Assembly: GCA_031763025.1 (NCBI GenBank)
Contig: JASSKH010000003.1
Coordinates: 4,578,718 to 4,642,717 of the forward strand
Direction: 5' to 3'
Origin: Macrocystis pyrifera
Taxonomy: Eukaryota > Sar > Phaeophyceae > Laminariales > Laminariaceae
DNA: 64,000 nucleotides
Shown here in pieces: positions 1 through 64,000 of this stretch; within the stretch, counting starts at the first letter, position 1, and the number at the start of each line of letters is the position of its first letter. The position numbers and the translations under genes were made by a program. The notes beneath the pieces are model-generated. The model saw only the letters and a program-made list of their open reading frames with translations, ran no database searches and was not told the origin of the DNA.

Positions 1-1860
1 ACGGCCTCTTTCTGTTCGCCCTTTTCGCCTTTCCATGCGTCCCCTCTCAAATCTCTACATCTCTCGCAGATGGGTCCGATACGTGACGCAGTCGTCGTCG
101 TACGTGTGTCGAGTATAGTACTTGCGCGGGGGACGAGGCGTTTTGGCTTGGGAGGGGGAGGGGGGGGGGGGGGGGGGAGTGGAGGGGAGGTGAGAGTGGA
201 GGGGCGGCTGTCCGCTCCTTTCGTCGGTGCTATCGGTCGACGCAAGGGTACCGCGTGCATGGGGGCTAGTGCTCGGCTGCGCGGTGTTTCGCGAAATGCA
301 AGTGCGAGGGACCGAGGCTTGCCTGCTCTGGGGGCACGCGACATGGCGTAGGGTATATACGAGAAAGCCTAACCAAGCAAAGGGGATTTTCTTTTTTTAC
401 GATTTTTGAGCGCCGGCGAGGATTATCCTTCTTTTATGTACGGCTTGGAGGCTACCCGTCATATCGATAGGGCGGACATCTCCGTGACATTTGATAGAAG
501 CCAACATGACGGTCCGGTTGTTCCCGGCGGGCTTGCTGCTCACTCCTGATGCACGCTTTGTTTTCGGTAACGCCCCCGGTCTCATTGTGGCGTCTGTTTT
601 ACGGGATCAACTGCTCTCTACGACGAGATGCAGCGTCGGTCACCATCGAAAAAAAAACGCGTGGGTGGTAACCCTGGGTGAGAGTCTTGGACTGATTGCA
701 GCAGAGAGGCCTCATGAATCCCAAACTACACACGAGTTAAAAGCGATGGCGACGTGTTGCTGCTGGGCTTTTGAGCTCGCCTTCCGGGTGCTTGTTTGAA
801 CGTTCCTCCGCGTAATTTCAAGATTGTCCACCTTAGACTCGAGTAGACAAGCACCGAGAGCGCCTTTTTGGACGTGCGAATGACCAACACTAGCGTAGGC
901 TTGCCGCAAGTGAAAGAGACATTAAGTGCTTGTCTAACTCGTGTTAAAAGTCACGTTTTTATCGGAAAGCAATCCTTCCACGCTTCGTACAGATGGTCCA
1001 CAGATAGATGATGTACATATCTACAAATCATAGATCATCTACAGATCATTCTCTAGATTTTTCGAGGCAAATTCTATTCCCGACCTTGCATGATTTAGCT
1101 CGTGTTGCCGAGGGGGGGAGACCTGTATACTCCGCACGATCTACTCCGCACGATCTACGCATGCTTCCTGGGTGGGATCTGTGCTGTACAGATAGATAGA
1201 TCCTACACAATTCTCCCACAACGGTAGGTGAGGAACTAGATGATCTGCTGTAGATAGATCAGATGGATCATGATCTTGACGAGGCGTGAAATCCTCGCAG
1301 TGTAGAAATTCCGTAAACAAGGGGGAGGGGGGGGGGGGGAATACCCTGGCAACACACAGATACCAAATATAGCTGGGGCGCATCACTGCTACCTCCTCAG
1401 AGCGGGCGCGGAAATTGAGTGTGTCATGCCGCCACTGCTCCCCCCACCCCGCCCTCCCAACGGGGGCAACGTCTGCGCTGATCCAGACGGCGAGGCTACC
1501 CTCGAGCGCTTTCGACTGAAGGTGGTTCCCGGTCCCGACCCGAATCCCCTCGCGGCTTTGAGTTCCATGCTCGAGACAGACTTGAGCATCTTACTATCTT
1601 CTCTGCGCATCCAGCGCGTCCTCGCGCAGGCATCTTTCATGAGCTACGCAGCGGGGGGGAAGCGTGCGGGGGAGGGGGAAGCCTCGGGTGTGACAACAAA
1701 GCAACGGTATAGGTGGGGATGTTCCTGTGTTGTTCGCTTTATTACTCTGCGGCCCGTCTTTCGGTCGTCGTGACATGGTACGTTCCCCCATTCGCTCGAG
1801 GTTGGTTGGATTGCATAGCAGGGAATAATAAAAGACACACGGACTTGTTACGTACCTGGC
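1..1860. other. No recognisable gene; G-rich and low-complexity DNA
   Basis: A long G run lies near 160-177 and a second near 1320-1340. Short open frames on both strands show no family motif that I recognise. The stretch 1389-1640 is open on both strands at once because of Pro/Gly-rich composition, so it is not evidence for a gene. An exon of a larger gene could be hidden here, but nothing supports one. Confidence 0.4.
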
Positions 1861-1871
1861 ACAGTACAGTA

Positions 1872-1976
1872 ATGCGGGGGTCCATAGTTAATAGGACCAG
1901 ATCTTATTAGTAAGAATAGGGAAATATATAGGTTTTTGCGTGTACCGTAGGTCCTATTTACTATGGTCCCCCGTAA
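1872..1976 (+). mobile_element. MITE family M1, copy 1 (105 bp, TA target duplication)
   Basis: A 105-bp element with imperfect terminal inverted repeats: the left end reads ATGCGGGGGTCCATAG and the right end ACTATGGTCCCCCGTAA. It is flanked by TA on both sides (1870-1871 and 1977-1978). Nested inner repeats pair GGACC with GGTCC and enclose an AT-rich core. The other copies are 5113-5219 and 58442-58546. The TA duplication, small size and lack of coding capacity fit a Stowaway/Tc1-mariner-type MITE; which transposase moved it cannot be told from this window. Confidence 0.85.
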
Positions 1977-3042
1977 TAGTAAATCCCGCGTGTTTCGCGT
2001 CGCAATCGTGGTTGTTCTGAAGGTGCGGTATAATACAGGACACATATACTTCTACTATGTAGTACTCATCAAGAAACAGGAAAGCTGGCCCAAAGGCTGT
2101 TTTTTTTTTATTTTCGAATGGGATTATTCTTGTAGAGTACACTAATTTCAGTATATTGACTCCCAAATTTCCGATTTTCTTGTATTTCTCAGCCTGCTTG
2201 TCTTATTGCTCATTTTCTTGTTAGGTACCTTGTACTACATGGTGTGCGCACGGCTTAATCAGCACTTACCAAAGTGTTGTCGCCGGAGCATCGCTCGAGG
2301 TGTGCTCGCACCCGATCCCGCTCTGCCCGCCGCAGACTCAAATTTTCTAACAAATTGCGGTACCTGTGTCGCGGGACGAAGGGTGGCGCGACGAGCAAGA
2401 GGGAGAACATAAGTGAGGGAAAACAAACGTATGTGTCGGACTTTGGAACATTAAGGAGTCCATGTCAACTAATTGCCTGGTAACTCACACGGTAGATAAG
2501 TATACCCCTGTAGAACAACCCCATCCAAGTGCGGAATATTCATTGTGACCATTGCGTACAGTAGGGCGAGATGCCGGAAGGTTGGGTGCAAAACGACCAG
2601 TTAGTAGTGGGCCTGACGTCGTCAGCACACAAACGAAAGGCGACGGTTGCCAGAGACAACTGTACGCCATGCGGACTGCCTGGTACGTGATCACAGCTAC
2701 TCGTCGTACAGGTGGCGACTATTGAATAACAGCACCGCCACTACAGGACGATCGTACATACGTAATTGTTTGTAGGCCGTTGGCGGGGGTACACGCTATA
2801 GGTGCAAGCTGCGGTGCGTGTCACACATGCGTCACATGTTTCCTTGGTCACAAATGTTCGATGTCTTTCTGCAGCGGCGGTTGGGGAAATGCGATTGCTT
2901 GACGAGGGACATAGAACACGTTAGTTCGTTCGTAAATACTACTTGCATCGTGCTCTGTAGGCGCGCTGCCGTCTGTTGTTTGTGACATGTCTTCGATCGG
3001 TCGAAGTTTGAAGCAAAAGCGTGCCGTCGGAGCGCGTCTCAC

Positions 3043-3167
3043 TTTCTCCCTTCGTTGTCTAGTTGAGCTGTGACGTGGACCAGCTCCTTTCGGTCTTTCT
3101 CGATTTGATCAAGACACGCCTTTTTTTTCGCGGCCATCCCCCCTGCAAACTTGTCCAGCTCACGCAC
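3043..3167 (-). CDS. Possible internal exon of an unrecognised coiled-coil protein
   Basis: Read on the minus strand, an acceptor-like CAG precedes 3167 and a GTGAGA donor follows 3043. The frame between encodes a charged, probably helical segment beginning VRELDKFAGG and ending AQLDNEGRK, rich in Lys, Glu and Asp and suggestive of a coiled coil. Two other minus-strand open stretches lie nearby (2848-3042 and 3433-3666) and could belong to the same gene, which would be divergent from the eIF2D gene that starts 1.1 kb away. No family was recognised and the exon rests only on splice-like borders and composition, so it may be chance. Confidence 0.25.
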
Positions 3168-4249
3168 CTGACATTGGGGTTGCCAAGCAAGGCGTGCGGC
3201 GCAGCGGTGGTGGTTGCCTTGCATTATGAAACCTGATACCAGGCACCAGGCACCAGGCACCTGGTATAGTATATATATCATATACAGACATTTGCACAGA
3301 TTTGCTAACTTACGACTTGCATGCAGCCAGTCGGTACAGAACGACGTACAGCAGTATTAATATAACTTGAAGTACGACAGCGTTACTTTCAATCAAGCCC
3401 AAAATTCCTCGTCCTGAGAGTGTTGCACCTGTCTACGGAGGTAGGCTTGAATGTGACTGGGACCTGCGTGCGGGCAACCTCACTGCTCGCATTTTGCTAC
3501 GCACATGATTCGACTGAGCAGTAATTTCCTCGTCCACATGTCCAAGTATTAATAGGAGTGCTACACCCTCATCTGAGAACGGTGCATAGCGAAACATGCA
3601 ATCGGGCGTGGGGTGCCTGAGCAGTGAACGTTTTACGGACGTGTCGTCGATGCTCAATCTCAACACAACTGATGTAGAGCCTGCACACGAGTTTAGTCAT
3701 GTCCCACGTTTAGTCATGTCGCAAAAGCCGACCTCAACAAACGATATGCCAGGTGTACTTGACGAGTACTGCTGAAACAAATCGACGTGTGTGTCGTACA
3801 TCATACCTGACGATTGGCATGGGTCGAAGGGTCCTTCACAGTGACTTCGCCCTGCTGTTGGAGCAACGTCTTACGAACACCCGTCAGAATCGGCTCCGAC
3901 CGCGCAGGGGGATTCTCCATCTTGGACGACTGATAAGTCTCCTTTTTTCCGCGATTGAATGCTGCAGCTTATGGTGTCGGTGTGACTCTTTCGGCACGCA
4001 CGGCACCTCGCGTGCACAGAGACGGTTGATGATCGAGGGTCGGAGTCGAGAGTCGCCCGATCGAATTGTCGAATTTTCTCAGAATTTACATTTTTACGAA
4101 ACCGTCAAATGGGAGTTATAAATTATTTGAGGCCTTACGGATAAGGGATCGACGGGAAGATGGTTGAACAGCGAACAGACACCATTTGCTGCAGGTTGTG
4201 TTGTGTGCCCCTAGCAAGTGCCAGTTGCTTGCAGCTTACTGACGGCGCG

Positions 4250-7200
4250 ATGTTCCGCAAGAAGCAGGACGTAGCGGAGCGAAGCCGCAGCCTGCTGAAA
4301 AACAGTGCTGCTAAAAAGATCAAGGCGGAAATCTTGGTTGCGTTGCCCTTACTGACCAAGGATGTCATCGACGAGCTCATGCCCAACAAGGTACGCTTAC
4401 CCATAAACGTACATCTCGCACCAATTCCTCACGATAGAATTTTTAGCTACAACAAAAATGAGTGCTCACCACTGGGTATATGCGCTTGGGTGTTGAGTTG
4501 TATCCAGTCTTTGTGGGCTCCACTCCTTCAGCCTTCCGAGGCTTTCATGGGTGCAACAATTATGGGAGTGATCTGTCCCACTTTGCCTGTTGCTGTAGAA
4601 GGTTGAAGGTGTCACAATTTTTACGATAGGTGCGGCGTAACACTCTGCTGCCAACGGAGTCTTTTCACAGCTTCGACGGAGGTTCGAAGGAGAGGTCCAA
4701 CTGCTACAGCAGTGCCAGTGTTTGTTTGCGGTTCGAAAGCCGAGAAGCGTGAAAGGCGCCTGCGCTATTGAACTTGCGAGACAACTCAAGGGGGGAAAAA
4801 GTGCTGAAAAAACGTACCTACGAGTACCAGTGCCACAGGTACCTTACAAGGTAATTTTACGAGGTTTCCTTTCGGGGTTATGGTTGACTTGCTTGCTTGA
4901 AATCCCGGGGGTGTCGCAATCTGAAAAAGGAGAGAACAAAGGAGGCGTTCGTTCCTCGTGCCTGCTACTGCGCGTACGTAGCCACCGGGCGAGAACGAAG
5001 AACACACAAAAGCCCTCAACCCTTTTTAGAACTGCAGGCCCGTTTTGGGGGGAAAAATACGTAGAATTTGACTGGTTTCTCCCCACAACAGGACCGCAGT
5101 TTGTACATAATATTTTACGGGGGACCATAAGTAAATAGGACCTATGGTACACACAAAAACTTATATATTCACCTATTTTTACTAACAATATTTGGTCCTA
5201 TTTACTGTGGCCCCCGTAATAAAGGGGTTAAAACTACCAGGTACCTCTGGTAAAGAAAAAAGGAGGGCAAGTGGCTGGCAAGTAAACACCGACCAGCCCA
5301 AACGAGTTTATAGCTAAGTCTTGACGTAGCAAGCACCATTAACGATTTCGCACAGCATCGGCCATACCTGGTACAAAGCAGAGGCTTGGCTGCAATACGA
5401 GGGGATGTGCTCGATGTTCAACATGAGTCTATTATTGATACCAGGTATAAATTTAGGACGAACGACACGCGCGCAACATGACGACGCTCTTGCTCTCCAG
5501 CATGCTCTCCTAGAGAGATGACAGACCGCGCTTCTCCATTTGTAGGATATCGTCGCTATACACTACCTGAGTCTTGGTGCTGCTTTACGAGTAGGCGTTT
5601 CGCACGATGTCCGTATGTACGTTGCGCCGTCCGTCTATTCTGCCGCAGAACATGTTCGCCCTTCAATAGTGGTAGAGCTATCAGCCATCCTATGGCATCG
5701 TTGAGCTACTCGTACTACAGCAGTTCCGTGGTGATTGCTGTAGGTGTGTACGATTGCGAGCGATACCGATACTCAGCGGCGATCTCAACGGGTTTCAAGC
5801 TGCCCGAAGCTGTCTGCGACCGAAAAAAACGGGGTCCGGTCGGCGTTTGGTGACTTCTACAGCACGTAAGCGCCCCCCTCGCAGTGCTTGTGTTACGTAA
5901 GCCCCATAACTTGCTGATTTAAAAGTCGGCTAACGAGGCGTTTTACGACAGAGCTTCACCCTGAATTTTCTGAGGCTCCTCACTTGACCTTAAGGAGCTA
6001 CACACCTCACCCGAAAACTGACTTCAGCACGAATAAAATTGCTTCCCGACGAATAATCCCATGGCCCAAGTATGCAAAAACGTCGTTTTCGAAACTAGAT
6101 TAGCATTCCGACGATTTTGGGTTAAGAAACCCCGCCACTCAGAAATCGTTCTAGCGGAAATGTGCTGCCTCTATCGTAGATCGCGTCTAACCACAATCCG
6201 GGGTTCGAATCCACCCGTGGTCATTTATTGACTTTTTGAAACAAGATTGCATGCCAGGTATCTGCAACCCTTGGTATGACTCAAAACTTTCAAAACACGC
6301 GAAGAAGTCCCATAATTCCGGATACACGAGCCTCCGCCATCGGCACGAGCTGGAGTCCATCGCGACACGGCAGCTTTGACCGAAGGGGTTACATCTGGGG
6401 TCCATTGCTAGCAACGATTCGACCTCGGATTGTGCTTTTGTTAGATGAGCACCGACACCACTGAGCTAAAAGTCAGCGCTGACTTTTAGCTCAGTGGTTT
6501 TGGCGCTTGTCTTACAGCTTGCCTTCGGCGAGGGCTGTGCAGAGCCCCCCCCCCCCCCCCTCTCATCTCTTTTTCAACCCACGCACGCATGTGACCATGC
6601 GACGTGTGACAGATGCCCGCGGTGGCTGGAAAAAACGCTATCCCCTATGGCAAGGCACATGTTGCTCACGTGGTGTGGTCAGCCATCCTCCCACTGTGTC
6701 ATACTCATATATACCTGGTATATGATGCGTGTGAGGCACCTGTATGTGGTACCATCTGACATCTTGCACCTGCGCGCATCCGCAGCGTTTTTTGTACCGC
6801 TGCCACATGGTCTCAATAGACTCAAGCTGCTTAGCGCTGAAGGGTCACCTCGTCCACGATGTCCGCCGTTGACCTTTGGTGAAACCAGCCTTCTCCTGCG
6901 GTTGTTGTTGTTGTTGTTGTTGTTGTTCCTATTGTCTTCTCCCCGCGGCGACGTCTTCCGACCTCCTCCTCGACGGACCCTTACCTTTCCCAGGATGGCA
7001 TAGAGGTGGTCAAGCTGGCCACCCGGGCCCTGGTGTACTTCCACGTCCCGACCAAGACGCCGCTCTTTTTCGATTCGGACGGCCGCAACAACCTCTTCCC
7101 CACTGTCTACGCTCTCTGGCGCGTGCGGAAACTGTGGCTCGAGTCGGGCGCGACGGCGGCGGAGGCGGCGCCGACAGCTGCCGCAACAGCTGTAGCAGCA

Positions 7201-10200
7201 GAAGGAGGCGGGGGAGGAGGAGGAGGAGGAGGAGGAGCAGGGGGAGAAGGGAAGGGGGGAGGCTGCTGCTGCCCTCTGCTTGTCGTGCACCCGCCGGTCA
7301 GCAAGTTTCTTTTGAACGGGGCAGACGTCATGCTTCCAGGTATCTGTAGCACTGCAGTAGAGTACCTGGCGCACAGTTTGTATGTACAGTAGCAGTACAG
7401 ACACCCGTCATATTTCTGCACAAAGGCATGGTATGTATCACACAGCGTTCAAGCCGAGTTTTACGTGAACATTCGCGTAGAATTCGTCGCTGACTGCGCT
7501 CAGCTTCCTCGATGGGCCAGAATCGCGACTGCGACTGCGTGCGGGCTGTGCTCTGGCGGATAGCTTGAGGAGTAGGTCGTACACACGCAGGCGTTTATTG
7601 GGAGCATGTCGTTGGGGCTATGTTGTGGTTCCTTGTGCTGCCCGACGCACCTGGCGAAGGGGTCTTCGTGAAACGACAGCTCGTTGGCGTGCGTGCAAGA
7701 TCCCTCGTCGACGTTGAGTTGACACGGGTCTTTCAACGAGACCAGGCTGCGTTCAGCGGTCCGTTTTTACAGCAAGGAGAGACCGTACACTTTATGCAAA
7801 CAGTTACTGTGGTACCGTTCTTGCACTGCAGTTTGTGGTGGACCCTTTTTTTTTTGTCGCTGCGCCGATGCGAGCTCACTGAAGGAGGCGTGAACACCCC
7901 GAGGGCCCCGGCCGCGGGAGCATTGCCCACTCGCGATCGAAATGACCCTGGGTACGGCACTCTTTCCTTTCTTGCCCGACCAGGACAGGAGCAGGCGTTT
8001 CTGCCCCAAACGCTTCAAACGCTTGCCCCCCCCCCCCCCCTGCCCCGTCTCGAAAGGGATGCGTGGTCAGTGGTCAAATATCTAAGGCAAGCAGTAGTTG
8101 AGTCCGCCCACCCTCCCCCCCCCCCCCTTGCCCTATCTCCGTCCCGGCATTGTAGGGATGCGAGGGTCTATGGTCATACGACTACGGCCATGCATGAGAT
8201 CGAGTACATCTCTCCTATCGAGTACACCCCCCCCCCCCCTTTGCCCTATCTCTTTCGGCCTCTCCGCCCCCCGCCCCGTCTCTCGCTCGCTTCGGCTTTA
8301 TCGATTTGTTTCTGTTTCTTGCCTTGCTCCCTGTCTGTGAATGTGTTCGCCATCGGGACCAGGCGTGGTGGTGCGAGATTTGGCGTCGGTGGATTACGTC
8401 ATGGCTGAGAGGCGGTGCGTCCTGTCCACCGGCAACCCAGAGCCTTACGCGGTGAGGGCTCGGTGCCTTCGAAACACAATGGTGAAATTATCCTGGTGGG
8501 CTCTTGACGCACGGCAGTCTCCGTTCCTTCGTGGGCTGCTCAAGTGACTTTTTTTCAAACGTGAATGCTGTTGTTCATGCGGTGCCTAGAGTATCGCCAA
8601 AAATACCTCGTACCTGGTGCCGCTAGCGTGTTCTTATCCCCCCCCCTAAACCGGGTCCGCGTACGCTCGCTGGCGTTTACCTGCAAGGCGGGATGCCAAG
8701 AGGGGGGGAAGAAGAGGCGCGTCGAGGACGTGTTTGGTGTGGGGTCCCAGCCTGGGTTTCGGCGGAACGTACTCTACTTGCTGCGCTGGAGCCACACGCG
8801 CTGTTTTTTTCTCTCCCGGTTTGGGTTCGCAACTCGATAGCACAAATTTGATGGGCACACATAAGTGTACCGGTTCGCACTTTTCTCGATGTAACCGCCC
8901 GACTCCTTCCTTGTGCGGCGCCACGGGTGTTTCTAGGTGGGCGAGATGATCAAGGACAGGCAGGCCGTCATCAGCGGAGGCATGACCGGCAAGGGGCTGA
9001 AGGTGACGCCTGTTTGCGAGTTTGTGTCGGCGGTCACGCCACCTCGCCAAACGAAGTCGAGCGACCGATTTCGATCGAATGGTTCTGTGTGTTTACGTGT
9101 GTGCCCGCTGGTGGATGCCAGGCCTCGTGAGTGAGAGCAGTGTGCCGTCGATCGAAACGTAGGAGTGTGAATCGTATCTGTTGATGTGTGTTCTGCTTCG
9201 CCCGCTGTCCGTCCCACCGATTCCTGGCTGCCTCGCCAAGGCTGTGGGCCTCCACGAGCTCGCTGGGGTGTTTTTGACCGAGCGTTGACCGGCATGACCA
9301 CGCGAGCGATACAATACGGACAACTGTTTCTGTTTTGCCGTACCTATCCCTATCTCCTCTACCTGTAGCCGAGGTATTGGTAGTAAATGTTGGCGAAGGA
9401 CGAGAGGTGTCGCCCCCCCTCCCCTGTGTATTATATACCTGGTATATATGTAGGTTGGGTTAGCGTCGGTTGGGGCGACGACGCTGTAAAACACGCCTCT
9501 CATTGCGTGAGCTAGACAGCCAGGGTACCGTTTTTTATTTTTATTTTTTTGCGGTTACCACGGCTGGCGGTCGAGTTATCGAACATTTTTGTGCGGGGAG
9601 AACATTTACTCCGCACAAGGGGGATGATCGTATCACACAGTGGGTATATGGTGAGGCACCCACGAGGCAGTTACATAGTAAACCCATTGCTGTCTCTGGA
9701 AGTGGCCACACCAGAAATTAAATCAATTCATTGACGCTGTCATCCATATGCAAGTCCGCCTCACAAGCGGTTCTTAGTAGGATGCGGCTCACCCTTCATG
9801 CGACTCCCCCAACACCTCACGGCGCTTCGCGCTTGGTGCAAGCAAGCAATGTCTGCCTGGTCGGTGAAAACCCGACGTGTTCCGTGCCGGCATTGTAGGG
9901 ATGCGAGGGTCTATGGTCATACGACTATGGCCATGCATGATAATGAGTACACCCCCCCCCCCCCCCCCCCTCCCGGGACCAGCCAGAGGGGGCGGATAGC
10001 TCTCGGCTTCGCCGTGAGCATCGGCTGCGCCGCAAGCGTGCGGTTTCACCGCAAAAGTGTACTGAGGGGACCTCGTGTACTGGGTGTTGGCTTCTCCTGC
10101 ATATATTCTGCTGGCTGCGTCAGCCGGTACCCTCTCCTCGAGAGAGTGCAGCCGGAGTGAGCGATACCCGGTTCTCTTATGTACGGTAGGAGTTGGACTT

Positions 10201-11879
10201 GCCGCTGGTTCCCTGGCTAACTTACTGTCAGGCGTCCGTACCAGCGTGCACAGGGGATAGGTGGCGACTTGCGGTGTTGAAGATGAACTCTTGCTCGCAC
10301 GTGCACCCGTTGGTTCTGCTATGAACAGTCCGCTCAAAAGAGTCTCCTGACCGATGCCTTCTCATCTCGATGCTCCGTTTTCTGCTTCTGCCGTCGTTGG
10401 GCATGGACTCGGAAACAACGCTCCAGGTTGTGCACTGCTACCTGGATTTTCTCTGGCGGATGGGGCCCCAGACCCTGCCTAACGAGGGCTTCCGGGTAGA
10501 CGGGGTGAGACGGGCTTTTATCGCTGCGCTGGCGTTTTGTGACGTTCCGCGTTGGGTTCTTCAACGAGACGCGTCGTTTTTTTGTTTTCACCCTGCTGCC
10601 GCTCTGCGTGCTCTGCCTGCGCCCTAGTGCCTCTATCCCGTTTTTTGAACGCAGGGTGTGACGAGGAACCGATACGTTGCACTGCTTGTGGGTCCCGGCG
10701 TTAGCCAATCTCACGTTCTGTGGCACACCTCTTATTTTCATCTTGGTGTGGTCTACTGCCCTCACTCGCTCAATTCTACGCGCCGAAGTGGCCTTTTTTT
10801 TCCTTTTTACGGTGGCGTCTCACGCCACCCCCCCCCCCCACCCCCCCCCCCCCCCCCCCCTCAGCGCCCAAACCGTCGACGCGATTTGTTTTTTTGTTTT
10901 CCCCCTCGTGACGCACAAAGTGTTGGCGTCATTTGCCTCTCTTGATCCCCGACGGCACGCTTAGACCGCGTCTCACCAGTTTCCGATCGCCCTCGACAAG
11001 ACCACTACGTTGATTTTATTCACATTACACACACATTAACGCACCGCACCAACTTTAATTTTTTTCAAAAATATTTACAGTACACTACGTAAGTGGCCGC
11101 TTCCTCAGCAACCACGATGCCCATTGGTCTCGCGCCCGGCGCCGTTTGTTTTGCTTGGTCCTATTCATTTTTTCCTGTCGTCGCTCACGCAAACATCGTC
11201 CAGGTTTACCGCTTGCCATCCGCCGCATCGGGAGAAGCCTCCGCTGGCGCGGCTGGGGCCTCCAGCGAGGAGGCCGAAGATGTGCTCGTGGACGACTGGG
11301 AGTATTTAGACAACGTCAAGGCGGCGGAGGAGGAGGAGGCCGAAGCAGCCCCGGTGACAGCGGCGGGAGAAGTAGCCGCGACGACGGGTGGGGGGCTCGG
11401 GTTGGAGGGCATCTCGCTCGAAGACCCCGGCGGAGATGCCGACGCGGCTGCCGGTGGGGGCGGAGGGGGTGGCAAGGAGGGACCCGGAGAAGGGGTCGGG
11501 GAGGGGGCCGGGGAGGCGGAAGAGCAGGAACCGGTGGAGGTGGTCAGCGAGCGTCTACTTGCGGCGTTCTTGAACGGGCTGAAGAAGACGCTCAAGGACA
11601 CGCAGTTGCCGATGCTGGTCAGGTGGGAGAGGTTTGCTTTATTATCCGATCGCAACGGTTGCGGCGGCGGGGGCGACGGCACACAAAACGTGGTGTTACT
11701 ACCCGTTTTCCGTGCGCGTGGAGAGGTGGGGGGGGGGGTGACGTATCGTGTCGCGTGCTGCCGTATTTCGGCTCGGTGTCCTGACCTCGAATTGGTGCCC
11801 GTTTTGGCCGCTTTTGTTTCTGTTTTTTTTTTTTTTTTTTGCGTTGCTCTGTGGCGAAGGATCTAGAAGGAAACGATGC

Positions 11880-11936
<57 letters not shown>

Positions 11937-14900
11937 CCGCCCTCGAAGAATACTGAAGCAAGTTGCTGACTACCAACGCGCGCGGGAGCCATGTAGGTTG
12001 CAGTATGTTTTCAATGCTGTACTCTGTTGGTCACGCTAAGATATGAGTATATGCCCTCTTCCCCCTGTTGTTTACCCCCCTCCCATCCCCGTCCTTCCCC
12101 CAAGGCGCTGAGCTTTTCAGCGAGGTAAGACCATGCGGCTGGATGATCGCGACTCTGCCGCCACTGCCACCGACCCGGCCCGACCCGACCCGACCCCCCC
12201 CCCCCCCCCCCCTTGCCTCTGCCTCTGACGCCCACGCGGTGCCGCACGTGTCTCTGCGGCTCCCGGTTACCGTCGTTCCTCGTGCGCGTTAATTCCTGTG
12301 CACGAACGACACACAGTACCTTCTACTCTTCGGTTTTGCTGCCATCCCGACCGCCCGGCACGTCCATCGACGTCAAGAGGACGCGGTATCGGAAAATTTC
12401 GAACTTCTTGAAGGAGATGGAGGAGGGGGGGCTGGTGACTCTTGAGGTACGCGCGGGATTCGGTCGGGCGAACGTGGTTTTCCGCGGAGGGCTCGATGAG
12501 TGCTGGCTCGACGTCGGTGCGCGCTAGGCACCAGGCCGTTCTTGCTCTTTGTCTCTTGTCTCTGTCTCTCTCCCCCCCGCCCTCTCCCCATCTCAATGGT
12601 CGAAGGACGAAGGGAAGCGACAAATGAGTACGCCCGCGCCGACTTTGTAGGGATGCGAGGGTTTGTGGTCATGCGTGTACGGCCATGCATGGCATGAGTA
12701 GACCCCCACCCCCGCTTCTTCTCTTTTTGTGTTACCGCCCCTCTCACTTCTCTCACTTCCTTCTCCCACGCTCTCTCTTACTTGCGGCGTACCGTTGAGA
12801 GCGCGATGGTCCTGTCCACTGTATGTTGACGGAATCTATCTCGTCACTGACCCGGCTGAAAGAGAGACATGGAGCAGCCGAATCCCGTCTTTACCATCAT
12901 GCCTGCCCGGCGCTTTGACTCGCAGACATACGGTAACGAAAGCGAGTGGTCTGTCCTAGGTTAAATGTTCCCGTACGCTCCGGTGAAGAGGTATGGCGGT
13001 AGGTCTCGGCTTTCAGGGCGATGTGATTCCCGGCAACACCCATCCTTTTGTTGTTGTTGTTGTTTAGTTGTTTCTGTTGGCGTCGTTCCCATCTTTCAGG
13101 TCAACAAGGGCGTGCAGTCGCTGGTCGCCGTGGACCGCGCCCATCCAGACCTTCGAGCATTCAGGGTGAGTTTTTTTTTTTTGTCTCGTCGCGCTCGGGC
13201 GCAAGCAAGCCCTTCGCAAAACGCGTCTGTCGCCATTGAAACCTGAACCACCGCTTCCCACATTGAGGAAGCTCGTCCATCGGTCTATCTTCCCGTTAGT
13301 CTGCCTGCGTTGTCATCTCTCATCGCGAGGTGCCTCCTGTATGTGAAGCATGCTCCCCTCCCTCGGCGACATCCTGACGACGAGCGCGTGCACCCCTCTG
13401 CTTTTCGCCATGTCCGATATATATATATATATATATTTTTTTTTTTTTCCCCGCGCAGGCGACTACCGTTACGGCCGCGGCGAAGGCGGCGGCCGACGCC
13501 GCCGCGATCGCGGCAGCGGAGGGAGCTACCAACGACGGCGATACCGCCATAAAGGCGTTCGAGCTGTTCAAGCTTTCTCACAACATCAAGAAGATGGTCG
13601 GTGCGTCCCAGGCGTTTGGCTGCAGCTTGTTTTGACTCCGTTCAGGTCACAAGAGTTGACACCTCGCAGTTTCATCGTGAGCAGCGCAAAGCGAGCCAGC
13701 ACTCGAGGTTGTGAGGGGGCCACCGTCGGGGTTGCTTTTGTCAACTCGGTGTGGCGACAAACTGCCGCATATAGTACATACCGGTATGATGTAACGGATA
13801 GCTCCCCTATAACCTATTGTCGCGGTTTTTTTTTTATGTTTTTTTTTTTTTTTTCGTTTTTGTCATTCGTAGTCTCTCGTCGGTCCGGACGCGCACTTGT
13901 TTTCCCTTTTTTTTTATTTTATTTTTTATTTCCCCCTCCATCCCATTTCTTGTTTTCGCCCGCCTTTCCTGCTCGTGCTCGCTCCTAGACGTAACTCCGT
14001 CCGATCCGGGGTCACATATTAGGGTCTTGCCCCCCCCCCCCCTTATCCCCATTACCCACGTTTGGCGGTTTTCCTTGTCGTGTAGGGAGCAATGCGGCTT
14101 CGGTTACTGGCAAGTACGGCGAGTACTTGACCCCCTCCGAGGCGCGGGACGTTCTTTTTGGATACATCAAGGCGGAGGGGCTCGACCATCCAACGGTAAG
14201 ATATATATATATATATATATATATATAGATATATAGACGGATAGATACAGCCGCTCTAGCGCTCCAGCAGGGGTAGTGTCTGGACACGTGCTACGATATC
14301 TAGGGGAAGATTGGTATTTTTTTTCTGACTGACGGATGGGGGGTCTCTCGTCAGCTGAAGAACTGCCCAGCATCGTTTTTTTTTGTTTTTGTTGTGTTTT
14401 CAGTCTGTTTCGTCGTATGCCTACATAAAGGTAGTCCATGGAGCTGGCTGTTCGTTGGGTCGTCCGTCCATTTTTTCTCACAGCCAGGTGGTCCTTGCTT
14501 TTTTTTTTCGTGAGGTATTGGGCTCCTCAGGTGAAGATCCTTGCGAAAAATTGGTATCGCCCTTACCGTACCACTCGTCCGAGGAGCTCGGTGCTTCAAA
14601 CTTCGTGGGGAGAAGCAACGGTTAGTCGGAGATGTAGGTTAGATGTGGCGACAGCGTCACCGTGTATTGCACGCGGTTGGTAAACACTTTTTTCGTTTGG
14701 CGCCCGCCTGCTCCGTGCGGATGGCGGGTTTTTCCGCGCCGTGGCCGCTTCGCTGCACGCTCCGTTTTTCGTCATCCTGCGCGCGTTGCCTTGTGCGCGC
14801 GTTTGATTGTGCAGAACAAATCGCTTGTTGTGCTCGACGGCCCGCTGTGCGACAATCTCTACAAGCCAATGAACAAGAAGGCGCCGCGTGTGGCCTACCC

Positions 14901-17097
14901 GACGGAGGTGAGGCTTCCGCTATAGGCGCGGCGCGCAGGGGTATCGGTGTCACGATGCCATTTTTTACGTCTTGCGCTTCTGCGCCTGGTCCGTGGTGCT
15001 GACGTAGTCAGGCTTCCGATGTGTCCGTGCGGCGGGTTTCCATCGTTCTCATCATGTGCTTTGTCTGGCATGAGCATAACCTCGTGTCGCACATAGCTAC
15101 GGTTAGTGTCTACTGGTAAGCCACAGAGTGTGCAAAGCGTAAGCTTTTTAAAATTTTGTTTCGACATCTCTCACAGGTGGACCGCGGATGAGACTCTAAA
15201 TGTATACCACAGTGATAATTTATTTTGCCCTCGACCGTAGGTGCAGCAGAAGCTAACGTACCGAGGCGTTTCGTCTGTGGTGACATTTTTCTTGTGTGTA
15301 TGTGTGTGTTTTGTTCTCTCGCTTCCTACGGCTGGGTTTCGGACAACTTACATAGACTCCGCACCACCCCCTCTCGTCCGTTCTCCCGCCGCCTACACCG
15401 AAGGCAAAGAAGGCGGAGCTTCCTCGGCGGTTTCTTGACCGTCTCCAGCTGCACCACGCCATCGTCCTTCCCGGAAATGCGCACCCGTTCGTCGGCAGGG
15501 GGGGCATTCCGTCGGTGTTCATAGATGTCGAGAAACGGCAAGGCAACAGGTGTGACGATTCGTTGCCGCGGAGGTTCCGCCGCTGTTTCACCTCGAGTTT
15601 GCGCCATGCGCGAGACCTGTATGGCGTCCACCACGGCTGCAGGGCGTGCAGGGCGGTGGACGTTTGCCAGAGAACTTCTTGAGTTGTTTCACCTCAAGGC
15701 GAACCAAGTGTGCGAAATCAAGAAATCCTAGCACTTTGTGTATCACTAGAGATGCGGGCATATACCCCCGCCCTCCCCCCGCGCCCCTCCTCCCTGTCGG
15801 CACAGTTCTCCTATTGGAAACCATAAGATGTCGACTATGCAACGTTTCTTCTCGCAGCGTGGTTTCCTTTTGTTCGGTGATGCTCGAACTCGTACTTCTG
15901 TACTGATGCCGGAAATTTGCTATTTGGTGCCCCCGCTGCTGTTTCCGTCCCTTCATTTTTCAGACATGCGACGAAAGTGCGCGGACTGGAGGCATACGGG
16001 ATCGACCCTGCAGTCTTCGGACGCCAGGTGCAGAAGAGGTTCGCCTGCAGCACAGCGGCGCAGCCGGCACCGGTACGTGGGTCGGCCCCGACCCGCAATA
16101 TTCGTTTGATTGGAATCCCAGGGTGTTTGTCTTTGGTAGTCCCTCTCCGGGTGACGGTTCTCAGCACGGTGGAGTTTTCAACGTGCGTTGCGGCGGCAGC
16201 GGCGGCGGCGGGGATGGGGTGTGTGACTCTGCGTTTTCTCTACCGTACGCGCAGCTCTTGCCGCTTGGACTGGTTTATTGCGTGCGTCTGAGTTCTCACA
16301 GGCTTACGGTGCCCAACAGAACTCCTGGTTGCCTTTTAGGTAGGCTTAAGCGTGGTCTGGGCACAGCGTCCTCAGAGCGCTTGCGACATGCGGTGTGTGC
16401 ACCTAGTCCGATAGATGATCGTGTTGTCTGCTGTTTGCTTTCATTTATCCTTATTTCTTGATTCCTCGGAGACCTGAAGTCACAGAACCTGGCCCTGGTA
16501 ACATTCCTGGGACTATTCGTAGACTGGAGAGCATGTACTCCCAGGCACCCAGTCGTTCTGAAACGTACCCCGCCCTCAAATATCACCGACTGCTGCTCCG
16601 TTTCGCCAGTACTAATGTTGGCATTTTTACTCTAGTAATTGTATTACTACAGTAGTAGTATCATTAATGGATTACTATTACCTTGGAGGCCGCGCGTCGA
16701 ATTCGACACAGTTCCGCGTTAGGTCATCGATATTTGGGCAGAACTGAAATGTCCGACAACTTGAGGCTCGACGTCTTTTCGCTCACACACCTGAATCGCG
16801 CAAAGCCAGCGGGCTCGTGGGGATGGTGACCGCCGGCTCAAGGCTCTCGCAGACAGTGGTGAGACGTGAAATAGGGTTGGCCGCAGCCTAATGCGCGTGT
16901 GCCCCTGATCCCCACCCTTCCGCGCAAATCACCCCTCCTGTCTTTGAAAGGGTACGAACGGGAAGTACCAAGAGCTGATGCTTCAGGGACACCTAGCTTC
17001 GGAGCTGGAAGATCTTCTGTCGGAGGAGATAGGGATCCCTAGGCGATTCTTGACGACGGGGTATTTGAAGGGCGCGAAGGCCCGTAAGGCTCGGTGA
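4250..17097 (+). CDS. EIF2D: Eukaryotic translation initiation factor 2D (ligatin), 15 exons
   Basis: eIF2D delivers tRNA to the P site of 40S subunits without GTP and acts in ribosome recycling and reinitiation. Exons inferred from splice sites, phase and similarity to animal eIF2D: 4250-4390, 6994-7339, 8363-8451, 8937-9002, 10427-10504, 11204-11622, 12317-12446, 13100-13165, 13459-13600, 14086-14195, 14815-14907, 15241-15276 (doubtful), 15356-15549, 15964-16072, 16951-17097; about 720 residues against 584 in human. Order: N-terminal DUF1947-like region (MFRKKQDVAERSRSL), PUA-like domain (NGADVMLPG), winged-helix/SWIB region (SIDVKRTRYRKISNFLKEME, then LDRLQLHHAIVLPG), C-terminal SUI1/eIF1 domain (RGLEAYGIDP, LQGHLASELEDLL). 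The extra length comes from an Ala/Gly insert near residues 97-140 and an acidic Gly-rich insert in exon 6. The start ATG matches the conserved family N-terminus; the end is TGA at 17095. Confidence 0.93.
5113..5219 (-). mobile_element. MITE family M1, copy 2
   Basis: Same family as 1872-1976, in the opposite orientation. The ends read TTACGGGGGACCATAAG and CTGTGGCCCCCGTAA, with TA at 5111-5112 and 5220-5221. The internal ACACAAAAAC..TATATA segment is the reverse complement of that in the other copies. It lies inside intron 1 of the eIF2D gene. Confidence 0.85.
6190..6228 (+). repeat. tRNA-like 3' half with B box
   Basis: The segment contains GGGGTTCGAATCCACCC, a near-canonical RNA polymerase III B box and T arm, followed by an acceptor-like CGTGGTCA. 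No matching 5' half with an A box sits at the proper distance upstream, so this is not a complete tRNA gene. It is probably a tRNA fragment or part of a SINE. Confidence 0.5.
6235..6478 (-). mobile_element. tRNA-derived SINE-like element in intron 1
   Basis: On the minus strand, from 6478 downward, the sequence opens with a tRNA-like head: an A-box-like TTTAGCTCAGTGG, then a B-box-like GAGGTCGAATC about 50 bases later. About 170 bases of unrelated body follow, ending near an AAAAAGTCAATAAA stretch. This head-body layout is that of a tRNA-derived SINE. I see no second full copy in the window, so family membership is inferred from structure alone. Confidence 0.5.
6458..6497. repeat. Perfect 40-bp palindrome of a tRNA-like A-box region
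   Basis: Twenty bases (CCACTGAGCTAAAAGTCAGC) are followed at once by their exact reverse complement, with no spacer. Each arm is the start of a tRNA-like head containing TAGCTCAGTGG, so two heads lie back to back: the minus-strand SINE-like element and a truncated plus-strand copy running on to about 6525. Confidence 0.9.
8143..8239 (+). repeat. C-tailed repeat R1, 3'-end fragment
   Basis: The motif GGGATGCGAGGGTCTATGG, then a GGCCATGCATGA segment and a run of C, recurs here, at 9888-9970, at 12645-12715 and at 63483-63545. In this copy only the last ~60 bases and the C run are present. It lies in intron 2 of eIF2D. Confidence 0.7.
9408..9970 (+). mobile_element. Dispersed repeat R1, long copy (about 560 bp)
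   Basis: Aligns along its whole length with 62999-63545. Shared blocks include GACGACGCTGTAAAACACGC, GCGGTTACCACGGCTGGCGG and GGTGGCCACACCAGAAATTAA, ending in the GGGATGCGAGGGT motif and a C run of 19. No coding capacity is seen. Two long copies plus two short 3'-end copies fit a non-autonomous retroposon with 5' truncation and a C-rich tail, though a tail of C rather than A is unusual. It sits in intron 4 of eIF2D. Confidence 0.75.
11881..11935 (+). repeat. Poly-C tract of 55
   Basis: Fifty-five consecutive C on the sense strand of eIF2D intron 6. It is the longest of a set of sense-strand C runs in this gene's introns. The exact length is likely to be unreliable in any assembly. Confidence 0.9.
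12645..12715 (+). repeat. C-tailed repeat R1, 3'-end fragment
   Basis: Carries the same GGGATGCGAGGGT and GGCCATGCATGG segments, followed by a C-rich stretch, as 8143-8239 and the ends of the long copies at 9408 and 62999. It lies in intron 7 of eIF2D. Confidence 0.65.
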
Positions 17098-17321
17098 TGT
17101 TGTTTTTCGCGGCAAAACCGCCTGTGCGTCGCGCGCTCGCGTGGCACTGGCAATCGACGTGATGACGGAGGATTCTGGAAAACAAGTTGACGCTCTTGAC
17201 CAACATCCTTGATATCATCGTGCGGGTTTTAAATATGATGTCTCGAAACTTGGTTGGCTTATTTAACCGTTGATATATACAGTGCCGATATTTTTCGCGT
17301 CTAAGCTTTGTTTTTCGCGAG

Positions 17322-18365
17322 GTGCTTGTTGCCGTTCACTTGTCCAAGGAGGAAAAGATCGCGAAGTACCAGGTTATAAACAAGCGGGCCAAGAATGGTC
17401 TCTCATCAATGCATCCGAACCTTTGTGTTGGCTCCCGCGAGGAACGTAGCTGTATGGCAGCGGATGTCACCCGTTGCTCGTTGTTGAAGAAGCAAACCAG
17501 TGTTGGGTGGTTTGATACAAGTCCCACCACACAGGCTAGATTGGCTTGCACTCGCCGCCTCTTGTCTCGCCGCCTTTTTGACCCCATTACCACAACCCCG
17601 CCGCGAAACATGCTGGTACCTTTCATGCTACTGATTGTTCGCGCTCAATGCAAATCGCAAGAGCTACGTACGTACAAGGTAAAACCCGGGTACAGCCCCT
17701 CTGTTTTCGCCCCCAAAGCGGTTTGCCACCTAGGGGGTTTGTCGCCCCCGAAGACAAAACAGCACAAACGTACACTAATACCGGCCCTCTATTTTGAAAC
17801 CGGGATACGGACACAGGCTAGATTTGATTTGCTTATCAGAGAAAGGCCGTGTTACGCACCTCCGGATTTCTTGCTTCTCTGTAACTTCAGTGTTTTCACC
17901 GCCCCCGGATTTCTTTTGTTTCCCGGAGATGTAGGGCGGAAACGTGGGCCTCTTTCCCATGGGAGGGCGGGTACTATAAATAGCTGCGAGACAGAACAGT
18001 ACGCTCATAGCAGTGGCGGGGTTTCAGTAACCCTTCTAGGACTGAGGTCCTGTTTGGAGGACAAACGACGGAAGACTCGAGTGCTTCGTCCCCCAAACGG
18101 TACTGCAGTTCTAAAAGGGCTAACTGCCCTCGGATTTCTTGTTTCCCGGAAAGCTAAGGCTGATCGCGGGGCTTTTTTGTATGAGAGGGCTGGTAATGTT
18201 CGTAGAACTGGCGGGGATACTGTCCTGCCGTTACCCAATCAAAAAACAGTACGCACACAACCTTTGTCAGCAACAGGGTTCTTTTTTTGCTGGTCTGAAC
18301 CAACGCATCGCATTATACAGCATGGGTTCCGCATGCAACAACACCTACCTGGTACTGTAATGTGA
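17322..18365 (+). repeat. Repetitive long open stretch, no recognised protein
   Basis: The sequence is open for 347 codons but starts from GTG just after an AG, shows no family motif and carries internal duplication: CCGGATTTCTT recurs near 17860, 17902 and 18130, the last two followed by GTTTCCCGGA. A block near 18090-18125 (CCCCAAACGGTACTGCAG) resembles the reverse complement of a block near 5025-5060 in eIF2D intron 1, so part of this is a dispersed repeat. The segment 17322-17370, between a CGAG and a CAG|GT, could be an exon, but eIF2D already ends at 17097. I do not call a gene. Confidence 0.35.
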
Positions 18366-18559
18366 ATACTATTGCGATATAGTCCCAGTTTGTAAAACTG
18401 AGTGTCAGCTGCGGTAATTGCAAACTTGTCTATCTGTCCGCATGGCTTAAATTTTCGAACACTTTCCCATTGGTCGAGATATAAGGTCGGTACAGATGAT
18501 ATTCGTACGACGTATTCGACCCTTACGGACCTTATGTACTGAAACATACCATACCACCA

Positions 18560-18780
18560 GGCTAATTTAGCCATATACTATATCCGACATCGTACCATCG
18601 TACCATACCGTCAACATACCATATCACATACTGTGTTTTTCCTGTACCATATCGCCAACATACCATACCACATACGGTGTTTTCCCCATATACCATACCA
18701 ACATATCCCATATCCCATACCGTGTTTTTTCCATGTATATCAAACCGTAGTACCATCATACCATATACCAACATACGATA
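18560..18780. repeat. Degenerate ACCATA-type tandem array
   Basis: Irregular repeats of CATACCATA and ACATACCATATC interspersed with three copies of a GTGTTTTCC motif (18631, 18678 and 18721). This is simple-sequence expansion with no coding signal. Confidence 0.7.
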
Positions 18781-18795
18781 TCACATCAACACAAT

Positions 18796-19156
18796 AAGAG
18801 CATACGTTGAAAGTGCAATGTGGTGAGGTGAAAAGTGAGGTGAATGTGCAAGGTGATGGGGTGATATACGAGGTGAAGGTGCAAAGGGAGAGCGATGGCA
18901 CCAGGGAGCAGCAGCAGCCGCGACGGCAACAGCAGCTCCAGCAGACACGTCTGCAACAGCAGCAGCAGGACCACAAGAAGTCTTAAGAGCATATGTTGAA
19001 GGTGCAAAGTGCTAACTGAGGCGAAGGTGCAAGGTGATGAGGTGATATATGAGGAGGTGAAGTGCAAAGGGAGAGCGATGGCACCAGGGAGCAGCAGCAC
19101 CCGCAACCGCAACAGCAGCCAGCAGTCACGTCAGCAATAAACAGCAGCAGGACCAA
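18796..19156. repeat. Two tandem ~180-bp units with CAG-rich ends
   Basis: Unit 1 (about 18796-18985) and unit 2 (about 18987-19156) both start with GAGCATA(C/T)GTTGAA, pass through AAGGGAGAGCGATGGCACCA and end in CAG/CAACAG stretches followed by GCAGGACCA. Unit 2 differs by small indels. Confidence 0.8.
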
Positions 19157-19332
19157 GTGGGTCCGCTAAGCGCTTGCGACGATCGCCCCGAAGAACAACA
19201 GCAGCAACAACAAGTGCACGAGAGCATGCTATCGCTCGTTAGATATCATCATACTGCTGTAGTACCAAAACGCTTGTTGGGGATCTCTTGTATGACGAGC
19301 GATGGCAGAGCGTCAAAAAAGAGCATATTTTG

Positions 19333-19485
19333 CCTTCAGGGCGACAGAGCAGGAACGAGCATAGATAACTGCTGTACCAACTCTAATTACCCCGCTGTTG
19401 AAAATACTTCAAGTACACAAGAATATACCTGGTATATATTATGCCTTCAGGGCGACAGAGCAGGAACGAGTACAGATGCCATACT
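19333..19485. repeat. Direct repeat of ~40 bp
   Basis: GCCTTCAGGGCGACAGAGCA followed by GGAACGAG occurs at 19333 and again at 19442. A TACCTGGTA site (19426-19434) lies just before the second copy. Confidence 0.75.
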
Positions 19486-19515
19486 GCTGTTCCAACACGA
19501 GAAGAGCATTCCTTG

Positions 19516-19945
19516 ACGGATCTCTAATATTTCGCGGTACAGCGATCTCTTGTCAATCTGTCGTTTAATACCTTGTAGAAAACTACCGACATGTTTTTCA
19601 TTGGCCAACAGAGCGTCGTCAGCTCTCTGACCGCTTGTTGAGGATCTCTTATCCCCGTTCATGTTTGTGTGCCTCCTCATTGTGTAATGTTTTCTTCATT
19701 TTGCGATCCTCACCGCATATTTCGGTACTACAGTAAAATAATAATCCTGCTGTTGAAAATGCATCCGAAGTACTGCCGTTGTGGAACTGCTTGTTGGGGA
19801 TCTGTAATATTTCGTGGTACAGAGATCTCTTGTCAGTCTGTCGTTTATCTCAACCGACATGTTTTTCATTGACCAACAGAGAGTCATCAGCTCTCTGACC
19901 GCTTGTTGGGGATTTCTAATCCCCGTTCATGTTTGTGCGCCACCG
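19516..19945. repeat. Direct repeat pair of ~150 bp
   Basis: Copy 1 (19516-19672) and copy 2 (19797-19945) share TCTAATATTTCG-like starts, GATCTCTTGTCA, CCGACATGTTTTTCATTG, CAGCTCTCTGACCGCTTGTT and CCCCGTTCATGTTTGTG. Copy 1 holds about ten extra bases (around ACCTTGTAGAAAACT) where copy 2 has TCTCA. The block stands immediately 5' of the truncated Copia remnant. Confidence 0.8.
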
Positions 19946-20029
19946 AGAGGCGGGTTGTACTTGGGTTCAAGGTTCGGATTGTATGGCTGTGCTATATATG
20001 CGCTGTTGCTGCAGAAGTAGGTCTGACCC

Positions 20030-21037
20030 GTGTGTGTTCGCATGGTTGTGAACGGCAAGGTAGAACTGATCATGGCCGTTCATGTAGATGACATCGTGAT
20101 CGCAGGATCAGATGAGACACGCAGAGATTTCCATGCCGCGCTAGCTATGAAATTTCTCACGAACAACCTCGGCGAACTGACTTGGTACACTGGCTGTGCT
20201 TTCAAATGCGACTGGGAACTGGGGACATTGGAGATTACGCAGAAGGCGTTCATTGAGAGCATGCTGAATCGTTTTGGTGTCAACTCATCCTCTAACATCC
20301 TCGCGACCCCCGGTGCGGAACTAGGTCCAAGAGAGGAGGGCGAACTTGGAGGAGGCTGGTCGTACAGGGAGGCTGTGGGCAGCTTGATGTGGCTGTCGAC
20401 CATGACGAGGCCGGACATTTCGAACGCTGTACGTGCTGTGGCGCGCCACTCCCATAACCCAACGGAGAGGCACTGGAAGGCAGTTTTTTATATTGTCGCT
20501 TACCTCCATAGGACCAGGTTTATGAGAGTGACTTTTGTGCGGGGCTCGGGATTGGATTTGACTGCGTATAGTGACGCTAATTGTGCGGATAAGTCGAACG
20601 ATAGGCGCTCGGTATCGGGGACGGTAATTACCCCAGGGGGTGCGGCCGTCAGTTGGGCAAGGAGCACACAGAAGTGTGTTACGTTGTCGACAGCAGAAGC
20701 AGAGTATGTCGCCCTGGGTGAAGGGGTGAAGGAAGCTTTGTTTACGGGCGCGGTGTTGTCGTTTATCTGTCCAGAGCTAAGCGGATCATGTGTCCGGGTT
20801 TTCGAGGATAACCAGGGGGCCATAGCGTTGGCTGAAAACCCTCTTAGTTCTACTCGGAGTAAGCATATCGACGTGCGTTTTCATTTTGTCAGAGAGTTAC
20901 TTCGTGCTAAGAAGATCGACATTCAGTTCGTAGCTTCGGAAGAGCAGCACGCGGATATTTTGACGAAATCCCTTGCTGCGACCCCTTTTAAGTCTCACCG
21001 TAGGTTCTTGTTGAATCTGCCTTTGGAGGGTGAGTAA
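20030..21037 (+). mobile_element. Copia-type retroelement remnant: RT C-terminus and RNase H
   Basis: The open stretch of 335 codons carries the second half of a Copia reverse transcriptase, including the catalytic AVHVDDIVIAG box, the REAVGSLMWLSTMTRPDI block and a Ty1/copia RNase H (AYSDANCAD, TAEAEYVAL, EDNQGAIALAENP, RSKHIDVRFHF). Integrase, protease and gag are absent, so this is a 5'-truncated fossil. It differs clearly in sequence from the Copia element at 27-33 kb and is a separate lineage. A purine-rich stretch near 21120-21140 may be the polypurine tract, with LTR-derived sequence after it to about 21550, but no second LTR is present for comparison. Confidence 0.9.
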
Positions 21038-21710
21038 GGGGGTATGAGCATTATTCGATGTGTACCATGTTTGAGTGATGCGAGGAATAATTTGTCAGGT
21101 CGCCGACCCTGCGCTACTTTGAGGGGCATGGGGGAGTAGGGCACCGCTTGGCATTTTATTTTCTGGCCATGGTCATCGTTTCGAATGCGGCCGTTGTTTC
21201 AATTGCGATGGTTTGGAGTATATGTGTTATACAGGGGGTTTTGACCCGGTGGCCGGGTTTCCTTCTGCGGGAATGTCGTTGGCTGTTCTTAGGTCCTAGC
21301 AAGTCTTGAATGTCTTGTCGGTCTCGTCACTGCGAGGGTGTTCGTTTGGATCGTTCCAGCAGCGACGGTTACAAGTTGTAGAGGGTTGCCTATATCTTCG
21401 CAGGCGTTATTATGAATTATGCCGTGTGTTCACGAGGAGAATTTGAGCACTCCGTTCTCTGCTCCGTTCTCTGCTCCGAGCTACGAGCTAGGCTACGCTC
21501 TCTCTCCCCTCCTCTGTCCTCCAATACAACGATTATAAAGCAACTCATCAGACCACGTGGTGGTTAGGGCATCCAGGCTTGGACTCTACGAACAGGAAAC
21601 CCCACCCTCACCGGACCCCTTCGAGCTGCCCGTATAACGTCTGAGAGTCAAAAGCAGTTTCCAGTGATGAGGGTGACTTGTCAACCTGAACATTCCGGGC
21701 CAGTCCTCAC

Positions 21711-21901
21711 CATAACTTCCACATTGAATCCATTTTTCGCTTAATGCGGACGTTGGGCTTGCGCCCCAAGCAGGCAACACAAGATATCCCGATGCTTCTA
21801 CACGCCTCGGTCCAGGCACCGAACGGGTCCGAGGCAATGGCGACAACTCCATCGGACGTCACGGCTCCCGCTCGATACAGAATGCCCTCCAGTGTTGCCA
21901 C
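21711..21901 (-). CDS. Possible exon of an unrecognised protein
   Basis: The minus strand from 21901 is open for 63 codons, with protein-like composition around GILYRAGAVTSDGVVAIA and ending KRKMDSMWKLW before a stop. Splice-like sites are present, but no partner exon can be linked. No family is recognised. It lies just outside the 3' flank of the Copia remnant and could equally be mobile-element debris. Confidence 0.2.
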
Positions 21902-21979
21902 GCTCGGATGTTCATGTCTTATTTGGGTGTTTCGTTCTCTTTGTGCGCTGCCTGCTTGGTTAGGTCAGGGTAACGAGTA

Positions 21980-24900
21980 AATGGTAGATCACGAATAATC
22001 AGTGGTTTATTCCAAGCATGACACCTATTCTGCGGTTCTGTGTAAAAACATAATTACTAAGGGTTGCAAATACGAATCAGGGAAATTAATAATGAGATTG
22101 CATGAAACATAACTCGATGACGCTGATGCCTCCCTCCTATCATGCATATGTCAATGCTCGTCCAGCATGATTTGGAACGTGGGAGAAAAAAAATGCTTGC
22201 AACACCTCTGACATAATTGTCCCACGTTCTTGCTTGTGCACCATGCATGCGCTCCACGGATCGTCCCCAATCCGACACTCGGTCCAACCAGTAAAAAAGG
22301 ATAACAAATTCCATCCCCCATGTTCTTGAGTGACGGGTCGCTTGGAACCAGCGACACCTGCTATTGTGACGGGACGATGTTACGTATCAATGTCAGTCAT
22401 TCGTGTAGTTCAAATACCGGATACTATACTATAGTATCTGCGCAAGCCCAACAACACATACTTCGTACATGCGGAACAGGAAGGTGTCACTATCCTGTGG
22501 ATTGTCAGTATCCTGATGGACGGGGTTAGGGTGTGGGGGGTGTCCGAAACAATCCTCCTGTGAGTCAAGGTCAGACTACTCGGGCTGCAAGTACGTGTTG
22601 CAAGACCCACCTCGGGCGGGATCCCATATGCACCATGACCCAAGTGAGTCGGTAGCAGCGGGTTGGGTCCGTGCGTGGGGGTCTTCCCATGTTCGACCCA
22701 TGCATCCGACTGGGCGGACAGCGCTCCGTCCGTTCTAGTCTATATTAATAGTCGTGTGACATAAACCTTTTGTTGCTTGTTGGAGTCCTGTACGTTGCAT
22801 CGTTGGAATACCAACGCGGGCATTCCAAAATGGTTTACTTATTGCGACGCGTGGTGGGATGGGTAATATTTTGGGCTAGGGTTACGCATGGTACATCAAA
22901 CTTGGTTACAGCGTACTCATCGCTTACGACAGTGTTTGTTTTACTACATGACGGTTTGTCAGATTAGCCGCTCACTTGCTAGGGAACGTTAAGGTTCACA
23001 TAAGTGTGTCGTATGCCAGGTCTTACGTCTTACAAACGTCGATCCTATACAGCATGCCCTTTCTGTGTTGGACGTCGACTATATATCCGGCCTATGGAAG
23101 AAGCGTTATCCGTTTGTTTTACGAGAGACATCGCTGTTTCGCACTAGGCATGATCTGCGTTCTTAGCACCGCAACGTGTGGCAAAACAAAGTGTACATAG
23201 AACTACTTACTTAGATCTCGATCTCTGAGCATGCTCGGTTGGTACGTCCCTGGCCTCTCAGAGCTCCCACCTGGAAATCACCTCCTTTTATTACTTGCCG
23301 GACCTTTCCAGCGGGTCTTTGTTTTCTCCATTTCTCTTCGTACTTTCAGCCCTTCTTTCCTTTTTTCTTCCTTCGTTTCGTGTGCGTGCGTGTACTCTGA
23401 GCACGGTTCCGCGGGCGAACCCGGCACCGTCGCGGGTGTCAGCGGGTGCTGGCGGGCAGAGGGGGAGTTGCAAGGAGCGCGGTCGCCGCTTTCGTGGCTA
23501 GGCGTCGCGTGTGCCTCGAGAGACGAGGGATGCATCAATAGGCTCTGTCTGGCCTCCATTTGTGATTCGTGATAGAGTACGTACGAGTATTTAAGGGTCG
23601 TTCGGGATTGTAAGATAATTCAAGCGGTGTTTATTTTTGCGAGCGGGCTGAAATCACAAGAGGGAGATACCAGTTTGAGCACCAACATTGGCGAGCTGGC
23701 GAACGAGGCCCACGATGAGCACCGGGCTTCACGCGAGGCGGGCGACGGGGCTCGATGTGGAACAGAGGGAGAAAAGCTTTACCCGGAGCGAATCGGTGGC
23801 GAGATGGTCGCGAGAGAGGCGGGCGGCGTACGAGGCTGAGAGAGAAGTTCTGCTGTTGGATTTTTTCTTGTTTTCTTTTTTTCTTTTTGACCGGTGTACG
23901 GTGTTCCAATCAGGTAGTAAATTATTACACGAAAGGGAACGGTATTTTTTTTCCTTCAGAAAATTTCGGTTTCTTTTTATTTTCATCGTTTTTGATGTGT
24001 TTCTGTGGCGTGCTGTGCTTATCTTTCGTACATCGAGTACAGACACAGAGCATATCGAAGGAAGAAAATAAGTACCGGCATGTATGTAAGCGAGCGTAGC
24101 GGAAAACCGCCAGGGGTGCGAAGCGTATGTGGCGTCCGAGCTGTTTTCTCCTGAAGCATCGCGGCGGGACTCTTGGCATTATCAAGTCGCCAGTTTGCAA
24201 CTACAGTAATGAAAAAACCGATATTCAATCATAGACCTCTGTCCGCTTCGCATAATCTGATGTACTTTTCTTTCCTGAGCGAAGCGCCTTGTATATTAGT
24301 ACATATTCCTGAAATCTGCCTTAATTTCCCCTATAGCGGCCTCGATCATCTTGGACAAGAGATCCTTGCGTGCTAATACACGCATGCTGTCGTGTACCGT
24401 TTGCCTGGTTAAGTGATGCCGGAAACTATTAATGTTGAGCCTCGCGCCGTTTGGGCGTACGTAACCCTATAGAACAATGAACCCCTCGACAACACTGCGC
24501 ATTATCGGCTGCCTGAAACATAAAACTTTCAAGAAAACCACGCATATTTTGGTGACTAGTAAGTATTCTTGCCACGATGCTTAGACTACATCAGTAGGAA
24601 TAGACCAATCGTCGTATTATGCACACCAACCAGCACTACATACAGCAGCAGTACAGCAGTATGGGCACGCCAACAAGAAACACCTAATCTGGGCAAGCCT
24701 GAGATTCTTGTTGGGGCGCAATTTTCAAACAACCTTGAGCATAGATAGGCTATTATATGGTAGGATTTATTGTAGAGTTCACCACCGAGCCGTTTTTCTT
24801 AACCCAATTTTCTCAGCGTTCTCCAAAAAGTGAGCATTTTGCTCTGATTGGGCACTTTCTTATTACCGGGCCTATACTGTACCCAGCGACTGACGTGGCG

Positions 24901-25800
24901 CGCAATAAGGTATCTTCGTTGTATAATAATGCCCCTAATACGTTTTTGTTCTCCCCCATAGTTGTTGTTGTCCTCCCATTAACTCTCAAATCAAGGAGTC
25001 TGTGGTCACACAAAAAGGTGCTGGAGTCCTAGGAAGATCCGAGAACCATTTAAAATCACCGAACATTCGGCTGGGAAGCACGACGCTTCCGACCTGAAAA
25101 TACACGAGACGACGAAGGCGCACACAATGAATGAACATTTATTATTCTCGCTCATTCACAATCGTAATTCACCATTCATTTCCCGCAGCCTCTCGCATAT
25201 CATGCAAACAAACAGCATATGCGGCGGGGGAGGAGGGGCGGTTGGTGCCGCCGAACCCGCCGTCCAACGCACACTCCAAGTTACCCTACTGTAGTCAAGT
25301 GAAGTTGAGAAGCTGCGGAGAAACATATTATTAATACCTGCCTGCGCCTCTCCGGCCTGTGATTCTTGATTGCTGGTGGAAAACCGCCAAAATCGCCAGC
25401 CCAACAGCCAACCACCAAACATCGTACCACAGAGACGTACCTCTATCGCTGCTGCTGCTTGCTATGTAACACCACCAGCCCAGCAGAAGAAGCAGCTCAC
25501 ACAGTGGAAAGCAATGCTGAGCCACACACGTAAGGCAAAACGTTTCCTACGAGAAAAATGGAAAATATTAGCAGGGATCGGGAACCGATATGATATTATT
25601 AAATTATCTGCAGTTTGTTGTAGGGAGAATTAGGCGTTGTGGTTCATATTCTTTGGCTGGGAACCTACCAGTAGTTGTTGTCTTCACATTACATCGTCAT
25701 TTCTACTCAGCTTCATCAGTACACCCAGTGTCCGTCCTGATTCCTTATCCTAGAGAGATACTGATTCCGTGGTCACAGACTGTGAGACAGAGGAAGACCA
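21980..25800. other. About 3.8 kb without a recognisable gene
   Basis: Neither strand shows a convincing exon, RNA gene or large repeat. Open frames here are short, mutually overlapping and without family motifs. AT content is higher than in the eIF2D region. Confidence 0.4.
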
Positions 25801-26098
25801 AAATACATAAATAATAATAATCGCAAATTCAGGTGTCAAGCAAGTAAAATGCCAGCGTACCCGGTAAGAGAACACAACAACACAAGCAAGACCAAAAAAA
25901 TAAGAGCAAAAAGACAATAAAACCAAAAACCAAAAATGTGAAATGAAAACAGAATACGAACGACGCAAGGACTTCAGAAAGGCTGCCAGACGGAAAGCAT
26001 ACGTACTCAGGAAGGACAGATATCTGCTGCGCGGACGAAGGAACACGAAAGAGAGGGAGCTACGGGCAACATTCTATAAGAGCTAGTCGAACCGATAC

Positions 26099-27046
26099 CT
26101 AGCCACCCGATCTATCATTGGTTTCGTTTCTGCATTCGTCGACAGCTGTATCAGTACGGCTGCCCTTCCCCCCTCCCCCCCTCCTGTTGTAGCCGTTCTT
26201 GGCGTCCTCAGCTGCGTGGCGTAGCCGCCTCCTCTGTGCCTCGTCCCTGTGCCATCTCGCCATGAAACAGTCCGCCGCTTCGACGACCCCCCGGTACCAC
26301 TTCCCGCTCTTCTTAGCCGCCCTCGACCATAACACCGTTTCTACTCCGAACAGCAGAGGGGAGCTTTCCGTGGACTCCTCGGTGGCTTGGAAAACCCTGA
26401 GGCCGTCTGCTAGACATTGGGCCCAGTTCTTTTCCGGTCGGCCTGGTCCTGGGTTCTCCCCACCAGCCATCGTCCCAAACATCACCCGGCGGGTCAGCCG
26501 CTCATTGGTCGCCCGCTGTACGGCCCCCGCAAAGAGGAGGCGCCTTTTCCGGATGGTCGTCTCAACGCACTCGCGTTGTGCCTTTTTGAGGGCCTTGGCG
26601 TACGACATGAGGTGGTCAGTGCGTTGCCGGCGCTGGAAGCCAATGATCCGTAGGAGGAGTTTGTGGTGCACCGTTCGGAGCTCAGTGAAGTGCTCCTGAC
26701 CAAGAGTCCACGTCACGCACCCGTACAGCAGGGTCTCCATCACCTCGGCCTTGCGCACTTTTAGAGTGAACGGGACATCCTCCATATCATACAGTTACCG
26801 TTTGAACCGATTGTAGTATGCCCATGCGAGTCGGATCTGTCGTGTGATCTCAGGCATAATGTCAGCCGCTTGCGACGACAAGACCGCCCAGATACAAAAA
26901 CTGCATCGTCTGTCTATATCTCTGTCCCGCTGCTTCGATGACGAGCGGTGAGGTCTGGGGTGCCTGATTCGGTGTCCGCAGCAGCATGGTCTCCGTTTTC
27001 TTTTCGGATACAGTGAGGCTTGCTGCGTCGAAAACGGTCGCAATGA
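26099..27046 (-). mobile_element. LINE, 3' part (after the Copia insertion)
   Basis: Minus-strand continuation of the LINE at 33166-34800, separated from it by the Copia element. The reading resumes with VFDAASLTVSEKKTET, then YRQTMQFLYLGG, ITRQIRLAWAYYNRF and the typical C-terminal block ETLLYGCVTWTL...HHKLLLRIIGFQRR, ending at 26099. The frame is broken by at least one frameshift and one stop between 26780 and 27000, so the copy is dead. The 3' untranslated part may reach about 25810, where the minus strand reads GATTATTATTATT, a possible ATT-type tail. Confidence 0.85.
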
Positions 27047-27051
27047 CGGTC
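27047..27051. repeat. Target-site duplication CGGTC, left
   Basis: CGGTC directly abuts the outer edge of the left LTR and is repeated at 33161-33165 beyond the right LTR. A 5-bp duplication is the norm for Copia integrases. Confidence 0.95.
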
Positions 27052-27486
27052 TATTATGGATACTGTGATATACCCGGGCACAGTGGCTGAGAGGCTGTGT
27101 CGTCGACGTTAGTCGAGGTGATGACACGTCTCAGAGTGTAGCCTGGAAGAAGAGAGTCCTTCCACAGTGTGAAGAAGATGTAGAGATATTGTAACACTGG
27201 CGCTTAGATGGCCAACACACACAGATATAAACCACAGAGTATGCAGGAGCCGAGACGATGGCTGCTTCCTAGAGATGACCAGGACAGCTACGATCCACAC
27301 GAGAGAGATACGAGAGAGTGATCTACTCGGCTAGCAAGCAGAATATTCTACGGAAGTAATTCCTCCGCATGCACATACATACGTTACATTCGAACAGACA
27401 CATATGAGATCTACGATATACAAGAGCAGTGCTACTGATCATTGGCTCATACTGGCTACCTGGTATGTGCTAACATTTCCATAACA
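27052..27486 (-). repeat. 3' LTR of the Copia element (435 bp)
   Basis: Direct repeat of 32682-33160. In element orientation it starts TGTTATGGAA and ends ATCCATAATA. It contains the TACCTGGTA micro-insertion at 27457-27465 that the sister LTR lacks. Confidence 0.95.
27457..27465. repeat. TACCTGGTA micro-insertion, filled site (LTR pair)
   Basis: This LTR reads GGCTACCTGGTATGTGC where the sister LTR (33136-33145) reads GGCTATGTGC. The difference is exactly the 7 bases CCTGGTA, so TA has become TA-CCTGG-TA. Because the LTRs of one insertion start out identical, the change happened after the element inserted, or in the parent RNA or cDNA. Confidence 0.9.
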
Positions 27487-27497
27487 CCCCCCGTCAA
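27487..27497 (-). promoter_or_regulatory. Polypurine-tract-like sequence of the Copia element
   Basis: On the minus strand a run of six G (TTGACGGGGGG) ends directly at the start of the 3' LTR, the position where plus-strand cDNA synthesis is primed. Confidence 0.6.
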
Positions 27498-30400
27498 TGA
27501 AAGCTGCTCTGAATTGTACCAAATTAATGACGATTAAATCAAGCAAGTATTCGTTACATGTGTAAGTTAAATCGTTTCATGTTTTATACGTGCTACAATA
27601 CATTCATGCGCTTGTAAAAGAAGTACCTGCTATTGTTTCTGGCACAAATCAAATTACCATAACTTTCAATCCTGCATGGCTCGTTTAACCAGTGATGGTG
27701 TGAGACCGAACGCCGACTACTAAAAAAGTAAGCTGATTCACACAAACAGAACAGAAAAAAAACAAACACACAAACATATAACACAATTACTTGAACTTTT
27801 TGTTAATGAAGTCGTTCACTTGGAAGTTGTCGATGATGCCTAGTAGATGTTTGAAGCGGTGTTTGTTGAGGTGCTTTGTACCGATGTCAGCAGGGTTGCT
27901 CTCGGTCGGGATGTAATGGATGGAGATCCTTCCTTCCGACACCAGTTCTCGGATATAGAAGAAGCGTAGGGCGATGTGCTTCGTCCTTGAACTGAAGGAG
28001 CGATTTCCCAGCGCGTGTAGCGTTGCCGTGTTGTCGCAGTAGAGCGGCACTTGCGCAAACTCCTTTCCGAACCCAAGCTCAGTCAGCATATTCGAACAAA
28101 ATACTGCTTCCTTCATATCTAGCGCCGACGCAACCAGCTCCGCCTCCATGGTCGACATTGCAGTCAGGCCTTGTAGTCCCGACTTGAAGCTCATCGGTGC
28201 GTTTCCTAGCATCATCAGGTAACAAGAGGTGGACTTTCCGTTGTCAGGGTTGTTGGCCCAGTTGGAGTCCGAAAAGGCTGTAAGCTTGAAGCCTCTCTTT
28301 TTGTACGTGATGTTGAAGTCGGTGGTGCCGGCCAGATAACGAAGAGTATGTTTTGCTGCCACCAAGTGCGTCTTGCTGGGTTTCGCCATTGGGCGAGCCA
28401 GCTGGCCCGTAGCATATATTTTGTCGCAACGGAGCCTTTGAGCAATGCACACCAGGCACCCCACGATGCCCTGATAACGTGTCGTTTCTTCTTCGTTCAG
28501 TAGTGTATCCTCCGGCTGGTTGTTGGAAATCTCCGGACCATAACCAGGCGTGCTGGTTGGTTTACCGTCCGACATCCCGAGCCTTTCGAGGATAGGCTTA
28601 CTGTAGGCTTCTTGGGAAATGGTCAATGTCCTTTTCTCACGGCTCCTTTTCATATTCATTCCCAACACAAGCGATACCCCCCCCATGTCAACCATCTTGA
28701 AACGTTGTTTCAACGTCCTCTTAACCATCGAGATGACGTTCGAGGCTTTGCCGGCTACCAGAAGGTCATCAACATTGGGCGTCAAGATGATCTGGATACC
28801 GTCGTGGTTGTACAGGTAGACGCAAGCGTCAGACTTGAGCGGAACGAAACCGATTTCAACAAGGACGGGGTCAATGGTGTGGAACGAATTCCTGGGGCTT
28901 TGGGCCAGCCCGTAGAGGCTCTTCTCTAGCTGCATTACTAGATCACCTCCATCCTTGTTCTTGACCTCGAAGCCAGGTGCCTGTTCGACGAACACTTTCT
29001 CCTGAATGTCGGCGTATAGAAAGGCAGTGGGCACGTCCATGTGGTCCAAATCCAGGTTGATTTCCACGGCTACGGACGCTACCAGCCGAACGCTCTGTAG
29101 TCTGCACACCGGAGCGAAGGTACTGCCACAGTCAAGTCCAGGTACTTGGTTCCAACCTTGAGCCACTAGGCGTCCCTTGTATGATCCGTCTGCCTTACGC
29201 TTGAATACCCACTTGGACTTAATCCGCTTCCTCCCAGGGGGAACTGCCGTACGCGGGACGAACTTGTAGACTTTTCGTTCGTTAAGACTCGTTATCTCGC
29301 GTTCAGCAGCTGCATTCCATTGCGCACCATCCGGCATGGCCCGTGCTTCTTGGATTGTCCGTGGAACACCCGGTTGAGATGTCCCCACAGCATACGCATA
29401 TTCCGTGAAACCGAAGGGGCCGTCCCTATGGGCGACATCAGGAAACTCCCTTTTCGCGGTGAATGCGTATGAGATACGGCGGGGCTCGCGGATGGTCTTG
29501 GCATTAGGTAGAGCCGAGTCAGCGAGCAGGCAGCGTAAGATGTTCACGATCGTTGGGCCCGCACGCTCGTTTGCACCGATCTGCTGAGGGGTGTTCCGAG
29601 AGGCGAACTCCAGCTTGATGCCGACGTCTTGACAGTACTGACGGAATTCCGCACTCGTTAGTTCCGTACCTTGATCCCCGCGGAGGCAGTGGATGCGCTT
29701 GCCAGTAGGAATCACAGTCCCTTTGTTGAACACCGCAAGTGAGTCCACGGAACAGGTCTTGTCCTTCATGAGAACGATCTCCTTCCACTTGGTCTGCTGG
29801 TCAACGAACTTGGTGGCGTACTTGAAACCTTCCAACGCTGAAGGCGTAAAGGGGCCAAGGGTGTCTACTGAAACTGCTGGAAAGGGCGTAAAACGCCATA
29901 TGAAGCTTGCTTAGGATGAGGTTGTTGTGTGCTCTTACCGAGTGGGCAGGCACCACAATCCTTAACGCCACCGGTGTAGTCGACGCCGATGTCGGGCGCC
30001 TTCTTCAGGACGTCCAAGCTCTCGCTGTTAATATGCCCCATGCGCCGGTGCCAGAGATCAGCGGACTCCACTTTTAAGGCAAGCCCGTCAGGGTTGTCCC
30101 CGAGGACCATCTGCCCCCCAGCGCCACCCCCAAGCTTCACCTCGACGGAGCACATGGTCTTTCCTGTCGTGTCGTCCACTCCGAGGGTCTGCATCGGGAT
30201 AACCACGCCCCCCCCGACTCCAACCTGGGGTTGGTCGGATGAAACAACGTTGCCACCCCCTTCAACATCTCTGCGGTCACGGAAAAAAGGTTGGTGCCCA
30301 GCCCCGGTACCATAACGACGCGAAAGGAGACTTGCCGGTCATTCCCATTGTCGTCTGTGACGGCGCCGACGATCGTCCCCGTAGTAACGCCTTTCAGGAG

Positions 30401-32666
30401 ATGCTGGCCGGCGGCGACTATCGTGAGTGGGACCCGAAGGTCTTCGATATCGCGCATGTGGGCCCGCACTCCTGGTGTAAGCGCAGGGTCTAGGTAATTG
30501 TCGGTCGCTCCACTGTCCACCACCATACGGAGGAATGTTCCGTCGGAGCGGAAAGGAGCTGACGGCAACCCTGCAGGAGTCGCCATGAACGCACCAAAGA
30601 ACCCTGAAGGTATGTGATGGTTCTGCGTAGGTGACTCCCGTTTGGCAGCAGCCGCCGCCGGGAGTTGCTGGGGAACGGCAGGTGACGAGGTGGCCTCTGC
30701 CAAGGAAACACCGAGGGCGCTAAAGGAGAATCCAAACGTAGTCGGCTCGGACTGGGCCGGTTGTGCCACAGTTGGAGACGAGTTCGTCATGTGCGCGCCC
30801 CCGATGTTGGCGAAGTTGCCTGCTGGCTGCAGCAGTGCCAGGTTCGTAGTCAAACCTTGGAGCTCCTTCTGTTTATTCTCGCGCAGCTCCTGTTGTTTAT
30901 GACACTCAGCATCGCTGTGCGTCTTGGTTTTGTGGTAGGAGCACCACTTCGGTTGGTTACTCCCCCCACCACCACTGCTTCGCTTGGGCTTCCTCCTCTT
31001 TGGCTTCCCTTGCTTTGATGGTGACTTCTTGGCTGGTTGGGAGCAGTCGCGCTGGTAGTGCCCGTATGCCTTACACCGGTGGCACTGATCGGTGTGGGAC
31101 GCAACCGCCATCGTGGCCCCCCGGCCGGAGACCACCGTCCCCGACGCGCTGCGTGACTGCTGGTCTACATAAAAGCGGTTCGCCGTCTCCTGGAGGCGGT
31201 CCACAGAAGTAAACTCATCCCGGTAGTGCATCTCCTGGATGCATTTGAACTCTGGGGCCTTGGTCAGGCCCGACAGCATTATGTCTAGGCATACCGCGTC
31301 AGAAACTTCCTCCCACAGCACCTTGAGGCGAAGTTTGAGATCCCAACCCTTCGTGAAGCAGTCTATGGGATCACCGCCAGCAAGATGTCTCAAGTTGAAA
31401 AGCTCGGTGTGACACGCACGCCGAGCTTCCTGAGTTGGAGCGTCGAAACGCTCGTTTAGGGCTTTCCAAGCCGCTGCCCCATCCCCCATAGCACAGGCCT
31501 CCGTCCCTTCGTGAGTACGAACGGTTAGCTGTGCTGACCCGGAGGTCACGAAGAAGAGGAGGGAGTTTAGGCGACCGTTAGCCTTGTCCCACGCGGCCAC
31601 AGTGCCCTCATTCGGTGCGGTTGCCAATGGGCGCTCCTTCCCGTCGAGGACGGGAAGAAGCTCTGGCGCGTGGAGAATGATTGCTTGTCGAAGCTTGGTC
31701 TTCCATTCGCGAAAACCCGAGTGTCCCGAGCATTTCCCAATGGAGTCCAGCATGCGGTGGAGCCCGGAGCCCGATTGTTCCGCCATTGCTGAAGCCAAGG
31801 TAACACGAAGCTCCGTAGCTTACAACCCACGTCCGGTGGAAGCAATCCTGCGTCCATCCGGAATACTGCGCTCCTCCCAAGCACAGTTATAACCTACCGC
31901 AGATGGCTAGACTACGGTGTTGCGGCGACGGAGGTGCCACCTCCGGCCTCGTCCTGCAGGCACACGGGTCAGATGTGCTGCTCAGACTTGCTACGCGTCT
32001 TTCAGCGTAGACTTGTGGCTGCTGCACGGATGCAAACAGGCCTGGTCAGATCCTCAGCCTACACACGTACCGATCAAAATAACCGGCACGCGGAAGATTT
32101 CTTGGACAGACCTACCTCGCGTATACTACGCGCAGGTAAATTCACGTGAGTCGATCACGTGTGCGTAGCTGTAGCAGCCGAACGGCTACCAGCTGTCAGT
32201 CGTATCCTCAAACCACACACGTTACCAAACCGGCAACTCGGCACGTGGAAGATGTCTTGGACAGACTACGCCCGGCGAAAATACCACGCGCAGGCGATTT
32301 CGGTAGTCAGTTAAAGACACACAGGGCACCGAGGAGGCACTCAGCGCGTACAGAACCAACAACCCACACAACCCTATTCGCCAACCAAAGTCAACGCCTA
32401 GAAATTATGCTCCCGAATGCTTTACACAAACAGTTGCGTACCGAAAGTGCAGCCGAGAGCCCAGGTGATCAGTCCGGGCCCAATACGCAAGCGGGTTGAC
32501 TCAGTGTGGCCTCCAGCGGGTTGACTCAGTGTGGCCTCCAGCAGAAAGCTGGCTCTTGCAGCAGCAGCTCCCCGCGGAAAACATCCTCTGGAAGACGTGT
32601 GTGCTCCACAGCACTCGACGACAGCAGAAGTCGCAGTCGCCGCACGCCTTCACTCAGACAGACTAT

Positions 32667-32681
32667 CGGGGCTCATAAACC
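32667..32681 (-). promoter_or_regulatory. Primer-binding site, half-tRNA-iMet type
   Basis: Immediately inside the 5' LTR the minus strand reads GGTTTATGAGCCCCG. It resembles the Drosophila copia PBS, GGTTATGGGCCC, which pairs with the anticodon-arm region of a cleaved initiator tRNA-Met rather than with the tRNA 3' end. The complement CGGGGCTCATAAACC contains the CTCATAA anticodon-loop sequence. Confidence 0.7.
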
Positions 32682-33160
32682 TATTATGGATACTGTGATA
32701 TACCCGGGCACAGTGGCTCAGAGGCTGTGTCGTCGACGTTAGTCGAGGTAATGACACGTCTGAGAGTGTAGCCTGGAAGAAGAGAGTCCTTCCACAGTGT
32801 GAAGAAGATGTAGATATATTATATAAATTTTGAAATACGCCAGCTGTGAGTTATTGTAACACTGGCGCTTAGGTGGCCAACATACACAGATATAAACCAC
32901 ATAGTATGCAGGAGCCGAGACGATGGCTGCTTCCTAGAGATGACCGGGACAGCTACGATCCACACGAGAGAGACACGAGAGAGACACGAGAGAGTGATCT
33001 ATTCGGCTAGCAAGCAGAGTATTCTACGGAAGTAATTAGTCCGCATGCACATACGTACGTTACATTCGAACAGACACATATGAGATGTACGATATACAAG
33101 AGCAGTGCTACTGAACATTGAATTGGTTCATACTGGCTATGTGCTAACATTTCCATAACA
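32682..33160 (-). repeat. 5' LTR of the Copia element (479 bp)
   Basis: Direct repeat of 27052-27486. It lacks the TACCTGGTA insertion but has an extra ~35 bp near 32815-32855 (TATAAATTTTGAAATACG, then CAGCTGTGAGTT) that matches one end of dispersed repeat R2 (38730-39060, 43518-43740, 56985-57310). A short ACACGAGAG unit is also duplicated here. Confidence 0.95.
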
Positions 33161-33165
33161 CGGTC
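33161..33165. repeat. Target-site duplication CGGTC, right
   Basis: Second copy of the 5-bp duplication flanking the Copia element. Confidence 0.95.
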
Positions 33166-34800
33166 ATCATCTTCGCAAGGCCTTCCTCCGACTTAGACAC
33201 AATGCCTGCATCGTCCGCGTACAGCATAACCCTTACTGCCCTCCGTACGCAAGTTAGTGGGTCAACCTTCACCCCGCCCTCGCCGAGGTCCTCCTCGAGA
33301 TGAACTTGGAGTCCCTCAAAATATCTGGGTCTTCACTGAAGCGTATATCAGCACGGCGTGTATCACAGCAGCGAAGAAGACATTGAACAGAAGTGGTGAC
33401 AAGACACATCCTTGCCGCAGCCCCTGAGTGACGTCGAACCATTCCGAGTGCTCGCCGTCATCCGTACGCACGCGGGCTCGCATGCCTTCGTGAAACTGGC
33501 GGATGACGGTTATAGTATCTTCTCTGGTACGCCGAAGCGTGCGAGCACCACCCACAGCAGCTCACGGTCGACGGAGTTATATGCTTTCTGCAGGTCGATG
33601 AAGCACATGTACAGGGGGATTTTTCTAGCTCGTCCGAGTTCTTGCAATCGGCGCACGACGAACAGCATGTCGACCGTTGATCGTGCTGGGCGAAAGCCGC
33701 ACTGTTCCTCGGGGAGTGTCCCCTAGGCCTCGCAGTAGTTACTGAGGCGAGACGCGACCATTTTCAGCTAAACCTTGCCTGAATGGGCAACAAGCGAAAT
33801 CCCCCGGTACTTGTTGCAATCAGAGCGATCCTGCTCTTTATGAAGGACCTTAATGGTCGCATCTTTCCGTTGCTGGGCGTTCTCCACACACACGTTGACA
33901 AGAAAGTAGTGAAAGTACCGGATGAATTCGGGATGGTCGATTTTCAGTATCTCGGCCGGAAGGGAGTCTGGTCCCACCGCTTTCCAGTTTGGCATACCCC
34001 TAATTATCGCCGTCGTATCATCCATGGTCGGTTCGTCTCCAAGCGATGGTGCCAACGGCCGTTGTGGAAATAGGGCGCTGATGGTTGGGTCAAGCTTAGA
34101 AGATTTCGTGGTCAGGAGGGTGCTGAAAAACCTCGCCAACCGTTCAAGAATGTGCCCATTGTCCCTTAGTAGCGTGCCATCCTCGTCCCGGATGAACTGC
34201 TCGCTACTCGCCTTTCGACCGCCCAATCCCACCGTGCCCTTCAAGTGTTTGTAGAAACCCCGCTGGTCGTTGTCGGAGCAGTCTCTTCATTTCAGCAAGG
34301 TACTCTTCGAAGTAGGCGTGCAACGCTGTATCTATCGCCCTTCGCAGATTCGCGCACGCCGTCCTCAGCGTCTTCCACGCGGTTTTGTCCTTCTTGATGC
34401 GCATGACTCGTCGGGCATCCTCCCGCGCATCCCATGTGAGTTGTATGGCGGCTGAGGTTTCCGCGGTCTCGCACCACCCGGGTTTGTGTGGGTGCCGTGG
34501 TGGGGGGGGTACGTCTTTCGCTACTGCATGCATCAAGAACAACATCCGCAAAGGATTCAGCCATCTCAGAGATACTGTTCGGTTGCGAGAAAAGGAAGGG
34601 AAGCTTTGAAAGGATCCGCGCCACGACTCGCTGCCTGCAAGCTCCGTCGGATCGAGCCTTCTGCCGGTCGAAAGGCCGAATTTTGTTTTTTCGTTCGTAC
34701 GTGTCTGTTGGGTGCGAAACGACCGCTGAGGCGGACCATCGCATATACGATATTATGGTCTGAATCCGCCTTGGCTGGGGGCGGAGGCTGGGGGTGGACC
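33166..34800 (-). mobile_element. LINE, 5'-truncated APE-type, endonuclease tail and RT
   Basis: Read on the minus strand from 34800: the end of an apurinic-type endonuclease with the signature SDHNIV (~34755), a linker, then reverse transcriptase blocks [15 protein letters not shown] (~34030), [15 protein letters not shown] (~33790), [18 protein letters not shown] (~33410) and the catalytic MLYADDAGIVSKSEE just before 33166, where the Copia element interrupts it. The first half of the endonuclease is missing, as expected for 5' truncation during target-primed reverse transcription. Frames shift several times and stops are present, so the copy is inactive. The clade (RTE-, L1- or CR1-like) cannot be fixed by eye. 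Confidence 0.88.
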
Positions 34801-34947
34801 TAGTGGGAGATGATAAAAGAAATCTCGAGGGTTCGTGAAGACAACGTACCCTCGGCCGGGGATACGCATATACACTGCTGTTTATCGTACACATCAGGTA
34901 CGTATTTGCACCAGCCCCAGTACCAATACACTGCTGCTGTAATACTG

Positions 34948-34956
34948 TACCAGGTA
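34948..34956. repeat. TACCAGGTA site
   Basis: One of 14 exact TACCWGGTA 9-mers in the window; here no empty counterpart is available. Confidence 0.8.
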
Positions 34957-35333
34957 TTAAATAGTGGGTTTCCTAGGTATCGCTGCTTCCCCCAACCGCT
35001 TACACCAGCCAGCGTCGCAGGGCAAGCGAGACACTCAAACAACAGCAGGTACTACTCTAATTCCGCACACGTCGCCGGCGTCAGCTCTTTATCATTAGCT
35101 CTCTATCATCAAAGCTAGCAATACAGGCGGCCCCAAATATAGATATAGGCAGACTTTCATAAGCGCCCAGCAAGCCTTCCGCGACGCCTACGTGGACGCC
35201 CCTCAACAGGTGATTGTCCGCCATCAGCAGTAGCAGGCTGGCAGTACCCGTCGATGGAAGTACTACGGTAGCACGTGCCGTTTCCACTCACGACGGTCTG
35301 TCTCCCTCCTTCCTCGTCGTCGAATCCAACCTC

Positions 35334-38107
35334 CTACCGGCGAGCGGCGGTTGCTTGAGCCACACTGAGCTGGTGCTGCTCAAGTGTGTCCGCCCATGTG
35401 CCCTTCTCAACAAGCTCCGCCAGGTTCTGGTGCGTTGCTGCCAGCAGGTTTTCCTCGGGCATTGCCTCAGGAAGGAGTCCCGGTCCGATGACGACAGGTA
35501 GGTCTTGTCGAAGAACCCCCCAGCGGACGCCTTGTCAAACCCGACACGAACACGCCCGTTGACGCTACCAACGTTGGCTTCATCCGCGACAAACGCCGCG
35601 TACATCCGCCCACTGCCCAGCACTACTGAAGCAAGGTCATCTCGAAAACCGGCAGTGGAGAGTACTGCATCGTTGATGTCGGTGTATCAGGAGACGGGAT
35701 GAATGGTATTCAGCAGGCACCGGGATTGCATCAATCCTGGCGCAATTAACAGCTAACCTAGCGGTTTAAACTACAAAATTTAATGCCCGAACATGACGAA
35801 CGGTAATGGCGAAGCTGAGCACAGACTATATACATGGTAAGTATCAAAATATGCAAGATGACAACCTTGTCCGTCGTACAATCCTACATTTCCCAAACGC
35901 ACGTGCCAAGCTGACCTTGTTACGCAGTATTCTGCGACTGCAGGGGCCAAGTACGTAGACTTTGGAGGGTGATTCGCCGATACCACAACGCCTATGGCGT
36001 CCAGCTCGGGCTGCCTGGCGCCAATCTTGGGGGCCAAACTCTGTACTTTCCGGTCCGCTAAACTCGAGTTGCACACGTATTCCGAGCTCTTGTGCGCCAC
36101 AATGTTGACGGAGGCATGCAGACGGTGGTCGTTTCTCGCCTTCTTCGGTGTACGACCCGCCTTCGAGCCCAGATACACAGAAATTATCGGGGCGGTCTCT
36201 ACGGTCATGTCAGCCTTTTCCAGCGCACCTGAGCGCCAAGTGTATCATTATCGGGCCAAAAAGGACTTGGTTGGTATATCTAACACAACGACACCGGCGC
36301 ATGAAGCGACAGAGATAATGGCATGCAGCACTGCAACACCGTTAGATAGTGTCGCGACTCCTTCTACTCCAACTAAAAGCAAGATAACAACCTTTGAGCG
36401 CAAATAAAGAACCCAAGATAACTAACCAACAAGAAGACCCTCATCAGTTTCCGAACGTTGTGTCTAGTCGTGTAGGACTCACGTTTAAGACGATCGACGC
36501 GTGACACACAATCAGGCAGGGCGATGACGAGAGTTCCGGTTTCGGCCAGGAGTGAATAGACGTCTGCTAAAACTCCGAACAAGTCAGTGGCGCTGCCTTC
36601 TTCTTCCGACAAGATGTTTTCATCCGCCGCCAAATTGAGGAAGATGAGACCGTACGCTCGACCGAAGGGGAGGTTGTTCACGTCCGGTGGGGGCGATCTC
36701 ACGAGCAAGGAGACGGCTGACACGGAAGTCACCATTGACCTGTACGTGACGGCAAATGAAGCCAGCGTTAAGAGCATAAAAAACGTAAACAATATGCCGC
36801 GTATCCCTGGTGCACAGCACAGAGAAGCGAGGTACGCGCACTAACGATATACCGTACAAAGCTGTCGTCATCGTCACACCTGATCTCTTCCAAGCTGTCA
36901 TCCTCAGGGGCGGGAAGCACGACCGGAACAGGCGTCTTCCTCTTGCTCTTGCCTTTGTTAGTGGCTGCAAACGAAACATGAACATCACACAACGAAGTAG
37001 AGGAAGGACATAATTAACAAAACAGGGGAAAGTATTCAGCCGCGCAGTTAGATCAAGCGCTTTCGTCTCTGTTTTCAGCAAAATGTAGCAAAGCAACACC
37101 CATCCATCCTCACCCGTTGTTGTCGTCGGCCCCGCGTCACCTCTCCCCACGACTTTGTCGGTGCCCTCGGAGGTCTCAGTCGGTTCGGGACCCGCGCCTT
37201 CGCCGCCGCTGCCCCCTCCTTCCCCATCTCTGTCGTTGCTGTCGCCGCCTCCTTCCGGCGTTTCCCCTGGGGGGTCGGCAACGCCGTCAGTACTCGCCTC
37301 ATCGCCTGCACCACCTGCCGGTGAAGATGACATCTGCCCCTTCGATGGCTTCGCTTTCGCCGGGGCCTTAGGCGCCTTTATCACCGCGACTGCAGTAAAA
37401 AAATTCGTTGCTTTGGTCCTGGAGGCCTCCACCTTCGCCCGGTATTCAGTTGCCAACTGCGACAGCTCGGCAGTTCCCATTATAGCCTGCGCAGAGAGCC
37501 ACCGCGAGATCGAAGAAGTACACGCAAAAAACATCGGGAACAAGAGGTGTGCTAAGGAACACACGCGACATACCGTAGTGTTGTATACTACTGTAGTAGG
37601 GTATGCATCAGCCCACGGTCTAGAAATGACCTGTTGTTGTCATGACCTTAGGCGTATTTGTTTGGTGGAGGCACAGAAAATCGCGGGAAGAAATCGTACC
37701 CAGCATCAAGGTTCATGTCAAAATGAAAATCCAAACCCTCAGATTACGTCTTTTTTTTGGCAGGTCGATACTGCGTTTGTATGATATACCAGGTACATAT
37801 ATTTTAACAACGTTATTGAAATCCTCTCATCGGCACTTGTTTGTCGAGAGACGGATGTTTACACTGCAACCCACACGGCACATAAAAAATGTAAGCCGAT
37901 TGGGTTCGACCGACTTAGCCCGACTGTTCTTACCCCAAGCGCGGTCCTTAGCGGTTGGCCCTGGAGGAGAGTCACATGCGTTTCGTCGACCCTGGCGTTA
38001 GGGTGTTTCTCCGCGAGATTCTTCTTGTACTTCTTGACCTCTAGGTCGATGGCCTGGTAATGCGCTTGGAAAGAACGGATCTTTTCGTAGGCCAATTGAC
38101 CACGCAT
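35334..38107 (-). CDS. Unrecognised multi-exon host gene
   Basis: Six minus-strand exons join with consistent splice sites and phase: 37976-38107 (starts MRGQLAYEKIRSFQ), 37114-37486 (helical start, then an Ala/Pro/Gly/acidic low-complexity stretch), 36880-36964 (basic, NKGKSKRKTPVPVV), 36483-36739 (GRAYGLIFLNLAADE, LLAETGTLVIALPD), 36340-36372 and 35955-36228 or a little further (APIISVYLGSK, HASVNIVAHKSSEY). A last exon, 35334-35664, is likely (GRMYAAFVADEANVG, then AMPEENLLAATHQ and a TAG stop), but its junction is uncertain and it needs a one-base change in a G6 run (35515-35520) to stay in frame. The hydrophobic strand patterns in exon 4 suggest an alpha/beta fold, perhaps a methyltransferase-like one. 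I do not recognise the family, and upstream exons may exist. Confidence 0.5.
37797..37805. repeat. TACCAGGTA site
   Basis: Exact 9-mer within the intron between the first two exons of the unrecognised minus-strand gene. Confidence 0.8.
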
Positions 38108-38729
38108 GTACCTGGCAATAAACGCCCAACAGGCGAGCGATACACACGACTATCAATGACAACGTTATCGCGGTACCCTGGTTAGAAAGAAAGGGGCAGT
38201 ACACAAAAACAGTACTCTTCGTCAAGACCGAGATCACAGGGCTGAAGAGTCGTCGGTACTTGAAAAAATCAAACATAGTTGCGTTCGGATTGCTCATATT
38301 GCACTATTTTTCAGAGAACAACAAAGAGGAAAAAAGAGGAAACATCATGGCGCTAGGCAACACTTGTGTTTGCCCGCCTGCTTGCGTTGTTGCATTCTGC
38401 TGTCTGATCGACACGAACATCCTGCTGTATGTACTTTGCTGCCCTGTGCAGGGCCGATTACCGACTGCATGGTGTTGCGCTGTGCTCGCGGCACGTCGAA
38501 ACTGTGGCTACCGGAGTTTGGCTTGTGCCTTCACGCCGTGGTGTGCGCAGCAGAAGCAGCGTCAGTAACAAGAACAATGAAATGACGACACCGAAACGGT
38601 GGCAATTCACCCCGCAGGCAAAGACACACATCTTATGGTAGGTATTAATTAGGGCTAGTATGATACAAATTGTATGCAGTACAGAAGCAGCAGAGTACTC
38701 CAGTATTAACGAGTATAGAGCGTGCGCAC

Positions 38730-39060
38730 CAGTATTCGGGTTGCAACATCATATCATTATCCCTTATTCGGGTTATATAGTATCAGTGCGCAGAATGATT
38801 ATCTAAAACTGAAAATTGTCCTGTTGACCCGGGCAGCATCCAGGGGAGCCGCTGGCCTATATCTTTGACAAGGAATTACATATAGAGTACTGGTACGCGC
38901 GTTCGGTTTATCACAATACTTACTTGTAAAATTCGGTAAAAATGGAATATAGACGAGACGTATTACGCAGCTTGCAAAGTTGAGTACCAGGTATCAACTA
39001 TTTAATCAGTCGAACTCACAGCTAGCTGACGTATTTCAAAATTTATAAAAACATAATAAA
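38730..39060 (+). repeat. Dispersed repeat R2, copy A
   Basis: Shares long blocks with 43518-43740 (same strand) and 56985-57310 (reverse): GTTGACCCGGGCAGCATCCA, TATATCTTTGACAAGGAATT, AGACGAGACGTATTACGCAG and TTTCAAAATTTATAA. Copy A carries several extra short insertions, most flanked by TA: TACCAGGTA at 38985, a TACTGGTA near 38889 and TACTTACT where the others read TACTTG. No coding capacity and no clear terminal repeats are seen, so its class is unknown. Confidence 0.8.
38985..38993. repeat. TACCAGGTA micro-insertion, filled site (repeat R2)
   Basis: This copy reads GAGTACCAGGTATCAAC. The copies at about 43650 and 57065 (reverse strand) both read GAGTATCAAC. The 7-base difference CCAGGTA is the opposite-strand form of the one seen in the Copia LTR and leaves TA on both sides. 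Confidence 0.9.
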
Positions 39061-39620
39061 TACAAGAGCTTCGCATGGGTGCCTGCCGGCACCCATGCTC
39101 CGGATAGGGAAATATACCTCAGTGCCAATTCGTGATTACTTTTTTTAGCAATTATAAATACGCCATTCGATCTTATAAATAGTACGAACATGATCAGGTC
39201 AATGCCAAAAGTGATGCAGGAAAAAGGCAATGCCGAGTTTTCAGTTCTCAGCTTTGTCTCACTCGCATTACTATTGACCAACTTTTTTGCGACGTTGTTT
39301 CGTTTTTTTTTTTTTTTCAGCGATCTCTGAAGCCGAAAAATCAGAACCGTCTACTATTATGGGGCGGGAAACCATCGATACTATTGATCTTTGTCCTGGA
39401 GGGGGCAGAAGTCAGCTCAGATCTGAGAGGTTTATCACATTTCTCAGAACTGAGATTACTTGCATTTTGTGGACCATAGTACTGCTGCCCTTTATCTGCC
39501 CAGTTGCCAAGTAGTACCCCATACCCACGCCGAAGTATCATGCCAACCTATCTACGACGAGTTGTACCTACTGCCAACGGTGCTTGTGCAGGAGAGATGG
39601 CCTCTCATTTGCACATGAAA

Positions 39621-39625
39621 GCGAT

Positions 39626-39657
<32 letters not shown>

Positions 39658-39745
39658 AACAGCACCATTGCTGCTGCTGTGTGCAGACGCAGCCGCAACA
39701 TCAGCAGCAGCACTACCGAAGCAGCAGCAGCAGCAGACAACATGT
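39621..39745. repeat. CAG/CTG-rich microsatellite cluster
   Basis: Several short CAG/GCA runs within 120 bases, interrupted by CACAACAGCACC and CCGCAACATCAG. The Ala-, Ser- and Gln-rich open frames across it are by-products of the repeat. Confidence 0.8.
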
Positions 39746-40233
39746 CAGCTTGCAGCATCCGCCCAAATTACTGCGAGTACAGGATGCGTTACGCGTATTT
39801 TTACCAACCAGTATACGCGCATTATCTACCCTGACTGGTATGAAATACTCCATCATGACTACAGGCAGTAATCGCAGCATATATTCCGAGATGCTGCTAT
39901 AATAGTAGGAGCAGTATCAAACACCTGATACCTGATACTTGGTACGTGATATCGATCGACAATACAGAACAACCTGACAACCGCAAAGTGCACTGCTAAC
40001 ATGGGCTGAATTCTCAGTGTGAACCCCGAATTATTCAGGTCGGATACACGTGAAGCACACGCAGCACAATATCCACAGCACCACACAACCCCGATACACT
40101 GCGAGTACTCGTAGTGGAAGCAAACAGTCCCGAACCCTCGATTACCTCCAGCAGTAGCGCTCGCCGAAATAACTTGACGTGTTTTCACCAGAAAATGGTA
40201 AGGCGAACATCTTATCTTGCAGTAGTATACCGG

Positions 40234-40242
40234 TACCTGGTA
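40234..40242. repeat. TACCTGGTA site
   Basis: Exact 9-mer in unassigned DNA, close to a near-copy TACCTGGCA at about 40319. Confidence 0.8.
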
Positions 40243-40764
40243 ACGAAGGATCGTATCTTAAAGCGGGACTGTATGAAGTAAGTAGTATCTTAAATTTCTT
40301 TATTAAGTAACAGTAAATACCTGGCAGCTGGATATGATCGAAAAAAGTGAAAACCGTCTGCTGTGAGTACGACCGATTAAGTGGTTGAAACTCAAGTTTG
40401 GAAGCTGCGTTATATTGCGTGATACGTCAGACACGCTCATCGGGAGCGCTTGTTATGGATATTTGGTTTTACTTTGTACATCTTCCAAGTAGAATACCTC
40501 TGAACTACTACTCTACTGCTGTACTGTTGCTGCCGTACGTAGTAGTACTCGTATTTCAATGCGCCTCCAGAGATCAGACCTTGCAGCAGCAGTAGACAGT
40601 CCGGGCATGTACGACCACCTGTATGGTATCCTCCGATATGATTGGTCGGTTTTTCTTATCGACCACACTCGGTCGAATTCATACTCTCCAACAACCTCCA
40701 TCCCATTCCCCCAGCGAAAACAAATGACGTGCCGATTTTTATCCAACGATCTGGTAGCAAGTTG

Positions 40765-41102
40765 CCGGCGTCCCCGGTGGCTTGGTAGGTGGTCCGCGTG
40801 CCTATCAAGATCAATTTCGTGGGTTCAAGCCTCACCGAGTGCATGCTCGTAGGGGCTTTTTCTTGCATAAAAAGAGATTGATTGGCGGAAAGCGCGAGAG
40901 CGTGAGTTAGCTACATTCGATGAAAATCGACGAGCAGTGGGAAGGCTGAACCCTACGCGCGATAAAAATAAAGGGCACGTACCGGGGGGGAGAAGGGAAG
41001 ACACCTGTGACCACGGCTTGTCCAGAAGGTTTTATAAAACCTCTCCTACGAGTGGGCTGGAAAGTGAAAGTGATGATGAAACAAAAAAAAAAAAAAAAAA
41101 AA
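40765..41102 (+). mobile_element. tRNA-derived SINE S1, copy 1 with A tail
   Basis: The 338-bp element starts GGCGTCCCCGGTGGCTTGG. It has a tRNA-like head with an A box (TGGCTTGGTAGGTGG) and a B box (GTGGGTTCAAGCCTC), then a ~260-bp body containing TTTTTCTTGCATAAAA and CTGTGACCACGGCTTGT, and ends in about 20 A. It matches 57455-57787 in reverse. Head, body and A tail are diagnostic of a tRNA-derived SINE mobilised by LINE machinery; the partner LINE is not known. Confidence 0.88.
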
Positions 41103-41139
41103 GAGCGGCGCGATATCCCGGGAAGGCGCGAACCGAGAA

Positions 41140-42060
41140 AAAATCACGATTCGTGATTTTTAGGCATGCCAAAGATCACGATCCGTGACATTTCAGTTCT
41201 AACGAAAAAAGCCGAAAACGTCGCGTTTCGTGATATTTTCAAATAGTTAGAGTTCTGATATTTCGAATCCAACGTTTTTTGGGGGGTGTGGAGCAAACTC
41301 TCGAGAGTGGGGCACGGCCAGGCCGGGCTGGGCCGTCCGCACCTGTCCCAGCCCGTGACATATTCAAATCGCGGGCCGAAGCCTGACCCAGCCTGCGAGA
41401 TTCCAACTTCACCGACCGTCGGCCAAGCTCGTTTCGCTAGATTCCATCTCGCAGGCCGTCTGCCCGGCCTGGCCTGTGACATCCCCAGGTCATTTTCGCG
41501 TTTATCTTCCAGCAGTGGCTCCTCCTCCTGGAAATTTCGAGGCCACAACCTCTTCGTTTGCCCGCGCCCAGCGGTGTCTTTGGGTAGCCGCCCGTTGTCC
41601 ACAAGCGGCGTACGAAGCAGAGTCTGCCATGCTCCTATGCCGACCATCGGACACCGTTGGTGCACGTGGGTTGCGTATTGCCTTGATCAGGCGTATTTTG
41701 AGACACGACAAATGTCACGAATCGTGATTTTGTTTTTTTTTTAGGGAAAAGCTAAAAAAATTGGCGTCATGAATCGTGATTTTTTTTGTCGTGAATTATT
41801 GTAGTTCTTTCCTATCCGAGGTTCGATTCTCGGCCTTGCTGATGCTACCGCTTTATACTGCCGACTCCTTTATTCTCCTGACTCCTTTGGTTTGCGGGCC
41901 GCCATCGGCCTGTTCGACCCCCTCGGTCTTGCCTTACTCGGTGGCTGTCTTCCCTTGCCCCTTTCTCTTCGCGAGTCGACTTAGGGCCACTCCTAACGAA
42001 CAAAAAAAGTCACGATTCGTGAGATTTTTGTCGTGAATCGTGAGATTTTTTGTCGTGATG
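41140..42060. repeat. Cluster of TCACGAWTCGTGA palindromes
   Basis: The 13-mer TCACGATTCGTGA (41144, 42010) or its complement form TCACGAATCGTGA (41715), with near-copies at about 41175, 41767 and 42030, brackets 0.9 kb of GC-rich DNA (GGCCGGGCTGGGCC-type inverted words at 41310-41480) and a B-box-like CCGAGGTTCGATTCTCGG (41816-41833). Each is followed by a T run. No protein is convincing here. The arrangement might mark the ends of a non-autonomous element or binding sites. Confidence 0.55.
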
Positions 42061-42565
42061 TGTTTGCGATTTTTTTTTTTTTTTACTTTTACTTCTCTAA
42101 AAATTCTCCCGAGGTAAATTTTTGAGGTAAATTTCTGAAAAAACGGCCGGAAAAGACTTCAGCGAAGTAAGGATTTCAGCGAAAGTTACGGTAACTTTTG
42201 GCTCTCTGTTTCATTGGCCTACACGCACCGAGCATTATCCCGACGCAGAACGCAACTAAAATCTCGAAGGATCAAAACACCGAGCATCTTCCATGCCACC
42301 ATGCTGCTTGCCGTACGCATCACGACAACCGCTGGGAGCACAGAGGCTCGAGAGGTGTAGCTTGGGTATAGCGCGCACGAGCGGCGTTGGATCGTGCCAG
42401 CGGGTCGCCGCCGCTGCTACGGTACACGCTTTCGCCCGCTTGGTGACGACGTGGAGGATGCGTCGTCCCAAAAAAGGACTCGTATTCACACTCGTACTCG
42501 TACTCGTGCTCGTAGAGAGCGCGACAGCATGACAGCTCGTGTATCATTTCGATTTCACCATACTA

Positions 42566-42664
42566 CGGCTGCAGCAGCAGCAGCAGCAGCGGCAGCAGCG
42601 GCAGCAGCGGCGGCGGCGGCGGAGCGGAGCGCGCCGGCGCTGTGGCGTGCGTAGGCCGAGCGCA

Positions 42665-42707
<43 letters not shown>

Positions 42708-42716
42708 CAATCCAAA
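42566..42716. repeat. CAG/CGG microsatellites
   Basis: CAG units grade into CGG units (42570-42625), followed 45 bases later by a second pure CAG run (42665-42710). A short ACTCGT array precedes them at 42480-42515. Poly-Ala and poly-Gln frames across it are artefacts of the repeat. Confidence 0.85.
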
Positions 42717-43517
42717 AATGGAAGCTGGTTGGTGCTGGTGCTTGCTGGTGCTGGTGCTGGTGCTGACGCTGTTTATTTTTGTTGCTCACGCTGCCCCTAG
42801 CTGCGTCTAGCGCCAGCTAGCTGCTATTGCTGCTTGTAGTCGTGGGATGGCTGTGGTGGCTACGCGGTCAACTGTGCCGCCGAAAACGTTGCTGGGCTGC
42901 CGTCGCTACTCGCACGCTGTTTTTTTTTCCGTTCACAGCATTCGTTCTTTTTTTGTTTGCCGCGTTGCCTCACCTCCCCACTTCCCTTCTTATTTTCGGA
43001 GGCGTCGCCTGCAGGATTTGATTTACCTCACTCGCAAACACACCGAAATCAGGAAGGGAAGGAAATTCACTTTTTTTAGCGGAAGTAAAGTTTTTTTTTT
43101 TTTTTACCTCTATCGCAAACACTCTAATATGCAGTAGAGCCGCTTGGTAGAGCTAGACGTCGCAACCAGGGAAGGGTAGACAAACCACGTAGACAAACGC
43201 AGGGAAGCCAGACGAAGAAACTGAGCTAGGATATCCGACTACGAACTCTGTACTCGTGGATATCCGGTAGGTACGTTACACAAAGAAATGCGGCGCAACC
43301 TGAAATAACGCGGTGGAACCCAAACCAACCAGCTTCAACACATGCAGATAGTCTGTACAAGCGTAACATTCCAACACACCCACCAAGCACACTTGTCGTA
43401 CCGATGAGCAACTCTGTAGGCTACCTGCTACTGCTGTGGCGCTGCAGCAAGTGCTAACATGGAGCTGTACATTCGCTACAGAACATTGATAATGCCAATA
43501 CACTGATTTCGTCAACT

Positions 43518-43740
43518 TCTTAACACGCTGGCCTGTATCTTTGACAAGGAATTACATACGAGTATAGAATACGCGCGTTTGGTTTATTACAATACTTGTA
43601 AAATTCGGTAAAAATGGAATATAAACGAGACGTATTACGCAGCTTGCAAAGTTGAGTATCAACTATTTAATCAGTCGAACTCACATCTGACGTATTTCAA
43701 AATTTATAATAAAATATATAAATATCATATATAAAAAAAT
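43518..43740 (+). repeat. Dispersed repeat R2, copy B
   Basis: Shorter copy of the 38730-39060 family, starting at CTGTATCTTTGACAAGGAAT. It has the empty form (GAGTATCAAC) of the TACCAGGTA site, but its own extra TACGAGTA insertion (near 43552) where copy C reads GTATAG. Confidence 0.8.
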
Positions 43741-43744
43741 TGGG

Positions 43745-43880
43745 TTTTAGCCAAAATCAGGTATGTGTATACCTGGCCACTTTTCGGCCAAAATCAGTTA
43801 CATGCTAAAAACAAGAACAAAACACACCCCTGGAGCCCTGTTATTGGCCAGGCTGACATCGTAACTGATTTTGGCTCGAA
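43745..43880. repeat. TGATTTTGGC inverted-repeat cluster
   Basis: GCCAAAATCAGTTAC (43787-43801) faces its exact complement GTAACTGATTTTGGC (43861-43875) across about 60 bases. A further arm, GCCAAAATCAGGTA, sits at 43750, and a TACCTGG at 43770. Related arms recur at 43920 and at 44567-44614. This looks like debris of a small inverted-repeat element. Confidence 0.6.
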
Positions 43881-44566
43881 AAAGTCAAGGTATCCCTGAT
43901 TTTTCTACTCTGTCTAGCGTTCAACTGATTTTGGCCAACTTTGAACCAATCAGAGAGGCCACATATGTGTTTTCTCTCCGTCTGCGTCTGCCCTCCCTCG
44001 GTTGAAATTCTTCTGTATTGACGTATAAACTCTGTACTCGTACGTCGCACGGAAAAGTACGTATATACGTGCATACATGCGTACGCTGGTTTCACTTTTT
44101 CTCTCCTTTGGGGTGTGCAATGTGTTTCAGTTAGTTGCTGTGTGTACTCTGTTGTTTTCTACCACTATGTTCACAGCAGTCTTTACAGCACCATGGCCAC
44201 ACGGCATTTCGTCTGCACCACCCCGCGTCGAAGTGGTCTCAGGTTTGGTACGGCAAGATAATTTCGTGCCGAGCAGGCGGTTCCGCGAGGACGGTCTAGA
44301 AGCTTTAAAGCTGTCAACGGGGGGGGGGTGCCAGAGTAAATACTCTTGGCGCTCCGGCCGTGGCGAAACAAACGAAGCATGTTAATAGTGACTCTCTGCA
44401 AGTCCAAGTGGAGCCAGTGGTACCTACACCCTGAAGAAAACAAAACGATTCAGATTTTGGAAGCCATGTGGCACGCTTAGTGCTTTTTAGGCGCATTCTT
44501 TTTTTACCGGATTGTCATGGACATCACACCGCTCGTGGCGCGCGTTTTTTACTTGGTTTTAGCATG

Positions 44567-44596
44567 TACCTGATTTTGGCTCAAACGGATCAGGTA
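44567..44596. repeat. 30-bp mini-element with TA-flanked CCTGAT ends
   Basis: Starts TACCTGATTTTGGC and ends GGATCAGGTA, so CCTGAT/ATCAGG inverted ends are flanked by TA. A second TACCTGATTTTGGC follows at 44601. These ends begin with CCTG, like the recurrent TACCTGGTA sites. Confidence 0.5.
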
Positions 44597-44624
44597 TGTA
44601 TACCTGATTTTGGCATTTATTTGC

Positions 44625-44826
44625 CCTAAAAAACTCATGCGGCAAATACTCTTCCATTTGGTGCGTTTCAATGCCCGCCCAGCGGCCGCATGAATTGTGG
44701 TCCTGATTAGTTGTGGGAAACGAATAGATTCAGTGCAGCCCGAGAAAAAGAATATATATATCTAGGAAGAACGTCCGTACTGATTCGGCTGGCGAGGCCC
44801 AGGATGGACCCAAACACGTTTTTTGG
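44625..44826 (+). repeat. Dispersed repeat R3, copy lacking the SINE
   Basis: Matches 57393-57454 plus 57788-57912 (CTCATGCGGCAAATA, CAATGCCCGCCCAGCGGCCG, then ATTGTGGT and CGAATAGATTCAGTGCAGCC). It gives the empty site for SINE copy 2: GCATGA runs straight into ATTGTGGT at 44693/44694. Confidence 0.8.
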
Positions 44827-44834
44827 TTGTCCAC

Positions 44835-45110
44835 TTCCACGAAAAAAATGCTTGATATTAATTGAAGAAGCCGAAATGGTGGGGGGGGGGGGGGGGGCAT
44901 GCCCTGGCCCGTCCTCCCCCTGCATGCGTACGCCTTCCTTACCCCTATATAAAATAGCCGGAGGGAAGAGAGAAAAGGGGGGGGGGGGTCGCCTTGTCCC
45001 TTTTCGCTTGCTTACGCCTCCCCCCTCCTCCACACAAACGAAACGCGGTCGACCTCCTTACCGGTCGCGCTCCGCTAGTGGAACGCCTCCCCAGACGCCT
45101 CCACGCCGGG
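44835..45110 (+). repeat. Repeat shared with the DIRS-like element's left flank
   Basis: About 250 bases, from GTCCACTTCCACGAAAAAAA to GCTCCGCTAGTGGAACGCCT, nearly match 50090-50340, including G runs and a TATATAAAATAG segment. It is probably terminal sequence of another DIRS-like copy truncated here. Confidence 0.7.
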
Positions 45111-45138
45111 GACCCACCTCGACTGCCAATCGATTATG

Positions 45139-45488
45139 AGTGTAGTGATTCCGTTTCAAACGGCCCGTGCGATCGGGATCAAGCCACTACTAATCGACCA
45201 CTATGTGCTTGTGCTTTCGGGTGGTTCCGTTTCTAACGGCCCGTTCGTACCGGGAACCCACCACGATTGCTAAACGAATATGTGATGATTCCGTTTCTAA
45301 CGGCCCGTGCGATCGGGATTATGCCACCACTTAATCGACCACCACTTACGCGTGCTTTCTAGTGGTTCCGTTTCTAACGGCCCGTGCGATCGGGAACCCA
45401 CCACGAAAACTAAACGATTAATATGTAATGATTCCGTTTCAAACGGCCCGTGCGATCGGGATTAAACAACTACTAATCGACCACTATG
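45139..45488. repeat. ~70-bp satellite array, left part (about 5 monomers)
   Basis: Monomers of about 70 bp centre on TCCGTTTCTAACGGCCCGTG and CGATCGGGATTA. The core can fold: CCGTT pairs with AACGG and CCCG with CGGG. Alternate monomers differ (GTGCGATCGGG or TTCGTACCGGG), so the higher-order unit is about 140-210 bp. The array continues at 48917-49693 on the other side of an inserted retroelement. Confidence 0.9.
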
Positions 45489-46100
45489 TATTGATAATTA
45501 TCCTTGCATGTGGCAGAGGCAAGCACTTCAATCGATGTTAACCGACTGGTGAAGCATGAGCTTCGAGCTCGAAAGAGCTGATGATGAAAGAGATGGCACT
45601 CCAAGGCCTTGTCGTTGATTATTGCGGTCTCGCAGAGGAGACAGGTGGGGAGAGAAGGAGAGTGAACAAGTGGGCGTGCAAACGCTCCTCTTGGCTGTTT
45701 CCGATCTTGACGATCTTTAACAGATACATAACAGATACATATACCTCCTACGATGACGTTCGTCAGGTGATGACACACCCGAATCCGATTACGGCCTATG
45801 ACAACGTTCGTCAGGTGATGGCACTCCCGTACCCGATTACGGTCTATGACAACGTTCGTCAGGTGGTGACACACCCAAAATCGATCTATTATGGATCCCT
45901 TGTACCGTATACTACCAGATATTCCGTGGTATCCAGTGACGACAAAATGATAGCTACTGTCAAGTAACATCTCCAATAGACTAGCTATGTCCCGACAGCG
46001 AACCGATAGGCTACTGACTACTGCTATTGTTGTTGTGTAGCAACTGACTACTGCCAACGCTGCTGTTGGGTAACAACGTACCTGGTAGCTATCTTTAATA
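45489..46100 (-). repeat. Left LTR (3' LTR), 612 bp
   Basis: Direct repeat of 48307-48911. It is exactly 7 bp longer because of the CCTGGTA insertion at 46081-46087. It contains four imperfect internal repeats of GACAACGTTCGTCAGGTG-type sequence (45755-45870). Confidence 0.92.
46079..46087. repeat. TACCTGGTA micro-insertion, filled site (LTR pair 2)
   Basis: This LTR reads AACGTACCTGGTAGCTATC; the sister LTR at about 48895 reads AACGTAGCTATC. CCTGGTA is the only length difference between two LTRs of more than 600 bp. Confidence 0.92.
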
Positions 46101-48291
46101 CGACCTCTCGATGGATGGGACATAAAGCCAAGTTGCTGTTCAACTATCAACCTGTTCAACTATCAACTCGAATCGTCCAATTATGTTACTTCTCTGCGTT
46201 ACATGCCATAATTCCAAAATGCACACAGCAATAAATATAATTGTTGCGGGGGAAATGCTGCTGGCAGGAACCAATTCGGTATCTACTAGTAATATAACAT
46301 GATATGTGTCTAAAGGAAAGACATGAAGCCAAGCAAACAAAACAAAACATATTCTGCTGCTTTACTATACGTATTGTACCTATAAATACGTGCTCTTGCA
46401 TGTTAAATGCGAGTTTACCAGTATACTATACTAGAATCATCAGACGTGAACTATATCCCGATCATGTAATCGATCCAGAATAAATTAACCTTTCAATGTA
46501 TCTCCCCAAAACTATCTGACTCTGGTTACTTGGTCAGTGTGTTTGTCTGAACTACTTGTCTGCATATTAACGAAGTGGAATCCATTGCTATGCCGCAAAA
46601 AAGTTTCATTACTCCTTTGCAACGTCGAAACAACTTCAACTGCTCCTGCTTCGCTTTCGACGGGTGATCAATCCTTCTACAGCTGACGCTAAAAAACTAC
46701 AACGCATAACCTGGCAACGTAAAGGCATACTACTGATGTGACGGGTTTGACGCAAGGAATAGCATGCAAACCGAAAAATATCACACACAAAACCTTGGAA
46801 ACCGTGCGGGTCTCACTATACATTTACCAGACAGACACATACGGTACGATATCACTCCGTACACTTACAATAAATGCTACGCCAGTATTGGCTGTAAAAC
46901 AATATTCAGTAGTCGATTTGTTGGCCAAAAAATAGAAACAGCTACAGTAAGTAGTGGCAGCAGCGGCCGACGTTATATGCTTCTGTCCGCCCCATACAGA
47001 AAAGATACGTCGTGCTACTCACTACATATAGAAACCTTTCACAAATAGCCTAGCATCTTAACACGCTTCTGCCGCCCCCCCGTACAATACGAAACAAGAA
47101 AATCTTGCCGTTAAGTTGATGACGATGTATGCGACCTCGGGGTGACGCAGATGTCCCTCCTGGCGTTGCAGAAGATGGTGATGTACATGGCGATCCAGCA
47201 GACGTTCTCCATGGTAATCCCAATATTTGTAGTAGTTGATGCGGTGGCCCGGTCCTGAAAGATACCTCTTCGCGTTTCTGTTGTTGACGACTCCATAGCT
47301 CTGACAGTCTCAGCGAACAGTTGCTGTGACGATTCCGGAAGGTATCTTTCCGACAATCTCAAGCGCTTTTTACAGGATCTCGTAAACCGTCATTTCGACG
47401 ACCCCGTGTTGATGTGATACTCCAGCGTAGATAATAATTTTGCTCAAAGACCCCGGATGATGTTCCGGTGGCGAAATTTCAAGAGCTAAAACTGAAAGCC
47501 CTTGTCAAAATCGTCGTCGAAGTTGATCGTAGGCTGCTCGTCGGTGTCCACGCGCAGTACAGCCGCCGTGTGCGTGCTGCTCTTCTGTGGGCGTTCAGCT
47601 CCTTGCGCAAAGCATTCGGTGTCACTGTGCGTAGTGGTCTTGTGAACCGAGCACCACTTTTATGCCGCTCCACCTCCAGCGTTTTTGGCTTGCTCAGCAG
47701 CAGCAGCAGACTTCTTACCCTTTCTGTACACCTTGCCAGGCACAGCGCAACCGCTCTTGTAGTGGCCCTCCCTTCCGCAGTTGTGGCAGATGACAACGGA
47801 GTTGGTATCCGATGATGATGCTGTTGCTGCTGTCATGATGGTGCCGCGTCCAGCGATTTTCCCAGTCTTTCCGCGCGACAGTCTGTCCAGATATAGGTGC
47901 CTCATTGTTGATTGGATCTTCGACAGGTCGAAATCCGGGTCCTTATACGTCGTCAGCTTGATGTCGCGGTAGCTCTCCGGGAGTCCTTGGACGATGATGT
48001 CGGTGAAGTGGCTGACTTGATTCCTCGCACAGCGTTGATCAGACTGTTGTTCGCGCTGTTGCCCGTCATGTTGTCCATTCTCACAGCAGTCAGCGACGTT
48101 GTACTCGTACGATGTTGTAGTCGCTCGCAGCAGCAGTGCTAGTTGTTGCAGCTCGTAGTACCTCCAGGTAGAGGATGGCCCTGGCAGCTCTCTCGTGAAG
48201 CTCGTAGCGGAAGCAGCAGCTCGGGGTCCTGAAGCGCAGCCTTGTACTTGGCGTACCTCGCGGCCCGTAGCTCTGCTGTTGTGCTTGAACG

Positions 48292-48306
48292 TCGAGGGTC
48301 ATAACC
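48292..48306 (-). promoter_or_regulatory. Primer-binding-site-like sequence
   Basis: Directly inside the 5' LTR the minus strand reads GGTTATGACCCTCGA, close to the copia-type half-tRNA PBS GGTTATGGGCCC. Confidence 0.55.
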
Positions 48307-48911
48307 TATTGATAATTATCCTTGCATGTGGCAAAGGCAAGCACTTCAATCGATGTTAACCGACTGGTGAAGCATGAGCTTCGAGCTCGAAAGAGCTGAT
48401 GATGAAAGAGATGGCACTCCAAGGCCTTGTCGTTGATTATTGCGGTCTCGCAGAGAAGACAGGTGGGGAGAGAAGGAGAGTGAACAAGTGGGCGTGCAAA
48501 CGCTCCTCTTGGCTGTTTCCGATCTTGACGATCTTTAACAGATACATAACAGATACATATACCTCCTACGATGACGTTCGTCAGGTGATGACACACTCGA
48601 ATCCGATTACGGCCTATGACAACGTTCGTCAGGTGATGACACACCCGTACCCGATTACGGTCTATGACAACGTTCGTTAGGTGGTGACACACCCAAAATC
48701 GATCTATTATGGATCCCTTGTACCGTATACTACCAGATATTCCGTGGTATCCAGTGACGACAAAATGATAGCTACTGTCAAGTAACATCTCCAATAGACT
48801 AGCTATGTCCCGACAGCGAACCGATAGGCTACTGACTACTGTTATTGTTGTTGTGTAGCAACTGACTACTGCCAACGCTGCTGTTGGGTAACAACGTAGC
48901 TATCTTTAATA
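48307..48911 (-). repeat. Right LTR (5' LTR), 605 bp
   Basis: Direct repeat of 45489-46100; it has the empty TA site and only a few base substitutions. Confidence 0.92.
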
Positions 48912-48916
48912 CTATG

Positions 48917-49693
48917 TGCTTGTGCTTTCGGGTGGTTCCGTTTCTAACGGCCCGTTCGTACCGGAAACCCACCACGATTGCTAAACGATTATGTGATGAT
49001 TCCGTTTCTAACGGCCCGTGCGATCGGGATTATGCCACCACTTAATCGACCACCACTTACGCGTGCTTTCTAGTGGATCCGTTTCTAACGGCCCGTGCGA
49101 TCGGGAGCCCACCACGAAAACCAAACGATTAATATGTAATGATTCCGTTTTCAAACGGCCCGTGCGATCGGGATTAAATCACTACTAATCGACCACTATG
49201 TGCCTGTGCTTTCGGGTGGTTCCGTTTCTAACGGCCCGTTCGTACCGGAAACCCACCACGATTGCTAAACGATTATGTGATGATTCCGTTTCTAACGGCC
49301 CGTGCGATCGGGATTATGCCACCACTTAATCGACCACCACTTACGCGTGCTTTCTAGTGGTTCCGTTTCTAACGGCCCGTGCGATCGGGAGCCCACCACG
49401 AAAACCAAACGATTAAAATGTAATGATTCCGTTTTCAAACGGCCCGTGCGATCGGGATTAAATCACTACTAATCGACCACTATGTGCCTGTGCTTTCGGG
49501 TGGTTCCGTTTCTAACGGCCCGTTCGTACCGGGAACCCACCACGATTGCTAAACGATTATGTGATGATTCCGTTTCTAACGGCCCGTGCGATCGGGACCC
49601 ACCACGAAAACTAAACGATTAATATGTAATGATTCCGTTTCAAACGGCCCGTGCGATCGGGATTAAACCATTTCTAATCGACCACTGTGTCTC
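48917..49693. repeat. ~70-bp satellite array, right part (about 11 monomers)
   Basis: Continues the array of 45139-45488 in the same register after the CTATG duplication. Eleven CCGTTT(C)TAACGG-type cores lie in 777 bp, a period of about 71 bp. Near-identical multi-monomer blocks repeat within it (compare 48917-49190 with 49198-49480), showing recent block duplication. Confidence 0.9.
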
Positions 49694-49754
49694 CTTCCCC
49701 TCCGTTTGCCCATCCGTAGTGGAAATTTGTTGCGGGAGGGTGGGGGGGAAAAAA

Positions 49755-49993
49755 AACAACTGGACGACTCCCTGACGTCCCTTGCCCGGCTCTATTCAGC
49801 TCGTGCAGGGCCTTGCCCGTCAGCTATCTATCCTGGATACTCGCTGCACCGACGACCCCGCTTCACACCGCTCTACCGCTGCTTGCTCGTATCTGAACTG
49901 CGTTAGTCTTTCTTCATCAATCATCCAGACCTTCTATTATTTTTCATTCTTACCCCCGTACTAAACATCCCTTGTTATTATATGGGAAACCCT
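49755..49993. repeat. Direct repeat of the DIRS-like element, left
   Basis: Runs from AACTGGACGACTCCCTGACG to TTGTTATTATATGGGAAAC and matches 54918-55157 with about 5% difference. Confidence 0.85.
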
Positions 49994-52900
49994 CCGAAAC
50001 CGTCTCATTCCTTCACTGGTTTATCTTTTCTACCCGTTACCCCCCCAAACACCAGGTTGCCCCTAAGACAACCTTCCTCTTTGGTTGTCCACTTCCACGA
50101 AAAAAATGCTTGATATAAATTGAAGAAGCCGAAATGGCGGAGGGGGGGGGGCTGCCCTGGCCCGTCCCCCCCCTGCATGCGTACGCCTTCCTTACCCCTA
50201 TATAAAATAGCCGGAGGGAAGAGAGAAAAGGGGGGGGGTCGCCTCGTCCCTTTTCGCTTGCTTACGCCTCCCCCCTCCTCCACACAAACGAAACGCGGTC
50301 GACCTCCTTACCGGTCGCGCTCCGCTAGTGGAACGCCTCCCCTCACGAGACCGCGGTTCCTTTCCCCCTTCGTCCGGATATGTGTAAGGACTGTTCGGGT
50401 ACTTTGCAGCCTCCCAAGCGGTCCTTACTATACCGGGCGGAGTAGCACCTCTAGTATTTACCCCCATCTCGTCCCTTGTCCTGGCTGTCTCTCAAACCCC
50501 CCCCCCCCCATGCTCCAACACCTCTGATACCCATACCGGGTCTTCCATGTTAGCCATAACGTACACCATAAACGAGTCCGACGACAATCTCCCTTCTTTC
50601 TTAATCACTGCCTCTGGCACTCTTCTCGCGGCCAGTCTGGTTGCCCTCCCTATTCTCCCCGAATGCAACGCGAATTCTTCCGGAATCAGACTTGCCCCCG
50701 CTCCTCTCCCCTCTTCCTTCCACTTCCTCCCTACACTGGCGAGACCCTTCCTCCAGCACTGGGTTGCCTTCCCCCTGGCCAGACCCTCCAACCGTCCGTT
50801 CCTCGATATGACATCAAAGGGGGCTTCCCTAGTCAACTCCCCGTCATTGTACATTTCGAAAGCTCCACCAATAGCCCCACTGCTCCTCCTTCCTCTCCTC
50901 CACCCCGTCCTGATCTTGTCCTGACTAGTACCGCTCCTTTTCTTCCTTGGTCTCCCTTCGATCCCCTGAACCTCACCTCTACCTTATTTGCTTCCGAATG
51001 CTACCCTCCGCCAGTTGATCGTTATCTCTGAAAAACGCGACATCCCCCCTCCTTATGCATTATACCTTGTGATACACCCCTCTCTCCTTGGCAAACAATT
51101 CCGACGCTCGCAACATAAAAAAAAAAAATAGAACAGTCTCAGACCTATCCATAGCACCCTCCCCCCTTGCCCCCATGATGCAGTGCTTCCTTGCATCCCC
51201 TTCAGCATCCCCCAAGTCAATGGTCTTCTTACCCTCTGCTGACTACCCGTATCTACGTGTGCCCTCTTGATACCTTGCCTCACCGATCTGATCAATGGGT
51301 TACTCATGGGCACCGAGAGCCCCACGAACTGCTCATGGTAGAAATTAATCGCCACTAACTTGCCTACTACCGTCGACTCCCTGTTCCCTTTTTTCTGCGC
51401 AGCAGTACCCCATGAACTCGACCAACTCCCCCACTAACTCCATCTCCCCCATGTCTTTCTGCAGCCAACACCCCTTCCCGACCAACAATCTCCAGCTCAC
51501 CCACATCCTCCAATTCGCCTCGTAAGTTTTTCGAGACGAAGCTGCAACTCTTTCAAATGCGTACTCTCTCGCAATATCTCCGAACACACTAGCTGCTACC
51601 CGATCCCAGTTCCTGCACCTGCCAAGCGATTTCGGGACATTCTGCGTTCTGTTTCTCGGGAACCTGTTCCTCTCGCCACCTAGTCAGACCATCTGCCAAC
51701 CTGTTATCGACCCCCCGTACGTGCCTTGCCTGAAACACCACCTTCCCCTTGCTTCCAACGCCCCCATCATTCTCATCAATGCCCCTACCCTCGCTTGTTT
51801 CTTACCCCCCCACGACACCTCTTTACCCAGGTTACAGCTGCTTCGTTATCTGCCCTCATCAAAACTGCCTCCCCCTTCCTACCTGGTCTCTCCCCCCTCA
51901 TGTCTACCATTACGAACGCCGTCACCCCCATGGCCATGACCTCCAACAGGTTAATGGAAATTAAATCAGCTACCGCCTGCCCCCCCTTTATCGTACGTTT
52001 CTGCACCTCTTCTGGCAGGGCGAATCTCCAGTACACCCCCGTTTCCATGCACAACCCCCATATCGCTGTCAATGAAGCGTCCGAAAACCAGGTTCTACTC
52101 GGCCGCTGCTTCACGAAGCTGAAAGACGGTGCCGTTATGCTCTCTCCCCTGTACCCTCCCCCCGTCTCCAAAAACCATCTCCACCATCCCACGTCTGCCA
52201 TGAACTCCCGCGACAACCGTAGATCTCGTCTCGCTTCCTTCTGCTCTCTGAACCTACCCCACGCACCCCCCCCCCCCCCCCCCCCCCGCTCCACCCCATC
52301 AAGATGCAGATTAGATAACTGCAGAAGCCGACGGACGAAGTACCGTCCGGGCCGGATTACAAAGGATGCGTGGTGCAACTTCCCTGCTAACACTAGCACC
52401 TCCCTCACCGTTACCGTCTGCCGCCCTGCTGGCCAATCTGCCAATCGCGCGCGTAATTCGTCCACTTTCGTTTCGGGAGGGCCATAGTCATGCTCTCTGT
52501 GTCAACATCGTACCCCAACACCTCTTGTTGCGTTGCCCAGCCTGTCACCTTTTTTTTTTTTCGAAAGTAACGGCTCCTTCCCTTCTGACCTCTCGCCCAT
52601 AGCCTGCTCGTGGATTCCCGCTAGCGATCGAGACAAGTCCAAACACCGCGCCCCTTCCGGATCCCACTGAACTTCTAATGAGATGGCATCATCCATAAAA
52701 AAATAAAAAAACACAAAGGCTGGGTCGTCCTGCCCTCCCCCGTTCGCTGGCCGCACTACGCACTCTGCCGGCCACTGGGCTACTGGACGCCCCGTTGCCT
52801 GCGCAACCGTCACGTGCTCTACCGCGCGGTTCCCGCCCTCGAGAACGAAGCGGATGCTCTCGTGGTGTTGCGTTGCGCATGCTGCATCGCAGCTGATATC

Positions 52901-54187
52901 ACGCCCCACCACCCCCCGGACTACCCCTCCACCCAAACTGCAAGCGCAAATCGACGTAAAGGTACTCCCCCCAATACGTACCCGGGACACCCGCAGTCCC
53001 GGAACCTTCTCTGCTTGCTTCTTTGGGAAAAAAATCGCCCTGCCCCCCGCCACGTCCACAACCGCTTTTCCCCACACTGCGCCGCTAAATTTCTGCGCGC
53101 TTGAATGGTTTCCGTATGCAAGTTCCTGTGTAAGGTCCCCCCTGGCCCAACGTCTACCGGTACCCCCACGCGCGCTATGTGCCTCAACTTGTCGATTTCC
53201 GGAAATTGGTGCTTGTCCCCGAAGAACGCTTGTACGCGCTCTGGCTCCATGTGGGGTGCTGTCAACGAACCCCCCCCAACCATTACACAACCCTCCCTAC
53301 CCCCTCTTCCCCCCCCCCCGGTTACCCGCGACAAAACTGTCCCAACCGTCGTAGCTAAACTCGCACTAAGCTTGCCGCCTTCACCGATTTCCCCGACACC
53401 TTCCCCAACAACTCCTGTGCAACCTCCCAACGCTTCTGATCTTCAACGCGCCGGATATCGCACCTGTTTCTGACAAAACCACCGCGCGCTCCCGCCCCCG
53501 AAGCCAAAACGGTCCCTCTGCGCGAAATTCCGCACATCAATGTTGCTCAGCGCTGCTACCTGCTGTGTCCCTTCCCCCTTGACGATGAAAGTCCCTATAA
53601 TCGTACCCAAGACATCCGCCGAATCAAAGTATGGGGATTTCCCATCCCCGCGCAGTGATGACCAGACCACTGTTGTGCGGTTGCTCTTGCGCCACATCGT
53701 CTCCGCTACTGATGGCTTGCTTCCCCGCTCCCCGCCTCCCCACCCCCATCCTCCCCCCCCCCCCCCCCCCAACCTTGCAACCCGGACGAGAAATTCGATG
53801 CTCCCCCCTCCCCCACTGCGGCCTGGTGCCGAGTAATGAACTGATGCCGCCCCCCCACCCCACCCCGGAGTTGCTTCGTGCTGCGGCTGCCGGTGTAACC
53901 TCCGTGCTCCCCTCTCCCACGGACTTGTCTCCTCCCCCGCCCACCCCCACTGTCCTTCGGGTGCCCCCATCTGCCGCTGTCGCGACCCCGACACGTCTAT
54001 CTCCCACTCGCTTACATCCCCGACCCCCCCCCCCCCCAGGCCTGGCTGCTGCTGCTGCTGCTGTAGCCGCATGCTTGGCCGCTGTTGCTGCTGTCGCGGG
54101 TTCGGTACTCCCCCCCCGTCCCAACCTATCCCCCCCCCCCCCCTCTCCCCCCCCCCGCGATTTCCCTGCCGCATTGCTCTGATGCCC

Positions 54188-54189
<2 letters not shown>

Positions 54190-54225
<36 letters not shown>

Positions 54226-54345
54226 GGTCCCCCCCCCCCCGTATGCCCACCCTTCTTGCTGTGGTGCCCACTCTTGCTGTAGCTGCTGTGGTGTGCCCCG
54301 GCTATGCGGCTGCTGCAGTGCCTACCCCTGCTGCTGCTGCTGCTG
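54190..54345. repeat. CTG microsatellites inside the gag-like region
   Basis: CTG runs at about 54195-54225 and 54330-54346, with GCTGCTGTGGTGCCC-like units between, encode poly-Gln on the minus strand of the DIRS-like element. Their expansion may be recent. Confidence 0.7.
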
Positions 54346-54917
54346 CGGCGGGCCTCCCGGGCCCCAGGGTGCATGTGAGGGCCCGTTAAAGGTCGTGAGC
54401 TGATGGATAGCCCGCCTCCCCCCCGCCTCCTGCTGAGACGAACTCCCTCCCCCCCCCGACCATTGGGGGCCCTGAAACTCGTTTCCGGGAAAAAATTGGT
54501 CGTTGCGCTGCGATGGGGCATGTTGCATGGAGTTGGACTGCTCGCGGTTCCCATACGAGCCGTTCCCCCGCCCCCTACCCGACCGCACGTGAGCTCCTTG
54601 ATGTACTGTCTGGCTACCCTCAAAGTGCACGTTCCTACTCGTACCCGGGCTACTCAGGGTATTTGCTCGCACTCTACCGTCGTCGTTGTTGCCCGACCCT
54701 CCTGCTGAAGACTGATCGTCCTCCGCGTTACCGGCCGCCCCGTTCCCTTGGGTCGACCCCCGCCTTGGCCCTGGGCCTCCCACAAGATTGTCGTGCTCCT
54801 CGTCCTGCTGCTGTATCGCAGTAAGAGGTTCCCCACTCCTGATCGTCGACCCTCCCAACGCACAGGCTCAATGACTGCTGACCACTTGACGACTCCTTGA
54901 CGTCCCTTCCTCTGTCA

Positions 54918-55157
54918 AAAACAACTAGACGACTCCCTGATGTCCCTTGCCCGGCTCTATTCAGCTCGAGCAGGGCCTTGCCCGCCAGCTATTTATCCTG
55001 GACACTCGCTGCACCGACGACCCCGCTTCACACCGCTCTACCGCTGCTTGCTCGTATCTGAACTGCGTTGGTCTTTCTTCATCAATCATCCGGAACTTCT
55101 ATTACTTTTCATTCTTACCCCCGTACTAAACATCCCTTGTTATTATATGGGAAACGC
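54918..55157. repeat. Direct repeat of the DIRS-like element, right
   Basis: Second copy of the ~235-bp direct repeat. Upstream, at 54880-54910, a further short ACTCCTTGACGTCCCTTCC partial copy precedes it. Confidence 0.85.
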
Positions 55158-55309
55158 TCTGACAGGCAAATTTTATACGTCACGGGACAGCTTACGCGGA
55201 CTTTAATTGCGCGCCGCGCAATGTATGTAAAACCCTGTTTTGGCAGATACTGGAGCGATGTATAGTAATTCCCAGTGACTAGAGCCAACTTTTATGAGAA
55301 TCCTCGGCA

Positions 55310-55760
55310 GACATCGATCGACAAAACCAACGACACCGTCATGAAATCTGAACGGAATGCGCCGGTTAAGGTCTCCGACCCAGTCTAGTGTCACAGTGCT
55401 CACACCTCGGTCGGTGATATGTGGCGTGGGCTGACCAGGCGTCTGATAAATTTTTTTTTTGGCACTGGTCTGTAGAAGACAGACGACAAAAAATCTCTAC
55501 CCCTCACCGATGGCAAAAAATGGACAATTTCTCAGGTTTGACATCGATCGACAAACCCAACGATTACGTCACGAACTCTGAATGAAGTGCGCCGGTTAGA
55601 GGCTCCGACCCACACTAGTATCACAGTTCTCACACCTCGGTCGGTGATATGTGGCGTGGGTGGGCCAGGCGTCTACTAAAGACATATTTGGCAGCTGGTA
55701 TGTAGAAAACAGACGACAAAAAACTCTCGATTCCTCTCCGTTGGCACGAAACAGAACTTT
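55310..55760. repeat. Two tandem ~225-bp units
   Basis: Unit 1 (55310-55540) and unit 2 (55541-about 55760) both open with ACATCGATCGACAAA and share TGCGCCGGTTA, CTCACACCTCGGTCGGTGAT, ATGTGGCGTGGG and ACAGACGACAAAAAA. Divergence is roughly 15%. Confidence 0.8.
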
Positions 55761-56203
55761 TTGAAAGCTCTGACGAAGAGCATAGGACGCCGCGACCAAC
55801 CTCTCGCCCCCTAGACGACGGATTCCAATTATACCTCCCAGGCCATAATTTACACTCATTGGCCTTGCCCGGTACCAAGTTCGTTGACCATGGGTTGAGT
55901 GTGTGTCGAGATCGAAGGTCAATCGTCGCGTGACTGCGGGTGTGCGAGCTGCGAGCTGTGTCTTTCTTCTTCTAGTTTGTGTGCGGCGTGATTTCACGTG
56001 GTTCCCGTGGTTCCCGTTAATACAGCGATTTTATTGGAAGATGGCTCCCGTCGTTCGCGTTATTTCAGCCATTTGATTGGAAGATAGCTGGCGTCAACTG
56101 CCCCGTGCTATTTTAGACTTGCTCGTCTCATTCCTTCACTGGTTTATCTTTTCTACCCGTTACCCCCCAAACACCAGGTTGCCCCTACGACAACCTTCTT
56201 CTT

Positions 56204-56760
56204 TTAGATAGGAACGGAACGAATGACCACGAGCAGCCTCTTTCCGTTCCGCTCGTTCCCATGCTCCTTGGAAGGAGTTAAGACCCGCCTACCCTTATAT
56301 TTCTTTATGGAGGAATATGTTACGATACTGCCTTGAACGAGGCTGAAAGCCCGGTAATTACCCGACTGTGGGTTCAAGTATTGGGATCGTGTTTGTAGTA
56401 CTTCGGAGGCGTTTCGTAGATTGAAAACCAGGGGTTTTCCCAGCGAGGCACGGGCTCGGCTTTTAGTCTCCGCGCGCACGAAAGGAATAAACCTACTTGT
56501 TCTTCTCCTATGTCTAATCAAACAACACACGCACGTGAGTACCAACGAGTGCCGACTTATTAGGCAAACCTGTCCAGGGATACAAAGTGTCCGGACCTCT
56601 GATCTTAACAAGTGGCGTCGCGGAAGCGCGCTACACGACTTCGACGAAAGCTGTATGCACGAGGTTCTTGGTCTCTGTCTGCAAATTCATCACTTGGCTA
56701 GCGCGTTTGCACGGGGGTTCCAGCATATAACGTAGATAAATCTCGAGGCGCAGCCGTTGA
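56204..56760 (+). repeat. Dispersed repeat R4, copy 1
   Basis: About 550 bp, from TTTTAGATAGGAACGGAA-like sequence through CTTTTAGTCTCCGCGCGCAC to the GCGTTTGCACG...GTTGATAGCTGAC block. It matches 57925-58640, which has an additional MITE. No coding capacity is seen. Confidence 0.8.
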
Positions 56761-56819
56761 TAGCTGACTTTAACTTCTCGGCTGTGCGCTCGATATATAT
56801 TTTTTTCTTCACCACTCAT

Positions 56820-56955
56820 TTTTCAAAATGTGATCCACTAAACATGGTGATCCACCAGCTATTTTTGAAATTGTGATCCACTAACTAACTCGGTGATCCA
56901 CCACTCAGTTTTGACCATGTGATCCACTAAACCAGGGGATCCACTAACTAACGCA
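56820..56955. repeat. TGATCCACY mini-repeats
   Basis: GTGATCCACTAA and GTGATCCACCA alternate about six times in 130 bases, spaced by TTTTTGAAA- or TTTTGACC-type linkers. Confidence 0.7.
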
Positions 56956-56984
56956 CTACACTTCATGCGGCAAATAATATTGCC

Positions 56985-57310
56985 CCAATCAGCACCACAA
57001 CATGATAAATATTTTATAAATTTTGAAATACGTCAGCTGTGAGTTCGACTGATTAAATAGTTGATACTCAACTTTGCAAGCTGCGTAATACGTCTCGTCT
57101 ATATTCCATATTTACCGAATTTTACAAGTATTGTGATAAACCGAACGCGCGTATTCTATACGTAATTCCTTGTCAAAGATATAGGCCAGCGGCTCCCCTG
57201 GATGCTGCCCGGGTCAACAGGACAATTTTAAATAATCATTCTGCGCACTGATACTATATAACCCGAACAAGGGATAATGATATGATGTTGCAACATGTTG
57301 AAACCTTTTC
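56985..57310 (-). repeat. Dispersed repeat R2, copy C
   Basis: Reverse-oriented copy of 38730-39060. It carries the shortest (empty) state at most indel positions, including GAGTATCAAC, CAATACTTGT and ACGTATAGAATACGCG, so it is the best proxy for the ancestral sequence. Confidence 0.8.
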
Positions 57311-57454
57311 ATTTCACAAATATTTACAGATTGATTGAGTGTTATTGATTTTTTAGGATGGTATGGTGCTAAGTGTGAATATATATAAAAAATTCATGCG
57401 GCAAATATATTTTTCCATTTGGTGCGTTCCAATGCCCGCCCAGCGGCCGCATGA

Positions 57455-57787
57455 TTTTTTTTTATTTATTTTTTTTCATCACTTTTACTTTCCAGCCTCA
57501 CTCGTAGTACCTTCAGCGATCTTCTGAACAAGCCGTGGTCACAGGTGTCGTCCCTTCTCCCTCCCGGTACGTGCCTTTAATTTTTATCGCGCATAGAGTT
57601 CAGCTTTCCCACAACTGCTCGTCGACTTTCATCGAATGTACAGCTAACTCACGCTCTCGCACTTTCCGCTAATCAATTTTATGCAAGAAAAAGTCCCTAC
57701 GAGCATGCACTCGGTGAGACTCGAACCCACGAAATTCATCTTGATATGCTCGCGGACCACCTACCAAGCCACCGGGGACGCCGGCTA
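57455..57787 (-). mobile_element. tRNA-derived SINE S1, copy 2
   Basis: Reverse-oriented copy of 40765-41102. Its A-rich tail (AAAAAAATAAATAAAAAAAA) starts at 57455 and its head, GGCGTCCCCGGTGGCTTGG, ends near 57785. It is inserted into repeat R3; the uninterrupted form at 44693/44694 shows both borders. No obvious target duplication beyond one base is visible. Confidence 0.9.
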
Positions 57788-57924
57788 ATTGTGGTGCTGA
57801 TTAGTCGTGGGAAACGAATAGATTCAGTGCAGCCCGAGAAAAGAATATATCTAACCAGGAAGAACGTTCGTACTGATTCGGCTGGCGAGGCCCAGGATTC
57901 TGCATGGACCCAAACACGTTTTTT

Positions 57925-58640
57925 TTAGATAGGAACGGAAAACGAATGACCACGAGCAGTCTCTTTCCGTTCCGCTCGCTCCCATGCTCCTTGGAAGGAG
58001 TTAAGACCCGCCTGGAGGGAGTTAAGACCCGCCCACCCTTATATTTCTTTATGGAGGAACATGTTATGATACTGCCTTGGACGAGGCTGAAAAAAGCCCG
58101 GTGATTACCCGACTGGGTTCAAGTATTGGGATAGTATTTGTAGTACTTGGGATGCGTTTCGTAGATTGAAAACCAGGGGTTTTCTCAGCGAGGCACGGGC
58201 TCGGCTTTTAGTCTCCGCGCGCACGAAAGGAATAAACCTACTTGTTCTTCTTCTATCTCTAATCAAACAACACACGCACGTGAGTACCAACCAGTGCTGA
58301 CTTATTAGGCAAACCTGTCCAGGGATACAAAGTGTCCGGACCTCTGATCTTAACAAGTGGCGTCGCGGAAGCACGCTACACGACTTCGACGAAAGCTGTA
58401 TGCACGAGGTTCTTGGTGACTGCAAATTCATCACTTGGCTATTACGGAAGACCATAGTAAATGGGACCAAATATTGTTAGTAAAATTAGTTAAATATATA
58501 GGTTTTTATGTGTACCATAGGTCCTATTAACTATGGACCCCTGTAATAGCGCGTTTGCACGCGGGGGTTCCAGCATAACGTAGATAAATCTCGAGGCGCC
58601 GCCGTTGATAGCTGACTTTACCTTCTCGGCTGCGCTCGAT
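57925..58640 (+). repeat. Dispersed repeat R4, copy 2, with MITE insertion
   Basis: Direct copy of 56204-56760, interrupted by the 105-bp MITE at 58442-58546. A 23-base GGAGGGAGTTAAGACCCGCC-type unit is also duplicated in this copy near 58010-58035. Confidence 0.8.
58442..58546 (+). mobile_element. MITE family M1, copy 3, with empty-site proof
   Basis: 105 bp, ends TTACGGAAGACCATAG and TATGGACCCCTGTAA, with TA at 58440-58441 and 58547-58548. The sister repeat near 56699 reads GGCTAGCGCG without it, so insertion duplicated exactly TA. Same orientation as copy 1. Confidence 0.92.
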
Positions 58641-58649
58641 ATATATATA

Positions 58650-60179
58650 TATATTTTCTTGACGTTTTCACGGACTTGTGGGGGTGTTTTTTTCGGGACC
58701 ACTGGTGATCTCAACAAACGACATAGATAGCCCATTCATAGGCTGGTGCTGGCGCATTTGTTTGTGTCCGTGTTTCCGTGTATCGTGTATTATGATAGGG
58801 TCGTCAGCATTCAATCGCAATCGTCGAGAAAATACGCTGCAGCGATGTTCGGATATACTACACTAACTTGTATAATATTAACATTAACACATATATTGCT
58901 GCACGAATACAATACTGGTACTCGTGTACGTGGTATGCATGTTGTGAAACGGAAATTTGATGTTGTACGGTGTATAGTATACTACTTACTGTATAAACAG
59001 TGAGTATTTTTAGCAATGCTAATAGTAGTATCAACAAAATTGAGGTACAGCAGTATTAATATTTATATAATAGCAGTCTTCATTGAGAGTGCAATAGGAG
59101 GATCGGTGCTATAAAAACGGTCTTCTGGTGATGTTTCACTGGATCGACAAGCAGATGACGCACGCATGGTCAGGGCCCATCTTTCTAATTTAATTTGCAT
59201 CTGATTGGCCCAAAAGAGTGAGTCACCAGGCAGGATTCGAAGGGGCAAATTAGAAAAAAAACAGTTTGAGTGAAAAGTCTTGTGGGACTTTTTTCGTGTG
59301 ATTTTTTTTTTATTTCAATTTCCAATTTGGGAGTTGATCAGCATTGGTGTAGCATGTTCACGGTGGGTCAACACGCCCGGTGTAGTCTGGGGTGATTCTT
59401 GGCCTCTTCGATGACCACCGTCGAGGCGATAAAACGCGAACCTCAACGACAGGCGACCGGAGCAATAGCCGCGCCCACGGCTACAGACCACAGCACATCG
59501 TACCCCGGCGGTGGCGCCTCAAAAGAAATCATGGCGGCCGCAAGCCCAATTTTCGGCCTGCTCGATCGGCCAACCATCACGAAAACCGAGCAAACGAGCA
59601 AAAAAACAAGGATACGCTCGAGACCTCGATAGCTGCATCACCGTTGCTGTTCCGCACGTGGTGCTTGAGGGCTCCGCCCTCCCAAGACACCCTGAGAGTG
59701 ATAGCTTCCTACCCTGCGCCACCAAAAAGGAAAAAATGCTGTCGGCGGTGCGCACGCGACAACGCACACCTTCGCTCTCGTCTACGCTCGTCGCTGTTAG
59801 TCGGCTGGGCGTCGTGTGACGCGGTGCGTTTGTCCAGGTTGTTTCGAATTCCTTTTTTTTTTGACATTGAATGCGCCGATTCCCGATAGGATACAAAATA
59901 TGTTTTGTTTTCGAAATAAAATAAAAATTCATTGAGATTGAAATTTTATTTACCAATATTGAAATTTAGCGTTCCCCGTTAATATGGCCCCTTACTTTAT
60001 TTGATGTTTATGTTTTTTGGCTTCAAGATCTCGGAAACGACAGCTCGACGAAGTTTTTCTATTATCTACCACGGCGGCGGCGGTGTTGGTGTACACGCAC
60101 TACTACAGCTACTGTGGTGGTGAGTGCCAGGAGACGTTCTGGAGCTCTAGAGCCATCATTGCAAGAGGTTGCTCGTCGT
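58650..60179. other. Unassigned region 5' of the ZNFX1-like gene
   Basis: No gene is recognised. A TACAGCAGTATTAATAT-type segment at 59046 resembles one at 3348. The last kilobase presumably holds the promoter and 5' untranslated sequence of the helicase gene, but no specific element is clear. The open frames at 59392-59889 overlap one another and show no motif. Confidence 0.4.
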
Positions 60180-62233
60180 CATGGCTTCCCAGCCGAACCG
60201 GAAGCTTCTCATCAAGTTGCTCAGGTCCCCCAGACGTCCGGAAAGAGCACCGCGACTTGCTGAATGAGCGCACTGCCTTGAGGTTCGTGCAGGGTGTGTG
60301 CGAAGATGAGGACCCCACTGGCGTTCTGTTCCAGCTCAACCGCCGGGACCAGCACCTGGTGAGGACCATATTCACGCTGGGATCGTCGAACAGCTTCATG
60401 GACCTGGTAGTGATGCTTTTCCTCGGTTGGCTGGGTAAGGACGCCTTGTCGATAGGCACGTGCAGCAAGAGGCAGCAGTCGATTTGCAACGAGCTTGCTC
60501 GGGCTCCCGGAGTTCTGGATGGGCTGCTGGAAGCTCTCAACTGCGACGAGATCTCGGATGAGTTGGCGCTGGTGTGGTTCTTAGAGAGGCTGCTTCTTGA
60601 TGAGGGAACTGACGGAGCGGACGCAAGGGAGAACGATACACACCGTGCCCTTGCCGAGCGCCTGACGCGCAGCCTGTCGCCACAGGTTGTAGGGCATGCG
60701 AAAAAGCTGTTTAAGATCTTGCAAGACCCGAGGAGATGTCGAGGCGATCCGCAGAGGTTGCTTCCACCGGAGCTCCTGCCGGGGGCGGGATATCGCTGGA
60801 GTCAATCAAAGAGTCCCACGCGGGGGGCCGGCACAACAACGACCACGCTGACTTCCGCTCCATCACCATCGTGCCGAGCGTGGACGAGGTGCTCTGCGAC
60901 AAGCTGCCGTTCCTCCCGACGGCTAGTAGTGGTCCTAGCACCCCCCACCTCGACCGGCTGTTTCGCCTACTCCGCCACGACATGGTCGCGACCGTGATAG
61001 ATGCCGTGGTCTCGCTGAAACCGAACGGAACCACCACCCCCTCGGCGAACGGAAGGGGTCGCTCCAACAAACTGACCGGGGGTGGTGGTCGAGGTGGTGG
61101 TGGTGGTGGTGGTGGGCGCCCGCCATTTGTCGTTCGAAACGCCAAGCGCGGAGCAATCATCGCCGACAGCGCCGGGCGCGCTGCGGCAATGCTGGTGCAT
61201 TTCGACTGGCCCGGCGACCACAGCATCTTGCGCATGAAGCCCAACAAGCGGCGGGAGTTCCTCCAGCAGGAAAGTGGTCCGAGACGAGGTGATAGCGGCA
61301 GCGGTGGCGGCAGCCGAAAAGCGGGCGGGGGGCACAACCTTCTAAAGCGGGACTCCTTGGTGGTGCTGACGGACAAGCACCTGAATCCTCTATTTTTGGC
61401 GAACATCACGATCAGGGACGAGGAAATGATGGTCTGGGGTCAGAGCGGCGGCGATGGCGGTGATGGCGGTGGTGGAAACGGTCACAACGCAGGTGTTGGT
61501 GGCGGTTGGTCCGGAAATGGAAACCAAAACAGGCGTGGAAACCACGGTAGGAGAAGGGATGGCGGCAGTCAAGGGGGAACGGGGAGCGGTGGCCGTGGTG
61601 GAGGAGGCAAAGGTGGTCGGGAGTGTCATCTGGGGTCGTCGCGTGATCATGGCGGTGGTGATGGCGGCTGTCGTTTTGTCGACGGCGGTAGTACGAGGGT
61701 GAGGGCGGGCAGTTGGAGGGATCGCCAGGCGTCGCGGCCGGCGGTCGGCGTTTCCTTTCACAACAGCCGCGACCTCGAAGCGGCGCTCCTGCTCTCGAGA
61801 GACGACGCGTGGGGCTGTCTCGTCCCCCTGAGCGTGGGCGTGTTCGGCTACGAGCCCGTCCTGAGGAAGATGCAGACCATGGCCGACGTTCCCATGGACG
61901 ACCTGCTTGTTGACTGGCCTTCCGGAGACGTACTACCGGAGAGTGCGCCGGTCGAGGGAGAAGTCAAGGGGAAGTCGCCACCTGCTGCTGGTGCTCTGCC
62001 CACTCTGACGCCGCCGCCGCCGCTTTACGACTGCGCAACAGCTTCGGTACTCGAGCGCTTGGCGAAGCGGTTCGCCCCGAGCCCGAGCGATCTCCAGGAT
62101 CTGGCCCCCTTGGTTCTCTCGCCACCCCTGCCCCAGGTGATGCTGCCCAGTGGCTTTCAGTTCGACATTTCTCAGCGGGTCGCGGTGGCCCAGGTGCTAC
62201 GGCAGAAAGTTAGCGTTGTCCAAGGACCTCCAG
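60180..62233 (+). CDS. ZNFX1-like SF1 RNA helicase, 5' part
   Basis: Resembles NFX1-type zinc-finger protein 1 (ZNFX1), an SF1 helicase tied to small-RNA inheritance in nematodes and antiviral sensing in vertebrates. It begins MASQPNRKLLIKLL, then an N-terminal helical block (NERTALRFVQGVCEDEDP; LALVWFLERLLLDE), the conserved pre-helicase block HADFRSITIVPSVDE...LDRLFRLLRHDMV, Gly/Asn-rich inserts (about 61080-61110 and 61445-61625), FDISQRVAVAQVL and VVQGPPG, the first half of Walker A. A GTAGGT donor at 62234 splits Walker A in phase 1; the TGKT part must lie beyond the window. Two frame changes, at a C5 run (60226-60230) and a C3 run (60727-60729), interrupt the frame. One base off the first and one onto the second would restore it, so assembly errors are likelier than decay, but a pseudogene is not excluded. 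Confidence 0.75.
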
Positions 62234-62998
62234 GTAGGTGTTCAACCGCTTGTGCTCGTTTTTTAATAGTATCAAATAGTCTATGTACGGTATCGACTTT
62301 GAACTTTGCGCGATACTTATGAATAGTTGAAGGCAGATCGTTGAGCCTAGGATTCTCCCCTCGCGCACACAAACTCTCAAACGCGTGTATTATCTTGTAC
62401 GTACCGGTAGTAAGTTTTTTTCGTGGTTGAAGATTCGAAAACAGAAATCGGAGAGAGCGTGTGCGGCGGCATAGTCCAAGTTTTCGCGGTTGTTGTTGTT
62501 GTTGTTGTGGTTGCTGCTATTTTTGTGATGATGAAGGGTGTGTGTGATTGCGAAGTGTTTGGAGGAAAACCAAGGTTTTAGGGCCGTGGTATTATCCAAT
62601 AATATTTTCTCCTGAAATCTCCTGTTTTTCCCGATTTTTTTTTATAATGTATTCCTGGTTTTGTTCCCCTTTAAGAGAGAGGAATGTATGCTACGTACTG
62701 TAAGCGTCCCTGATTTTTTAGCCCTCCCGTCAATTTTTGCTGACTTCAGCAAACTTATTTCTCTTTTTCTTCTTCTTTTTCCTGTTTTTCGTTTCGAGAA
62801 ACAGAGGAGAACCAAGAAAAAACATATACTAACAGCCCTTACACGAAAAAAAAAAAGAGACCAAAAAGGCACGACATTTGTCAAAATGGTCAGAATTAGT
62901 AACATGCCAGAGTGGAGATGGGGTTTACGGACGAGCTGAAACAATATACCTGGTAGTATTTATTTTTCTTTGATTTTTTTCTACTTCATTCGGGTTTA

Positions 62999-63545
62999 GG
63001 TAACCCCCCCCTCCCCCCGCTATATTATATACCTGGTTTGACTATGGGTTAAGTTGGCGTCGGTTGGCGACGACGCTGTAAAACACGCCTCTCACTGCGT
63101 GAGCTAGACACCCAGAGTACCGTTTTTTTTTTTTTTTTTTTTTTTTTGCGGTTACCACGGCTGGCGGTCGAGTTAGATCATTTTTGTGCGGGGAGAACAA
63201 ATACTCCGCGCAAGGGGCATGATCGTATCAAATAATGTGTATATGGCGAGGCACTCACGAGGTAGTTGCATAGTCAGCCCATTGTTGTCCCTGGAGGTGG
63301 CCACACCAGAAATTAAATTAATGCATTGATTGTGTCATCCATGCGCCAAAAAATCCGCCTCTAAAGCGGTTCTTAGTAGGATGCAGCTCACCCTTCATGA
63401 GAATCGCCCGATACCTCACGGCGCTTCGCGCTTGGTGCAAGCAATGTCTGCCTGGTCGGTGAAAACCCGACGTGCTCCGTCCCGGCATCGTAGGGGTGCA
63501 AGGGTATATGATCATACGACTACCCCCCTAGCCCTCTCCCCACCC
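62999..63545 (+). mobile_element. Dispersed repeat R1, second long copy
   Basis: Matches 9408-9970 throughout, with about 10% difference and a longer T run. Like that copy it ends with the GGTGCAAGGGTATATG-type motif and a C-rich stretch. Both long copies lie in introns in sense orientation. Confidence 0.75.
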
Positions 63546-63589
63546 CCGTCGGGATCTGAACAGAAAAACGTGAGGTGTGGCGAGGGCGC

Positions 63590-63893
63590 CGGGACCAGTC
63601 TTTTTTCGACACATCACACGAAAAAAAAACAGAATAAAAAGACAAACCGCAGTGCTGTGATCACAGGACAATTTACGACATTTTTTGTTTCATTTGTTTT
63701 TTTTTCACGTCTGGATCACTTGGTTTTTAGCGCCCCTCCTCTGCACCTCCCCCCTCCTGTCTACGGAGGCTCTAGAACAAAGTAATCCAAACAGTGGAAA
63801 AAGGAAGAGATACAACATGGTGTTGAATCGCTCTGTGATGATCACAGCGCTCCGGTTTGTTTCATTCTGCCATGTTTTTTTCATGTGAGGTGG
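63590..63893. repeat. Imperfect inverted repeat, arms ~65 bp
   Basis: The left arm (63590-63665: ACACATCACACGAAAAAAAA, AGACAAACCGCAGTGCTGTG) is complementary, with gaps, to the right arm (63826-63893: TGTGATGATCACAGCGCTCC, GGTTTGTTTCATTCTG, TTTTTTTCATGTGAGGTGG). About 160 bases lie between them. This fits a foldback or MITE-like element; no target duplication is evident. Confidence 0.55.
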
Positions 63894-64000
63894 TCGAGAT
63901 AAGAACTGTTCCGGGAACCACTGAGCAGTCCCGGCCTTTCGTGGGTATATTGTTTCCTTCTCTGCGTACATATATCTACACTCCCCGGGGCCAACGACTA

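Follow-up and report, generated by a model that had tools for sequence, protein, structure and literature searches.

Transposons of the pogo, Tigger and Tc5 type (DDE_1) target TA, and the footprints of Mos1 and Minos consist of a few terminal bases. For the Stowaway MITEs and Osmar5 of grasses (Tc1/mariner), passages of PMC1925063 describe footprints made of short terminal fragments within a duplicated TA. Tc1/mariner footprints are given as 2–4 bp, and ZB is reported to favour a palindromic AT repeat, in excerpts of PMC7913693, while a section of PMC9976928 has an assayed pogo-type element leaving 0–4 bp. In rice, according to sections of PMC4423477, DNA-transposon excisions come mostly with deletions or filler and were clean in 8 of 94 cases. 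The brown alga Ectocarpus harbours 17 Mariner-Tc1 families with 11,912 copies, mostly MITEs (main text of PMC12477816).

In the window, by which we mean the whole 64,000-nt stretch of giant kelp (Macrocystis pyrifera) DNA analysed, the original prediction held that TA had become TA-CCWGG-TA in one copy each of three repeat families whose sister copies kept a plain TA. The alignments bear this out, with exact 7-bp gaps at TA in the three pairs (27457, 38985 and 46079). In the 46079 pair, for which the 7 bp had been taken as the sole length difference over 600 bp, they are indeed the single gap in a 97.7% alignment of 613 columns. The aligned sites, together with an older insertion and its decayed copy, are:

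27457..27465, + strand, TACCTGGTA micro-insertion in a Copia LTR copy; the partner copy has plain TA
33132..33144 (TA ~33138), + strand, empty site with plain TA, counterpart of 27457, by alignment
38985..38993, + strand, TACCAGGTA micro-insertion in repeat R2; two window copies and those at loci L021, L024 and L019 are empty
43649..43663 (TA ~43657), + strand, empty site, counterpart of 38985, by alignment
57060..57074 (TA ~57067), - strand, empty site, counterpart of 38985, by alignment
46079..46087, + strand, TACCTGGTA micro-insertion in a gag-only Copia LTR; filled length in no other scored copy
48890..48904 (TA ~48897), + strand, empty site, counterpart of 46079, by alignment
9436..9444, + strand, TACCTGGTA, older insertion of common descent with the decayed 63030 copy and L015:5869
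63030..63038, + strand, TACCTGGTT, decayed copy of the older insertion at 9436, by alignment

Two further exact 7-bp differences between filled and empty copies lie outside the window, giving five such sites out of the ten that have any homologous copy across them. The other five comprise two that represent one common older insertion, one substitution and two that are unalignable. The duplicated target in the five differences is TA alone; neither a hAT-type 8-bp target duplication nor a PiggyBac-type TTAA duplication is present among them.

At 46079 and 38985, where polarity could be judged, the difference is a gain. Of the 38 other LTR copies spanning 46079, none matches the filled one in length and 18 are shorter by exactly 7, which identifies that site as a gain. 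At least five other copies lack the insertion at 38985, and among the listed R2 matches that cover the query from position 1 to 311 or beyond (40 of 3,221 candidates scored), no other exceeds 305 bases. The original prediction had conceded that the empty copies might have arisen by deletion, the filled state being ancestral and 7 bp being lost between the flanking TA repeats. The geometry of one pair cannot by itself separate gain from loss, and 27457 and L038:2431 were each seen with a single partner; against the LTR family at 46079 and the several empty copies at 38985, however, deletion is almost certainly the wrong reading.

TACCWGGTA is commoner than chance would have it, and by a far larger factor than was first noted. 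The window holds 14 copies against 0.28 expected (mean of 100 shuffles; largest 2), and TA-CCWGG-TA is its most frequent TA-N5-TA word (14 of 210; runner-up 4). A search of the whole 537-Mb genome returned 121,279 sites, a dispersed density of about one per 4.4 kb; the reversed pattern, used as a control, returned 2,421. Seventy-one sites lie in 264 kb selected without regard to the motif, 57 of them within 200 kb made up of 20 spread loci. Under an order-4 Markov model of the 264 kb, the motif is the top over-represented 9-mer (71 versus 3.5) in a ranking limited to words with a count of at least 14, simple sequence left out. Because TACCAGGTA is TACCTGGTA read on the opposite strand, W denotes orientation alone, and the earlier argument from either base standing at a mismatched centre has been dropped. 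The remaining window sites are motif matches with no sister copy among the compared sequences:

5235..5243, + strand, TACCAGGTA
5365..5373, + strand, TACCTGGTA
5439..5447, + strand, TACCAGGTA
6712..6720, + strand, TACCTGGTA
18346..18354, + strand, TACCTGGTA
19426..19434, + strand, TACCTGGTA
34948..34956, + strand, TACCAGGTA
37787..37795, + strand, TACCAGGTA
40234..40242, + strand, TACCTGGTA
62947..62955, + strand, TACCTGGTA

The flanks of the sampled sites are mostly unrelated. With 70 sites having full flanks, 23 flank pairs match, one by shared descent; the others are neighbouring sites with overlapping flank windows, or matches of 21–35 bases. Flank composition is mirror-symmetric, both sides being alike, and points to a palindromic AT-rich target preference: the base just outside TA is a pyrimidine in 83% and A in 4% of cases, positions 5–7 are T/A-rich, and farther positions are near background. 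Eight pairs of sites lie at most 30 bp apart, against a mean of 1.19 for TA sites drawn within the same locus (maximum 7 in 1000 draws). All eight are in the same orientation, which would not be expected if a mismatched centre were resolved at random and independently at each site; pairs 31–300 bp apart include three in the same and four in opposite orientation.

Scars of another length also face empty copies in repeat R2:

38888..38895, + strand, TACTGGTA, 6-bp variant (TA versus TA-CTGG-TA) in the same R2 copy as 38985; an empty copy is aligned
43557..43564, + strand, TACGAGTA, a different 6-bp insertion (TA versus TA-CGAG-TA) in another R2 copy; two empty copies

In 330 kb partly chosen for a hAT-like MITE, TACCGGTA occurs 27 times (4.6 expected), TACTGGTA 33 times (13.9 expected) and TACCTGTA 12 times (9.9 expected). 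The last two provide a test of asymmetry, a 4-nt overhang from a CCAGG end predicting TACTGGTA and not TACCTGTA; the sampled prefixes CCA and CCAG are high, CCT and CCTG are not. Genome-wide, raw counts are 42,728 for TACTGGTA versus 23,377 for TACCTGTA, but relative to their reversed controls (35,011 and 13,099) the ratios of 1.22 and 1.78 run in the opposite direction. The half motif TACCWGGCA is found 22 times in 264 kb (5.9 expected). It was considered and rejected as an element end: the bases past GGCA are not common to the copies, and decayed sites are likelier.

We consider that TACCWGGTA is probably a footprint left on excision by a cut-and-paste transposon duplicating TA on entry, the likeliest enzyme class being IS630-Tc1-mariner, broadly taken. 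On this reading an element whose ends begin 5'-CCAGG... or 5'-CCA... would enter TA and duplicate it; its later excision by staggered breaks would leave a few terminal bases on each side, which end-joining would unite as TA-CCWGG-TA. Two self-pairing 5-nt CCAGG overhangs, with A:A in the middle, could give this residue, and so could three terminal bases from one side and two from the other (CCA + GG). A few elements hopping serially would leave scars far outnumbering the elements. The Tc1/mariner-type footprint of the original prediction thereby keeps the support of the exact 7-bp TA differences, the gain polarity, the genome-wide excess and the palindromic AT-rich targets, all of which are expected of TA-transposon footprints. 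The enrichment of TACTGGTA and TACCGGTA, and the TACTGGTA facing an empty copy, also count in its favour. Counting against it are the absence of an established element with matching ends in the 276–336 kb examined, the lack of DDE_3 matches in the genome, the uniform orientation of the close pairs, a residue longer than the footprints published for assayed elements, and the single dominant scar product, where rice excisions are mostly imprecise.

The full element foreseen by the original prediction, starting TACCWGG and ending CCWGGTA, was not established in 276 kb of the 537 Mb, nor in 336 kb searched under looser criteria. A 472-bp candidate with perfect TACCAGGGATATAATTA ends (L009:2261-2732) was rejected as the source and belongs to a separate hAT-like MITE family, whose target preference explains the TACC...GGTA look of its ends. 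Both ends of this family are readable at 14 loci, the candidate included. An exact 8-bp duplication outside CAGGG/CCCTG is present at 5 of the 14 (for example GTATGTAC, CTTTCTAC and GTAGGTAT), one with a single mismatch, read by eye, at 3, and the candidate copy itself has no clean one. A second, weak end pair was seen at L016:670-4563 (9 of 13 inner bases alike).

PF13358 (DDE_3), the usual Tc1/IS630 domain, has 0 matches in the genome and was positive in 3 of 14 control genomes; Transposase_1 also has 0 matches, its controls being silent. DDE_1, the pogo-type transposase family, has 39 genome matches, 28 of them free of stop codons over the matched stretch, the control genomes being silent, and this resident family is possibly the source. 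The 4.5 kb around the best match contain no CCWGGTA and one TACCWGG, within the reading frame. No terminal repeats were found in L045, a 4.5-kb pogo locus that may not span the whole element. L045 also holds a MITE, which swamped the DNA search made with that locus. A Copia protein scan of viral contigs gave no match.

A transposase-like or repair enzyme might instead write CCWGG and the TA duplication straight into TA with no element involved; in equivalent wording, the palindrome ACCWGGT would be placed between T and A. The near-invariant product at all 121,279 sites, the carrier element not being established in the 276–336 kb examined and the close, co-oriented pairs all speak for such an enzyme, which we nevertheless hold to be unlikely. 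We know of no process that writes a fixed short sequence into TA without an element. Moreover, the scars of differing length (TACTGGTA and TACGAGTA, both facing empty copies, and the enriched TACCGGTA) resemble heterogeneous end-joining, and transposon footprints of a similar general kind have a precedent in passages of PMC1925063. That a non-replicating process acting genome-wide should write a fixed 7 bp into TA, and re-insert it in co-orientation a few bases away, at more than 100,000 places, seems to us improbable.

Several extinct or nearly extinct families of TA transposons could also have been at work, CCWGG being the commonest scar and CGAG and CAG scars stemming from others. TA-CGAG-TA (44 versus 10.3 expected) and TA-CAG-TA (98 versus 38.9) are in excess in 276 kb, and one TACGAGTA faces two empty copies. 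The excess falls to 3.5 and 2.2 fold under a half-word expectation, by which TA-flanked words are generally 1.2–2 fold high, and which real scars in turn push upwards (by it, CCAGG stands at only 90 versus 31.2). The filled/empty support consists of single cases, and we regard this plurality of families as quite unlikely. A palindromic protein-binding motif, arisen by ordinary mutation and kept or multiplied by selection, would fit a palindrome with a W centre, AT-rich flanks and clustering, but alignable sisters differ by the exact 7-bp TA-duplicating change at five sites and by substitution at one, and sites fall inside LTRs and dispersed repeats, so that selection for binding is a very improbable origin.

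If TACCWGGTA sites are excision scars, one genome is a readable ledger of more than 100,000 past transposon jumps, a number well above that of the elements seen in the stretches analysed. A brown alga would then allow direct measurement of transposition rate, target choice and end-joining, and the scars would be the trail of a very active transposon family that might serve as a tool. Should the sites have another origin, they would reveal an undescribed route by which a fixed short sequence enters TA. The question can be tested with the assemblies and resequenced kelp that already exist.

Compared with known systems, the kelp motif shares with Stowaway and Osmar5 a short residue enclosed by duplicated TA, and the re-insertion beside an old footprint described at one site in passages of PMC1925063. 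It departs from the handful of sites and varied scars presented there in that a single 5-bp scar predominates, at 121,279 sites, and in that its source element was not found in the 276–336 kb examined. Its 5 bp between the TAs fall outside the 2–4 bp that excerpts of PMC7913693 give for Tc1/mariner, and exceed the 0–4 bp of the pogo-type element in the section of PMC9976928. Ectocarpus is another brown alga rich in Mariner-Tc1, and the words 'footprint' and 'excision' occur 0 times in the main text of PMC12477816. No earlier report of a TACCWGGTA scar was found in the literature searched, which covered few subscription papers. With Sleeping Beauty, ZB, Mos1 and Minos, the motif has in common a TA target and a staggered cut that would leave a few terminal bases. 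With the pogo, Tigger and Tc5 types, the likeness lies in the DDE_1 transposases carried by the kelp genome, as candidates for the link to CCWGG.

The nine-letter word TACCWGGTA occurs 14 times in the window against 0.28 expected, and at 121,279 sites in the whole genome (537,376,219 bases, 223 contigs) against 2,421 for the reversed control pattern, an excess far stronger than the original prediction had claimed. The word is palindromic as a set, so that forward and reverse counts describe the same sites. Among three protein relatives of a window gene is one from the brown alga Hapterophycus. Sampling of 264 kb regardless of the motif yielded 71 sites, 57 of them within 20 loci of 10 kb carrying 0 to 8 each, and the word tops the 9-mer over-representation under an order-4 Markov model (71 versus 3.5; words counted at least 14 times, simple sequence excluded). 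Among the 70 sites with full flanks, 23 matching flank pairs were found. A single pair reflects common descent; the others come from adjacent sites whose windows overlap, or are matches 21 to 35 bases long. Most sampled sites therefore look like independent events.

Self-alignment of the window confirmed the three filled/empty pairs initially proposed, and two further pairs came from loci sampled elsewhere in the genome (L-numbers):

27457, in a Copia LTR: filled; empty with plain TA near 33138; 7-bp gap in the self-alignment
38985, in repeat R2: filled; empty with plain TA near 43657 and near 57067; 7-bp gaps in the self-alignment
46079, in a gag-only Copia LTR: filled; empty with plain TA near 48897; the 7 bp are the sole gap over 613 alignment columns
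L012:7630: filled; empty in L022, and also near window position 6150, where TG replaces TA
L038:2431: filled; empty in L043

The 55 non-trivial self-alignments of the window hold 208 gaps, overlapping repeats being counted more than once; seven gaps are 7 bp long, and four of these are the TA-CCWGG-TA insertion, from three sites. In alignments among the sampled loci and the window, a homologous copy crosses 10 of 91 sites. The exact TA/TA-CCWGG-TA difference is seen at the five listed, 9436 and L015:5869 have one older insertion in common, L021:6827 differs from its homologous copy by substitution, and at L009:3018 and L016:2516 the site itself is not alignable.

The direction of change was approached through repeat families. 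With the filled LTR (46079) as query, 40 copies were scored among 491 candidates, by length and not by sequence letters. Besides the query, 38 span the site, including the window partner LTR, and one ends within it. Not one of these 38 reaches the length of the filled query: 18 fall short of it by exactly 7. The remainder fall short by 4 to 22, lengths that alone leave filled or empty state undecidable. At 38985, at least five other copies show the empty state, and no other R2 match reaching from query position 1 to at least 311 exceeds 305 bases among the matches listed (40 scored of 3,221 candidates), a difference partly due to several further insertions in the window copy. These empty or shorter relatives indicate that the 7 bp were gained at 46079 and 38985, and the gain at 46079 postdates the insertion of its LTR element. 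For 27457 and L038:2431, a single partner copy each was seen.

Across 93 sites, all turned to show the T form from left to right, the two flanks mirror each other's preference: mostly pyrimidine directly outside TA, richness in T and A at positions 5 to 7, and a composition close to background from position 8 outward. Such a preference would be expected from a dimeric TA-targeting transposase. Neighbouring sites no more than 30 bp apart form eight pairs (mean 1.19, maximum 7 when TA sites of the same loci were drawn 1000 times), all eight in the same orientation, three of them from the single locus L024; between 31 and 300 bp, three of seven pairs are co-oriented. The close pairs argue for nearby re-insertion in fixed orientation or for a copying process. 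At L024:662-808, five TACCTGGTA sites lie inside 150 bp in identical orientation, two with a common TA.

Related words were also examined. Enrichment was found for TACCGGTA (27 versus 4.6 expected) and TACTGGTA (33 versus 13.9) in 330 kb, part of it chosen for a hAT-like MITE. One-base substitution forms of TACCWGGTA are in excess too, as expected from decay of old sites. Other TA-N-TA words are slightly enriched, TA-flanked words overall being 1.2 to 2 fold high by a half-word expectation that the scars themselves inflate (CCAGG reaches only 90 versus 31.2 under it). Between R2 copies, TA faces TA-CTGG-TA at 38888, and 43557 shows an unlike insertion, TA-CGAG-TA versus TA. The R2 copy at 38740-39062 carries extra small insertions absent from its window sister copies: the 6-bp TACTGGTA, 4-bp tandem duplications and an extra 7 bp near 38809. 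TAGGWCCTA is enriched at several loci (13 versus 0.8; for example window 1948-1980 and 5115-5144) and apparently belongs, with AATAGGACC, to a dispersed repeat. At 3237-3266, TACCAGGCACCAGGCACCAGGCACCTGGTA is a short run of direct repeats with two scar-motif halves at its borders.

A source element was sought in the sampled sequence. Inner sequence matched in two of 341 TACCWGG end pairs at most 8 kb apart (276 kb), one weak and one clear. The clear one, L009:2261-2732, was rejected as a member of a hAT-like MITE family (CAGGG...CCCTG ends; also L025-L044; 380 first-look candidates). At loci with both ends readable, 8-bp duplications of this family are exact in 5 of 14 and carry one mismatch in 3 of 14; at L009 itself no clean duplication is present. 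In a looser search (295 pairs, 336 kb), none exceeded the control maximum. A source with such ends would accordingly number below roughly several thousand copies.

Among transposase models, DDE_3 had no match in the genome (control genomes positive in 3 of 14) and Transposase_1 none, but in its case the control genomes were silent as well. DDE_1 gave 39 matches above cut-off, 28 of them stop-free across the matched part, with control genomes silent. They form a pogo/Tc5-type family that includes G000:C202:8066650-8067204 (locus L045) along with 38 further matches; small unplaced contigs carry many of the matches. The top protein has the DDE_1 domain and weak similarity to a Tc5-type DNA-binding model, scoring under its cut-off; element ends looked for at this locus were not found. 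A MITE of about 756 bp at L045:3256-4013, with TAA/TTAA edges, has 39 further near-full copies of 97-99% identity among the matches listed (1,535 first-look candidates) and looks recently active. Inverted repeats of a similar kind (CACGATTCGTGA) lie at window 41143-42021.

We lean towards reading TACCWGGTA as excision footprints of a putative TA-targeting transposon, as supported by differences of exactly 7 bp that duplicate TA, by gain at two of the sites, by the palindromic target and by the scale. The element would once have inserted at TA and afterwards left; its ends may have started with CCAGG or CCA, and the junction could have been made by 5-nt self-pairing overhangs or by 3+2 terminal bases. 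The Tc1/mariner-type origin first proposed keeps the TA-duplicating gains and the palindromic target on its side, and has against it the missing source element in 276-336 kb and the loss of its argument from a mismatched centre: TACCAGGTA and TACCTGGTA are one double-stranded sequence seen from two sides, A or T being a matter of orientation. That the 7 bp were inserted without any carrier element, a reading under which the same differences would arise, appears less likely.

Excision is also challenged by published footprints of 2-4 bp for Tc1/mariner (PMC7913693) and 0-4 bp for a pogo-type element (PMC9976928), against the 5-bp CCWGG, and by far more varied excision products in rice (PMC4423477); motif counting would be blind to varied products in the present genome. 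Excision finds a precedent in Stowaway elements, whose scars hold a few terminal bases within a duplicated TA, and for which insertion adjoining an old scar is also known (PMC1925063).
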